From NCBI GenBank assembly GCA_015231915.1, contig JADGAR010000026.1, positions 1 to 48,161 on the forward strand: a stretch of DNA of 48,161 bases. Reading direction: 5' to 3'. Under the pieces are notes generated by a model. It made no database searches. It was not told the origin of the DNA and saw only the letters and a program-made list of their open reading frames with translations. Positions 1-48,161 of this stretch are shown here, one piece after another (position 1 is the stretch's first letter; every line of letters starts with the position of its first letter). Both the position numbers and the translations under genes were made by a program. The DNA comes from Magnetococcales bacterium. Its GTDB lineage: Bacteria; Pseudomonadota; Magnetococcia; Magnetococcales; Magnetaquicoccaceae.

Positions 1-467
1 CGTTCCACCAGTTGCCGTTTTTCTTCCGTCAGCGCCGCCAGCGCCTTGCGGGCTTCCGGCAGGCCGCGTCCGCTCTTTTCCAGCCGCTCGATTTCCATAT
101 CCAGCCGCTCGATGTGTGCCAGTCCGGCCTCCCGTTCGTCGCCGGGGCGTTCTTTTGGCGGCTTCTCGCCGCGCAGGCCCTGCAGTTGGGTTCGCGTCAG
201 GTTCAAGAGCGCGGTCAATTCGGTATTGAGCGCCTGCAACCGCTCGATCCGGGCGCTTTCGGGTCCGGCCTGCCGGGTGCGGCTGACGAGCAGGTCGCCG
301 AAGCGGCTGGCGGTCAGCAGGATCAGCACCAGAAACAACGCCCCTGCCAGCAACTCGATGAACAACAGCGGCAGCCCGAATGTCGAAGTCTTCATGCCGG
401 CTTTCAAATGTGGTGCCTCCAGGGATTGCGGGCATTCATGGATCGGTTCTCTGGCGGATTCTGACAT
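1..467 (-). CDS. Membrane-anchored coiled-coil protein, 3' end cut off by window edge
   Basis: Open from an ATG at 467 to the left edge, 155 codons so far. The start is supported by AAGGTGG six bases upstream. The product has a short hydrophilic N-terminus of about 30 residues, one hydrophobic segment (around residues 31-54, LLFIELLAGALFLVLILL), then a charged region rich in Glu, Leu, Arg and Lys that looks like coiled coil. A second Met (residue 25, base 395) could be an alternative start. I do not recognise a family. It is divergent from the MamK operon and separated from it by about 120 bp, so it may share a control region with it. The single-span plus coiled-coil form would suit a scaffold or a stator-like subunit, but that is inference only. 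Confidence 0.6.
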   Translation of the reverse strand, partial: MSESAREPIHECPQSLEAPHLKAGMKTSTFGLPLLFIELLAGALFLVLILLTASRFGDLLVSRTRQAGPESARIERLQALNTELTALLNLTRTQLQGLRGEKPPKERPGDEREAGLAHIERLDMEIERLEKSGRGLPEARKALAALTEEKRQLVE

Positions 468-502
468 ACCCGGCCACCTTGGGCAATCGCGAAAAATGGG
501 GT

Positions 503-532
503 TTGCCTTGCGATCCTCCCTTGAGGCATAAT
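503..532 (+). promoter_or_regulatory. Possible sigma-70 promoter of the mamK operon
   Basis: TTGCCT at 503-508 and CATAAT at 527-532 are separated by 18 bases and lie about 55 bases before the mamK start. The match is good but not perfect, and no start-site evidence exists. Confidence 0.35.
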
Positions 533-588
533 GATCTATTGCCTTGCGCACGGCATGGCGGGGCAGGTATCAACCTCAGGAGGGAGTC

Positions 589-1662
589 ATGACGGCCAAT
601 CCGGACGAAAACGCCTTGCTGTTGGGGATCGATCTGGGCACGGCGCGCACCGCGCTGGCGAGCAGTCGGCAGGTCAGGGCGATGATGGCCTCGGTGGTGG
701 GATATCCCAAGGACATCATCGGCGTGAAGATCCTCAACCAAACCCGGGTGATCGGAGCGGAGGCCATCGAAAAACGCTCCTTCCTCGATCTTTGTCATCC
801 CCTGGGAGAGGGGGTGCTGAAGGAGGCGAGCGAACGCGACCTGGAAGCGGCCCACGATCTCCTGGAACACCTCGTCGCACAGGCCGGCCCCCGCGCCGGC
901 GAAGGGATTTGCGGGATCATCGGCGTCCCCGCCCGGGCCACCGCCGCCAACAAGGGGGCGCTGCTCGCCATCGCTGCACGCTTCATGGACATTGCCATGG
1001 TGGTGTCGGAGCCGTTCCTGGTGGCCTATGGACTCGAGCGCCTGCACGACGCCATCGTCATCGACCTGGGCGCCGGGACCATCGACCTGTGCGCCATGCG
1101 CGGCACCCTCCCCGGTCCGGAAAGTCAGGTGAGCATCCTCAAGGGGGGGGACTACATCGACGCCCGCCTGGAGGAGGCCATCCGCGACGCCTGTCCAGGG
1201 GTGGCCATCGACCGCTATCTGACACGCGCCATCAAGGAGCAGCATGCCTTCGTCGGCGAACCGGATCGGCAGGCCCTGGTCACCCTGCGGGTGCATGGCC
1301 GACCCATGGAACTGGATGTCACGGATGCCGTGCGGTTTGCCTGCGAGACCATCCTGATGGACATCGTGGAACAGATCAAACGGATGCTGCCGCTGTTCGC
1401 CCCGGAATCCCAGCCTGTGGCGTTGGCGAATCTGGTGCTGGCCGGGGGCGGATCGCGCATCCGGGGGCTGGGGCCGGCCCTCGAGGAGGCCCTGGGCGAT
1501 TATGGTCAGGCGCGGGCCTGGACCGTCCCGGATCCCGATTTCGCCGGCGCGGAAGGCGCCCTGAAGCTGGCCATGGAACTGCCGCCGGATTACTGGGATC
1601 AGGTGGGCGCGAAGATCGTGGGCAATCCATCGCCGGGTGCGGTGATGCGTTCTCGAACATGA
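589..1662 (+). CDS. mamK: MamK-like magnetosome actin
   Basis: 357-residue bacterial actin. The phosphate-1 loop GIDLGTARTA is at residues 13-22, phosphate-2 IDLGAGTIDL at 158-167, and the adenosine motif LAGGGSRIRGL at 284-294. The stretches SVVGYPKDIIGVK and VSEPFLVAYGL, and the C-terminal ELPPDYW, match MamK of Magnetospirillum closely as I remember it. The glutamate of VSEPF (141) and the aspartate of IDLGAG (159), which match catalytic positions studied in MamK, are kept. MamK polymerises into cytoplasmic filaments that position magnetosomes. The start at 589 follows AGGAGGGA at 578-585. It heads a four-gene operon (13-base gap to the next gene) without other mam genes to its right, so it may be a second MamK copy or lie at an edge of a magnetosome cluster. 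A run of eight G lies at 1143-1150. Confidence 0.88.
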   Translation: MTANPDENALLLGIDLGTARTALASSRQVRAMMASVVGYPKDIIGVKILNQTRVIGAEAIEKRSFLDLCHPLGEGVLKEASERDLEAAHDLLEHLVAQAGPRAGEGICGIIGVPARATAANKGALLAIAARFMDIAMVVSEPFLVAYGLERLHDAIVIDLGAGTIDLCAMRGTLPGPESQVSILKGGDYIDARLEEAIRDACPGVAIDRYLTRAIKEQHAFVGEPDRQALVTLRVHGRPMELDVTDAVRFACETILMDIVEQIKRMLPLFAPESQPVALANLVLAGGGSRIRGLGPALEEALGDYGQARAWTVPDPDFAGAEGALKLAMELPPDYWDQVGAKIVGNPSPGAVMRSRT

Positions 1663-1675
1663 GGGGGGAGTTGCG

Positions 1676-4045
1676 ATGCGGGATGGTTCCGGCACCTTGA
1701 TATCGGGTCTGCTTTCTTTGGCGTGGACCGTGGCGTTGGTCGTCGTGGCCGTCTGGCTCGGGGTGTGGGTCGCCGGCGCCTGGAATGTGGAGGCGGTGAC
1801 CCGCTGGGTCGAACTGCCCGCCTTTTTGAGCCTGCCCTTGCAGCGTCAGGGGGAGAACCTGATCCTTTCCACCCTGGCCGGCGTGGTGAGTGGATTGTTG
1901 TTTCTGTTCGTGGCCGGTTACGTGTTTCAGGCGGTGTGGGACGCCTTGCGTCTGGCCTGGGTCGCGGGGGGGGTGCGGCGCCGGGTGTTTGCCGGGGGGG
2001 CGTTGCCTCCCCAGCGTTGGAGCTGGATGATCCATCCCCTGTTCACCCGTTTGTGGCGCGAATACGCCCTCTCGTTGCAGCCGCGTCCGGGTGGGGGATG
2101 GTTGGCCACCCAGCCCGCCGAGATGGTTTTTTCCCACCAATCCCTGGTGGATCTGCCCATGCGGGTGGAGTTTTTTCGTCATTTGCCTGGGATTCTCACC
2201 GGCGCGGGGATTGTCAGCACCTTTGCCGGGATCCTGTTGGGTCTGACCGGCTTCGATCCGTCGGTGGGGGCGGATCGGGTGACCCAGGAGCTGCAAAGGT
2301 TGTTCATGGGGGTTTCCACCGCGTTCACGGCCTCGTTTTTCGCCATTCTGATCGCCATCCTGGTCACGATTCTGGAAAAGCTGATCCTGCATTGGCGTTA
2401 TGCCCAGGTGACGTTGTTGCAGGGGAGCCTCAACCGACTGTTCGATCTGGGGCATGTGGAAGAGATCCAGGATGACCGGGGAGAGCTGGTGGCGATCCGG
2501 CAGGCGATCGAGGGATTGACCGCACGCATCGCGACGTGGGAAAAGGCGGACGGCGAGCGTCTCGGGGAGTTGGTCGCCCTGGGCAAGGGTCGGCAGGAGG
2601 CCTTGGCCGGTTTGGCGACCCGTTTGAACGCCCTGGAGGAGACGTTGCGGCGGGAGTTGGGGGCGGTCTGCGCACGCATCCCGGATCGGGGAGATGTCGA
2701 GGCGGCGGTGCGTCTGCTGGCAGAGCGGATTCCTGGTCTGGACGAGGTGGGCGGGCTGCTGCGGGATGCGGATCGGCCCGAGGAGGCGCGGCATCTGGCG
2801 CTGCTGGAGCGGTTGCAGAAGGTGGCGGAGCGCATACCTGGCCTGGAAGAGGTGGGCAGGCTGCTGCGGGAGACGGATCGGCCCGAGGAAGAGCGGCATC
2901 TGGCGTTGCTCGCGGAGTTGCGCGCCGGTCGCGAGGAGATGAAGGGGCTGGCCGGACGGGTGCCGGCTTTGCGGGAGGTGGAGGGGGTGTTGCGGGAGGT
3001 ACTGGCTCCGGTCACGGCAGGGCAGGCGGAGGTGATGGCGCGTCTCGAGGAGAAGGATCGGGCGGTCATGGGGCGGGTGGAGGCTTTGTCCAGCCGTCTG
3101 GAGGAGCGGGCCGGCGAACTCCGGGTGGGGCTGGAGGCGGTGACGATGCGGGTCGGGAAGGAGCGTCAGGCCGTGGTGGACGCCTTGGCGGGATTGCGCG
3201 GTCGGGTGGAACGGCTGGTCCAGAACGGCGAGGAGGGTTTTCTCCTGCTGTCCGACGAGATGAACAAGGAGATGGATCGCATTCGCCGCCAGATTCGCGA
3301 GGCAGCCGGAGAGGTGGCGGTACACGCGCGGGATCTGGTGGAGCAGAGCGGGACGCGGGGCGAGGAGAATCTGCGGGAGCTGGTGGGTGGGGTGACCGAA
3401 GAGGTGAAATCCACCTTGCGGGTCCTGGAAGAGAGCCGGGCGCATCGGGATGTGGAGCGGGAAACGCTGTTGCTGGAGCGTCTGTTGACCCGGCATCGGG
3501 AGCAGGTGGACGGGGTCAGGGAGGCGGTGCGCGAGGAGCTGAACGAGACCGCCCGCCGGCTGGATCTGGCGCGGGAGGAGTCGGGCCGCGAGGTGGTGGA
3601 CCTCATCGCGCGCCGGGTGGAGGGTGCCTTCGGCGGTGTTGCGACGGAGTTGGCCGAGATGCGGAACCGGCTGGCCGAGGAGCGCCAGGGGATGGAAAAC
3701 ACCCTGCGGGAGTGGGTAAAAGAGGCCTCCCGCACCTCCATCGAGGAGAGCGGTCTCCTGGCGCGGCGCATTCAGGAGGTGCGGGCCGATCTGGACGAAC
3801 GGCATCTGGGGATCATCGGGGTGATCGATCAGCTGGGTCAGGGTCTGGAGGACGATCTGGACCGGTTGCGCGAGGGGTTGATGCACAAGAACGAGGAGTC
3901 GTCGCAACACGTGGAGCGACATTTGAAGGATCTCGGTGCCTTGCTGGAGGGGGTGGTGACCAGTCTTGGCCGGGAGCAGGCGGTATTCATCGAGATGCTC
4001 GGCGAGCGGCTGGATACCTTGCGGCGGCGTTTGAAGGTCAAGTAG
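1676..4045 (+). CDS. MotA/TolQ/ZorA-like proton-channel protein with long coiled-coil tail
   Basis: 789 residues. Four membrane segments are visible, about 10-33, 64-88, 170-193 and 212-238. The last two (PGILTGAGIVSTFAGILLGL and GVSTAFTASFFAILIAI) carry the Gly/Ala/Thr/Ser-rich pattern of the MotA/TolQ/ExbB family, closest in form to ZorA. Residues 240-789 are a charged, heptad-like tail probably in the cytoplasm, including tandem 35-residue repeats from residue 351. Family members form five-subunit ion channels around a dimer of a MotB/ExbD/ZorB partner; the partner here is encoded at 5610. The start follows GAGGGGGGAG directly after the mamK stop. In Zorya defence ZorA has a similar tail, but zorC, zorD and zorE are absent here. 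A link between the tail and the MamK filament is my inference. Confidence 0.8.
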   Translation: MRDGSGTLISGLLSLAWTVALVVVAVWLGVWVAGAWNVEAVTRWVELPAFLSLPLQRQGENLILSTLAGVVSGLLFLFVAGYVFQAVWDALRLAWVAGGVRRRVFAGGALPPQRWSWMIHPLFTRLWREYALSLQPRPGGGWLATQPAEMVFSHQSLVDLPMRVEFFRHLPGILTGAGIVSTFAGILLGLTGFDPSVGADRVTQELQRLFMGVSTAFTASFFAILIAILVTILEKLILHWRYAQVTLLQGSLNRLFDLGHVEEIQDDRGELVAIRQAIEGLTARIATWEKADGERLGELVALGKGRQEALAGLATRLNALEETLRRELGAVCARIPDRGDVEAAVRLLAERIPGLDEVGGLLRDADRPEEARHLALLERLQKVAERIPGLEEVGRLLRETDRPEEERHLALLAELRAGREEMKGLAGRVPALREVEGVLREVLAPVTAGQAEVMARLEEKDRAVMGRVEALSSRLEERAGELRVGLEAVTMRVGKERQAVVDALAGLRGRVERLVQNGEEGFLLLSDEMNKEMDRIRRQIREAAGEVAVHARDLVEQSGTRGEENLRELVGGVTEEVKSTLRVLEESRAHRDVERETLLLERLLTRHREQVDGVREAVREELNETARRLDLAREESGREVVDLIARRVEGAFGGVATELAEMRNRLAEERQGMENTLREWVKEASRTSIEESGLLARRIQEVRADLDERHLGIIGVIDQLGQGLEDDLDRLREGLMHKNEESSQHVERHLKDLGALLEGVVTSLGREQAVFIEMLGERLDTLRRRLKVK
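2726..2935 (+). repeat. Tandem 105-bp (35-residue) coding repeats in the channel-protein tail
   Basis: Two adjacent copies, 2726-2830 and 2831-2935, each encode RIPGL(D/E)EVG(G/R)LLR(D/E), then (A/T)DRPEE(A/E)RHLALL. A weaker third copy begins RVPALREVEGVLREV. The 35-residue period equals five heptads, as expected for a repeat that extends a coiled coil without breaking its register. Confidence 0.8.
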
Positions 4046-4054
4046 GGGCGGCGG

Positions 4055-5599
4055 ATGTCGTATCGCACCTTGCGGTTGATGATCGGGGACGGCGGGCAGG
4101 CCTTCACCATGGAGGAGCACCCGATGGTGCGCATGGCGCTGGTGGGCAAGCCGCGCCGGCTGGAGCGGGCCGAGACCTTTTTCGACACCCCGGACCTGCG
4201 GCTGCGGCAGTCGGGTTGGACGCTGACCCTGCGTCGGCGCGGGGAGCGCTGGTTCGGGTGTGTCGCTTCGACCCGCGTGGAAAGAGCAGGGGGCGGGGAG
4301 TGGGAGTGCGGCCAGGGCGATGCCATGCCCGATTGGGGCGAGATGCGTCGGCATCTGCCGGAGGGGGTGCGGGAGGAGATCAGGGGCAGAAAGCCGGAAG
4401 CCTTGTTCGAGATGGCCTGCGTGGAGGAGCGGGTGCGGCTGGAGTTTCCGGATGGCACGCGGATCCAGGCGCGGGAGTTGCGCGGCGAGTTGCGGCGCGA
4501 CGGGGTGGTGGTGGAACCGTTTCACGAACTGATCCTGGATGCCTTGTCCGGCGCGCCGCAGAGGTTTTTTCATGCCGCGCTGGCCCTGGCCCGGCACTAT
4601 GCCGCGCGCCTGGAGCCTTTGAGTCCTGCCGACCGGGGATTTGTCCGTCTCGATGCCGGCTGGCTGGCGCCGGTGCCAAGGCGTGGCACGGAGGTGGGGC
4701 GCGGTGCCGGGGTTCTGGAGGCCTTTTCGTTGGCGGGGAGCGGTCTGTTGCAGGAGATCCTGGACAATCTCGCGCCGCTGGCGCACGGTTCCGGCGCCAC
4801 CCGGCTGGGGGCCGCCGTTCAGGCGCGGGGGGCGGTGGCGCGTCTGGCGGGGCTGTTCGGTTTGTTTCATCCCCTGTTGCCGGACAAGGTGCGGCGGGAG
4901 CCTGAGTCCGAACTGAACTGGCTGTTGGGCGAGCTGGAACCGTTGGGGGAGTGGCTGGCACTGGAGCGGCAGGTGCTGCAACCCTTGCGCAGGCGTTGCG
5001 GAGAGTATGTCCAACTCGAGCAGGTCAGCGAAAAATATGCCCGGAAACGCCAATTGGCCGCCGAGCGGGTGGCGGGGGTGGTGACCTCTGTCCGCTTCAC
5101 CCAGTTGATGCTGGGTTTTGCCGGCTGGCTGGTGGGCGTGGAGGAGTTGCGCAACTCCCTGTTGGCGACCGAGCCTCTGCTGCGGGAGCGGTTGCAGGGG
5201 AGCGGGGAGGGGCTGGCGCGGGAGGGGTTGCGTCGCTTGCACAAGCTGATGGGCGAGCAGGGGGGCAGGTACTGGGAGGCGGAGGGGCCTTTCCGGGAGC
5301 CGGTGGAGCCGCTGGCCTGGGCCGAGGCGATCGCTTATGCCCTGGAGCTGTTTCCTGCCTGGTTCGAGGAGAAGAAGGCGCGTCCGTACCGGGAGGCCCT
5401 GGCCGGGGTGGTGGGGAGTTTGCGTGCCCTGGTGGGGCTGGCCGACGCCCGCAGGTTGTGGGACGATCTGGACCCCGGTCGGGACGAGGCGTTGCGGGCG
5501 TTGTTCGCCGGGTGGCATGGGGCGCTGCTGGAGCGGGAGTGGGAGGAGGGCAAGCGGGCATGGGGTCTGTTTTCTGCCGCTGCGGCGCCGTTCGGGTGA
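4055..5599 (+). CDS. CYTH-CHAD domain protein with degenerate active site
   Basis: 514 residues. The N-terminal part (about 1-190) matches a CYTH fold: ETFFDTPDLRLRQSGWTLTL at 40-59 is the family's hallmark YFDTPD-x-LR strand. The N-terminal ExExK signature of CYTH triphosphatases is not present in the first 35 residues, and the later acidic ExE strand is replaced by FHELILDAL, so catalysis is doubtful. The C-terminal part (about 220-505) is helical and resembles CHAD (for example the stretch LFGLFHPLLPDKVRREPESE), although the usual HxxRxxxRR basic set is weak. CHAD domains bind polyphosphate in known cases. It lies between the channel gene (9-base gap) and the stator gene (10-base gap), so all three are surely co-translated. 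I am fairly sure of the domains, not of the function. Confidence 0.7.
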   Translation: MSYRTLRLMIGDGGQAFTMEEHPMVRMALVGKPRRLERAETFFDTPDLRLRQSGWTLTLRRRGERWFGCVASTRVERAGGGEWECGQGDAMPDWGEMRRHLPEGVREEIRGRKPEALFEMACVEERVRLEFPDGTRIQARELRGELRRDGVVVEPFHELILDALSGAPQRFFHAALALARHYAARLEPLSPADRGFVRLDAGWLAPVPRRGTEVGRGAGVLEAFSLAGSGLLQEILDNLAPLAHGSGATRLGAAVQARGAVARLAGLFGLFHPLLPDKVRREPESELNWLLGELEPLGEWLALERQVLQPLRRRCGEYVQLEQVSEKYARKRQLAAERVAGVVTSVRFTQLMLGFAGWLVGVEELRNSLLATEPLLRERLQGSGEGLAREGLRRLHKLMGEQGGRYWEAEGPFREPVEPLAWAEAIAYALELFPAWFEEKKARPYREALAGVVGSLRALVGLADARRLWDDLDPGRDEALRALFAGWHGALLEREWEEGKRAWGLFSAAAAPFG

Positions 5600-5609
5600 C
5601 GGGGGAGAC

Positions 5610-6425
5610 ATGATCAAGCGGATGCGTCAGCCCCGGCGGGGCGGGGATGAGGGACCGGGCAATCCTTTCTGGATCAGCTATGCGGATCTGATGACCGCGC
5701 TGGTGATGCTGTTTCTGGTGGTGATGAGCCTCTCCATGGTGGCGATCGCCTCGCGACCTTTGGTGGAGAAGAAGCAGCGCGCCGGGGAGATCCGGATGAT
5801 ACTGGCCAGGATGGATCTCATGGCCGAGGAGGTGGGTCTGGACGTGCAGGTCAACCAGGAGGATTTTTCCATCGGTTTTGGCGAGCGGGCGCGCTTTCCC
5901 TTCAACAGCTACCAGTTGACTCCGGAGGCGGTGGAGATTTTGCGTTCGTTTGTGCCGGTTCTGCTGGCCACCCGGGAGCGGCCCGACGGGGAGCGCTGGC
6001 TGGAGCGGGTGCATATCGAGGGATACACCGATGCGGTGGGGAGCTATCTGTACAATGTGGACCTCAGCCTGAAGCGGGCCGAGGCGGTGTTGTGCGCCTT
6101 GCTGTCGGCGGACCTGCCCCCGGAGCAGTTGCGGCGCTTGCAGGAGTTGCTGGTCATCGACGGGGCCTCGGTGACTGCCATCCGGCCCAGTCCGGAGGAG
6201 AGCCGGCGGGTGGAGGTACGGTTGGAGTTTCGCCGTACCGATGACATCCGCCGCGCGCGTGTTTCGCCGGACCTGCCTCTGGGGCGCTGCGCCATTCCCA
6301 TGGAGGAGGCCAGAAAGGGCGTCGTGGCCTCCTCCGAGAAGGGCGTGGTGCGTGAGACCGGGCCGGAGTCGTCGTTTCCTCACGGCATGGGGATCTGGTT
6401 GGATCAGTTGCAGGAAGCCCCGTGA
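5610..6425 (+). CDS. MotB/ZorB-like stator protein with OmpA domain
   Basis: 271 residues. After a basic N-terminus comes NPFWISYADLMTALVMLFLVVM (18-39), the MotB/ZorB single membrane span with its key ion-binding aspartate (Asp26). The C-terminal half is an OmpA-like peptidoglycan-binding domain, shown by IEGYTDAVGSYLYNVDLSLK. Such proteins anchor a MotA-type ring to the cell wall and carry the ions that drive movement of the ring. The start at 5610 follows GGGGGAG and lies 10 bases after the CYTH-CHAD stop; a longer upstream reading in this frame would overlap that gene and lacks support. Together with the gene at 1676 it makes a complete two-part motor, here in the same operon as MamK. Confidence 0.85.
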   Translation: MIKRMRQPRRGGDEGPGNPFWISYADLMTALVMLFLVVMSLSMVAIASRPLVEKKQRAGEIRMILARMDLMAEEVGLDVQVNQEDFSIGFGERARFPFNSYQLTPEAVEILRSFVPVLLATRERPDGERWLERVHIEGYTDAVGSYLYNVDLSLKRAEAVLCALLSADLPPEQLRRLQELLVIDGASVTAIRPSPEESRRVEVRLEFRRTDDIRRARVSPDLPLGRCAIPMEEARKGVVASSEKGVVRETGPESSFPHGMGIWLDQLQEAP

Positions 6426-6435
6426 GGGGGGTGTT

Positions 6436-6834
6436 TCATGCAGCCGCTTCCACGGTCACCTCGGTGGGATCGCACTCCCAGAGACCGTGTTTGGTGCAGT
6501 AGGAGAGGGCGGTGAGCCGCATGCGGGTTCCGCCTGGCACCACGTTGAAGGTGACCTCCGCCTGACTTTTTTGTCCGGTCCCGCCCAGGGTGCCGGGGGG
6601 GAAATTGGCTTCTGCCAGCAGGGTCTGTCCATCGTAGAGTTGAATCGATTTGATGTAATGCTCGGCATCGTCGGGGTGGCTGTACTCCGTGCCGACGCGC
6701 ACGGTCACGGGGAATTTGGTGCCGGCCTTGGCCCGTGTGCTGCACTGGATGAAGGGGGAGTGGCGGTCGATATAGTCTTTTTTGGTCTCCCGTTCCACGG
6801 TGGAGATATCGACGTAGCGGTTGATTGTAGGCAT
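6436..6834 (-). CDS. Superoxide reductase (neelaredoxin type, class II)
   Basis: 132 residues. It reduces superoxide to hydrogen peroxide at a mononuclear Fe(His)4(Cys) site. All five ligands are visible: His25 (DRHSP), His53 and His59 (HPDDAEHYI), Cys113 and His116 (CTKHGLW). The N-terminal desulforedoxin domain is absent, so it is the short form. The Glu-Lys pair usual before the first histidine is Asp23-Arg24 here. GGAGAA eight bases upstream supports the ATG at 6834. It is convergent with the stator gene, 10 bases apart, and stands alone. This enzyme is common in anaerobes and microaerophiles, fitting a bacterium of oxic-anoxic boundaries. Confidence 0.88.
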   Translation of the reverse strand: MPTINRYVDISTVERETKKDYIDRHSPFIQCSTRAKAGTKFPVTVRVGTEYSHPDDAEHYIKSIQLYDGQTLLAEANFPPGTLGGTGQKSQAEVTFNVVPGGTRMRLTALSYCTKHGLWECDPTEVTVEAAA

Positions 6835-6905
6835 GATTGTTCTCCAGTTGTTGATACATGTTGCGGTAGGGGGCCATTTTCCCGAAACGCTTTCCGGATT
6901 GCAAG

Positions 6906-7208
6906 TCAAATCGTATAGGTCAACATACGCTCGGAAAAAGTGGTCAACGCCTCGCTGGTCTGAAAAAGGATGATCGGATAGGGTTGGATCGCATGCCCTG
7001 GGGGCGGTTGGAAGCGGTTTTGGTACTTTGCCACGAACCGTTCCTCTGTAACGGGAGATGTCGTCGATGCTCCAGCATGGCCTGATGATAAATCTCCGCA
7101 AACATATGGTAACAATCCTGCAGATCCTCCTGGCATTTGGTGGATCTGCTCGCGAACGTGCGCGATCAGGGTCGGATGGGTGAAGTCGGGATTGCGAAAA
7201 CGCATCAT
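6906..7208 (-). CDS. Hypothetical protein, possibly frameshifted
   Basis: 100 codons from the ATG at 7208, beginning six bases after the stop of the antitoxin-like gene. No family is recognised. The middle third in this frame uses codons rare for this genome (TTA, TCA, GGA), while the next frame over the same bases gives a more natural sequence (around LQDCYHMFAEIYHQAML). The ends of the open frame look protein-like. This suggests two compensating frameshifts, or a decaying gene. Its position just after a FitA-like antitoxin would suit a toxin, but no PIN-domain acids are visible. Confidence 0.35.
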   Translation of the reverse strand: MMRFRNPDFTHPTLIAHVREQIHQMPGGSAGLLPYVCGDLSSGHAGASTTSPVTEERFVAKYQNRFQPPPGHAIQPYPIILFQTSEALTTFSERMLTYTI

Positions 7209-7214
7209 GCCTTT

Positions 7215-7394
7215 TTATTGTGTGACCTCCTCGACCGGTTCCGAGCGGGCAAAAGCGGACTCTGTCGTACTCCACGCCGCTGCGTTGAGGATTTCCCTGA
7301 TGTGGAGGTCCACGGGCACGCCGCGCGCATCGGCTTGCAGCCACAATTGTTCGATCACCTCGTCATCCACGTTGCGAATTTGTAAATGGCCCAT
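7215..7394 (-). CDS. Ribbon-helix-helix antitoxin-like protein (FitA/VapB type)
   Basis: 59 residues. The N-terminus MGHLQIRNVDDEVIEQLWL and following VDLHIREIL match the FitA-like Arc-type fold: a beta strand (LQIRN) that contacts DNA, then two helices. GGAG upstream of the ATG at 7394 gives the start; a longer reading to 7457 lacks a binding site. FitA/VapB proteins normally repress their own operon and neutralise a PIN ribonuclease encoded just downstream. Here the downstream gene (7208-6906) is not a recognisable PIN protein, so it may be an orphan antitoxin or a free regulator. Confidence 0.6.
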   Translation of the reverse strand: MGHLQIRNVDDEVIEQLWLQADARGVPVDLHIREILNAAAWSTTESAFARSEPVEEVTQ

Positions 7395-7443
7395 TTCAAT
7401 CTCCTCTCGTCGTAGTAGGGGGTGCAGGTTTCGCTGCATTGTA

Positions 7444-7648
7444 GCATTTTGCTGCATGGGTTGTCATTTCCCATTGTAGTCAGTGTGCATATATTTATTT
7501 TTATCAATAAAATATAATAAAATCAATAAAATAAAATCGTGATACGGGTGTTGCATTTTGCTGCACCCCAAGGCAAACCCTTGAATTGCGGCAGCGGATC
7601 GGGAGATTCCGTTGCACGGGCATTGCCTTGATCGCGCATTTTGCTGCA
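7444..7648. repeat. Three perfect copies of GCATTTTGCTGCA
   Basis: Copies at 7444-7456, 7553-7565 and 7636-7648. The opposite-strand form TGCAGCAAA occurs again at 16792 and 16900, in front of phoB. They lie only in intergenic DNA ahead of phosphate genes, which suggests a regulator site or a dispersed repeat. Confidence 0.7.
7554..7576. repeat. 23-bp repeat, copy 1 (inverted partner at 16889-16911)
   Basis: Perfect 23-base match, in inverted orientation, to 16889-16911. It includes the TGCAGCAAAATG motif plus the adjoining CCTTGGGG. Both copies lie beside AT-rich tracts. Confidence 0.8.
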
Positions 7649-7809
7649 TCCGGGCAAAACGGGCCATGGCATCCCCCGGTTTCGGCAACCCCTTGCGATT
7701 CCGGCCTTTTTGTTCGAACGGGCATTCTGGCCTGCTTCTTGTAGTATATAAAGCCAAGCAGGAGGGAAAAACAAGCCCGGATACCAGTAACCCTCAACCC
7801 GCGAGACTG

Positions 7810-8496
7810 ATGAAAATGCCCAATCAATCTTTCCTGTTGTTCGGAAAGAGCATGAATCTGGACAAGCAGATCGAAGAATTTCTGAATCTGTTGTCCGAGG
7901 CCAATATCATTTTTCGGGGCGGGATCGGGTTTTACCTGGAAGAGGGGTCGGCTGGGGTGCGTTTTCAGGCCCGTTTGCAGCTTTCCCTGCATCACGAACG
8001 GGAGATGGATGCCTTGAGCCGCTTTGTCGAGGCCCAGTTGCGCACCCAGTTGATCGTTCCCGACCTGCGTGGCGACGTGCTGCAATTGCTGGAACAACTC
8101 AGCCGTCTGCAAAGAATTCTGGTGCGCAACCTGGACGATGTCAACGTGGAGGCCCCGCTCTTTCCGGCCCCGCTCCACGCGCGTCTGAACGAATTGTCCC
8201 ATGCGGTCTCCCTGGCTGTGGAAACCTGCGTGGAAGCGGGACGGGTCTATTTCAACGAGACCGAAAAGGTGGGCGAATACTTGAGCAAGGTGGCCTTCTA
8301 CGAAAAGGATGCCGACAAACTCACCACTGTCCTGGTCAAGGAGATCTTCGCTTCCGATCTCCCCCTGGACAGAAAGATGCACCTGCGCCGCTTCGCGGAA
8401 AAAGTGGATGAACCCGCCAACAAGGCGGAAGAGATCGCGGCATGGCTGGCCATCGTTTGTATGCGATATGCCCCCATGCAATCGGTAATGAATTGA
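7810..8496 (+). CDS. DUF47/PhoU-like protein, divergent member
   Basis: 228 residues, all helical in appearance, resembling the DUF47 (TIGR00153, PhoU-like) proteins that accompany PiT phosphate transporters. It is the most divergent of the five such genes in this window: it lacks the KRREIYRHL and VLHxIVVQ endings of the others but keeps the long paired helices and FYEKDADKLTTVLVKEIF. It probably acts in the cytoplasm on a phosphate transporter or its control. The start is uncertain. The ATG at 7810 has no strong binding site; an AGGAGGG lies 45 bases earlier, and an ATG at 7852 is possible. It is followed 61 bases later by another DUF47 gene. Confidence 0.65.
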   Translation: MKMPNQSFLLFGKSMNLDKQIEEFLNLLSEANIIFRGGIGFYLEEGSAGVRFQARLQLSLHHEREMDALSRFVEAQLRTQLIVPDLRGDVLQLLEQLSRLQRILVRNLDDVNVEAPLFPAPLHARLNELSHAVSLAVETCVEAGRVYFNETEKVGEYLSKVAFYEKDADKLTTVLVKEIFASDLPLDRKMHLRRFAEKVDEPANKAEEIAAWLAIVCMRYAPMQSVMN

Positions 8497-8549
8497 ACAC
8501 AAAAAAACAACACAACAAAACAACAAACATCACATCACACACAAGAGGA
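8497..8549 (+). other. C/A-only leader ahead of a DUF47 gene
   Basis: The stretch between the two DUF47 genes is almost entirely A and C until the GAGGAG binding site, with very few G or T. Such RNA cannot fold on itself and would leave the start highly accessible, so strong translation is likely. Confidence 0.5.
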
Positions 8550-8557
8550 GAAAAAAA

Positions 8558-9253
8558 ATGGGCGGTTCCAGCACGACTTTTTCGAAATTGACCAATCGCG
8601 TTTTCCCCCGCATGCCGAATTTTTATGGCCTGATCCTGGAGCAGTGTGACCTGGCCAACCAGGCCGCCGCCCTGCTGGAAGAGTATGTCCAAACCGGCAA
8701 CAAATCCCGCGCCGACCAGATCCTCAAGCTGGAGCAGGATGCCGAGACGATGCGCCAGCGCAACCTGGATGTCCTCAAGAATGCCTTCGCCACCCCCATG
8801 GACCGGGAGGACATCTATCGCGCCTACACCACCGTGGACTGCATCATCAGCTATGCCCACAACATCGTCTCCGAGATGGAGACCCTGAACATCAAGACCG
8901 ACCAGTACATCACGGAGATGGTGGCCACCCTGCGCAACTCCGTGGAAACCCTGGGCGCCGGCTACAAGAAGCTTTCCAGCTCTCCCGCCGACTCGGACAA
9001 GGATGCCCAACTCGTCGGTGCCGCCCGCAAGAAGATCGAAAAATCCTATCGCGCCGCCATCGCCAGGCTTTACCAGGGGGACGCCTATGTCCAGAAGATG
9101 CAGCAGAAGCAGTCCGGCGCGGAAGCCGAGGCCATGAGCTATGTCCTGGATATCTTCAAGCGCCGCGAGATCTATCGCCACCTCTTCGATGCCGCCATCG
9201 ACATGGGCAGCGCCGGCAAGGTCCTGCATGACATTGTGGTGCAGGTCGCCTGA
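8558..9253 (+). CDS. DUF47/PhoU-like protein, partner of PiT
   Basis: 231 residues. Family features are the N-terminal FPRMPNFYGLILEQCDLANQ, the centre ATPMDREDIYRAYTTVDCII, where an Asp-Arg-Glu-Asp acidic set may bind metal, and the ending FKRREIYRHLF plus VLHDIVVQV. DUF47 proteins are PhoU relatives, usually encoded with PiT and thought to adjust its activity. GAGGAG eight bases before the ATG sets the start. The PiT gene starts 55 bases downstream, so the two are co-transcribed. It is paralogous to the genes at 15087, 19850 and 22001. Confidence 0.85.
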   Translation: MGGSSTTFSKLTNRVFPRMPNFYGLILEQCDLANQAAALLEEYVQTGNKSRADQILKLEQDAETMRQRNLDVLKNAFATPMDREDIYRAYTTVDCIISYAHNIVSEMETLNIKTDQYITEMVATLRNSVETLGAGYKKLSSSPADSDKDAQLVGAARKKIEKSYRAAIARLYQGDAYVQKMQQKQSGAEAEAMSYVLDIFKRREIYRHLFDAAIDMGSAGKVLHDIVVQVA

Positions 9254-9308
9254 TCCCTGACCTCAAAACCCATCAACCGGCCTTTCGCCCATAGAGATAG
9301 GGAATCAA

Positions 9309-10352
9309 ATGGACGCATCGACTATTCATCTTTTGATGTGGACGACTATTGTTGTCGTTCTGATCTTTGACTACACCAATGGCTTTCATGACGCCTCCAA
9401 CATCATCGGCAGCATCATCGCCTCCCGCGCCATGACCCCGATCCAATCGGTGGTCGTGGTCGCCGTCTTCGAAATGCTCGGCCCCTTCCTGGCCGGGACC
9501 GCCGTGGCCAACACCATCGGCAAATTCATCACCATCAACGACCTGCCGGCCAACATCTCCATCGTGGTCCTGTTGTGGGGGATCTTCGGGGCCATCTTCT
9601 GGAACCTCCTCACCTGGTGGTTCGGCCTGCCCTCCTCCTCGTCGCACGCCCTGGTGGGCGGTTTGCTGGGGGCCGTGATCATGGCCGCCGGGGCCGACCA
9701 TGTGCTCTGGGGCTTCAAGGAGTTCAGCGCAACCGGCAAAATGACCGGTGTGAACAAGGTGATCCTCTCCTTGATCATCTCCCCGGTCCTGGGCTTCCTG
9801 GTCGGCTATATCTTCAACAATCTGCTCAGCTTCCTTCTGACCCCCTGCACCCCCAAGGCCAACAACTGGCTGAAGCGGTTCCAATACCTCAGCGCCGCCT
9901 CCCTGGCCTTCTCCCACGGCTCCAATGACGCCCAGAAGAGCATGGGTATCGTCACCCTCTGCCTGGTGCTGGGTGGCGTCCTTCCCAAGTTCGATGTCCC
10001 GTTCTGGGTGATCTTCGCCTGCGCCTTCTGCATCACCCTGGGGATCCTCTCCGGTGGTTGGCGCATCGTGCGCACCGTCGGCTTCGGCATCTACAAGGTG
10101 CGTCCGCAACACGCCTTCTCCGCGCAGCTCACCGCCGGCTCGCTGATCTTCGGCGCCGCCATCTGGGGCGCCCCGGTCTCCACCACCCATATCGCCAGCT
10201 CGGCCATCATGGGTGTCGGCACCTCCGAAAAGCCCAAGGCAGTGCGTTGGGCCAAGGCCTCGGAGATCGTTTCCACCTGGGTGATCACCATTCCCGGCTC
10301 CGGTCTGGTCTCCGCAATGACCTACTGGGTGTTCGCCAAGATCGCCTATTGA
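9309..10352 (+). CDS. pit: PiT-family inorganic phosphate transporter
   Basis: 347 residues, about ten membrane segments. The family's two inverted signature repeats are visible: GFHDASNIIGSIIASRAMTP near the N-terminus and FSHGSNDAQKSMGIVTL in the second half. Serine-rich loops LPSSSSHALVGG and APVSTTHIASSAIMGVG also occur in both halves. PiT carriers take up phosphate with protons or sodium in the inner membrane. It is preceded by a DUF47 gene and followed by a strong terminator at 10367, so the transcript ends here. It is closely similar to the second PiT gene at 20906, indicating duplication. Confidence 0.92.
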   Translation: MDASTIHLLMWTTIVVVLIFDYTNGFHDASNIIGSIIASRAMTPIQSVVVVAVFEMLGPFLAGTAVANTIGKFITINDLPANISIVVLLWGIFGAIFWNLLTWWFGLPSSSSHALVGGLLGAVIMAAGADHVLWGFKEFSATGKMTGVNKVILSLIISPVLGFLVGYIFNNLLSFLLTPCTPKANNWLKRFQYLSAASLAFSHGSNDAQKSMGIVTLCLVLGGVLPKFDVPFWVIFACAFCITLGILSGGWRIVRTVGFGIYKVRPQHAFSAQLTAGSLIFGAAIWGAPVSTTHIASSAIMGVGTSEKPKAVRWAKASEIVSTWVITIPGSGLVSAMTYWVFAKIAY

Positions 10353-10366
10353 TCCCGCGTGTTGTT

Positions 10367-10398
10367 CCGGTGGAGGTTCGCCTCCACCGGCTTTTTTT
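10367..10398 (+). terminator. Rho-independent terminator after PiT
   Basis: Perfect 10-bp stem (10367-10376 with 10381-10390) closed by a TTCG loop and followed by seven T. It ends the DUF47-PiT transcript and means ppk2 has its own promoter. Confidence 0.93.
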
Positions 10399-10527
10399 AA
10401 TGAATTGGATGGGGTTGCATCGCCCCACAGCATGCAAGATAATTGCAAATCATACGAAGCTCGAAGCGGGCGCGGATTGGAAACCTGTTGCAGCCTGCTT
10501 CTTTCACCATAACCCGACAGTTCTTTC

Positions 10528-11382
10528 ATGAGGCATGACATGACCAACAGGGATCACCACCCGATACGCAACCAGCCGGTCGTCCTGGGGACCGGAAGCA
10601 TGCAGGCGCAACGCTCCGCACCGCCGAAGGTGAAAAAGATCTCCGAGGCGAAATACCTGGAAATCATCAGCCCGCTCCATATCGAACTGGTCAAGATGCA
10701 AAACTGGGTCAAGGAGAACGGACTCAGGATCATCGCCCTGTTCGAGGGCCGCGATGCCTCCGGCAAAGGTGGGACCATCAAGCGGTTCATCGAACACCTG
10801 AATCCTCGCGGTTGTCACGTGGTCGCCCTGGACAAGCCCACCGATCGGGAACGCGGCCAGTGGTACTTCCAGCGCTATGTGGAGCATCTCCCCTCGGCGG
10901 GCGAAATTCGCATGTTCGACCGCAGCTGGTACAATCGCGCCGGGGTGGAACGGGTGATGGGGTTCTGCACCAAGGATCAGGTGCGCGATTTTTTGCGTAC
11001 CGTGCCGGAATTCGAGCGGATGCTGGTCGCCTCCGGGATCATCATCTTCAAATTCTATTTTTCGGTGAGCAAGGAGGAGCAACTGCGCCGCTTCACCAGT
11101 CGCCAGGACGATCCCCTCAAGCACTGGAAACTCTCCCCGGTGGACAAGGAGTCCCAGGACAAGTGGGACGATTACACCCGTGCCAAGGAGGACATGTTCT
11201 TCTACTCCTCCACCCCGCACTGTCCGTGGACCATCATCAAGTCCAACGACAAGAAACTGGCGCGCATCAACAGCATCAAGTACTTCTTGAGCCGGCTCCC
11301 CTATACGGGGAAGGACGAAGCGTTGCTGGATTACGACAAGCGCATCGTGCGCACGGTCTTCGAGGAGATCGGTATCGATTGA
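10528..11382 (+). CDS. ppk2: Polyphosphate kinase 2
   Basis: 284 residues. Walker A FEGRDASGKGG at 72-82 and the second family motif FDRSWYNRAGVERVMGF from 130 identify PPK2. The lid region KPTDRERGQWYFQRY is also typical. The enzyme moves phosphate between polyphosphate and nucleotides; the sequence looks like the single-domain class that favours making NTP from NDP, but the class is not certain from reading alone. The start is either the ATG at 10528 or the ATG at 10540, with AGG nearer to the second. It is convergent with the NtrC-type regulator, 13 bases apart. Its place beside PiT and DUF47 genes ties phosphate uptake to storage as polyphosphate. Confidence 0.9.
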   Translation: MRHDMTNRDHHPIRNQPVVLGTGSMQAQRSAPPKVKKISEAKYLEIISPLHIELVKMQNWVKENGLRIIALFEGRDASGKGGTIKRFIEHLNPRGCHVVALDKPTDRERGQWYFQRYVEHLPSAGEIRMFDRSWYNRAGVERVMGFCTKDQVRDFLRTVPEFERMLVASGIIIFKFYFSVSKEEQLRRFTSRQDDPLKHWKLSPVDKESQDKWDDYTRAKEDMFFYSSTPHCPWTIIKSNDKKLARINSIKYFLSRLPYTGKDEALLDYDKRIVRTVFEEIGID

Positions 11383-11395
11383 TCCTGGATGCGGG

Positions 11396-12829
11396 TCACG
11401 GTTTGCCGCGCATGTTGACGATGCGCCGGTTCAGGGATTGACGGGTGATCCCCAGCAGCGTGGCGGCGATCCCCTGATTGTTGTTGGCGCGCCGCATCGC
11501 CTCGAGCACGATGGCGTCCACCCCTTCCTTGAGCGTGGGAAAGGGGCCGGCGGAAAAGAGCATGGCTGGGGATTGGCCGTTGGCACTCTTTTCCGCCGGC
11601 GGTTCGCCACCGGGCTTGCTGTTGGCGCGGATGGCCTGGTGAAAACTGTCCATGGCCAGGGTCGGTCCTCCCGGATGTCGCGCCACGGCATCGAACACCA
11701 GGGCGCGCAACTCCCGGACATTGCCGGGAAAATGATAGGCCGCAAGCAGGCTCAGCAGTTGAGGCGGGGTGTTGGGCGGCACCTTGTTCATGGCCTTGGC
11801 CGCCTCCTGGGTGAAAAATCCCAAAAGTAACGGAATATCCTCGCTGCGTTCCCGCAGGGGGGGGATGTCGATGCGGTGGGAGGTGAGCCGGTAAAAGAGA
11901 TCCTGGCGGAACTCCCCGGTGGTGATCATCTTGCGCAGATCGCAGTTGGTGGCCGCCACGATGCGGGCGCTGCTGAGTTTGGGCACGTCGGAACCCAGCG
12001 GATAGTAGCTCTGCTCCTGCAACAGACGCAACAGCTTCACCTGGGAGGCAGGCTTGAGATCGCCGATTTCGTCCAGGAAGAGCGTGCCGCCCGCTGCCCT
12101 GGCCACCAGGCCGTCGCGGTTGGCGTCGGCCCCGGAAAAGGCCCCCTTGCGGTGGCCGAACAGGGTGTCGGAAAACAGGGTATCGTCCAGGCCCGCCGCG
12201 TTGAGGGAGACGAACTCCCCGGAGCGGCTGCTGACACGATGCACCGACTCGGCCAGAAGCCCCTTGCCCACGCCGGTTTCTCCGGTGATCAGGATGGTCT
12301 CGCCGCTGCCGGCCACTGCCTCGATGTACTGAAAGATCCCTTTGATCTGGCTGGAATTGGTCAGAAAACGGCTGAACGCTTCCTGGTGGTTCAGTCCGCC
12401 ATGAATGAGATAACTTTTGAGGGCATGCACCTCGTGGCGCAGCAGGTAGGTGTCCACCGCGCGTCGCACGCTGGTGACGAAGCGGGTCTTTTCGATGGGT
12501 TTCACCAGATAGTCGAAGGCGCCCTCCCGCATGCAGACCACTGCGGTTTCCACCTCCTGGGAGGCGGTGGCCACGATCACCGGGACCTCCGGAAAGTGGC
12601 GGATGATCTCCGGCAGCAGTTCGAGGCCGGAGAGGTTGGGCATGAAGAGGTCGAGGATGACGGTCATCGGTTTCTGCCGCAGCATCATGGGCATCAGTTC
12701 GCGGCTGTCTTGCACCGTGACCACGTCCTTGATCCCGGAGCTGCGCAAAAACAGGCTCAGGCTGTTGAGGACGTGCTCCTCGTCATCGACGAGAAACACC
12801 GGCTGCGTGGACTGACTGCCCTCGTTCAT
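11396..12829 (-). CDS. NtrC-family sigma-54 response regulator
   Basis: 477 residues with three parts: a receiver domain (phosphate acceptor Asp60 in VILDLFMPN, Lys110 in LVKP), an AAA+ domain (Walker A GETGVGKG 183-190, Walker B TLFLDEIGD at 249) and a C-terminal Fis-type helix-turn-helix (NNNQGIAATLLGITRQSLNRR). The sigma-54 contact loop is GAFSGA at 229-234 in place of the usual GAFTGA. It should activate sigma-54 promoters when phosphorylated by the kinase encoded just upstream, whose stop it overlaps by four bases (ATGA). No sigma-54 promoter was found in the nearby gaps. The target is unknown; location suggests phosphate genes. Confidence 0.9.
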   Translation of the reverse strand: MNEGSQSTQPVFLVDDEEHVLNSLSLFLRSSGIKDVVTVQDSRELMPMMLRQKPMTVILDLFMPNLSGLELLPEIIRHFPEVPVIVATASQEVETAVVCMREGAFDYLVKPIEKTRFVTSVRRAVDTYLLRHEVHALKSYLIHGGLNHQEAFSRFLTNSSQIKGIFQYIEAVAGSGETILITGETGVGKGLLAESVHRVSSRSGEFVSLNAAGLDDTLFSDTLFGHRKGAFSGADANRDGLVARAAGGTLFLDEIGDLKPASQVKLLRLLQEQSYYPLGSDVPKLSSARIVAATNCDLRKMITTGEFRQDLFYRLTSHRIDIPPLRERSEDIPLLLGFFTQEAAKAMNKVPPNTPPQLLSLLAAYHFPGNVRELRALVFDAVARHPGGPTLAMDSFHQAIRANSKPGGEPPAEKSANGQSPAMLFSAGPFPTLKEGVDAIVLEAMRRANNNQGIAATLLGITRQSLNRRIVNMRGKP

Positions 12830-15027
12830 GCTGGGGACTCCTGACAGGGGATGTAAACGAATACCGTCGTGCCGATGTTGGGCTGGGACTCGAAACGCAG
12901 GCGACCGCCGTGGTTTTTGATGATCGACGAGGAGATCGACAGGCCCAGGCCGGTTCCGCCCTGTTCCAGGCGCGTGGTGAAGAAGGGTTCGGTGATTTTT
13001 TCCAGGATGGCCGGCGGGATGCCGATCCCCTCGTCGCGGATGATGAGGATCACCTCGCGTGAGGCGTCGTCCACCGTGGCTTCGAGCTGTACCCCTCGTT
13101 CGCGGTCGGGCAGGGCTTGCAGGGCGTTGAACAGGATGTTGATCAGCACCTGCTCGAGTTGCTGGGCGTTGCCCGTCACCATGGGCAGGTGAGGGGGCAG
13201 GAGCGTTCGGAAGCGTTCGGTGTGTTTCTGGATGGTGTTGTTGAGCAAAAGCAGCGTCCCCTGGATGGTGCGCAACAGATCCACCGGCTGGTTGACGAGG
13301 CCTGCCTCATTGCGTGCCAGGTGTTTCAACAATTCCACGATTTTTTTGATGCGGTTGGTATTGTCGATGATCCAGCCGATGGTCTGGGGGAGCTTGTCGC
13401 GCATCTCCTCGTAGGGGAGGCCGGCAATGGCGAAATCGCCGTTTTCCTGGTAGTAGGCCTCCAGAATGGAGCGGATGGTCGGCCAGGCGTCCTGGAGCAG
13501 GTTGGCGTTGTAGTAGATGGAGTTGTTGGGGTTGTTGATCTCGTGGGCCACCCCTGCGGCCATCAGTCCCAGGGAGGCCAGGCGGGCGTTCTTGCTGGCC
13601 TGCTCTTCGAGCATCTTGTTTTCCGAGATGTCGGTGGCCACCACCATGGCGTTGACGATGCGCTGCTCCTCCTGGAGCGGCACCACGCGGATCTCCCACC
13701 AGCTGTTTTCCGGGGATCGGTAGTGGAAATGATTGATCTCGTGGCTGTTGAAGGCCCGCTCCAGGGTGTGGAGATAGAGGTTGCGGAATTCGTTGTTTGG
13801 GCCGGTGAGCCGTTCGGTCGGGTCGTTTTCCTGCTCGGTGGAGGGGCGGTTGACCATGAGGGAGTGGCCCTGGCGGTCCACCAGACGGATGATGTCCGGG
13901 GATTGCTGGAACAAGGCGCTCAGCAGCCGTTCGGATTTTTGCAACTGGTCGGCCATGCTGGTGCGGATTGCAAGATCACGCCGGATGCGGGTCAGGTAGT
14001 AGAGGAGCCAGCCGGTGAGGGTTAAGCCGGTCAGCAGGGTGATCCAGTGGCCGAAGGTGAACCACTCGGCGGTGCGGAAATGGTCGGTCTGGGCGCAGGT
14101 GACCGACCAGGAACGGTTGCCGAGCCGGGTTTTGGTGGTGGATTTGCTGTCCGGTCCCCCCATCCAGAGTTGCCATTCCAGCGGGTCGTGAAACCGGAAA
14201 TGGGCGGGGGAGATGCGCGATGCGTAGAAGTTGAGGAAACGTTCCTCCTCCGGCGCGCTGTCGTCGAGGATCATGCACTCCACGCCGCGCGGTTCCAGCA
14301 TGGCGATGGCATGTTGGGCCAGGTTGGAGAACTGGAAGAAGCCGATGATGAAGCCGGCCAGGTTGGCGTGCCTTTCCAGGATCGAGGCGTGCGGTGCATC
14401 GGCACGATAGACCGGATGGATGGCCAGAAAGCCGAAGCGTGGCGGGGAGGTGTTCTCGATGAGGATGCGTCCGCTGATGGTCAGTCGGCCCGTATCCCTG
14501 GCCTCGTTGAGGGTGTGCGCGAGTTTGGGGTTGGCCAGGTAGTCGTCGCCGAGGCGGGCGAGGGGGCTGGTGGCGGGTTCCATGAGGGTGATGATGGCCC
14601 TTTCCCGGTCGCCATCCTTGAGGAGCGGGACCCATTGCAGGTTTTCGATCCCCATCTGGCGTGAGCGGATGAGGGTGGCGAATTGGTAAAACACCTCGGG
14701 ATTGACCGGCTGGGAGGACTGGTAGAGGTCGTTCATCTCGTAGACCGCGCCCATGGCGATTTCCAATCCCTTGAGGACCGCCTTCTGGCGGTTTTGTGCC
14801 ACCCATTCGAACTCCTGGCGGAGGTGATGGGTGATTTGCAGGCGTACGCTGTGGAAGGTCAACAGGGAAAAGAGGATCCCGCCAACGGCCACCAACAGCA
14901 GCATGCCGTTTTTCTGGAAGAAGGACCATACCGGGTGATGTCGCGTCGTGAACTTGTGCATGGGATCGATCGTGAGGTTCTCCTGGGGTACGGAGGATGA
15001 TTTTAACATCCTCTCGATTTTCATCAA
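12826..15027 (-). CDS. Membrane sensor histidine kinase with CHASE-like and PAS domains
   Basis: 733 residues. Order: a membrane span near 37-60, a periplasmic CHASE-like sensor region (about 65-330, with MGIENLQWVPLL), a second span (about 330-350), a PAS domain (about 370-480), HisKA with phosphate-accepting His495 in GVAHEINNPNNS, and an ATPase domain with DEGIGIP and GGTGLGLSIS. CHASE domains sense small outside ligands. It passes phosphate to the NtrC-type regulator that follows with a four-base overlap. The start is uncertain between the Met codons at 15027, 15024 and a later one near 14961. It is divergent from a DUF47 gene at 15087, about 60 bases away. Confidence 0.88.
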   Translation of the reverse strand: MMKIERMLKSSSVPQENLTIDPMHKFTTRHHPVWSFFQKNGMLLLVAVGGILFSLLTFHSVRLQITHHLRQEFEWVAQNRQKAVLKGLEIAMGAVYEMNDLYQSSQPVNPEVFYQFATLIRSRQMGIENLQWVPLLKDGDRERAIITLMEPATSPLARLGDDYLANPKLAHTLNEARDTGRLTISGRILIENTSPPRFGFLAIHPVYRADAPHASILERHANLAGFIIGFFQFSNLAQHAIAMLEPRGVECMILDDSAPEEERFLNFYASRISPAHFRFHDPLEWQLWMGGPDSKSTTKTRLGNRSWSVTCAQTDHFRTAEWFTFGHWITLLTGLTLTGWLLYYLTRIRRDLAIRTSMADQLQKSERLLSALFQQSPDIIRLVDRQGHSLMVNRPSTEQENDPTERLTGPNNEFRNLYLHTLERAFNSHEINHFHYRSPENSWWEIRVVPLQEEQRIVNAMVVATDISENKMLEEQASKNARLASLGLMAAGVAHEINNPNNSIYYNANLLQDAWPTIRSILEAYYQENGDFAIAGLPYEEMRDKLPQTIGWIIDNTNRIKKIVELLKHLARNEAGLVNQPVDLLRTIQGTLLLLNNTIQKHTERFRTLLPPHLPMVTGNAQQLEQVLINILFNALQALPDRERGVQLEATVDDASREVILIIRDEGIGIPPAILEKITEPFFTTRLEQGGTGLGLSISSSIIKNHGGRLRFESQPNIGTTVFVYIPCQESPA

Positions 15028-15086
15028 GGCGCGAGATGCGTCCTGATCACCATTCCATTCGATTGACCGGACGAGGAGAGAGCGAA

Positions 15087-15779
15087 ATGAGTACCCAAGC
15101 GAGTATTGGCAAGATGTTGGACCAGGTGTTGCCCCCCATTCCCCCCTTTTTCGCGATGATGGTCGATCAGGCGGATATCCTGGTCGCGGGATTTGCGCGG
15201 GCGGCGGACTTTTTCGCGGAGGCCGGGGCCATTCCGATTGCGGATGTGGTGGCCATCGAGGAGCAGGGCAAGGGTCTGCGCAAGCGGCATCTGGACAGGC
15301 TGTATCAATCCTATTCCACGCCTGTGGATCGCACGGAACTGCTGGAGGCGATCAATACCCTGGAGGCGCCCTTGGGTTCGTTGCGTCTGCTGCTGGAGGA
15401 GATGGATGCGCTGGGCATCGGTTCGGATCCGTTTCTTGTGGAGATGGCGGTGGTGTTGCGGGAGTCTGCCGGGGCGCTGCGGCGCGGTTATGCCAAGCTG
15501 GCCGACACCCCGTCCCTGGCCGACCCGGACGCCGAGACCGGGATGAGCTGCCTGGCGAGCGTGGATCAGGTCTGCCGCAAGGCGCTGGGTTCGTTGTACA
15601 CCATCGACGAGATGACCCTCCGGTTGCAGGCACAGGCGGGCGAGGAGCGGATCAGCGCCTATCGTCAACTGGTGGATCTGCTCAAGAAGCGTGAGATCTA
15701 CCAGCATTTCCGGTCCATCGCGGGGGAGATGCACGCAGCGGCCTCCGTGCTGCACACCATCGTGGTGCAGATCGGCTGA
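15087..15779 (+). CDS. DUF47/PhoU-like protein
   Basis: 230 residues with a PhoU-like helical pattern. Shared paralogue motifs are GKMLDQVLPPIPPFF at the N-terminus, STPVDRTELLEAINTLE in the middle, RESAGALRRGYAKLADTP, and the ending LLKKREIYQHF and SVLHTIVVQIG. It is nearest to the gene at 19850, with the same length and the same GKMLDQVLPP start. GAGGAGAG seven bases upstream supports the ATG at 15087. No PiT gene adjoins it. It is divergent from the sensor kinase and ends in a strong hairpin, so it forms a single-gene unit. Confidence 0.85.
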   Translation: MSTQASIGKMLDQVLPPIPPFFAMMVDQADILVAGFARAADFFAEAGAIPIADVVAIEEQGKGLRKRHLDRLYQSYSTPVDRTELLEAINTLEAPLGSLRLLLEEMDALGIGSDPFLVEMAVVLRESAGALRRGYAKLADTPSLADPDAETGMSCLASVDQVCRKALGSLYTIDEMTLRLQAQAGEERISAYRQLVDLLKKREIYQHFRSIAGEMHAAASVLHTIVVQIG

Positions 15780-15802
15780 CCATGTAATCAAACCGGACCG
15801 GT

Positions 15803-15839
15803 CGCCGCCGTTTCGCGCATTTTGGGCGAAGCGGCGGCG
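15803..15839. terminator. Hairpin between convergent genes
   Basis: A 14-bp stem with one G-T pair (15803-15816 with 15826-15839) and a nine-base loop, ACC/GGT flanks, no long T run. It lies between a plus gene ending at 15779 and a minus gene ending at 15852 and may serve both. Confidence 0.65.
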
Positions 15840-15851
15840 GTTCCGGTTGGT

Positions 15852-16220
15852 TCAGTCGTATTTGGCAGTCGTCTTGTCGCTGCTTCTGTTGTAGAAGATG
15901 GTGATCTTGGAGACCGAGCAGAGGTCTATGTCGTGCCAGACTGCGGAGGAGTCGTCATCCGTGTAGACCACTTTCAGGTCCCAGGTGCAGGTGGTCGTGC
16001 CACGGGAAAAGTGGATCGGCACCGTTTCGCCATCCGCCATGGTTTCCCGACCGAGGACATCATCTTCCCAATCCTCGGAATGGGAAGGGGAAACGAAGAC
16101 CTTGTCGAGGGTATAACCGGTTTTGTTGACCAGGGTGAAGTCCTGGTTGGCTCCGGCCAACGAGGTGCCGGCCAGCAGGGTGTTGGCAAGCAGGGCGCCG
16201 ATGACTGCAATACGTTTCAT
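15852..16220 (-). CDS. Small secreted protein of unknown function
   Basis: 122 residues with a clear signal peptide (MKRIAVIGALLANTLLAGTSLAGA). The mature part has NQDFTLVNKTGYTLDKVFVSPS, DVLGRE and a WDLKVVY strand, a pattern I have seen in small periplasmic proteins sometimes misnamed argininosuccinate lyase in annotations; it has no resemblance to that enzyme. Two cysteines (in TCTWDL and DLCSVS) could form a disulfide. It lies 42 bases after another small secreted protein whose signal peptide starts with the same MKRIA, so they are probably in one operon. Confidence 0.75.
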   Translation of the reverse strand: MKRIAVIGALLANTLLAGTSLAGANQDFTLVNKTGYTLDKVFVSPSHSEDWEDDVLGRETMADGETVPIHFSRGTTTCTWDLKVVYTDDDSSAVWHDIDLCSVSKITIFYNRSSDKTTAKYD

Positions 16221-16262
16221 GGTGTGTTTCTTCCTGATGGTGCGGGAATTTGCGACCTGGCC

Positions 16263-16532
16263 TTACTTCCAACCGGCCTCTTTTTCGCACTCAGCCATCT
16301 CCCTGGGGTGGGATTGTTCCCAGGCGGTGATGGACAAGGTTTCGTTGTCGGACATTTTGTTGTTCATGCAGGTGCAATAGATGGCCACGGTGGCTGCCGA
16401 TTGGCCTTCCCGTTTGTTGTCTTTGATGCACTTTTGCACCCAGGCGACATCATCCGCGCCGGCCTGCACCGTACCCGCCGTAAAAACCATTCCCAAGCCA
16501 AGAACGCCTGCCAGCATTGCAATACGCTTCAT
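16263..16532 (-). CDS. Small cysteine-containing secreted protein
   Basis: 89 residues. Signal peptide MKRIAMLAGVLGLGMVFTAGTVQAGA is followed by a short helical mature part with four cysteines: QKCIKDN, YCTCMNNKM and AECEKEAGW. The CxC pair could bind metal or form disulfides. AGGAGGG before the ATG at 16532 gives a firm start. I do not know the family. It is the first gene of a likely two-gene minus-strand unit, read out of the large AT-rich gap before phoB. Confidence 0.75.
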   Translation of the reverse strand: MKRIAMLAGVLGLGMVFTAGTVQAGADDVAWVQKCIKDNKREGQSAATVAIYCTCMNNKMSDNETLSITAWEQSHPREMAECEKEAGWK

Positions 16533-16967
16533 TCTGAAAACCCTCCTTGATGGTGTTGATATTTCCTCATCGATTTGTTCCAAGCATATCATTTGCGGAC
16601 ACACAATCGATGTGCTGCCTATTATTAATTGCTCTGAAAAAGAATGCAACAAAAAAAAACGAGGAAACGGTATCAGGTGATCGTTTGATATATACTTTTT
16701 TTATATTTTGTATGTAACAAACTGTAACGTGCTCTGGTGCAGCGATATGGAGAGCATTTCCAATACCTGTTATGATATTTTGGTTTGACGGTGCAGCAAA
16801 TCGTGCTGCTTGATTATTTATTAATTTATTGATTTAATTTAAAAAAATAAGAAATTTAAAAAATTTATTTAAATTTGATTTTTTTTGCTTGCCTTGGGGT
16901 GCAGCAAAATGTTACAGTCCTTTCACTCCCCATATCACAAAATAAAATTGGAAAAACGACACCTCAG
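16533..16967. other. AT-rich divergent control region before phoB
   Basis: About 435 bases without a gene, between a minus-strand secreted protein and phoB. It has a long AT tract at 16808-16888, TGTAAC twice ten bases apart (16713 and 16723), and TGCAGC motifs at 16738, 16792 and 16900. A TATGAT at 16771-16776 may be a -10 element. The Pho-box spacing of 11 is not met by the TGTAAC pair. Confidence 0.55.
16889..16911. repeat. 23-bp repeat, copy 2 (inverted partner at 7554-7576)
   Basis: Identical over 23 bases to the reverse complement of 7554-7576. It ends 56 bases before the phoB start and contains TGCAGCAAAATG. A shorter copy TGCAGCAAA is at 16792-16800. Confidence 0.8.
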
Positions 16968-17672
16968 ATGAGCGGATTGCGTTCCCAGGTCTTGATCATC
17001 GATGACGAATCTCCCATACGCGATACCATTTGCCTGATCCTGGCCAAGGCCGGACTGGTCAGCATGGAAGCCGCCAGCGTACAGGAGGCGAAAAATATCC
17101 TGAAAGACAACATGCCCAACCTCATCCTGCTGGATTGGATGCTCAAGGGCACCTCCGGTATCGATTATCTGCGTCTGCTCAAAAAAGACGACTCCACCCG
17201 CGCCATCCCGGTCATCATGCTCACCGCCAAGAGCGAGGAGATGGACAAGGTGACCGGCCTGGAACAGGGCGCAGACGACTACATCACCAAACCCTTCTCC
17301 CCCAGAGAACTCCTGGCCCGCATCAAGGCCGCGCTGCGCCGGGTCGATCCGCACAGCGCCCAGGACGAGGTGACCTTCGATAGCCTGGTCCTCAACCGGG
17401 CCAAGCATACCATCAGCATCAGTCACTTCCCCCTCAAGTGCAGCTCCATGGAGTACAAGCTGCTGGGGTTCTTCATGACCCATCCGGATCGGGTCTACAA
17501 CCGCGACCAACTCCTCGACCTGGTGTGGGGCCGCAACGTCCATGTCGGCGACCGCACCGTCGATGTCCATGTGCGCCAGATCCGCAAACTGCTGGAACCC
17601 TTTGGCAAGGACGTGCTGCTGCAAACCGTGCGGGGGGCAGGATACATGTTTTCCGCCAAGCAGCATCCATGA
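16968..17672 (+). CDS. phoB: PhoB-type response regulator
   Basis: 234 residues: a receiver domain with acidic pair DDE at 12-14, phosphate acceptor Asp56 (LILLDWMLKG) and TKPFSPREL, then an OmpR/PhoB winged helix (KCSSMEYKLLGFFMTHPDRV and RTVDVHVRQIRKLL, then GAGYMF). PhoB switches on phosphate-starvation genes. The ATG at 16968 has only a weak GGAAA upstream. It overlaps phoR by four bases (ATGA). The surroundings (PstS, DUF47, PiT) and the kinase's form make PhoB the best name over other OmpR-type regulators. Confidence 0.88.
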   Translation: MSGLRSQVLIIDDESPIRDTICLILAKAGLVSMEAASVQEAKNILKDNMPNLILLDWMLKGTSGIDYLRLLKKDDSTRAIPVIMLTAKSEEMDKVTGLEQGADDYITKPFSPRELLARIKAALRRVDPHSAQDEVTFDSLVLNRAKHTISISHFPLKCSSMEYKLLGFFMTHPDRVYNRDQLLDLVWGRNVHVGDRTVDVHVRQIRKLLEPFGKDVLLQTVRGAGYMFSAKQHP

Positions 17673-18946
17673 TCTCGCGCCCCTGGCTCACCGGTCTGTT
17701 GCTGCTCTCCTTCGCCCCTGCCATCCTGATCACGCCCTCCCAGATGCCCTGGATCCTCTGGATCCTGCCGCTGACGGCGACCTTCCTGATCACCCGGCAA
17801 CGGCAGCCCGTTGCCCATCCCCAACAAGAAACCATTGAGGTCCCGCCGGAATTCTCCCTGGCGCGCCGCTCCCATACGCCCCGCGAACAGTGGCAGACCA
17901 CGGTGATGCGCTGGCGCGCCGCCATCGAGACCCTCCCGGAAGGGGTCATGATCCTCGACCACCAGTTCGCCATCTCCTGGTTCAATCCCGAGGCCCAGAA
18001 CCTGTTGGGCCTGTTCGCCAAGCGGGATCTCGGCCAGTCGGTCCTCTACCCCCTGGGACAGCCCGTCCTGGATGACTACCTCCGGCAGGGGGATTTTTCC
18101 CGTCCCCTCGACCTCCCATCCCCGATCAACGGCCACCGGATGCTCAACATCCGTTTCATCCCCATGGAAAACGCACAGTCGTGGCTGGTCCTGGTGCGCG
18201 ACATCACCACCTGCTACCAGATCGACCGTCAGCAAAGCGATTTTTTGGCCAATGTTTCCCACGAACTCAAAACTCCCCTGACCGTCTTCCGCGGCATGCT
18301 GGAGCTGTTGCCGGAATTGACCCCGGATTCCGAGCAGTGGCACAGCGCCCTGGCATTGATGCAAAAACAGACCGAGCGCATGCAGGGCGTGATCGAGGAC
18401 CAGACTGCCCTGCTGCGCCTCGGCTCCCGGCAGGAGTATCCGGTCTGCCCCATCGACATGCGCACCTTCCTGAAGGAGTTGGTCGAGGAGGCCAAGGCGC
18501 TGAGCGGTGCGCGTTGCCACGAGTTCGTGCTTTCCGTGGATACGGAGTTCGCCTTCGCGGGCAACCGCGAACTGCTGCGTTGCGTGGCCAGCAACCTGCT
18601 CTTCAATGCCGTCCATCACACCCCCCCGCAATCCGAGGTGCGCGTGGTCTGGCAAAAGGACCATCTCAACCAACCCACCCTGATCGTCAGCGATAACGGC
18701 CCCGGCATCGCCGCCTATCACCTCCCGCGCCTGACGGAAAAGCATTACCGGGTCACCTTTCAGCAATCCGTGGCCGCAGACCATCTCCCCCATCAAGGTA
18801 CCGGACTCGGCCTGGCCCTCGTCAAGCAAACCATGGATCGATGTCGCGGCCAACTGGAAATCGCCAGTCAACCCGGCATCGGCAGTCGCTTCGCATGCCG
18901 TTTCCCTTCAACCTCCTTGATAAGGCAGCCCGATCATGAATCCTAA
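17669..18946 (+). CDS. phoR: PhoR-type sensor histidine kinase
   Basis: 425 residues. Two close membrane spans (about 7-22 and 28-42) with almost no periplasmic loop, a PAS domain (about 85-180, with ETLPEGVMILD and FNPEAQNLLG), HisKA with phosphate-accepting His198 in NVSHELKTPLTVFRG, and an ATPase domain (NAVHHTPP, DNGPGI, GTGLGLALVK). The lack of an outside sensor fits PhoR, which in other bacteria reads phosphate status through the Pst transporter and PhoU. It overlaps phoB at its start and PstS at its end (stop 18946, PstS start 18936), so translation is coupled. Confidence 0.88.
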   Translation: MISRPWLTGLLLLSFAPAILITPSQMPWILWILPLTATFLITRQRQPVAHPQQETIEVPPEFSLARRSHTPREQWQTTVMRWRAAIETLPEGVMILDHQFAISWFNPEAQNLLGLFAKRDLGQSVLYPLGQPVLDDYLRQGDFSRPLDLPSPINGHRMLNIRFIPMENAQSWLVLVRDITTCYQIDRQQSDFLANVSHELKTPLTVFRGMLELLPELTPDSEQWHSALALMQKQTERMQGVIEDQTALLRLGSRQEYPVCPIDMRTFLKELVEEAKALSGARCHEFVLSVDTEFAFAGNRELLRCVASNLLFNAVHHTPPQSEVRVVWQKDHLNQPTLIVSDNGPGIAAYHLPRLTEKHYRVTFQQSVAADHLPHQGTGLGLALVKQTMDRCRGQLEIASQPGIGSRFACRFPSTSLIRQPDHES

Positions 18947-19811
18947 AAATGCATTCATTTCCTTGTGTGTCGGTCTGGCCGTGGGGTGGACGGTACGAAC
19001 CGATGCCCGCGTCACGATCCAGAACAAAGGCTCGGACACCCTCTTTGGCGTGGCGCAAGCCTGGTCGGAGGCCTACGGAAAACGCTATCCGGATATCGCG
19101 GTGGTGGTGACCGGCGGCGGATCCGGCACCGGCATCGCCAACCTGATCAACGGCACCGCCGACCTGGCCAATTCCTCCCGCACCCCGCTCCCCAGGGAGG
19201 TCGCCGATGCCCAAAAGAAAAACATCGACATCGTCGAGCACACCATCGGTCACGATGCCCTGGCCATCTACGTCAACGCCGCCAATCCGCTGCCCTCCAT
19301 CACCCTCAAGCAGCTCGCCGAAATCTACGGCGACGGGGGATCGATCCGGGACTGGAACCAACTCGGGGTGACGATTCCCGGATGCAAACCGGACAAGATG
19401 ATCCTGGTCAACCGGCAGAACAATTCCGGCTCCTACATCTATTTCCAGGGCGCGGTCTTCGGCGGCGGACGGGATTTCCGCCTCGGGACCATGGATATGG
19501 AAGGCTCCAAGGAGGTGGTGACGGTGGTGGAAAAAACCCCCTGCGCCATCGGCTACAGCAGCCTCTCCTTCGCCACATCCGCCGTCAAGCGCATCCCGGT
19601 GGCCAGGGACGACCGCGCCCCGCCCGTGGAGGCGAGCATGACCACCGTGGCCAACCGCTCCTATCCCATCTGGCGGCCTCTGTTCCTCTTCACCAGGGGC
19701 GAGCCGCACGGGGAGGTCAAGCGCTATCTCGACTGGATCAAAAGCGACGCGGGACAATGCATCCTGCGCAAAAAGGGTTTTGCCACGCTGCATGAAGCGC
19801 GGTGCGATTGA
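18936..19811 (+). CDS. pstS: PstS-like phosphate-binding protein
   Basis: 291 residues. A signal peptide (first 25 or so residues) is followed by VTIQNKGSDTLFGVAQAW, VTGGGSGTGIANLINGTADLANSSRTP and QNNSGSYIYFQ, the usual PstS phosphate-binding strands. No lipid-attachment cysteine is seen, so it should be free in the periplasm. Normally pstS is followed by pstC, pstA and pstB; none is in this window. Its start lies inside the end of phoR, and a DUF47 gene follows 38 bases later. It may act as a phosphate sensor for PhoR, or feed a transporter encoded elsewhere. Confidence 0.85.
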   Translation: MNPKNAFISLCVGLAVGWTVRTDARVTIQNKGSDTLFGVAQAWSEAYGKRYPDIAVVVTGGGSGTGIANLINGTADLANSSRTPLPREVADAQKKNIDIVEHTIGHDALAIYVNAANPLPSITLKQLAEIYGDGGSIRDWNQLGVTIPGCKPDKMILVNRQNNSGSYIYFQGAVFGGGRDFRLGTMDMEGSKEVVTVVEKTPCAIGYSSLSFATSAVKRIPVARDDRAPPVEASMTTVANRSYPIWRPLFLFTRGEPHGEVKRYLDWIKSDAGQCILRKKGFATLHEARCD

Positions 19812-19849
19812 TTTTTCCCATACCCCTCACAAGCACAAGGAGAATGTAC

Positions 19850-20542
19850 ATGAGTAGCAATTCCACTCTGGGCAAGATGTTGGATCAGGTTTTGCCCCCC
19901 ATGCCCCCCTTTCTGGACATGATCACCCTGCAGGCCGACATCCTGGCCAACAGCATGGCGGCTGCGGTCCAGTGTCTCTCCGAACCGGGCAAGGAGTCGT
20001 TGCAGGCGCTCTCCGCCCTGGAGGAGCAGGCACGCAAGGAGCGCATGCAACACCTCGACAAACTCAACAACTCCTATTCCACCCCCATCGACCGGGCGGA
20101 TCTGTTGCAAGCCATCAACACCCTCGCCAAACCGGTGGGATCGATCCTGTTGCTGGTGGAAGAGATGCAGGCGCTCAAGATCAGCTCCGACAATTACTGC
20201 CTGGAGATGGTGATCGTGCTGCGCGAAACCGCCGGCGCCCTGCGGCGCGGCTACGGCAAGCTGGCCACCACTCCCGGCCTGGCCCAATCCGACGCCATGA
20301 CCGGCATGCAGTGCCTTTCCAGCGTGGATCGTGTCTACCGCAAGGCCCTGGGCCATCTGTTCACCATCGACGAGGCGCTGAAAGACATGCAAACCAGGAA
20401 GGATGAGGCCAAGATCGACGCCTTCATCCATGTCGTGGATATGCTCAAACGGCGCGAGACTTACCGCCATCTGCGCAACGTCGCCTCCTCCATGCAGGAA
20501 GCCGCTTCGGTGCTGCACGCCATCGTCGTGCAAAACGGTTAA
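19850..20542 (+). CDS. DUF47/PhoU-like protein in the phoBR operon
   Basis: 230 residues, PhoU-like. Motifs shared with the paralogues: LGKMLDQVLPPMPPFLDMI, STPIDRADLLQAINTLA, LRETAGALRRGYGKL and the ending MLKRRETYRHL and SVLHAIVVQ. AAGGAG seven bases before the ATG at 19850 sets the start (a Met two codons earlier is too close to it). It is the last gene of phoB-phoR-pstS-DUF47, closed by a strong terminator. In the classic system PhoU sits between Pst and PhoR; this DUF47 protein may play that role here. Confidence 0.85.
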   Translation: MSSNSTLGKMLDQVLPPMPPFLDMITLQADILANSMAAAVQCLSEPGKESLQALSALEEQARKERMQHLDKLNNSYSTPIDRADLLQAINTLAKPVGSILLLVEEMQALKISSDNYCLEMVIVLRETAGALRRGYGKLATTPGLAQSDAMTGMQCLSSVDRVYRKALGHLFTIDEALKDMQTRKDEAKIDAFIHVVDMLKRRETYRHLRNVASSMQEAASVLHAIVVQNG

Positions 20543-20905
20543 CATTGTCCTGTATTCATTCTTAACACTGGCGCGCGGACATATTGCTGAGTTCGATGAC
20601 TGAAAAATACTGGAGAGGATCATCTCTCCAGTATTTTTTTGTTTTTTTTCTATAATTATTAATAAAGATATTTCGTGAAATCTTTTTATAGGCAACAAAG
20701 TATCTTTAAATTATTTTTTTTTAGTCAATTTTTAACAAACCCTTCATTTGCAGCTAACATGATCTCCTTACAATCCCTACGCAATCGCTTAACAAAGCGC
20801 AAATAAAATAAGGTTCAGGCAACATTCAATCAGGAAGAAAGGGGAAGCGCACAATGGAGACAATCGTACAACGAACAACCAGACAGAAAATCGAGGTGAG
20901 CTGCC
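20543..20905. other. Intergenic region with terminator, AT tract and leader
   Basis: 363 bases between a DUF47 gene and the second PiT gene. It contains the terminator at 20605-20640, an AT-rich stretch to about 20740, TTGCAG at 20748 with TACAAT at 20769 (only 15 apart, so a weak promoter candidate), and a short open frame at 20854 running into the PiT start. Confidence 0.6.
20605..20640 (+). terminator. Rho-independent terminator of the phoBR-pstS operon
   Basis: A perfect 13-bp stem, 20605-20617 with 20624-20636, six-base loop GATCAT, and a run of T continuing past 20640. The A run before the stem makes it usable from the other strand too. Confidence 0.95.
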
Positions 20906-20913
20906 ATGGATAA
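20854..20913 (+). CDS. Possible 19-residue leader peptide overlapping the PiT start
   Basis: ATG at 20854 with AAAGGGGA upstream; 19 codons (METIVQRTTRQKIEVSCHG) and a TAA at 20911-20913, inside the first codons of the PiT gene. Such overlap could couple the two translations. There is no other evidence that it is made. Confidence 0.25.
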   Translation: METIVQRTTRQKIEVSCHG

Positions 20914-21961
20914 CAGTGTCTTGGTCATGATGTGGACAGCGGTCGTCGTCGTCCTCATCTTCGATTTCACCAACGGCTTTCACGATGCCTCCAACATCAC
21001 CGGGTCCATCATCGCCTCGCGCGCCATGACCCCCATTCAGGCCGCCCTGCTCACCGGGGTGTTCCACTTCATCGGTCCCATGCTGGGCGGGACCGCCGTG
21101 GCGGACACCATCGGCAAGTTCGTCAAGATCGACGACCTCAATGCCCACATGTCCTTGATGATTCTGCTGTGCGGAATCTTCGGCTCCATCTTCTGGAACC
21201 TGCTCACCTGGTGGTTCGGACTGCCCTCCTCCTCGTCCCACGCCCTGGTGGGCGGCGTTGCCGGCGCGGTGCTTTTCGCCGCCGGTGGCGATCACGTCAT
21301 GTGGGGTTGGGAAGCCCTGGTGACGAAAGGCAAGCTCACCGGGGTGATGAAGGTGGTGCTTTCCCTGTTTGTCTCGCCTATTCTGGGCTTCTGGCTGGGC
21401 TGGATCTTCCAGAAGGTGGCGCGCAGGCTGGTGGCCAATGCCCGGCCCGGCGTGGATCGCTTCTTCAAGCTGTCCCAGTGGGTGAGCGCGGCGGCCCTGT
21501 CGTTCTCCCACGGCACCAACGACGCGCAAAAGAGCATGGGCATCATCTCCCTGGCCCTGCTGCTGGGGGGTGACATCCAGAAGTTCCATGTCCCCTTTTG
21601 GGTGATCGTGATCTGCGCCGCCTTCATCACGGCGGGTAACATGTTCGGCGGTTGGCGCATCGTCAAGACCGTGGGCTTCGGCATCTTCCGGGTGCGGGCC
21701 ATCCACTCCTTCAACGCCCAGTTGACCGCCGCCGCCGTCATTTTCGGCGCAGCCACCATGGGCGCGCCGGTCTCCACCACCCATGTGGCCTCGTCCAGCA
21801 TCATGGGCGTGGGCACCGCCGAACAGCCAAAAGCCGTCAAGTGGCGCAAGGGCAAGGAGATCTTCGCCACCTGGATCCTGACCATCCCCGGCTCCGGCCT
21901 GGTTGGCGGGGCGACTTACCTGCTCGCAGACCTGATCTTCAAGGTCAGCGGCGTCAAATGA
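20906..21961 (+). CDS. pit: PiT-family inorganic phosphate transporter, second copy
   Basis: 351 residues with about ten membrane spans. Signatures: GFHDASNITGSIIASRAMTP and FSHGTNDAQKSMGIISLAL, with LPSSSSHALVGG and APVSTTHVASSSIMGVG between and after. It aligns along its whole length with the copy at 9309. GAGGTGAG before the ATG at 20906 supports the start. A DUF47 gene follows 39 bases downstream, the mirror of the first pair, where DUF47 comes before PiT. Two PiT copies with separate control suggest use under different conditions, for instance phosphate uptake and release. Confidence 0.92.
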   Translation: MDNSVLVMMWTAVVVVLIFDFTNGFHDASNITGSIIASRAMTPIQAALLTGVFHFIGPMLGGTAVADTIGKFVKIDDLNAHMSLMILLCGIFGSIFWNLLTWWFGLPSSSSHALVGGVAGAVLFAAGGDHVMWGWEALVTKGKLTGVMKVVLSLFVSPILGFWLGWIFQKVARRLVANARPGVDRFFKLSQWVSAAALSFSHGTNDAQKSMGIISLALLLGGDIQKFHVPFWVIVICAAFITAGNMFGGWRIVKTVGFGIFRVRAIHSFNAQLTAAAVIFGAATMGAPVSTTHVASSSIMGVGTAEQPKAVKWRKGKEIFATWILTIPGSGLVGGATYLLADLIFKVSGVK

Positions 21962-22000
21962 TAACCAACATCCCCAATACGAGATGACAAGGAGATTCCC

Positions 22001-22696
22001 ATGAGCGGTGCCAATTCCCCCTTCACCAAGATGCTGGACAACGTCTTTCCCCGCATCCCTCCCTTTCTGAGCATGATCTCCCAGCAGGCCGAAGCCCTGG
22101 CCAAGGGGATGAGCGTGGCGGTCGATTACATGTCGGAACCCACCACCGCGCGTTTTCATGAAATCATGAAAATCGAAACGCTGGCCAACGAACTGCGCGA
22201 AAAGCATCTGGACGTTCTCAACAATGCCTTCTCCACGCCCATCGACCGGGAGGATGTGTTGCGCTCCATCATTGCCCTGGAGGTCCCGGTGGCCTCGATC
22301 CGGGTGGTTGTGGAAGAGATGGAGGCCCTCAAGATCCGCTCCGACAACCATCTTCTGGAGATGGCGGTGGTCTTGAGAGAGTCGGCGGCTGCCCTGCAAC
22401 GCGGCTTTTCCAAGCTGGACACCACCCCGGCCCAGGCCGATCCGGACGCCCAGGTGGGGTTGCAATGCCTGACCAACGTGGACCGGATCTACCGCAAGGC
22501 GCTGGTGCATCTTTACACCATCGACGACGACCTGAACAAGATGCGCACCCACGCCGACGGGGCCGAGGTGCAGGCCATGATCCACGTGGTGGAAATGCTC
22601 AAGCGCCGCGAGATCTATCGCCACCTGCGCAACATCGCCGGCAAGATGGGCGATGCCGCCTCCGTGCTGCATGCCATCGTGGTGCAGATCGGCTGA
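22001..22696 (+). CDS. DUF47/PhoU-like protein, partner of second PiT
   Basis: 231 residues. Motifs: FTKMLDNVFPRIPPFLSMI, STPIDREDVLRSIIALE, LRESAAALQRGFSKLDTTP and the ending MLKRREIYRHLRN with SVLHAIVVQIG. It combines features of the gene at 8558 (FPRIP) and those at 15087 and 19850. AAGGAG nine bases before the ATG fixes the start. Co-transcribed with the PiT gene before it. DUF47 partners are thought to control PiT activity at the membrane. Confidence 0.87.
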   Translation: MSGANSPFTKMLDNVFPRIPPFLSMISQQAEALAKGMSVAVDYMSEPTTARFHEIMKIETLANELREKHLDVLNNAFSTPIDREDVLRSIIALEVPVASIRVVVEEMEALKIRSDNHLLEMAVVLRESAAALQRGFSKLDTTPAQADPDAQVGLQCLTNVDRIYRKALVHLYTIDDDLNKMRTHADGAEVQAMIHVVEMLKRREIYRHLRNIAGKMGDAASVLHAIVVQIG

Positions 22697-22704
22697 TCAC
22701 CATC

Positions 22705-22734
22705 CTCCCGCCCCGCCTCCGTGCGGGGCGGGAG
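22705..22734. terminator. GC-rich hairpin between convergent genes
   Basis: A perfect 12-bp stem (22705-22716 with 22723-22734) and six-base loop, no T run. It lies between the DUF47 gene and the convergent AAA ATPase gene and could end transcription in both directions. Confidence 0.65.
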
Positions 22735-22748
22735 TCCCTCGCGAAGGT

Positions 22749-24155
22749 TCACATCGATCCACGGGGATGCAGCAGTTGATCGATGATATATGTCTTCTCT
22801 TCCGTGGGTTCCCGACGGCGCGTTTCCACTCTGCGCAGCAACAGTCTCGCCTTGGTGAGTTCCAGGTGGTCGGCAGGCAGGTCCGTTGCCAATTGTGCCA
22901 GCAGGGCGCGGGCATCGGATAACCTCTGGTCCTGAATGGCGTCCAGCAGATTGTCGATTTTTTGTTGAATCTCGGGTGCGCGGATGTCGGTATCCATCTC
23001 TTGCAAAAGGATCTGGTTGACATCGAGACCGTAGGTGTGACCCGCTCGCTGGATCGTCCCATCGTTCAGGACGAAAACGCATATTTCGCGCTCCTGACTG
23101 ATGACGATGGGGGAATGGGTGGTGAGAATGAACTGCACATTGGGAAAGGTCTTGGCCAAATTGCCGAGAATGCTCCTCTGCCACCTGGGATGCAGGTGCA
23201 GGTCCACTTCATCGATCAAGACGATTCCTTCGCCATGCAGGGGATTGTGCAAGGCAGGATTCATCATTGCCAGACGGCGGGCGATATCGCCGACCAGGGC
23301 AATCAGGGATTTTTCTCCCTGGGAGAGTTGACCGACATCGAGTGATTTTTGTTCTTTTTCGATCGTCATGCGCAGCGGACGGCGTTGAATGCGCAGGTTG
23401 GCAAAGCCGGGCATGAAAGTCATGATGGCGCTGCGTACCGCCGTGAGTTGTCTGTCTCGTTGCGATGACTTGATTTTATTGAGTTCGGTCCACAACTGTT
23501 CGTGATCCGTACCCCGAAACTGCTTGAGAAGCGAGTGCAGTTCTTCCCCGAAAATGGCGGAAGATTCGTTCTCACTGTCTTCGCGTTCCCGGAACCATTC
23601 GAAGAAACGGCGAAAATCCACACCTTGCAGTAACGCGTTATCGTAACCGTTTCTCTGCTCGAAGGCATGGCGGGTGCGGGTGCGGATGGGGATGTCCAGC
23701 ACCACCCTTTCCACGGGATAGTAGGCAACCAGGGGCAGGGAAGCGTTTTCGGGATCGCTGGTCAATGCGGTCTGGAAGCGATCCGCCAGCCGGGAGGTGT
23801 CGGCCAGTTGGCTTTCCAGCTGTTTTTTGCGTCCCGGTCTGGTTCTGGCCAGGGTCCAGCGAAACACCTCCGTGTCGTGTTCCACTTCCAGGGTGATGGC
23901 TGCTTCGGGTTTGCCATTCCGGATCGCGTTTTCCGCCAGGGGAGAGCCGCTGCCCTTGGCGTGCAGGATGCGGGCCACCTGCCAACCGAGTCCATTGGTG
24001 ATTGCCTCCAGGATGGAACTCTTCCCAGCACCGTTGTCCCCGACCAGCACAACCCGTGCGCACCCCCGCAAGGGGATTTCCAGGTTCTCGAAGCTGCGAA
24101 AATTCTTCAGGGTGACGTTGGTCAGTTTCATGGTGGTCTCGGTCAGGGATGCCAT
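22749..24155 (-). CDS. AAA ATPase of the RecF/OLD-like type
   Basis: 468 residues. N-terminal strand LTNVTLKNFRSFENLEIPL and Walker A VGDNGAGKSSILEAI (38-52) open an ABC-type ATPase; the signature QLSQGEKSLIALVGDIARRL, Walker B GIVLIDEVDLHLHPRWQ and the switch ILTTHSPIVIS follow. The part after about 370 is short and has no TOPRIM or HNH domain that I can see. Such stand-alone ATPases occur in defence modules (Septu, retron and others) and in DNA repair. No HNH partner lies downstream, so Septu is not supported. Start is either 24155 or the later Met at 24131. It is convergent with the phosphate island and lies after the ROK kinase on the same strand. Confidence 0.8.
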   Translation of the reverse strand: MASLTETTMKLTNVTLKNFRSFENLEIPLRGCARVVLVGDNGAGKSSILEAITNGLGWQVARILHAKGSGSPLAENAIRNGKPEAAITLEVEHDTEVFRWTLARTRPGRKKQLESQLADTSRLADRFQTALTSDPENASLPLVAYYPVERVVLDIPIRTRTRHAFEQRNGYDNALLQGVDFRRFFEWFREREDSENESSAIFGEELHSLLKQFRGTDHEQLWTELNKIKSSQRDRQLTAVRSAIMTFMPGFANLRIQRRPLRMTIEKEQKSLDVGQLSQGEKSLIALVGDIARRLAMMNPALHNPLHGEGIVLIDEVDLHLHPRWQRSILGNLAKTFPNVQFILTTHSPIVISQEREICVFVLNDGTIQRAGHTYGLDVNQILLQEMDTDIRAPEIQQKIDNLLDAIQDQRLSDARALLAQLATDLPADHLELTKARLLLRRVETRRREPTEEKTYIIDQLLHPRGSM

Positions 24156-24224
24156 AAAGGTTCCAGCCAGGGACTCAGTATAGGCAACCGTATGAAAATT
24201 GTCAGAGATTTTTTTTGGGTCCGT

Positions 24225-25127
24225 TCATCCCGGCCAGAGCCAGGCCGCACCACGCACGCCGCTGGAGTCCCCGAAACGTGCCGGAACCAACCTTGTGACC
24301 GGATGGCCGCAGAAGATGTACCGGCTCCAGAGATCGGGGACGTTGCGGTAGAGGCGTTGCAGGTTGGACAGGCCACCGCCCAGTACCACCACATGGGGAT
24401 CGAGGAGGTTGATCACCCCGGCCAGGGCGCGTGCCAGGCGATCCTCGTAATCGGTCAGCAGCCGTTCGGCATGGGGGTCTCCCTGGGCCGCCAAAGCGGT
24501 GATCTCGGCAGGGGTGCGGCGGATGCCGGTCAATGCCTCGCACGCCAGGCTCAGACCCGGACCGGACAGAAAGGTCTCGATGCAGCCGCGCTGACCGCAA
24601 TAACACGACGGGCCGGGCAGTTCGTCAGGCAGCGGCCAGGGGAGGGGGTTGTGACCCCACTCCCCGGCAATGGCGTTGGGACCGGCGAGCAACTGCCGGT
24701 TGACCACCACTCCCCCTCCCACCCCGGTGCCCAGGATCACCCCGAAGACGATCCCAGCCCCCGCCCCGGCCCCGTCCGTGGCCTCGGAGAGGGCGAAACA
24801 GTCGGCGTCGTTGGCCAACCGCACCGGGCGTTTCAACAAACGGGTCAAATCCCCGGCCAGATCCTGACCGATCAGGCAGACCGAATTGGCGTTTTGCACC
24901 CTGCCTGTGAGCGGCGAAACCGCTCCGGGAATGCCGATCCCCACCGGAATCCCCCCCGCGAGGCCCAGCGTACCTTCCGCAGCGTGCACCAGATCCCCCA
25001 GTACCTGCAAAGTGGCGGCATAATCCCCTTGCGGGGTGGGGCGGCGTTCCCGGTAACGGATCCCGCCTTCCGGATCCAACAGGACGATCTCGATTTTGGT
25101 GCCCCCCAGGTCGATGCCGATGCGCAT
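24225..25127 (-). CDS. ROK-family sugar kinase (fructokinase-like)
   Basis: 300 residues. The actin-type ATP loop MRIGIDLGGTKIEIVLLD is at the N-terminus. The catalytic region LANDADCFALSEA, then GVILGTGVGGGVVVN, and the zinc motif CYCGQRGCIETFLSG are all standard for ROK kinases, which phosphorylate free hexoses. The sequence form is nearest to the fructokinase/N-acetylglucosamine kinase group; the substrate cannot be settled here. GGAGAG seven bases before the ATG at 25127 fixes the start. It is divergent from the Suv3-like helicase. Confidence 0.88.
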   Translation of the reverse strand: MRIGIDLGGTKIEIVLLDPEGGIRYRERRPTPQGDYAATLQVLGDLVHAAEGTLGLAGGIPVGIGIPGAVSPLTGRVQNANSVCLIGQDLAGDLTRLLKRPVRLANDADCFALSEATDGAGAGAGIVFGVILGTGVGGGVVVNRQLLAGPNAIAGEWGHNPLPWPLPDELPGPSCYCGQRGCIETFLSGPGLSLACEALTGIRRTPAEITALAAQGDPHAERLLTDYEDRLARALAGVINLLDPHVVVLGGGLSNLQRLYRNVPDLWSRYIFCGHPVTRLVPARFGDSSGVRGAAWLWPG

Positions 25128-25224
25128 GGCCGTTCTCTCCACGAGCGGTTTTTTTTACTGTTATTTTTCCAGTTGAAACGATAGTATCGGTCAATTCTGG
25201 CGCAACTTCCATGGATGACGAGGC

Positions 25225-27261
25225 ATGAAGGACGACAGCAGCGCCGTGACCGGCTGGATCCGGGAGTGGCAGGAACTCATGGAGGCCTTGAGGGCGTGGC
25301 GTGCCAATCTGACCCACGTGCCGACGGTGCATTCCGACGAAGAACTGCGCGACCTGCTGGTCCGCCGGGAACGGCTCGCCGACCAACGCCGCGCCGTGCG
25401 CCGTCTGGCGCGGGAAGAGGAACGGGAACTGCCGGAACTCGATCCCGACCCGTGGCGCTTCGCCCTGCGCGACTTCCGGCGCCATCGCCACGAGTCGCTC
25501 CTCGCCGAGGCCGGGGAGGAACAGAGCGAGGAGAGCCGCGCCGCCGACCGCCACCTGGTCCGCGAGGAGATGGAAAACCATCCCGACGGGCTGTTCCTGC
25601 TGCCCCATTGGCACTACTTCGGCAGGATGCACAAGGCCCTGGATCATGCGCGGGTGCAGCGGGAGACCACCGCCGTCACCCGCATCCACGAGTTCCACTC
25701 CCTGTTCGCCGCCCGCGAGCGGTTCCGGCATGTCACCCTTTATCTTGGACCGACCAATTCGGGCAAGACCTATCAGGCCCTGCGACGACTGGCAGAGGCG
25801 GCCAACGGCATCTATCTGGCCCCGCTGCGCCTGCTGGCCCTGGAAGTGGCGGAAACCCTCAATGCCTGGGGGGTGCCCTGCAACATGATCACCGGCGAGG
25901 AGCGCATCGAGGTGGAAGGGGCGCGCCATACCGCCTGCACCATCGAAATGCTCCCCCTGGACCGGCGCTATGAGGTGTGCGTCATCGACGAGGCGCAAAT
26001 GCTGGGCGATTCGGGCCGGGGCTGGGCCTGGACCCAGGCCGTCCTGGGCGTGGCGGCGGACGAGGTGAACATCGTCGGCGCACCGGAGTCCCGACCCGCC
26101 CTGGAAAAACTCCTCGCCCTCACCGGCGATCCCTACGAAATCCATTACCTGGAGCGGCTGGCGCCCCTGCAGTTGCTGCGCAAGCCGGTCAAGGGGATCC
26201 GCGAACTGGAACCGGGAACCGCCATCATTCTCTTCTCCCGCCAGGGGGTGCTCAACCTCAAGGCGGAGATCGAACGCTCTACCGGCATCCCCACCGCCGT
26301 GCTCTACGGCGCCTTGCCGCCGGAGGTGCGCCGTCGTCAGGCCCAGCTCTTCGCCTCCGGGGAGACCCCGCTCCTGGTGGCCACGGACGCCATCGGCATG
26401 GGACTCAATCTCCCCATACGCACCCTGCTGTTTGCCCAGGACACCAAGGTCATCGACCGCCAGGAGCATCCCCTCACCCCCATGGAGGTGCGGCAGATCG
26501 CCGGACGCGCAGGCCGTTTCGGCAAGAACGAAGTGGGCTTCGTCGGCACCTACCTGATCCCCATGCACCACATATCCACCTCTTTCCGCCTGACCCCTCA
26601 TCCCGTCAAGCGTGCGCACCTGGCGCCCAATCTCGACCACCTGCTGGCCATCGCCTCCCTCAAGGGCGAACGCAATCCCGCCCTGGCCCGGCTGTTCACC
26701 ACCTTTGTCCAGACGGTCAAGCCAGACCCGGAAGTGTACGAACTGGCCGACCTGGAGGATCAGATCGTCCTGGCCCGCATCGCCGACCGGCACCGGAATC
26801 TTGGCCTGGCCACCCGCTTCGCCCTCTCCGCCGCCCCGGTGCCGCTGCGGGAGGCCAGCGCGGTCGCCGCCTTCGAGACCATGACCGCCACCGTGGCGCG
26901 CGGTCGGGTCCTCTCCCTGGCCAAGGTGCTCCCGGAGCAGGCGCATGGGGTGGTGGGCGGGGGGCGGCTGGGACTCCTGGAGGCGGCCATGCGCGTCGTC
27001 ACCCTCTATTGCTGGCTCCATTTCCGTTTTCCGGAGCAGTTTCCCGAAATCGAGGAGGCCGAGATCCAACGCCGCAAGATCAATCAGGAGATCGGCACCC
27101 TGTTGAAACGGGAACGCCATCGGGAACGGACCTGCTCGATCTGCGCGAGCGCCTTGCCGCCCAAACACGAGCATGCCATCTGCGATCCCTGTTTTGTCGC
27201 CATGCGCGCGCGTTCCCGACCGCGCTGCCGGCCCCCGTACCGGCGCGTTCCCCGGGCTTGA
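25225..27261 (+). CDS. Suv3-like ATP-dependent RNA helicase
   Basis: 678 residues. Motif I is LGPTNSGKTYQAL (174-186), the form found in mitochondrial Suv3. DEAQ box VIDEAQML is at 254-261, motif III region NIVGAPES follows, and the second helicase lobe has LVATDAIGMGLNLPI and the motif VI QIAGRAGRFG. A C-terminal zinc ribbon CSICASALPPKHEHAICDPC is near residue 640, and the N-terminal 170 residues are charged and helical. Suv3-type helicases unwind RNA for decay. Bacterial copies are mostly found in alphaproteobacteria and relatives. The next gene starts nine bases downstream. Confidence 0.88.
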   Translation: MKDDSSAVTGWIREWQELMEALRAWRANLTHVPTVHSDEELRDLLVRRERLADQRRAVRRLAREEERELPELDPDPWRFALRDFRRHRHESLLAEAGEEQSEESRAADRHLVREEMENHPDGLFLLPHWHYFGRMHKALDHARVQRETTAVTRIHEFHSLFAARERFRHVTLYLGPTNSGKTYQALRRLAEAANGIYLAPLRLLALEVAETLNAWGVPCNMITGEERIEVEGARHTACTIEMLPLDRRYEVCVIDEAQMLGDSGRGWAWTQAVLGVAADEVNIVGAPESRPALEKLLALTGDPYEIHYLERLAPLQLLRKPVKGIRELEPGTAIILFSRQGVLNLKAEIERSTGIPTAVLYGALPPEVRRRQAQLFASGETPLLVATDAIGMGLNLPIRTLLFAQDTKVIDRQEHPLTPMEVRQIAGRAGRFGKNEVGFVGTYLIPMHHISTSFRLTPHPVKRAHLAPNLDHLLAIASLKGERNPALARLFTTFVQTVKPDPEVYELADLEDQIVLARIADRHRNLGLATRFALSAAPVPLREASAVAAFETMTATVARGRVLSLAKVLPEQAHGVVGGGRLGLLEAAMRVVTLYCWLHFRFPEQFPEIEEAEIQRRKINQEIGTLLKRERHRERTCSICASALPPKHEHAICDPCFVAMRARSRPRCRPPYRRVPRA

Positions 27262-27270
27262 GCCTCTGTC

Positions 27271-28071
27271 ATGGCGACGCTCTACCGCAAGCAGCATGGC
27301 AGCGGCATGGTCGAGGTGGTCGAGGATGGGGAGCATCGCACCCTCAGCTTCGACTCCCATCTGGTGCAAAGCCGCCTCTCTCTGGCCGATCCCCTCGCCC
27401 TGGTCCTGAATTACACCCGCTGCATGATGGCCGGCCTGCTCTTCGGCGAGGCCAAGGGACGCGATACCCCGTTGCGCGTCCTGATGATCGGTCTGGGCGG
27501 GGGATCGATGGCCAAGTTTCTGCTGCGCCATTTTCCCGCCTGTCACCTGGACGTGGTGGAGCAGGACCCGGCCATCCCCCCGTTGGCCAGGGAGTATTTC
27601 CATCTCCCGGACAGCGACCGTATGACCTTGTTTCTGGAGGACGGGGCCAGCTTTCTGGAGCGTCGGGCCGCGTGTGCGTATGATCTGATCCTGGTGGACG
27701 CCTACGACCGGGAGGGGATGTCCCGTTCGGTGTATGCCATGCGTTTTTTCGCCGGTCTGGAGGAGCGTTTGACCTTGCGGGGCGTGGTGGCCGTCAATTT
27801 CGTGCGCGGGGATGCGAACCTGTTTCGCCGCTGCACCGAGTTCCTGCTGGAGCGGTTCGCGGGACGGGTGTTGAGCCTGCCGGTTCCGGGGACCAGCAAC
27901 GAGATCGGATTCGCCGGCCCAGGCGTGGAGGCTTGGGAGGACCGTCAGGAGATCGATGCCAGGGCATGGGAACTGGAGGATTGGTTGGGGCTGGATTTCG
28001 TCATGTTCGTTCGGGAGATGCGACTGATGGAGTTGCCGTCCGGGCCGTGGCGATGGCTGGGGTTGCGCTGA
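27271..28071 (+). CDS. Spermidine synthase-like methyltransferase-fold protein
   Basis: 266 residues. Central glycine motif VLMIGLGGGSMAKFLLRHFP, acidic strand LDVVEQDPAIPPLAREYF and the block YDLILVDAYDREGM match the spermidine synthase fold. The first 60 residues (VVEDGEHRTLSFDSHLVQSRL) match the N-terminal hairpin of such proteins. Polyamine-binding aspartates are not clear, so it may be one of the many relatives of unknown substrate. It starts nine bases after the helicase and is followed 14 bases on by the lectin-like gene, so three genes are linked. Confidence 0.8.
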   Translation: MATLYRKQHGSGMVEVVEDGEHRTLSFDSHLVQSRLSLADPLALVLNYTRCMMAGLLFGEAKGRDTPLRVLMIGLGGGSMAKFLLRHFPACHLDVVEQDPAIPPLAREYFHLPDSDRMTLFLEDGASFLERRAACAYDLILVDAYDREGMSRSVYAMRFFAGLEERLTLRGVVAVNFVRGDANLFRRCTEFLLERFAGRVLSLPVPGTSNEIGFAGPGVEAWEDRQEIDARAWELEDWLGLDFVMFVREMRLMELPSGPWRWLGLR

Positions 28072-28085
28072 GGGAGGCTTGGGGC

Positions 28086-28595
28086 ATGATGCGATTCCTG
28101 TTGGTGGTGCTGGTGCTGGGGGGATTGGCGGGGGGGGGGGTGGTGGTGCAGCAGGAAAAGGCGGCGCTGGAACATCGCCTGGCGCTTCTGGAAACCCAAT
28201 GGCAGAAGCACGGGGCGCACTGGGACGGACAGCGGGCGGAACTCGATGCCGTGACAAAGCGTTTGCAAGAAGTGGAGGCGAATGCCGTGCGGGAGCCGCC
28301 GTTGCGCCTGGAGCACGGCAATGTGGCCGCCAAACCGGAGGACAAGGAGTGGAAGCTGGCCAATCTCTTTTCCCGCACCCGGGAGTTTCGCCAGCGCGTG
28401 GCGTTCGTCACCCCCTTTGAAAAGCCCCCCCAGGTGATGCTGGGGATCGTGCTGCTGGATCTGCAGCATGACAAGATCCGCTTTCATGCCGTACCGGAGG
28501 CCATCGATGCGCGCGGCTTCACCATGCTCTTCGAAAGCCGCGCCGAGGAACGGCCACGGGAGGTCAAGGTGGAGTGGCTAGCCTTTGGCCGCTGA
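28086..28595 (+). CDS. Membrane-anchored or secreted H-type lectin
   Basis: 169 residues. A hydrophobic N-terminus (MMRFLLVVLVLGGLAGGGVVV) serves as signal or anchor, then a coiled-coil part (QEKAALEHRLALLETQ, about 25-70), then an H-type lectin domain from about 95: REFRQRVAFVTPFEKPPQVM, LDLQHDKIR, ARGFTMLF and the ending EVKVEWLAFG. H-type lectins bind N-acetylgalactosamine and related sugars at the cell surface. The coiled coil would make it a trimer. An 11-G tract lies in its signal sequence. It overlaps the convergent glycosyltransferase gene by 32 bases. Confidence 0.75.
   Translation: MMRFLLVVLVLGGLAGGGVVVQQEKAALEHRLALLETQWQKHGAHWDGQRAELDAVTKRLQEVEANAVREPPLRLEHGNVAAKPEDKEWKLANLFSRTREFRQRVAFVTPFEKPPQVMLGIVLLDLQHDKIRFHAVPEAIDARGFTMLFESRAEERPREVKVEWLAFGR
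28130..28140 (+). repeat. 11-G homopolymer in the lectin signal sequence
   Basis: Eleven G in a row within codons for Ala-Gly-Gly-Gly-Val, about 45 bases from the start. A change of one base would truncate the lectin; such tracts drive phase variation in other bacteria. Confidence 0.75.
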
Positions 28596-29805
28596 CCTCT
28601 TGCAACAGGGCGCGCCAGGCCGTCACGGCGTGGGCGCGGTCGAAACGCTCTTCCAGCATGCGGCGTGCCCGCAAGCCCATCTCCCGGCGCAGCTCCGGAT
28701 TGTTCCGCAGCAGACGAATCCGTTCCGCCAGTTGTTCGGCATCCCCCGGAGGCACGGTGAAACCGCAGGCATGACGCCGCAACTCTTGCGCGATGGCCCC
28801 GTTTTCCGCCCCGATGAACAGGATCGGACGGCCAGCGGCGGCGATGCCGTAGAATTTGCTCGGCACGATCATCCCTTCCAACTCCGGCAGCAAAGAGATC
28901 CAGTGGATATCCGCCACCCCCAGCGACCAGGAAAGCCGCTCCTTGGGTTGATAGGGCAGAAAGCGCATGCCGTCGTCGATCCCTGCCGCCGCGGCCTGAT
29001 GGCGCAATCCGGCGTGGCGGGCGCCCCCGCCGATGAACAGCCAGACCGGATCCGTCGGGTCGCGCAGCAGACGGGCGGCCTCGATTGCCGTGGCGAACTC
29101 GTGCGCCCGTCCCAGATTGCCGGAATAGCCGATCACGCATCGATCCGTCAGGCCCCACTCCGCGCGCAACGGATTCTCCTCCGGGGCCAGGGGGCGGATC
29201 GATTCCTTGTCCGCCCAGTTGTGGATCACCCGGATGGCGGCTTGCGGAATTCCCTCCGCGCGCAGCCGGGTGGCCATTGGGTCGCTCAACACCACGTTGA
29301 CCCTTGCCGCCCGCAGCGAGGCGTTGCGCAGCCGGCGCGGCAGGGCGGCAAGCGGGGTGTTCATGCCCGCCACCCCCAGCGCCTGCGCCACCTCGGGAAA
29401 GAGATCCTGGATCCAATTGACCAGCACCCCTTTTTTCAGTCGGGTGATCCAGGCGGCCACCAGGGAGATCAGGGGGGGATCGGTCATGGCCACCACCAGA
29501 TCCCCCGGCTGGATTTGCCGCAACAAGGTCGGGATCACCGCCAGGTGAAAGGAGAGATAATCGATGGCGCGCCCCCCCAGGTGAAAACGACCGAAGCGGG
29601 AGGTGCGCACACGCAGAATGTCGATCCCTTGCCATTTCTCCACGGGGGAAAGGCGGGCATCGGGGTCGTCATAACGTTGACGGCTGGTGATCACACAGAC
29701 CCGTTCCCCTCCGGCCACCAGGTCAACGGCCAGTTCGGTCAGCAGTTGACTGGTGGCGGAGTGGTCGGGATGAAAATAGCGGTTCAGGAAGAGGATGCGG
29801 CGCAC
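28564..29805 (-). CDS. Glycosyltransferase family 4 protein
   Basis: 413 residues. The N-terminal ILFLNRYFHPDHSATSQLLTELA and ERVCVITSRQ match GT-B glycosyltransferases of the WbuB/colanic type that transfer a sugar from a nucleotide donor in making surface polysaccharide. In the second lobe VIGYSGNLGRAHEF, VWLFIGGG and the donor site SLLPELEGMIVPSKFYGIAAAGRPILFI are visible. The start ATG at 29805 has no other close Met. Its end overlaps the end of the convergent lectin gene, and a lytic transglycosylase gene lies upstream on the same strand, eight bases away. Confidence 0.87.
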   Translation of the reverse strand: MRRILFLNRYFHPDHSATSQLLTELAVDLVAGGERVCVITSRQRYDDPDARLSPVEKWQGIDILRVRTSRFGRFHLGGRAIDYLSFHLAVIPTLLRQIQPGDLVVAMTDPPLISLVAAWITRLKKGVLVNWIQDLFPEVAQALGVAGMNTPLAALPRRLRNASLRAARVNVVLSDPMATRLRAEGIPQAAIRVIHNWADKESIRPLAPEENPLRAEWGLTDRCVIGYSGNLGRAHEFATAIEAARLLRDPTDPVWLFIGGGARHAGLRHQAAAAGIDDGMRFLPYQPKERLSWSLGVADIHWISLLPELEGMIVPSKFYGIAAAGRPILFIGAENGAIAQELRRHACGFTVPPGDAEQLAERIRLLRNNPELRREMGLRARRMLEERFDRAHAVTAWRALLQEVSGQRLATPP

Positions 29806-29813
29806 CGGGGCGG

Positions 29814-30608
29814 TCAGCCCATGGTTTTGCCGTCCACCATCCCCATGATGCGGGAGACGTAACGGCGGGTTTCGCCCGGCATGGCAGAGGCGGGCTGGCG
29901 TTCCAGGTTGCCCATGCCCCAGTTGTAGGCGGCCAGGGCGGAACGGATGTCCCCGTCGTAGCGGTCGAGCAGGCGGCTCAGATAGAGGGTGCCGCCCATG
30001 ATGTTCTCCTCGGCGTTGAAGGGATCCCGCACCCCCAACTCCTTGGCGGTTCCGGGCATGAGCTGCATCATGCCCTGGGCGCCGGCGGGGGAGACCGCCT
30101 TGGGATTGAAGCTGCTTTCCACCTGAATCACGGATCGGATCAGGTCGGCGTCCACGCCATAGCGTTCGCTGGCCCGCTGGATGATCTCGTCGTAGCTCCC
30201 CCCCTCGCGTTGCAGGGAGATCTTGAGGGCGGGATCGATGGAGGGTTTGGGCGGTTTGGCATGCTTCATGGCGCTGGTATTGACCAGATTCGGCGGACTG
30301 GAGACGAAGGGTCTGGTCTCCTCGAAACCGGAGGCCCCGCCACCGGAAAGCGCTGTCGGCAACCCGCCGCCGCCGTGCATGGAATCCTTGGCCTGTCGCA
30401 GGGCGCTCACCACCGCTTCCACCAGGGCGTTGATTTTGGAATGGGAGAGGGGATCGCTCTGGGTGAGACCGCCGCGCTCTTCCACGGCCTGCAGCAGCAA
30501 TTCGTTGAAGCTGTTCATATCCGCTTGCGGCTGGACACGTCCGCGTCCCTCTTTTTGGCCAGCGGCATGAATGGCAAAATTCGGCATGGTGATGGGGGTT
30601 GTCGTCAT
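29814..30608 (-). CDS. Lytic transglycosylase (SLT domain)
   Basis: 264 residues. No signal peptide is clear; the first 130 residues are low in structure. The SLT domain runs from about 150: YGVDADLIRSVIQVESSFNP with the catalytic glutamate in QVES, then AVSPAGAQGMMQLMPGTA, then AAYNWGMGN. Such enzymes cut peptidoglycan without water to make 1,6-anhydro ends, often to let flagella or secretion machines pass. The missing signal peptide and long linker resemble the flagellar FlgJ-related or export-linked type. AGGTG precedes the ATG at 30608. It shares a 148-bp divergent region with the EndoQ-helicase gene. Confidence 0.85.
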   Translation of the reverse strand: MTTTPITMPNFAIHAAGQKEGRGRVQPQADMNSFNELLLQAVEERGGLTQSDPLSHSKINALVEAVVSALRQAKDSMHGGGGLPTALSGGGASGFEETRPFVSSPPNLVNTSAMKHAKPPKPSIDPALKISLQREGGSYDEIIQRASERYGVDADLIRSVIQVESSFNPKAVSPAGAQGMMQLMPGTAKELGVRDPFNAEENIMGGTLYLSRLLDRYDGDIRSALAAYNWGMGNLERQPASAMPGETRRYVSRIMGMVDGKTMG

Positions 30609-30684
30609 TTCGTCACCTGTTGGTGGTTTTGGTTTTTTTTATCAAATTGCAAACTTCGGACCAGAATCGACCGGCAGTGCGCGA

Positions 30685-30713
30685 TTGACGGCGTTTCGTG
30701 TATGGCATAGAAT
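30685..30713 (+). promoter_or_regulatory. Sigma-70 type promoter before the EndoQ-helicase gene
   Basis: TTGACG at 30685-30690 and TAGAAT at 30708-30713 with a 17-base spacer, 44 bases before the start codon. This is the best promoter match in the window. Confidence 0.6.
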
Positions 30714-30756
30714 TTATCGACGGATCAATTCAAATTGGGTTCAAGGATCGCACGGC

Positions 30757-33700
30757 ATGCGTTTTTTCGCGGATTTGCACATCCATTCCAAATACTCCCG
30801 CGCCACCAGCCGGGATGCCGATCTGGCACCCCTGGCGCTGTGGGCCAGGAAGAAGGGGATCACGGTGCTGGGGACCGGGGATTTCACCCATCCGGCCTGG
30901 ATCGCCCGGATCGCCGAACTGACCGTCCCGGCAGAACCCGGTCTCTTGCGGTTGCATCCGGGAGTGGAAGAGAGCGTCTCGGAAGACCTGCGTGCCCTGG
31001 GGATGCGATCCGGCGAGGGGGAGGGGGTGCGCTTTCTGCTCTCCGTGGAGATCTCGACCATCTACAAGAAGGGGGATGCCACCCGCAAGGTGCATCACCT
31101 GGTCTGCGTGCCGAGCCTGGAGGCGGCGCGCCGCTTGAATCTGCGTCTGGCGCGCATCGGCAATATCGCCTCGGATGGCCGTCCCATCCTGGGCCTGGAC
31201 TCCCGCGACCTGCTGGAGATCACCCTGGAGAGCGATCCTGACGCCTTCTTGATCCCTGCGCACATCTGGACCCCCTGGTTTTCGGCGCTGGGGTCCAAGT
31301 CGGGTTTCGACTCGATCCAGGAGTGCTACGGGGACCTGGCGGGACACATCATGGCCGTGGAGACCGGACTCTCCTCGGACCCGCCCATGAACTGGCGGGT
31401 GAGCAGCCTGGATCGCTACCGGCTGGTGTCGTTTTCGGACGCCCACTCCCCGATGAAGCTGGGCCGCGAGGCCACGGTGTTCGAGACGGATCTGGACTAT
31501 TTCGCCATGCGGCGGGCGCTGGCAGACGGCGTCGGCTACGCGGGCACCGTGGAGTTCTTTCCGGAGGAGGGCAAGTACCATCTGGACGGCCACCGCAACT
31601 GTCATGTGGTCCTGGAGCCGGAGGAGACCAGGCGGCTTGCGGGGATCTGTCCGGCTTGCAGCAAGCCGTTGACCGTGGGGGTTCTCAACCGCGTGGAGAT
31701 CCTGGCGGATCGGCCCGAGGGGGGGGAGCCTCCTGTGACGGCGGGGCCGTTTCGCTCCCTGATTCCGTTGACGGAGATCATCGCGGAGATCGAGGGGGTG
31801 GGGCAGGGGGCGGCCCGGGTGAACCGCATCTACGAGGAGATGCTGTGTGCTCTCGGGCCGGAACTGTCGATTCTGGAAGCGCTGCCGGTGGAGGAGATCC
31901 GGAGTGCCGGGTCTGCCAGGCTGGCCGAGGCGATCGGGCGGGTGCGGCGTGGCGAGGTGATCCGGCAAGGGGGATACGACGGGGAGTATGGGGTGATTCG
32001 GGTGTTTTCGGCCCGTTCCCCATCCGTGAAGTCGCAACCGGTGGCCAAAGCGGCGCCCAAACCCATGGAACCGGTCACGGTTGCCCCGGAGGCGGGGGCG
32101 CAGGGGCTGGACCCGGAGCAGGAGGCCGCCGCCGCGTATACGGGGGGGCCGTTGTTGATTCTGGCCGGGCCTGGCAGCGGCAAGACCCGCACTTTGACCC
32201 ATCGTCTGGCGCGGGTGATTGGCGACGGAGCCGTGCCTGAGGCGTGTCTGGCGGTCACCTTCACGAGGCGCGCCGCCCAGGAGATGCGGGAACGCCTGGC
32301 GTCGCTGCTGGGCGAGGAGGTGGCCGGGCGCGTTGCGGTGATGACCTTTCATGCCTTGGGGTGGATGCTGGTACGGGAGCGGCAGCCCGGCTGGAGCATC
32401 GCCAGCGAGGTGGAGGTGGCGGGTCTGTTGCAGCAGACGGGCCTGACCCGGTCCGAGGCGTTGCAGCGTTTGCGTCTTTTTTCCGCCGTGCGGCGCGGCG
32501 TGACTGGGGCAACGGCGGATGATGCCGCCGCATTGGAGGCTCATCGTGTGGTCTTGCGCCAGCGGGGTTGGGTGGAGATGGAGGATGTGATCCTCTTGCC
32601 CGTGGCCTGGATGGAGGCCGATGACGATTTGCGGGAGGTGTGGCGGGGCCGTTGGCGGTGGTTGTTCGTGGACGAATTTCAGGACATCGATGCCGGCCAG
32701 TATGCCTTGTTGCGGCATTTGGCCTCCAGGGATGGCGAATTGTGCGTGATCGGGGATCCGGATCAATCGATCTACGGTTTTCGGGGTGGCGATCCCAGAT
32801 TTTTTCAGGAGTTGGCGCGGGATTTTGCCGGTTTGCGCACCGTGCGGTTGACGCGCAACTACCGTTCGGGTCAGGCGATCCTGCGTGGGGCGTTGAATGT
32901 GATCGCCTATGCCGGCGAGCGGCGGGAGCGGGAGTTGACCGCCATGCGGGAGGATGCGCACCGGATCGTCATTCACGAGGCGGCGGACGAGCAGGCCGAG
33001 GCCCGTTTCGTGGTCCGAACCCTGGAAAAGATGATGGGGGGGCATGCCTTTCATTCCCTGGACAGTGGCCGGGTGGATGGGCATGGCGGCGGGAATTTTT
33101 CTTTTGCGGATTTTGCGGTGCTGTATCGGTCCGATTCCCAGTCGGTAGCCTTGCGTCAGGCCTTCGAGCAGGCCGGGATTCCGTACCGGAAGCGTGCTCA
33201 TGGTCGTCTGACCGAGCATCCCGGTGTGCCTCCCCTGCTGGAGCGGATGCGGTCGGAGGGGGGTGGCGGCCCGCTCGTGGAGCGTTTGCGCCGTGTTGTT
33301 CCCCCCGGCGAGGTGGAGATGGCCGACGCCCTGGAGTGGCTGACCCCCCTGGCCCTTCGGCATGGGGAGAACGAGTCGGCGTTTCTGACCGCCCTGACCC
33401 AGGGCGAGGAGTTGGACTGGTGGGACCCCCGCGCCCAGCGGGTATCGTTTTTGACCCTGCACGCTTCCAAGGGGTTGGAGTTCCCGGTGGTGTTCATCAC
33501 GGGGTGCGAGGATGGCCTGACGCCTTGGCGTTGGGGAGGGGAGGCGTCCGAGGCGGCTCTGGAGGAGGAGCGTCGTCTGTTTTTCGTGGCCATGACCCGC
33601 GCCCGGGAAACCCTGATCCTGACCCGTGCCCGACGCCGTCTGTGGCGGGGTGTGGCCCGTGACATGGTCATTTCACCATTCTTGACCCAGATTCGCGAGG

Positions 33701-33792
33701 AGTTGCTGGAACATCAACGCGCCATGGCCGGTCGTCCCCCCAGGAAACCCGTTGCCGTTGCCAAACAGTTGACCTTGAATTGGGACGATTGA
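30757..33792 (+). CDS. EndoQ-like PHP endonuclease fused to UvrD/PcrA helicase
   Basis: 1011 residues. Residues 1 to about 400 match endonuclease Q, a PHP-fold enzyme that cuts 5' of deaminated bases: FADLHIHSKYSRATSRD gives metal-binding histidines, then GTGDFTHPAW, FSDAHSP and a zinc motif (HRNCH and CPACSKPLTVG). From about 455 a superfamily 1 helicase follows: Walker A LAGPGSGKTRTLTHRL (469-484), VTFTRRAAQEM, VDEFQDID at 638, GDPDQSIYGFRGGD, TRNYRS and TLHASKGLEFPVVF. The last motif VAMTRARE is intact. The fusion would join base-damage cutting with strand unwinding in one repair protein. The start at 30757 follows AAGGA. Confidence 0.88.
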   Translation: MRFFADLHIHSKYSRATSRDADLAPLALWARKKGITVLGTGDFTHPAWIARIAELTVPAEPGLLRLHPGVEESVSEDLRALGMRSGEGEGVRFLLSVEISTIYKKGDATRKVHHLVCVPSLEAARRLNLRLARIGNIASDGRPILGLDSRDLLEITLESDPDAFLIPAHIWTPWFSALGSKSGFDSIQECYGDLAGHIMAVETGLSSDPPMNWRVSSLDRYRLVSFSDAHSPMKLGREATVFETDLDYFAMRRALADGVGYAGTVEFFPEEGKYHLDGHRNCHVVLEPEETRRLAGICPACSKPLTVGVLNRVEILADRPEGGEPPVTAGPFRSLIPLTEIIAEIEGVGQGAARVNRIYEEMLCALGPELSILEALPVEEIRSAGSARLAEAIGRVRRGEVIRQGGYDGEYGVIRVFSARSPSVKSQPVAKAAPKPMEPVTVAPEAGAQGLDPEQEAAAAYTGGPLLILAGPGSGKTRTLTHRLARVIGDGAVPEACLAVTFTRRAAQEMRERLASLLGEEVAGRVAVMTFHALGWMLVRERQPGWSIASEVEVAGLLQQTGLTRSEALQRLRLFSAVRRGVTGATADDAAALEAHRVVLRQRGWVEMEDVILLPVAWMEADDDLREVWRGRWRWLFVDEFQDIDAGQYALLRHLASRDGELCVIGDPDQSIYGFRGGDPRFFQELARDFAGLRTVRLTRNYRSGQAILRGALNVIAYAGERRERELTAMREDAHRIVIHEAADEQAEARFVVRTLEKMMGGHAFHSLDSGRVDGHGGGNFSFADFAVLYRSDSQSVALRQAFEQAGIPYRKRAHGRLTEHPGVPPLLERMRSEGGGGPLVERLRRVVPPGEVEMADALEWLTPLALRHGENESAFLTALTQGEELDWWDPRAQRVSFLTLHASKGLEFPVVFITGCEDGLTPWRWGGEASEAALEEERRLFFVAMTRARETLILTRARRRLWRGVARDMVISPFLTQIREELLEHQRAMAGRPPRKPVAVAKQLTLNWDD

Positions 33793-33799
33793 GTCTTGG

Positions 33800-33979
33800 T
33801 TATGCCGGGGAGTGTGATTTCAGCCAGTCCCGCAGCACGTCATTGTCTGCTGAGCGACCATGGCGCACCAGTTTGCCGTCTCTGTAAAGGTCCGCTTGTT
33901 CGAACCATGCATCGGTCAACTCCGGCGCATCGTCAGGATCATTCCAAATAGGCTTGATATCTGGTTTATTCGCATTCAC
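33800..33979 (-). CDS. Small BrnA-like protein with GTG start
   Basis: 59 residues from a GTG at 33979, with AAGGA six bases upstream. The centre, DDAPELTDAWFEQADLYR and then DGKLVRHGR, is like the BrnA antitoxin (DAPELTD-x-x-F-x-x-A and KLVRRGR), but the usual C-terminal DNA-binding part is replaced by a short tail NDVLRDWLKSHSPA. No BrnT toxin gene is next to it. It is convergent with the EndoQ-helicase gene, seven bases from its stop. It may be an orphan or cut-down antitoxin, or a small protein of another role. Confidence 0.6.
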   Translation of the reverse strand: MNANKPDIKPIWNDPDDAPELTDAWFEQADLYRDGKLVRHGRSADNDVLRDWLKSHSPA

Positions 33980-34013
33980 TGGCTTTCCTTAATGAGATCA
34001 TATTGCACCTGAC

Positions 34014-34439
34014 TCAATCAAGCAATAAATACAACAGCACCCAATACCGCCCACCCTTGCCGATGGCGACCAGCATGGTGAAACTGGCGAAAGAAACCCC
34101 GAGACTGCCGGCGATGAAGGTGAGGGGGTCGCCGATCACCGGGACCCAGGAGAAGAGCAGGCTCCATTGGCCCCAGCGCTGGAAACGGTTTTTTGCCACT
34201 GTCATCTGCTCCGGGGTGATGGGAAACCAGCGGCGGGAGTGGAAACGCATACAGTAACGGCCCAAAAACCAGTTGATCTGCGCACCCAGTACATTGCCCA
34301 CCGTGGCGGTCAGCCAGATGGACCACGTGGGCCACTCCCCGGCCATGGCCGCCGCCGCCACCATTGCCTCCGAGGAAAACGGCAACACCGTCGCCGCCAG
34401 CAACGCCCCGAAAAAAAGAGAGATCAACCCGACATCCAT
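34014..34439 (-). CDS. YqaA/DedA-family membrane protein
   Basis: 141 residues from the ATG at 34439; a TTG start at 34457 is also possible. Four or so membrane spans. FGALLAATVLPFSSEAMVAAA and TVGNVLGAQINWFLGRY, then WSLLFSWVPVIGDPLTFIAGSLG, match the YqaA group of the SNARE-associated/DedA family. These inner-membrane proteins are linked to lipid flipping and proton balance. It stands alone between the small BrnA-like gene and an AT-rich gap. Confidence 0.82.
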   Translation of the reverse strand: MDVGLISLFFGALLAATVLPFSSEAMVAAAAMAGEWPTWSIWLTATVGNVLGAQINWFLGRYCMRFHSRRWFPITPEQMTVAKNRFQRWGQWSLLFSWVPVIGDPLTFIAGSLGVSFASFTMLVAIGKGGRYWVLLYLLLD

Positions 34440-34462
34440 GATTTCCACTTCCGGCAAAAAAT

Positions 34463-34482
34463 CCCCTTATCGGATGTATCGG
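34463..34482 (-). repeat. CCGATA direct-repeat element, copy 1
   Basis: Read on the minus strand: CCGATA, three bases, CCGATAAGGGG. The other copy, at 34673-34692, differs at two spacer bases only. This copy lies just before the YqaA gene start. Confidence 0.55.
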
Positions 34483-34672
34483 TCTTGCCGACCCTCGGGT
34501 TGAGTGGAAAATCGTCTTTCCGGAAAAAAAGCCTTCCACACCCCATGATACCCCATGACGCGATTTTTTTTGACCAGTCCCACCCGGCACCAGCAGGCGG
34601 CTCAGGATGGTTTATTGATTAACTTATTGAAAAAATTAAAAATTTTATTTTTTGTATCCGTTGCATAAAAAC

Positions 34673-34692
34673 CCCCTTATCGGCTTTATCGG
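34673..34692 (-). repeat. CCGATA direct-repeat element, copy 2
   Basis: Same element as 34463-34482, 210 bases away in the same orientation. On the minus strand it includes GCCGATAA, the -10 form of sigma-28 promoters, but no matching -35 is at the right distance. Confidence 0.55.
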
Positions 34693-34750
34693 TTGCTGCC
34701 ACTTGCGACTTGAGAAGTTTAAAAATACTGTATTTGATACTGAAAAAATC

Positions 34751-34787
34751 AACCAACCATGACAAAATCAACTTGTCAAGGTTGGTT
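34751..34787. other. Interrupted hairpin upstream of flagellin
   Basis: AACCAACC, a mismatch, TGACAA, a seven-base loop, TTGTCA, a mismatch, GGTTGGTT. It may fold in the flagellin 5' leader, bind a dimeric regulator, or act as a terminator. Confidence 0.45.
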
Positions 34788-34955
34788 TTGTCCAGAAAAA
34801 GTGGTCTGGTTTACGATTTTTTGTTCAAGCTTTTATTGAACTGCGACGATGAATAGAGCAAAGATGGCGAGGGAACGGCGCCGCTGGCCAGTACAAATCA
34901 ACTCGCCGTCCCCGTCCGATACGAGAACGTCCCATTGCACAAGGAGAATCAGAAA

Positions 34956-35810
34956 ATGGCCCTGTCCATCAATTCCAATATGACCAGCATGCTGGTCCGA
35001 AACAGCCTGCAAAAAAACAACACCGCCCTGGGCAAATCCATGCAACGACTTGCCAGCGGATTGAGAATCAATACGGCTTCCGATGACGCCGCTGGCCTGG
35101 CGGTGGCAACCCGTCTCACCACCCAAATCCGCAGCGCCAATATCGTCCGACAGAATGCCAACGAAGGCATCTCCTTGACCGAAGTGGCCGCGTCCGCCCT
35201 GGACGAAACCACCAATGCCCTGCAAGGCATCCGTGATATCGCCCTTCAGGCGAAAAGTTATTCACAGTCCAATGCCGACCGCACGGCCCTGCAGTTGACC
35301 GTCACCGAACTGCTGACCGAAATCCAGCGCATCGCCACCAGCACGAAATACAATGCCTCCACGCTGCTCACCGGCTCGTTCGCCAACCGCTCCTTCCAGG
35401 TCGGCACCAACCCCGGCGATGTCATCAAGATCACCATCGGCACGGCCAGTCTGGTGGGACTCGGCCTGAAAGGCGCAGGTGGCAACATCTCGATGGCGGT
35501 CAGCGCCACGACCGCAGCCGGCGGCCTCAGCGTGGCCAGCCGCACCATTCTGCTCGCCGACAGCGCCCTGGACTCCATCAGCAGCCTGCGCGCCTCCCTC
35601 AGTGGCGCCCAAAGCCGCTTCGAATCGATCATCAATACCCTGACATCCCTCTCGGACGCCTATACCAGCGCACGCTCCGGCATCATGGATACCGATGTCG
35701 CCATGGAATCGGCCAACCTCGCCCGTGGCACCATCATCCAGCAGGCGGGCATCGCGGTCCTCGCCCAGGCCAATCAAATGTCACAACAATGGCTGAAATT
35801 GCTCGGATGA
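34956..35810 (+). CDS. fliC: Flagellin
   Basis: 284 residues. The N-terminal half (MALSINSNMTSMLVRNSLQK, RLASGLRINTASDDAAGLAVA, NANEGISLTEVAASALDE) and the C-terminal half (SRFESIINTL, ARSGIMDTDVAMESANLARG) are the conserved flagellin core domains. The variable outer part is very short, so this is a small flagellin. It is exported and builds the filament. AAGGAG nine bases before the ATG at 34956 sets the start. It stands alone and ends at a strong hairpin. No other flagellar structural genes are in the window; several flagellins are common in Magnetococcales, which is inference here. Confidence 0.93.
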   Translation: MALSINSNMTSMLVRNSLQKNNTALGKSMQRLASGLRINTASDDAAGLAVATRLTTQIRSANIVRQNANEGISLTEVAASALDETTNALQGIRDIALQAKSYSQSNADRTALQLTVTELLTEIQRIATSTKYNASTLLTGSFANRSFQVGTNPGDVIKITIGTASLVGLGLKGAGGNISMAVSATTAAGGLSVASRTILLADSALDSISSLRASLSGAQSRFESIINTLTSLSDAYTSARSGIMDTDVAMESANLARGTIIQQAGIAVLAQANQMSQQWLKLLG

Positions 35811-35819
35811 GCCTGCGAC

Positions 35820-35865
35820 TCTCCCTGCCTCCTCCGCCCGGTTCGTCAGGGGGGAGGCAGGGAGA
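35820..35865. terminator. Hairpin after flagellin
   Basis: A 13-bp stem, 35820-35832 with 35853-35865, around a 20-base loop that can fold further. There is no T run. It separates flagellin from the convergent ABC-F gene. Confidence 0.6.
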
Positions 35866-35889
35866 AGCCGTTACCAACGCACCAGAGAG

Positions 35890-37899
35890 TCAGGCGCGCA
35901 ACCGCGCCAACTCCTCTTCCATGACCGTCTCGCGCGCCGCCAGCGCCAATGAGAGTGCCTCCCACTCCTCCATGGCGGCATGCAACGCCTGCTCCACCTG
36001 ACCGGCGCGGGTCAGCATCTCCTTCAAACCCTCCCGCGACGCGGCGGCATAGGCATCGGGATCGGCAAGTCCTGCTTGCAGATCCTGCTGCTCACCCTCC
36101 AGCAGGGCAATGGATTTTTCCAGTTTTTCCAACCGTGCCCGCTGCCCGGCGGTCTCCCGGCGCATTTGGTCGCGGGTCTGGGCGGACAGGCGCCGCAATT
36201 CGCGTGCGTCGCGTCCCCCTCCCTCCACGCCCGCCGGGGAGCCGGAGGCGCGTTCCTCCCGGACCACGTTTTCCAGATAGTCGTCCAGGCCGCCTTCCCA
36301 GGAGACCACCTTGCCACCGGCCACCACCCACAGCCGGTCACAGGCCGCCTCCATGAGATCCCGGTCATGGGTCACCAGCAGCACCGCTCCCGGATAGTCG
36401 GTCAATGCCTCTTCCAGCGCGGCGCGGGCCGCCATGTCCAGATGGTTGGCCGGCTCGTCGAGCAGCAGCAGATTGGCCCCGGACAAAAACATCCGCGCCA
36501 GCGCCAGCCGCACCCGCTCCCCGCCGGACAAGTCGGCGACCCGCGTCTCCACCGCCTCTCCTGAAAACAAAAGCCCTCCAAGCAGGGTACGCAACCCCGT
36601 CAGGCCGAACCCATCCGGGGCCGCCTCGGCAGCGGATTCCAGCACCGTCCGTTCGGGGTTGAGGGACTCCAGGGCATGCTGGGCAAAACGGGCCACCCTG
36701 GCCCGATCCCCCAGAATCACCTCCCCGGCGTCCGCCACGGCCTCTCCGGCGATCAGTTTCAGGAGTGTGCTCTTGCCAGCGCCGTTGATCCCCACCACCC
36801 CCACCTTTTCCCCCCGTTCCAGGGTCAGATTCACCCCGGAAAACAGCTCCCGGTCGTCGAATCCCTTGGCCAGCCGCCGGATCGAGAGCACCTCCCGCGC
36901 GCAGACGGGCGGCACGGGAAAACGGATGCGCGGGGGTGGCGGTCCCTTGGAAACCGTGGCCACGGGCGCCATCTTTTCCAGCATCTTGATGCGGCTTTGC
37001 ACCTGTCGCGCCTTGGTGGCCTTGGCCCGAAACCGCCTGATGAAGCACTCCAGTTCCTCCCGGCGTTTGCTTTGCCGTGCGGCGTTCTTCTCCAGGCTCT
37101 CCATGAGGGCGCTTTTTTGTTCCAGCCAGGCGTCGAAAGGACCCGCATAGCGGGTCAGACGACCCGCCTCCAGTTCCACGGTGACATTGGTGGTTCGGTT
37201 GAGAAAGGATCGGTCGTGGGAGACCAGGATCAGCGCCAGTCCGCCGGGACTTTTCCGGATGCGGTTTTCCAGCCAGGCGGCTGATTCCAGGTCCAGGTGG
37301 TTGGTGGGTTCGTCCAGCAACAGAAGGTCGGCGCGGGAAAAGAGCAGCCTGGCCAACTGCGCCCGCATGCGCCACCCGCCGGAAAAACTGCGCAGGGGAC
37401 GCTCCAGATCCTGGGGCGCGAAGCCCAGGCCCATGAGGATCACGGCTGCCCGTCCCTCGGCGGAATGGGACTCCAGGGTGGTCAGTCGCAGGTCGATTTC
37501 CCCCATGCGCGCCGCCAGTTCCTCGTGATGCGGACCTGGCCGTTCCTCCAGGAGGTCGGTTTCGATGCGCGCCCGTTCGTCACGCAGCGCCATCAGTTCT
37601 TCGTCCCCGGCCAGGGTGGTGGCCAACAGGGTGCGGTCGCCATCCAGGATCTCCTGGCGCAACAGACCGACCCGGACGCCACCCCTCAGCCGGATCGCCC
37701 CTTCGTCCGCGTCCGTTTCTTGCGCGATCAGCCGCAACAGCGTGGTTTTCCCCGCGCCGTTGGGACCGATCAGGCCAACCCGTTCTCCGGGATGAACCGT
37801 CAGATCCGCCTGATCCAGAACGCGGCGGCCTCCGAGATTCTTGGTGATTTTTTCAATGGTAAGCAATCGGGCATCATCGCAACTTGAGAAGCTGGGCAA
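35890..37899 (-). CDS. ABC-F family ATPase
   Basis: About 658-669 residues. Two ABC domains in one chain without membrane spans: first Walker A GLIGPNGAGKTTLLRL, signature RSFSGGWRMRAQLARLL, Walker B LLLLDEPTNHLDLES; second Walker A GVVGINGAGKSTLLKL, signature LSGGERVRLALARM and LLLLDEPANHLD. The linker between them (LEKNAARQSKRREELECF and on) and a C-terminal coiled coil are as in the YheS/Uup branch. ABC-F proteins bind the ribosome and help stalled translation. The start is uncertain, as only TTG codons at 37899 or 37866 fit. Its beginning overlaps the end of the stress-protein gene, so it ends the TSUP operon. Confidence 0.87.
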   Translation of the reverse strand: MPSFSSCDDARLLTIEKITKNLGGRRVLDQADLTVHPGERVGLIGPNGAGKTTLLRLIAQETDADEGAIRLRGGVRVGLLRQEILDGDRTLLATTLAGDEELMALRDERARIETDLLEERPGPHHEELAARMGEIDLRLTTLESHSAEGRAAVILMGLGFAPQDLERPLRSFSGGWRMRAQLARLLFSRADLLLLDEPTNHLDLESAAWLENRIRKSPGGLALILVSHDRSFLNRTTNVTVELEAGRLTRYAGPFDAWLEQKSALMESLEKNAARQSKRREELECFIRRFRAKATKARQVQSRIKMLEKMAPVATVSKGPPPPRIRFPVPPVCAREVLSIRRLAKGFDDRELFSGVNLTLERGEKVGVVGINGAGKSTLLKLIAGEAVADAGEVILGDRARVARFAQHALESLNPERTVLESAAEAAPDGFGLTGLRTLLGGLLFSGEAVETRVADLSGGERVRLALARMFLSGANLLLLDEPANHLDMAARAALEEALTDYPGAVLLVTHDRDLMEAACDRLWVVAGGKVVSWEGGLDDYLENVVREERASGSPAGVEGGGRDARELRRLSAQTRDQMRRETAGQRARLEKLEKSIALLEGEQQDLQAGLADPDAYAAASREGLKEMLTRAGQVEQALHAAMEEWEALSLALAARETVMEEELARLRA

Positions 37900-38350
37900 A
37901 ACCTCGGAATCCGCAGCGAGTCATCCATGAGGGATTCCGTTGCGACAATACCACATGCACTTTGCAAGGCAAAGGGGTGACCGGATGAAAATGCGGCACC
38001 CACCCGTTTTGAATCACGCGCGCCGTATCATGGTCCGCCAGGATGAGATCGGCGCCCCAGTCGCTTGCCATGCGTCCCAGTTCCTCGCCGGGGTGGCCGG
38101 TGATGACGGTGCAGTCGGTCACCTGCTCGCTGGAAAGCCCGACATGTCGGCGCAAGCGTTCGCGCAACGCCTCGGCGTTTTCCCGGAACCGCTCTTCCGG
38201 GGAGGACGAGGGGGTGTCGAGGTGATCGAACAGGGTGACGAAGCGTGACTGGGCGCCGCTCTCCCGCGCAAGCCGGAGGGCGGCGCCGGTCACTTCCTCG
38301 TTGGCGTCGAACAGATCGATGACGGCGATGATGCGGCGAAGACCGTTCAT
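37874..38350 (-). CDS. Universal stress protein-like protein
   Basis: 158 residues. N-terminal strand LRRIIAVIDLFDANEEVTGA, then TGHPGEELGRMASDWGADLILADHD, fit the UspA fold. The final nucleotide motif (G-x2-G-x9-G-S/T) is not clear, so ATP binding is doubtful. The ATG at 38350 overlaps the TSUP stop by four bases. A second stress protein is linked in the same way to the SulP gene at 40304, so transporter plus stress protein is a repeated theme in this cluster. Confidence 0.75.
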   Translation of the reverse strand: MNGLRRIIAVIDLFDANEEVTGAALRLARESGAQSRFVTLFDHLDTPSSSPEERFRENAEALRERLRRHVGLSSEQVTDCTVITGHPGEELGRMASDWGADLILADHDTARVIQNGWVPHFHPVTPLPCKVHVVLSQRNPSWMTRCGFRGFAQLLKLR

Positions 38351-39441
38351 GAGGATATGCGGCTCTCCGTGGCCAGTGCGAGGTTGCTGGCGGGGGTGGG
38401 GAGCGCCGCCTCCCGTCTGCCTTTCAGGATTGCCATCAGGATGATCCCCGCCCCCACGGCCAGGGCCAGGATCATGATGGCGAAGCTGATGTTCTTCAAC
38501 AGGCTCATGGTGGAGGGCTGCATGGCGCCGATCCATTCCAGTTGGGAGAGGTAGACCGGGATCACCAGTGCCCGGCTGACCATGACCGTCAGCATGATCA
38601 CCGCCATCACCAGCTTGATCATGAAAGGTTTGACGTAGGTGGTGCCGATCGCTCCCAACTGGATCCCGAACAGGGAGCCGGCCAGGATGATCATGGCCAG
38701 ACGAATGTCCACATATCCGCTCCAGGCGAATTTGATGGTCCCGCCCACCCCCATGACGAAGGCGATCACCAGTTCCGTGGCCGAGGCCATCAGGCTGTTC
38801 ATGCCCAGGACGTAAATCTGCGCCGGAACGCCGATGAATCCGCCCACGGCGATGGTGGCGGCCAGCATCCCGGTGGCAAACCCCAGAGGAATGGTGAACA
38901 GCACGGAAATCCGTGTGTTGAGTCCACGGAAATAGACCATGGTGCCGGGGATGTGGATGCTCTGCACCCAGAGGGCCAGGCGACCCGGTTTTTCTTCCTC
39001 GGCCATCCCGGATCGGTAACAGTTGAGCGTATCACGCATCACCAGGGCGCCGACAAAGCCGAGTATCAGCACAAAGGCCAATGAAACGTAGAGGTTGGAT
39101 CCGGCATCGCCGAAGCGTTGTTTGATCAATTCCTGATAATGCGCCCCCACCAGCACCCCCGCCTCGGCGGACACCCCCATGATGAGGCCCATCTTCAGAT
39201 CGACCTGACCATATTTGGCCCGTTTCATGGCGCCGACCAGGGCCTTGGGAAACTTGTGGCACATGTTGCTGGCCACGGCGACGATCCCCGGTACCCCGAG
39301 ACTCATCATGGCCGGGGTGAGGACGAAAGCCCCGCCCGAGCCGATGAATCCGCTCACCAGCCCGCCCACGAATCCCACGATGAAGAGATAACAACCATTG
39401 GCCAAATCCAACTGGATGAATTGTAACGAAAGCGCGTCCAT
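38347..39441 (-). CDS. TSUP-family permease (TauE/SafE-like)
   Basis: 364 residues with about eight to nine membrane spans. FIVGFVGGLVSGFIGSGGAFVLTPAMMSLGVP is the family signature, repeated in the second half as IPLGFATGMLAATIAVGGFIGVPAQIYVLG. The large middle loop (about 145-180) is unusual for the short TSUP form. TSUP proteins move sulfite, organosulfonates or other small anions across the inner membrane; the substrate is unknown here. It follows a 77-residue membrane protein by 15 bases, overlaps a stress-protein gene at its end and lies under the second 11-bp repeat box. Confidence 0.87.
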   Translation of the reverse strand: MDALSLQFIQLDLANGCYLFIVGFVGGLVSGFIGSGGAFVLTPAMMSLGVPGIVAVASNMCHKFPKALVGAMKRAKYGQVDLKMGLIMGVSAEAGVLVGAHYQELIKQRFGDAGSNLYVSLAFVLILGFVGALVMRDTLNCYRSGMAEEEKPGRLALWVQSIHIPGTMVYFRGLNTRISVLFTIPLGFATGMLAATIAVGGFIGVPAQIYVLGMNSLMASATELVIAFVMGVGGTIKFAWSGYVDIRLAMIILAGSLFGIQLGAIGTTYVKPFMIKLVMAVIMLTVMVSRALVIPVYLSQLEWIGAMQPSTMSLLKNISFAIMILALAVGAGIILMAILKGRREAALPTPASNLALATESRISS

Positions 39442-39456
39442 GTCGTTGATTGTCCC

Positions 39457-39690
39457 TTATTTCTTGGCCGTGAAACCCAATCCTTCCCAGAATACGGCGG
39501 TGAACTGGCCGTGCACGAAGGAAAAGAGGAATGCGATCAGGATCGGAATGGTAAAATACCACTTGCCGCGCGACGACAGGTCGAGAATGGACTTTTCGTA
39601 GGCAAAAAGCAGGAGGTACATCGAGACAGAGATGCCACCCCATCCCAGGATGGTGCCGAGACGGGGTGGCGGTTTGGAGGGTACGGACAT
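39457..39690 (-). CDS. Small two-span membrane protein, TSUP partner
   Basis: 77 residues with two hydrophobic segments (ILGWGGISVSMYLLLFAY and FTIPILIAFLFSFVHGQF). AAGGAG seven bases before the ATG at 39690 gives a firm start. It is the first gene of the TSUP unit and could be a small subunit of that permease. I do not recognise a named family. Confidence 0.7.
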   Translation of the reverse strand: MSVPSKPPPRLGTILGWGGISVSMYLLLFAYEKSILDLSSRGKWYFTIPILIAFLFSFVHGQFTAVFWEGLGFTAKK

Positions 39691-39746
39691 GGTGTTCTCC
39701 TTGGCTGGTGTGTGGAATGGACGGGGAGAATCCTGGCGCACCGAAC

Positions 39747-39785
39747 GTTAAGGGAGGGTTAAGGGAGGGTTAAGAACCGGTTAAG
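39747..39785 (-). promoter_or_regulatory. Four 11-bp direct repeats (box B) before the TSUP unit
   Basis: GTTAA begins at 39747, 39758, 39769 and 39780, exactly 11 bases apart; the first two copies are identical GTTAAGGGAGG. The box lies 57 bases before the small membrane protein start and covers the stop of the stress-protein gene. Spacing of 11 on one face of the helix is the usual pattern for OmpR/PhoB-type regulators, one of which is encoded at 43449. Confidence 0.75.
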
Positions 39786-40283
39786 CAAAGAAAAAAATGC
39801 CCCTCCGAACATTTTTTTTCCCGCATCCGACCCGGAGTCGCCGTGGGGAACGAACCGTACCGGGCAGGGCAGTGGTTGGGGTTGTCGCAGCCACTCCGGG
39901 CCATCGTGGCCGGTGATCTTGCCATGGTCGCGGCTTGCGGCCAGGATCAGCCCGGCGTTCCAGGAGTGGGCGAGTTCCACGATACGGTGGTTGGCGATGC
40001 CGGAGACCATGCGATAGCTGGCGGGACCAACCCCGAGTTTGTGCAACAGGGCATGCAGCCGGGCGGCCTGTTCCGCTTCGGTGCGTCGCAGCCATTCGTC
40101 TGGGGTGAAGAAGGGAAAATGACCGCTTTCGAAACCCAGTCCGATATCCTCGTCACAAACGTGGACCCAGAGGATCTCGGCGGGCGCCTGCCGGCGCAGG
40201 CAGGAGGCGCATTGTCTCACGAGGAGTTCGCCATGGGGAAGAGGATCGATCAAGGCGAGAATGCGGTTCGGTTGGTGTCTCAT
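39759..40283 (-). CDS. Universal stress protein-like protein
   Basis: 174 residues. NRILALIDPLPHGELLVRQC begins a UspA-like fold, and VSGIANHRIVELAHSWNAGL then ILAASRDHGK form the latter strand-helix pair. The first half has a pair of cysteines (CASCLRRQ) and VHVCDE. GGGAGA six bases before the ATG at 40283 supports the start. It follows SulP by 20 bases and is surely in its transcript. Its last codon lies in repeat box B. Confidence 0.75.
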   Translation of the reverse strand: MRHQPNRILALIDPLPHGELLVRQCASCLRRQAPAEILWVHVCDEDIGLGFESGHFPFFTPDEWLRRTEAEQAARLHALLHKLGVGPASYRMVSGIANHRIVELAHSWNAGLILAASRDHGKITGHDGPEWLRQPQPLPCPVRFVPHGDSGSDAGKKMFGGAFFSLLNRFLTLP

Positions 40284-40303
40284 GGGGAATCTCCCGATCC
40301 GGT

Positions 40304-42097
40304 TCAAGCCGCCTTGGGGGATGGGAACGGCAGCACGCCGGGTCCGTGCAGCGACTCGCACTCCTGGAAGAGAGGACGCTTGCAGGCCAGGCAGGATGCC
40401 GGGGCGATTCTGGCGAAGGCGTTGCGGATCGCCTCGTTCTTGGAAGTGAAGAGATGCCCTCGACCGATGGTCTCCAGGTAGCCTCCGGCGTCGAGGAGTT
40501 GCATGGGCCGCTCCTTGAGGCGCACCAGATGAAGATCCCCGCCGGCCTGACGGCGCTTGATGGCCTCCGACGCCAGGAATTCCGCGCCGGCCAGATCGAT
40601 GAAGTTGATGCCGGATGCCACCACGATCAGTTGTGAGTCGAGAGGCGCCATCTCCTCGAACTGCTCCCGAATGGAATGGATCGCGGCGAAGAAGAGGGAG
40701 CCGTCCACCCGGATCACCCGCACCTTGGGGCAGGCGTCGCTGGTCAGGGAGGTGGTGAAACGGCGGCGTGGATGCGTGGGATCGGGAATGCGGTTGATGA
40801 CCAGGGGATTGGAGGTGCGTGCCAGATAGATCCCCAGCGACAGCAGGACCCCGAACAGGATGGCGATTTCGAGATTGAGCAGCAGCGTGGCCAGAAAGGT
40901 GGCGCTCATGATGATGGTTTCGGAGCGGCTGGTACGCAGGGTCTGGTGGATGTGGTGAAAATCGATCAGGCCCCAGGCAACCAGGAACAGCACCCCGGCC
41001 ATGGCGGCATGGGGCAGCCAGGCCACCAGCGGGGCGATCAGGATCACGAGTCCCATCAGCATCAGGCCGGAGCTGGCGGCGGCGATGGGGGTCCTGGCCC
41101 CGGCGGCGTAGTTGAGACCGCTGCGGTTGAAGGAGCCGGTGGCCACATAGGCGGAAAAGAAACTGCCCACCAGATTGGAAAGTCCCTGGGCCAAGAACTC
41201 CTGGTCGGCATCGATGGTCTGTCCGCTGCGCAGGGCCATGGCGCGGGCGATGGAGATTGCCTCCGTGAGGGCCAGCAGGGTGACGGCAATGACGCCCGGG
41301 GCCAGGGTGCGCAGCGTTTCCAGCGAGAAATCCGGCATGGACAGGGGCGGCAGGGTGGCGGCGATGGCGCCCACGCGGGTGATGCCGGTCTGCATGTCCG
41401 GGTCGATCGCCAGGGCCAGGAGCGTGCCCGCGAGCAGGGCCACGATCATGTAGGGGATGCGCGGCAACCAGCGGTGGCAGGCGATGCCGGTCAGCAGTGT
41501 CGTCATGCTCACCCCCAGGACCCAAGGATCGATTTCACGCCACCCCTGCAAGGCGAGCAGCAGGGTGTGGGCGAAATCGGTGCCGCGTGGAATGTGGATC
41601 CCGAGAAAGTGGTGCAATTGATTGGCGGCGATCAGCAGGGCAGCGCCGGTGGTGAAGCCGATCACCACCGAATGGGAGATGAAATTGACCAGGATCCCCA
41701 TGCGCAACAGCCCCAGGCCCAATTGGGTCAGCCCCACCAGGAAGGTCAGGGTGAGGGCCAGTTGCACATAGGCGGCGCTGCCCGGTTCGGCAAGTCCGCT
41801 CAGCAGCGAGAACAAAACGATGGAGGCGGCGGTGGTCGGCCCGGACACCAGGTGCCAGGAGGAGCCGAAAAAGGCCGCCACGATGGCCGGGATCATGCCG
41901 GCGTAAAGCCCGTAGACCGGTGGCATGCCGGCGATGGCGGCGAACGCCACCCCCTGGGGCAGCACCACGATCGCCCCGGTAAGCCCGGCCAGCAGATCGG
42001 CCTTCAGCGTATGCACAGTGACCTGGTCCCACCAGCGCAGCGGCGGCAACAGGCGTTCCCAGGGTAACGGGGCAACGGCGGATGATGATGTGGACAT
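40304..42097 (-). CDS. SulP-family anion transporter with STAS domain
   Basis: 597 residues. About eleven to twelve membrane spans, starting LLAGLTGAIVVLPQGVAFAAIAGMPPVYGLYAGM, the SulP signature. GSFNRSGLNYAAGARTPIA is the second conserved block. A cytoplasmic STAS domain is at about 465-560 (VRVIRVDGSLFFAA and INFIDLAGAEFLASEA). The last 40 residues add a cysteine motif CLACKRPLFQEC, not usual for SulP. SulP carriers take up sulfate, bicarbonate or other anions. The gene begins 63 bases after the 11-bp repeat box A, and a stress-protein gene follows. Bicarbonate would suit an autotroph, sulfate a sulfur user; neither is proved. Confidence 0.9.
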   Translation of the reverse strand: MSTSSSAVAPLPWERLLPPLRWWDQVTVHTLKADLLAGLTGAIVVLPQGVAFAAIAGMPPVYGLYAGMIPAIVAAFFGSSWHLVSGPTTAASIVLFSLLSGLAEPGSAAYVQLALTLTFLVGLTQLGLGLLRMGILVNFISHSVVIGFTTGAALLIAANQLHHFLGIHIPRGTDFAHTLLLALQGWREIDPWVLGVSMTTLLTGIACHRWLPRIPYMIVALLAGTLLALAIDPDMQTGITRVGAIAATLPPLSMPDFSLETLRTLAPGVIAVTLLALTEAISIARAMALRSGQTIDADQEFLAQGLSNLVGSFFSAYVATGSFNRSGLNYAAGARTPIAAASSGLMLMGLVILIAPLVAWLPHAAMAGVLFLVAWGLIDFHHIHQTLRTSRSETIIMSATFLATLLLNLEIAILFGVLLSLGIYLARTSNPLVINRIPDPTHPRRRFTTSLTSDACPKVRVIRVDGSLFFAAIHSIREQFEEMAPLDSQLIVVASGINFIDLAGAEFLASEAIKRRQAGGDLHLVRLKERPMQLLDAGGYLETIGRGHLFTSKNEAIRNAFARIAPASCLACKRPLFQECESLHGPGVLPFPSPKAA

Positions 42098-42159
42098 GTT
42101 GGTAAATCCTCTCTCCCATGGGGTTGCAGTATCAATGGGGAGAGCGTATCGGGTCGCAG

Positions 42160-42197
42160 GTTAAGGGGGGGTAAAAGGGGCGTTAGGGGGTGGTTAA
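42160..42197 (-). promoter_or_regulatory. Four 11-bp direct repeats (box A) before sulP
   Basis: GTTAA, GTAAA, GTTAG and GTTAA begin at 42160, 42171, 42182 and 42193, each 11 bases apart, with G-rich fill between. The box is in the same orientation as box B at 39747 and 63 bases before the SulP start. It covers the stop of the histidine-kinase gene. Confidence 0.72.
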
Positions 42198-43465
42198 TGC
42201 GAAAAAAATTCGATTCGGATGGCCGTGCCGCATCTTTCCTGGCTGGTAACGCGGATTTTCCAGCCGTATTGATCGCAGATGCGCTTGACCAGGGAGAGGC
42301 CGATTCCGGACCCCCTGGCGTGGGTAATGGCGTAAAATGGCGAGAAGAGAATGCGGGCGGTCTGCTCCTCGCGCATGCCGCAGCCGGTGTCGCTGACGGT
42401 CAGCGAGGAGGGATCCTGGGTGATGCGGATTTCGCCTTGTTCCGTGTAGGAAAAGGCGTTGCGGATCAGATTGGCCACGGCGATGAACACCAGACCCCGG
42501 TCTGCGGGGACCACCAGGTCGGGGCTGGTGGCGACGACCACCTGGATCGGTTTGCTTTTCAACAGGAAGCGATGTTTTTCCACTGCCTCGTCGATCACCT
42601 CGGCGACACGTGTGGTGGACTCGATGGCCATGGCGTGCCGTTCGCGGGCCATGAGCATCAGGGCGGTGCCCATTTCTCCCATTTCCCGTGCCGCGCGTTC
42701 CACCCGCAGGACCCGGTTTTTCTGTTTTTCCGTGAGGGTGTCGTCCGACAGGAGGATCTCGGTGGCGCTGGAGATGACCGCCAGCGAGGTGCGCAGTTCG
42801 TGGCTCAGGTCGGCGGTGAAGGCCCGCTCCCGCTCCATGAAGGCGCGGATCCGCCCCAGATGCAGATCGAAGGCATGCGCCAGTTCGCCCACCTCGTCGT
42901 GGGCGAAGTCGTCCGCCATGCGCAGGGACCAGTCGTCGGGAGAGCGGTTGCGCACCTGTTTCGCCAGTTCGGTCACCGGGGCGATGATCACCCCCACCAG
43001 CCAGAATCCTCCCACAGCCGCGCACAGAACGACGAGGATGATGGTGGCCCCGATCTGCAGGGTGAATCGTCGCTCCCGTCTTTGTTGCAGGCTGGTATCG
43101 TAGAGGAAATAATAGCGATCCTCCTGATGGTCCGCCACCGCCACCCGATAGGAGAGGGCGCCCACGGTGATGTCGTGGCGACCGGGGAGGAGGGGGGGCA
43201 GGTAGGGTGGGAGCACCTCGCCGTTTTCGTGGCCGGAACGGACGTAGCCATGCAGGGTGATGGTGTTGGGCGGCTTGGAGTGGGGATTGCGTTCCCGGCG
43301 GGCGAAATAGTCGTCGAGTTCTGCGGTGAGGGTGTCGTCGATCAGCCGCTGACCCAGGTCATGGGCGGCCCATTGCAGAAAAATCCCCATCAGAAAGCTG
43401 ATCAGCGCCCCGAAGGTGGCGAAGGCGATGGCCACCCTGAGGCGCAGATCATGTCTTTTGCGCAT
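42194..43465 (-). CDS. Sensor histidine kinase with HAMP domain
   Basis: 423 residues. Spans at about 9-31 and 137-160 enclose a periplasmic sensor region of about 105 residues. HAMP follows (APVTELAKQVRNRSPDDWSL), then HisKA with His222 in ADLSHELRTSLAVISSA (proline of the usual HELRTPL replaced by serine), then the ATPase domain (NLIRNAFSYTEQG, SDTGCGM, GSGIGLSLVKRI). It partners the OmpR-type regulator encoded just upstream, overlapping it by 17 bases. What the outer domain senses is unknown; the likely targets are the two anion-transporter units. Confidence 0.9.
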   Translation of the reverse strand: MRKRHDLRLRVAIAFATFGALISFLMGIFLQWAAHDLGQRLIDDTLTAELDDYFARRERNPHSKPPNTITLHGYVRSGHENGEVLPPYLPPLLPGRHDITVGALSYRVAVADHQEDRYYFLYDTSLQQRRERRFTLQIGATIILVVLCAAVGGFWLVGVIIAPVTELAKQVRNRSPDDWSLRMADDFAHDEVGELAHAFDLHLGRIRAFMERERAFTADLSHELRTSLAVISSATEILLSDDTLTEKQKNRVLRVERAAREMGEMGTALMLMARERHAMAIESTTRVAEVIDEAVEKHRFLLKSKPIQVVVATSPDLVVPADRGLVFIAVANLIRNAFSYTEQGEIRITQDPSSLTVSDTGCGMREEQTARILFSPFYAITHARGSGIGLSLVKRICDQYGWKIRVTSQERCGTAIRIEFFSH

Positions 43466-44159
43466 CGGCCAGCACCAGTTGATAGCCGATACCGCGCAGG
43501 GTATGCAGCAAGGGAGGCGCGCCGGAGTGGTCGATGGCGGAACGCAGGGTGTGCATGTGTACCCGCAGGGCGTCGCTGTCCGGCGGGGAGTCGCCCCAGA
43601 CCGTCTGTTCGATCTCCCGGCGCCAGACCACCGCCGGGGAGCGTTGCATCAGGAGTTCCAGTATTCGCAGCGGAATGGCCGGCAGTTCCGCAATTCGCCC
43701 GCCCCGTCGCACCTGCATGGTTTCCTGATCGAATTCCAGATCCGCCACCCGCAGAACCCGTCGGGTGAGCATCCCCTTGGCCCGCTTGGTCAGGGCCTGG
43801 ATGCGCATCTCCAGTTCCCTGAGTTCGAAGGGTTTCACCAGATAATCGTCGGTTCCGCTGGCGAAGCCGGCCACCTTGTCATCCAGGTCGCCCCGGGCGG
43901 TCAGCATCAGGATCGGGGTGGCGATGTTGCCGTCCTGGCGCAGCTTGCGGCACAGGGTGATCCCGTCCATGCCGGGGAGCATCAGGTCCAGGACGATGAT
44001 GTCGTAAGGGTTGACCAGGGCCAGATGCAGGCCGGTGATGCCATCCTGGGCCGAATCGGCCACATGTCCCTTCTCCTCGAAGTAGTCGATGAGGTTGGCC
44101 GCCAGGTCCGCGTGATCCTCGATGAACAGAATGCGCAGCGATGTGTCTGTCCGGGTCAT
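43449..44159 (-). CDS. OmpR-family response regulator
   Basis: 236 residues. Receiver domain with FIEDHADLA, phosphate acceptor Asp58 (IIVLDLMLPGMDG) and LVKPFELREL, then a winged helix (LRILELLMQRSPAVVWRREI, DALRVHMHTLRSAID and GIGYQLV). GGAG eight bases before the ATG at 44159 sets the start. It overlaps the HD-GYP gene by four bases and the kinase by 17. Two sets of four 11-bp direct repeats downstream are the type of site such proteins bind as tandem dimers, so it probably controls SulP and TSUP. Confidence 0.9.
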   Translation of the reverse strand: MTRTDTSLRILFIEDHADLAANLIDYFEEKGHVADSAQDGITGLHLALVNPYDIIVLDLMLPGMDGITLCRKLRQDGNIATPILMLTARGDLDDKVAGFASGTDDYLVKPFELRELEMRIQALTKRAKGMLTRRVLRVADLEFDQETMQVRRGGRIAELPAIPLRILELLMQRSPAVVWRREIEQTVWGDSPPDSDALRVHMHTLRSAIDHSGAPPLLHTLRGIGYQLVLADAQKT

Positions 44160-45535
44160 GGGGGAGACTCCGTTTCGCGGATCATGTGGATGAATTTCTT
44201 GACCAGTTCCGGGTCCCATTGTCCTCGATTCCACTCGGTTTCCAGGATGCCGAGCGCCTTTGCCACAGGCATGCCCTTGCGGTAGACCCGGTCGCCGGTC
44301 ATGGCGTCCCATGTGTCGGCGATGGAGACGATGCGCGCCAGCAGCGGGATCCGCTCCCCGGCCAGGCCGTCCGGGTAGCCGGTGCCGTCCCAGTGTTCGT
44401 GGTGCCAGGCGGCGATGTCCAGGAAGTCGTGCAGCCGATGCAAGGGCCGCATGATGGTGGCGGTCAGGGAGGCATGGGTGCGCATGACGGCATATTCTTC
44501 ATTGGTCAGGGGGCCGGGCTTGTTGAGGATGGCGTCCGGGATGCCGATCTTGCCCAGGTCGTGCATCAGCGCCCCCTTGTGCAGCACGGCGAGTTTCTCC
44601 TCGTCCAGCCCCAGATGCCGGCCCAGCATGACCGCGTATCTGGCCACCCGCGCCGAGTGGCTCTGTGTGTAGGCGTCCTTGGCGGAGAGCGCCTTGCCGA
44701 GGACCCGCAAGGTTTGCAGGTAGTCCTCTTCCTGGGCATCGAGCAGCCTGCCGATGGCGTCGGCCATGGTGTTGAAGGTGTGTCCCAGATCGCCGATCTC
44801 GTCGTTGGGCAATGGCAGGGCAATCCGCGCCCGCGGGTCGCCGGAACCGAAGGCATGGGCGGCTTTCGCGAAAGTCAGGACATGGCGGATCACCAGTCGG
44901 TGCACCAGCCACCACACGAACAAAAACAACAGAATGCCGCAGCCCGTGGTCAGCAGGAGGATCCGTTTTTCATAGGTATTGTCGTTGACCGAAATGATGT
45001 GCCGCAACTCCTCCAGGTCGAGTTCCGCCTCCAGGCCGGCGTTGTAACGGTCACTCGCCAGCCGGATCGGCACGATGATGTCGATGGTGGGGTGAGCGGA
45101 TGGATCCCCTTTTTCCAAAATGGAGGTCAAATCCTTGGATGCGGATGGTTTGCCATCCCGGATCACCTTGCCGTAGATGCCGTCCATGGGTTTGTCCAGA
45201 TAGACCCCCGGCTCGGTGTGGGCGAGAATTTGGCCGGTTGCGGAGTAGAGATAGATCTCAACCGGGGAAAACTGCAATACTCCCTCCTTTTCCATGGAGA
45301 GGCTCTTGAGCAGGACCGCGCGGTACTGTTCCGGGGTGGCGTCGGCGGGCATGGTTTCCAGATTCAGGGCGATGCCTTGCAGGTAGCTTTGCGCCTGCTT
45401 GTAGACCTGATCCAGCATGGCCTCTTCCAGAGTGTCCTCGGAGGCGAGCGCCACGAGCACGATCGTGACGACGAAACCCGCCAGGGCGAGCAGGAGGATC
45501 TTCGGCGTGAGTGTCAATCGGAGTGAGCGTGGCAT
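44156..45535 (-). CDS. HD-GYP cyclic-di-GMP phosphodiesterase, membrane sensor
   Basis: 459 residues. Spans at about 12-32 and 191-212 flank a periplasmic sensor region (about 35-188). HAMP comes next (about 213-265), then an HD-GYP domain from about 275: HSARVARYAVMLG, LMHDLGKIGIPD (His325-Asp326), HHEHWDGTGYPDGLAG with the GYP at 386-388, and SIADTWDAMTGDR. All metal ligands seem present, so it should break down cyclic di-GMP and so affect movement or attachment. TTGACT lies upstream near 45599 as a possible -35. It begins the operon HD-GYP, response regulator, kinase, so second messenger and anion uptake may be linked. Confidence 0.9.
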   Translation of the reverse strand: MPRSLRLTLTPKILLLALAGFVVTIVLVALASEDTLEEAMLDQVYKQAQSYLQGIALNLETMPADATPEQYRAVLLKSLSMEKEGVLQFSPVEIYLYSATGQILAHTEPGVYLDKPMDGIYGKVIRDGKPSASKDLTSILEKGDPSAHPTIDIIVPIRLASDRYNAGLEAELDLEELRHIISVNDNTYEKRILLLTTGCGILLFLFVWWLVHRLVIRHVLTFAKAAHAFGSGDPRARIALPLPNDEIGDLGHTFNTMADAIGRLLDAQEEDYLQTLRVLGKALSAKDAYTQSHSARVARYAVMLGRHLGLDEEKLAVLHKGALMHDLGKIGIPDAILNKPGPLTNEEYAVMRTHASLTATIMRPLHRLHDFLDIAAWHHEHWDGTGYPDGLAGERIPLLARIVSIADTWDAMTGDRVYRKGMPVAKALGILETEWNRGQWDPELVKKFIHMIRETESPP

Positions 45536-45662
45536 GGTCTGCTCTTTATCGTTGATCGCGATTCCCGCAATCTAGAGTGAAGGGTGCACAGGGAAAAGTC
45601 AACGTCGCATCCTGGGGGTGTCGCGCAAGGTTGCGTCACGTCCGGGTCTTCGGGATAATATC

Positions 45663-46886
45663 ATGAGAGGGAGTTTTGCTTGGGACACGAAAGATCCATT
45701 GACCGTATCCACCGAATGGGATGTCATCATCCTTGGGGCCGGGGCCGCCGGCCTGATGTGCGCCATGACCGCCGGCAGCCGCGGACGCCGTGTGCTGGTG
45801 CTCGACCATGCCAGGCGCGCCGGGGAGAAGATCCGTGTTTCCGGGGGGGGGCATTGCAATTTCACCAATCTTCATGCCGGGCCGCGTCATTATCTGTCGG
45901 AGAATGCCCGTTTTTGCCAGACGGCCCTGCGCGCCTATTCTCCGAGGGATTTCATCGCCCTGGTGGATCGGCATGCCATCCGCCATATCGACAAGGGGGG
46001 CGGGGCGATCTTTTGCGAGGGGCCGGCGGACAACATCGTCGCCATGCTGCTGGACGAATGCCGGAAGCATGGGGTCACCTTCCTGCAAGAGACCGCCATC
46101 CGCAAGGTCGAACGGGACGCAGAGGGATTCCTGGTGCGCACCAGCCGGGGGGATTGGCATGGCGCCTCCCTGGTGGTGGCCCTGGGGGGTCGCGCGATGC
46201 CCAAACTGGGGGCCACGGGCCTGGGCTACGACATTGCCCGCCGGTTCGGGCTGCGCATCATCCCGGAACGACCCGGCCTGACCCCCCTGCTCCTCGGCCC
46301 GGAGAGCGGCCCCGGCTGGAGCGGGCTGGCGGGGATTTCCCTGCGCGCCAGGGCCATGTGCGGCACCACCGGCTTCACGGATGCCATGCTGTTCACCCAT
46401 CGCGGTCTGAGCGGGCCGGCCATTCTGCGCCTCTCCTCGCACTGGCAGCCCGGGACGGAACTCCTCATCGACCTGGCCCCGGAAATCGATCTCTTCGCCC
46501 ATCTCCAGATGGCCAGGCAATCCCATCCCCGCCAGGCCGCGAGCAGCGCGCTGGGGCGATTCCTGCCCGGACGACTGGCAACTCATCTGGCTGCCCGCGC
46601 CGGGGTGGATGGCCACCTGGCCGAGATCGGCAATCAGCGTCTGCGCGCCCTGACCGACACCGTGCATCGCTTGCGCCTGTTGCCCTCCGGAACCGGGGGC
46701 TACGCCCGCGCCGAGGTGACGGTCGGCGGGGTGGATACCCTGCAACTCGATCCTGCCACCATGGCCTGCCGCACCGTGGCGGGACTGTATTTCGTCGGCG
46801 AGGTGGTGGATGTGACCGGTTGTCTGGGCGGCTTCAATCTGCAATGGGCCTGGTCGTCCGGGTATGTGGCCGGACAGGCCGTCTGA
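45663..46886 (+). CDS. HI0933/YhiN-family FAD-dependent oxidoreductase
   Basis: 407 residues. FAD-binding GxGxxG in DVIILGAGAAGLMCAMTAG, then GRRVLVLDHA and the family block GEKIRVSGGGHCNFTNL. Further matches are VVALGGRAMPKLGATGLGYD, FTHRGLSGPAILRLS and the end GLYFVGEVVDVTGCLGGFNLQWAWSSGYVAG. The cell role of this flavoprotein family is unclear; some members act on tRNA or are named aminoacetone oxidases in databases. The start ATG at 45663 has no good binding site; a later TTG near 45699 is possible. A nine-G tract is at 45843-45851. The next gene begins one base after its stop. Confidence 0.87.
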   Translation: MRGSFAWDTKDPLTVSTEWDVIILGAGAAGLMCAMTAGSRGRRVLVLDHARRAGEKIRVSGGGHCNFTNLHAGPRHYLSENARFCQTALRAYSPRDFIALVDRHAIRHIDKGGGAIFCEGPADNIVAMLLDECRKHGVTFLQETAIRKVERDAEGFLVRTSRGDWHGASLVVALGGRAMPKLGATGLGYDIARRFGLRIIPERPGLTPLLLGPESGPGWSGLAGISLRARAMCGTTGFTDAMLFTHRGLSGPAILRLSSHWQPGTELLIDLAPEIDLFAHLQMARQSHPRQAASSALGRFLPGRLATHLAARAGVDGHLAEIGNQRLRALTDTVHRLRLLPSGTGGYARAEVTVGGVDTLQLDPATMACRTVAGLYFVGEVVDVTGCLGGFNLQWAWSSGYVAGQAV

Positions 46887-46887
46887 C

Positions 46888-48161
46888 GTGACCGAATCCC
46901 CCGACGACCGGTTGCTCCTCGAGGGGGCGGTCGCGCATCATGTGGCCGGGCGTCTCGCCGAGGCGGAGGCGGGGTATCGGGAGATCATCCGTCGCGCTTC
47001 CCTTCCAGGGGTGCTGGTGCGCGCCTGTTACAACCATGGCATCCTGTTGGCCGGCATGGGCCGCGCCGGGGAGGCGGAGCGGGCCTATCGGGAGGCGCTG
47101 CGCCTCCATCCGGGGTTTGCCCCGGCCTGTCACGATCTGGGCAATCTGCTTGCCGACCTGGGGCGCGACGGCGAGGCGGAGGCAGCCTGGCGGGAGGCGA
47201 TCCGTCTGGTCCCCGCCTTTCTGGAACCACGCATCAATCTGGGCAATCTTTTGCTTGGCAGCGGGCGGCTCGACGAGGCGGAGGCCTTGTGTCGGGAAAC
47301 CCTGCGCCTGTGGCCGGACAATGCACGGCTGCATTGCGACCTGGGGGGGATCCTGCATGACCGGCAACGGTTCGACGCAGCGGAGGCGGCCTGGCGGGAG
47401 GCGCTGCGGCTCTGCCCGGAGTTTGCCCGTGCCCATTGCAATCTGGGCAGGCTGTTGCACGAGGTGCGTCGTCTGCCTCGCGAGGCCGAGGCGGCCTACC
47501 GGGAGGCTTTGCGCCTGCAACCGGATCTGCCGGAGGCCTGGCACAATCTCGGACAACTGCTGTGTGATCTAAACCGGTTGGCCGAGGCCGAGGCCGCCTG
47601 GCGCGAAGCGTTGCGTCTGCGGCCAGGATATGCGGACGCGGCCTGGAATCTGGGCCTGTTGCTCCTCAAGAGCGGTCGTCTCGCCGAGGGGTGGCCGCTG
47701 TACGAATACCGTCACCATCCGGAGCGCAAAAATCCTTTGCCCCTGCCGTCCGGGCTGGCGTTTCCCCGCTGGCGGGGCGAGGCGTTGACCGGTCGTTCCC
47801 TGTTGGTGATCGGCGAGCAGGGGTATGGGGACGACATCCAGTTCTGCCGTTGCGTGCCGCTGCTCGCCGAACTCGGGGCGTGCCGGATCACTTTGGCGGT
47901 CAAGCCCCCCCTGTTGCCCCTGCTGGCGACCCTCGCCGGAGTCGATCGGCTGATCGACTCCCTGGACGACGTGCCCTGGCACGACTTTTGGACCCCCTTG
48001 ATGAGCATTCCCGGTCATCTCGGCGTCACCGGGGAGACCATTCCTGCCCGTATCCCCTATCTGCAGGCCCTGCCGGAGCGGGTCGCCCGCTGGCGGGAGA
48101 TCCTCCCGGCGGGCGGTGTGCGGGTCGGACTGGTCTGGCGCGGGTCGCGGTTGCACGCCAA
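46888..48161 (+). CDS. TPR protein with glycosyltransferase-like C-terminus, cut by window end
   Basis: 424 codons so far from a GTG at 46888, open to the right edge. About seven tandem TPR units of 34 residues occupy residues 10-265, with the pattern EAEAAWREALRLxPxxxxAxxNLGxLL. The part after about 290 (RWRGEALTGRSLLVIGEQGYGDDIQFCRCVPLL) is typical of TPR glycosyltransferase-like proteins in magnetotactic and other flagellated bacteria, often tied to modifying surface proteins or polysaccharide. It is not MamA, which is a short TPR protein without such an extension. It is translationally linked to the flavoprotein gene before it. Confidence 0.82.
   Translation, partial: MTESPDDRLLLEGAVAHHVAGRLAEAEAGYREIIRRASLPGVLVRACYNHGILLAGMGRAGEAERAYREALRLHPGFAPACHDLGNLLADLGRDGEAEAAWREAIRLVPAFLEPRINLGNLLLGSGRLDEAEALCRETLRLWPDNARLHCDLGGILHDRQRFDAAEAAWREALRLCPEFARAHCNLGRLLHEVRRLPREAEAAYREALRLQPDLPEAWHNLGQLLCDLNRLAEAEAAWREALRLRPGYADAAWNLGLLLLKSGRLAEGWPLYEYRHHPERKNPLPLPSGLAFPRWRGEALTGRSLLVIGEQGYGDDIQFCRCVPLLAELGACRITLAVKPPLLPLLATLAGVDRLIDSLDDVPWHDFWTPLMSIPGHLGVTGETIPARIPYLQALPERVARWREILPAGGVRVGLVWRGSRLHA

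Follow-up and report, generated by a model that had tools for sequence, protein, structure and literature searches.

A Magnetococcia-specific ZorAB-type motor family with a conserved tail tip, and a MamK-family actin gene at its operon in one genus of Candidatus Magnetaquicoccaceae

In the genome of a magnetotactic coccus, a gene for a magnetosome-type actin is followed closely by genes for a putative ion-driven motor. The locus raises the question of what such a motor does, and whether the actin filament is its partner or a neighbour by chance. The window (the whole stretch of 48,161 nucleotides that was analysed) is contig C52 of a genome of 4.02 Mb. A sequence-only reading of it had described four genes separated by 13, 9 and 10 bases; the four ORFs are present on the + strand, and each is conserved at the protein level among relatives. 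A Magnetococcales host is supported, the nearest named relative at the locus being Magnetococcales bacterium WMHbin3, whose ZorA fragment of 222 residues is 91% identical. WMHbin3 is assigned to Ca. Magnetaquicoccaceae in PMC6783814.

The four-gene block and its motor

The first gene of the block (589..1662, +) encodes a MamK-family actin-like ATPase of 357 aa, a paralogue located outside the main magnetosome cluster. It is followed by a gene (1676..4045, +) for a ZorA-like channel subunit of 789 aa with a helical tail, a gene (4055..5599, +) for a degenerate, soluble CYTH-CHAD protein of 514 aa with the ygiF fold, and a gene (5610..6425, +) for a ZorB-like stator of 271 aa with a MotB plug and an OmpA domain. 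ZorA contains four TM-like segments and ZorB one, while MamK and the CYTH-CHAD protein contain none. A Shine-Dalgarno-like GGAGGG lies 5' of mamK, and purine-rich leaders precede both motor genes. A long antisense ORF (1376-5617) was rejected as a gene, being an artefact of high G+C content.

On the left, window positions 1-400 contain a truncated gene on the - strand, divergent from mamK, for a membrane-anchored coiled-coil protein (MKTSTFGLPLLFIELLAGALFLVLILL...) that shows 70% identity to a counterpart at the same place in genome G027. This divergent gene (1 to ~400) was considered as the OmpA-like gene of another cluster, and no match was found. On the right, the first gene 3' of zorB encodes desulfoferrodoxin on the opposite strand. 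Positions 7852-22696 contain a phosphate gene cluster, encoding several DUF47 proteins, two PHO4-type phosphate transporters, PPK2, a periplasmic binding protein and histidine kinases.

An ion-driven motor of the ZorAB type had been proposed for the second and fourth genes, and profile searches agree: PADLOC ZorA1 matches the channel (1.7e-55) and ZorB1 the stator (4.2e-63). ZorA residues 144-263 align with E. coli ZorA of 8QYD (2.3e-25), and the alignment of ZorB with E. coli ZorB of the same structure (9.4e-41) covers most of the protein. The curated NCBIfam cut-offs for Zorya were missed (ZorA_3, 142.8 vs 250 bits; ZorA1, 101.1 vs 750 bits; ZorB1, 175.3 vs 400 bits). At the residue level, ZorB D26 (5685-5687) matches the ion-conducting Asp, ZorA T182 and S220 match T147 and S184 of Zorya ZorA and are invariant in the class alignment, and ZorB Y148, N149, L152 and R156 match the peptidoglycan-binding residues. 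These roles (ion conduction for the ZorB Asp, the ring for the ZorA Thr/Ser, wall binding for the ZorB Tyr/Asn/Leu/Arg) are those that we take from the Zorya structures. On paper the motor appears intact, with the predicted ion-channel and wall-binding residues kept. Zorya function requires the ZorB Asp, peptidoglycan binding and the ZorA tail (PMC11890865).

Calculated between sister pairs within the genus, dN/dS of the block genes was 0.09-0.40, with values of 0.09-0.13 for ZorB, 0.13-0.17 for MamK, 0.23-0.31 for the ZorA tail and 0.22-0.40 for the CYTH-CHAD protein. Values for the more distant pair of the window and G030 were higher throughout (0.16-0.54, with 0.31 for MamK). MamK is under purifying selection.

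A class-wide family with a constant tail tip

The ZorA core was found in 36 of 48 Magnetococcia genomes. The motor family is carried by 32 of the 48, a count that adds one genome (G021) found via its CYTH-CHAD gene and leaves out genomes with only Zorya or distant forms. Outside the host genus the operon has the order zorA-cyth/chad-HDOD-zorB, including that of M. marinus MC-1 (L049), and in family f6 it is zorA-HDOD-zorB. We scanned 84,980 species with two family peptide patterns (EFFRHLPG and a TAF.ASF stretch) and detected no family members outside Magnetococcales, although diverged relatives could be missed because the scan rests on these two patterns. None of the other matches had the tail tip described below. 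Where the flanking sequence was long enough, they were accompanied by ZorC and ZorD of Zorya I, with a broken Accumulibacter locus as the exception. The ZorB tree separates the family from Zorya with support of 100/99; the ZorA tree, which contains one very long row, concurs weakly.

The ZorA tail was earlier estimated at about 550 residues, close to the 530 residues that we find beyond the conserved core. Among relatives, complete tails extend from 477 (G017) to 2,593 residues (G039) beyond the core. The AlphaFold2 prediction of full-length ZorA with 10 sequences was helical with a pLDDT of 52, and is not usable as a fold. The C-terminus of ZorA forms a conserved tip (3971..4042, +; REQAVFIEMLGERLDTLRRRLKVK). 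The consensus EQxVFIEMLGERLxxLRxRLxxK, or a close form of it, was present in all 28 tails with a readable C-terminal end, where the searched motif ends 5-7 residues before the C-terminus. Mean column identity was 0.64 in the last 27 residues, compared with 0.34 in the preceding 27. The motif was found in none of 12 complete tails of canonical Zorya ZorA, and was absent from the ZorA-like protein beside the main mam cluster.

The tip is present in operons lacking CHAD (family f6), HDOD (the host genus) and MamK (all others), and therefore none of these proteins alone can be its sole partner. We considered the tip as a MamK-binding site by origin and ruled this out: it also occurs in operons without MamK, CHAD or HDOD, and so did not arise for MamK. 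Because the tip is constant while the preceding rod varies five-fold in length, it suggests a docking site or a clamp that sets the registry of a pentamer.

Comparison of the family with Zorya type I ZorAB (8QYD; PMC11890865) shows a shared architecture, comprising a four-TM ZorA with a long helical tail and a ZorB with a plug helix and an OmpA domain, together with the ion-conducting Asp, the Thr/Ser ring and the peptidoglycan residues. The Magnetococcia family differs in the lack of ZorC and ZorD, in its tail (477-2593 residues, with the specific tip), in its accessory CYTH-CHAD, HDOD or MamK, and in its near class-wide distribution. ZorA and ZorB have their nearest relatives in Zorya type I, and Zorya systems have been described as modular (PMC11890865), which could favour an anti-phage system in which CYTH-CHAD, HDOD or MamK serve as the effectors. 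The sequence-only reading had noted the absence of the Zorya effectors and had thought phage defence less likely, and our results point the same way. Zorya has the effectors ZorC and ZorD in type I and ZorE in type II; probes for ZorC and ZorD matched six of the six Zorya loci of the class and no family locus. True Zorya is patchy in the class, occurring at separate loci in six genomes, whereas the motor family is carried by two-thirds of the genomes in clades that follow taxonomy. The two also co-occur, in G030 and G018. Outside family f1, a divergent P-II gene lies upstream of the motor operon where checked (L049, L061, L063), accompanied by an ammonium transporter gene in both cases tested; such a neighbour in several families speaks against a defence system. 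We thus regard an anti-phage role as improbable. The motor looks like a cell machine: a domesticated, Magnetococcia-specific ZorAB without the defence parts.

The third gene of the block gave a CHAD match in Pfam and, by structure prediction, a CYTH+CHAD fold (AlphaFold2 pLDDT 88). Its MC-1 orthologue gave no Pfam match whatsoever. Foldseek matched the model to full-length E. coli ygiF (5a60, 1.2e-14) and to a Ricinus CHAD domain (TM-score 0.83 over the target). The protein resembles ygiF in its two-domain CYTH-CHAD fold, but differs in having neither the catalytic EXEXK nor the polyphosphate-binding residues: all 22 orthologues have Arg where EXEXK has its second Glu (register inferred), and no column of their alignment conserves the His/Arg/Arg triad of CHAD. 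The CHAD half is acidic (pI 6.2), while a canonical CHAD protein encoded elsewhere in the genome (C67) has a pI of 9.5, keeps VHQARVSLRRLRS and retains the triad.

These features bear on the earlier suggestion that polyphosphate granules are a cargo of the motor, with the CYTH-CHAD protein linking the tail to them. CHAD domains bind polyphosphate, and the triad matters for this binding (PMC6537752); polyphosphate is stored by magnetotactic cocci, according to PMC6783814 and PMC8786505; and the phosphate gene cluster lies downstream in the window. However, with the residues lost and the CHAD half acidic, the CYTH-CHAD protein is degenerate, which makes the polyphosphate idea weak, as does the separate canonical CHAD protein of C67; and among sister genomes only the closest one was found to have the downstream genes of the window next to the operon. 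We consider a polyphosphate-granule motor very improbable. From its residues, the CYTH-CHAD protein is best seen as a probable non-enzymatic adaptor of the domesticated motor.

Origin of the operon actin

The identification of the first gene product as MamK stands: it scores 463.5 bits against the NCBIfam MamK model (cut-off 400) and takes its place among MamKs in the tree. E141 and D159 align with E143 and D161 of the solved MamK structure 5JYG, and the ATPase residues are kept. Comparison with canonical MamK, a check proposed in the sequence-only reading, placed the actin inside the MamKs, but as a paralogue distinct from the MamK that the main cluster of this genome encodes (C63); the two are 51% identical. 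The four-gene block contains no mam genes besides mamK, and the operon MamK is not encoded in a magnetosome gene cluster. It is like the MamKs of MC-1 and AMB-1 (PMC2818848, PMC10653835) in passing the NCBIfam cut-off, in its ATPase residues and in its descent from a mam cluster, and unlike them in that its gene is part of a motor operon and of no mam cluster. Another MamK paralogue, 68% identical, is encoded at the end of contig C76 (L007:10820-11857) with no motor gene downstream.

A search of relatives recovered the order mamK-zorA-cyth/chad-zorB in eight genomes of a single genus of Ca. Magnetaquicoccaceae (G000, G027, G028, G029, G030, G031, G033 and G036), with HDOD gone from the operon and mamK in front; in G029 and G033 only the 3' part of mamK is present at a contig end, and the block of G027 is divided between two contigs. 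The order is kept in eight of the nine genomes of the genus that have the ZorA family, with mamK and zorA adjacent and co-directional. The sequence-only reading would have been refuted by an order confined to this genome or by an actin grouping outside MamK, and both conditions fail. The linkage of motor genes to mamK that it noticed is real and conserved, but MamK is an addition at the level of the genus, and the core operon of the class is without it.

The ninth genome, G035, carries its motor block elsewhere, behind genes that were read by eye as dapB, dnaJ, dnaK and grpE. In this genome mamK belongs to a second mam cluster, which also encodes MamH and MamI and, with scores below the respective cut-offs, a MamE-like protein and MamQ. 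In front of the cluster stand genes for ParA and a MoaD-like protein, then truA and the gene for a protein of 226 residues (u226). The same ParA-moaD-truA-u226 genes precede mamK-zorA in G028, G030 and G031, and ParA, MoaD-like and truA genes do so in G027 and G036. In the tree, four operon MamKs have the G035 MamK as their neighbour (82/87). The operon MamKs and the G035 MamK share a family-level clade (100/99), which does not include the main-cluster MamK of the window genome. The occurrence of the G035 mamK in a second mam cluster, its shared flank and its tree neighbourhood indicate that the operon actin is descended from a mam-cluster actin. A long branch separates the G000 and G027 operon actins from the four others; two groups of operon MamK are preferred, and a single clade was not rejected by the AU test (p-AU 0.11).

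Second mam clusters were observed in several Ca. Magnetaquicoccaceae genomes, as at L110:2892-11079 (MamH, MamI, MamE-like, MamK, MamQ); that of L112 includes MamM. Ca. Magnetaquicoccus inordinatus UR-1 has a second mamK, which PMC6783814 gives on a contig of 7,100 bp. This mamK (L116) belongs to the same family-level clade as the operon actins but stands alone, and the motor operon of UR-1 (L142) is without mamK; the passages of PMC6783814 consulted give no account of this operon.

These findings could also be explained if the motor genes landed beside mamK while a second mam cluster decayed, in which case MamK would serve magnetosomes only and leave the motor untouched. The second mam cluster of G035 at the same locus, the core operon that lacks MamK elsewhere in the class and the partly syntenic upstream side within the genus all fit this explanation. 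Against it, eight species retain mamK next to zorA and co-directional with it, although the other mam genes are missing from the block and the downstream flank has changed, and the genome already has a main MamK and a further MamK paralogue. Of the compared lineages, only the closest pair has the same genes 3' of zorB. Because the locus is shared and its upstream side partly syntenic, plain inheritance after one rearrangement could keep mamK there. Likewise, selection on each gene, as seen in dN/dS, supports but does not prove a joint function of mamK and the motor, because a single rearrangement passed on to all of these genomes would leave a similar picture. We rate a chance neighbour of this kind as somewhat unlikely.

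Other motor-like genes were observed near mamK. Downstream of the main mam cluster of the window's own genome (C63), L076:8670-15313 encodes a distant ZorA-like protein of 1336 aa, accompanied by an OmpA-domain protein, an EH_Signature-Hpt protein and response regulators. Judged by match positions, 14 Magnetococcia genomes encode a ZorA of this type at a distance of 7-19 kb from a mamK. By the magnetosome island of UR-1, PMC6783814 lists an EH-signature gene, a MotB gene and an apolipoprotein-domain gene, and does not name them Zorya-like. This trio is like the operon in linking ZorA/ZorB-like genes to mamK, and differs in its distant ZorA, its EH_Signature-Hpt protein and response regulators, and in forming no operon with mamK. 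A third set, near a stand-alone mamK in five genomes, encodes ParA, a MotA-like protein and, in some, an OmpA-like protein (domains judged by eye). In L106:12127-18153 and L117:3575-7958, genes for ParA, a MotA-like membrane protein and further proteins, some OmpA-like, lie within ~3 kb of the stand-alone mamK, in two genera and in differing relative orientation.

A proposed working of the motor

Our preferred explanation, held tentatively, is that the class carries a domesticated, non-defence ZorAB motor, to which one genus of Ca. Magnetaquicoccaceae added MamK from a second mam cluster, and that it works as follows. ZorA and ZorB would form a 5:2 motor, ion-driven and anchored to peptidoglycan. 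ZorB would grip the cell wall, and ion flow past ZorB D26 would rotate the ZorA pentamer. The coiled-coil tail, presumably pentameric and ~80 nm long here if it is one continuous helix (up to ~390 nm in relatives), would carry the tip into the cytoplasm. There the tip and the non-enzymatic CYTH-CHAD protein (HDOD elsewhere), as adaptor or regulator, may act on a cytoplasmic partner. In the host genus, the MamK filament would be this partner, or a track coupled to it. The most likely duty may be placing or moving magnetosomes or another inclusion, the cargo being a guess. Operons without MamK keep both the tip and the motor, so the original job of the motor does not require MamK. That the operon actins do not group as one clade in the tree also counts against this explanation. 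Coupling of motor and filament in the host genus is a reasonable proposal. Its boldest form is a cytomotive machine, assembled from a recruited motor of the phage-defence type and a magnetosome actin, in which a wall-fixed, ion-driven rotary motor twists, pulls or steers an actin filament via a coiled-coil arm and so positions magnetosomes or inclusions; this we regard as speculative and rather unlikely.

The literature that we searched contained no paper joining ZorAB-type motors and MamK in an operon, and none describing ZorABs that share an invariant tail tip and lack defence effectors. Should the motor act on MamK, it would to our knowledge be the first ion-driven motor on an actin filament. 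It would also bear on which proteins place magnetosomes in cocci, which are without MamJ and MamY according to PMC6783814. Even without MamK, the family offers class-wide natural variants, with tails of 477-2,593 residues ending in the same tip, for testing the role of the ZorA tail.
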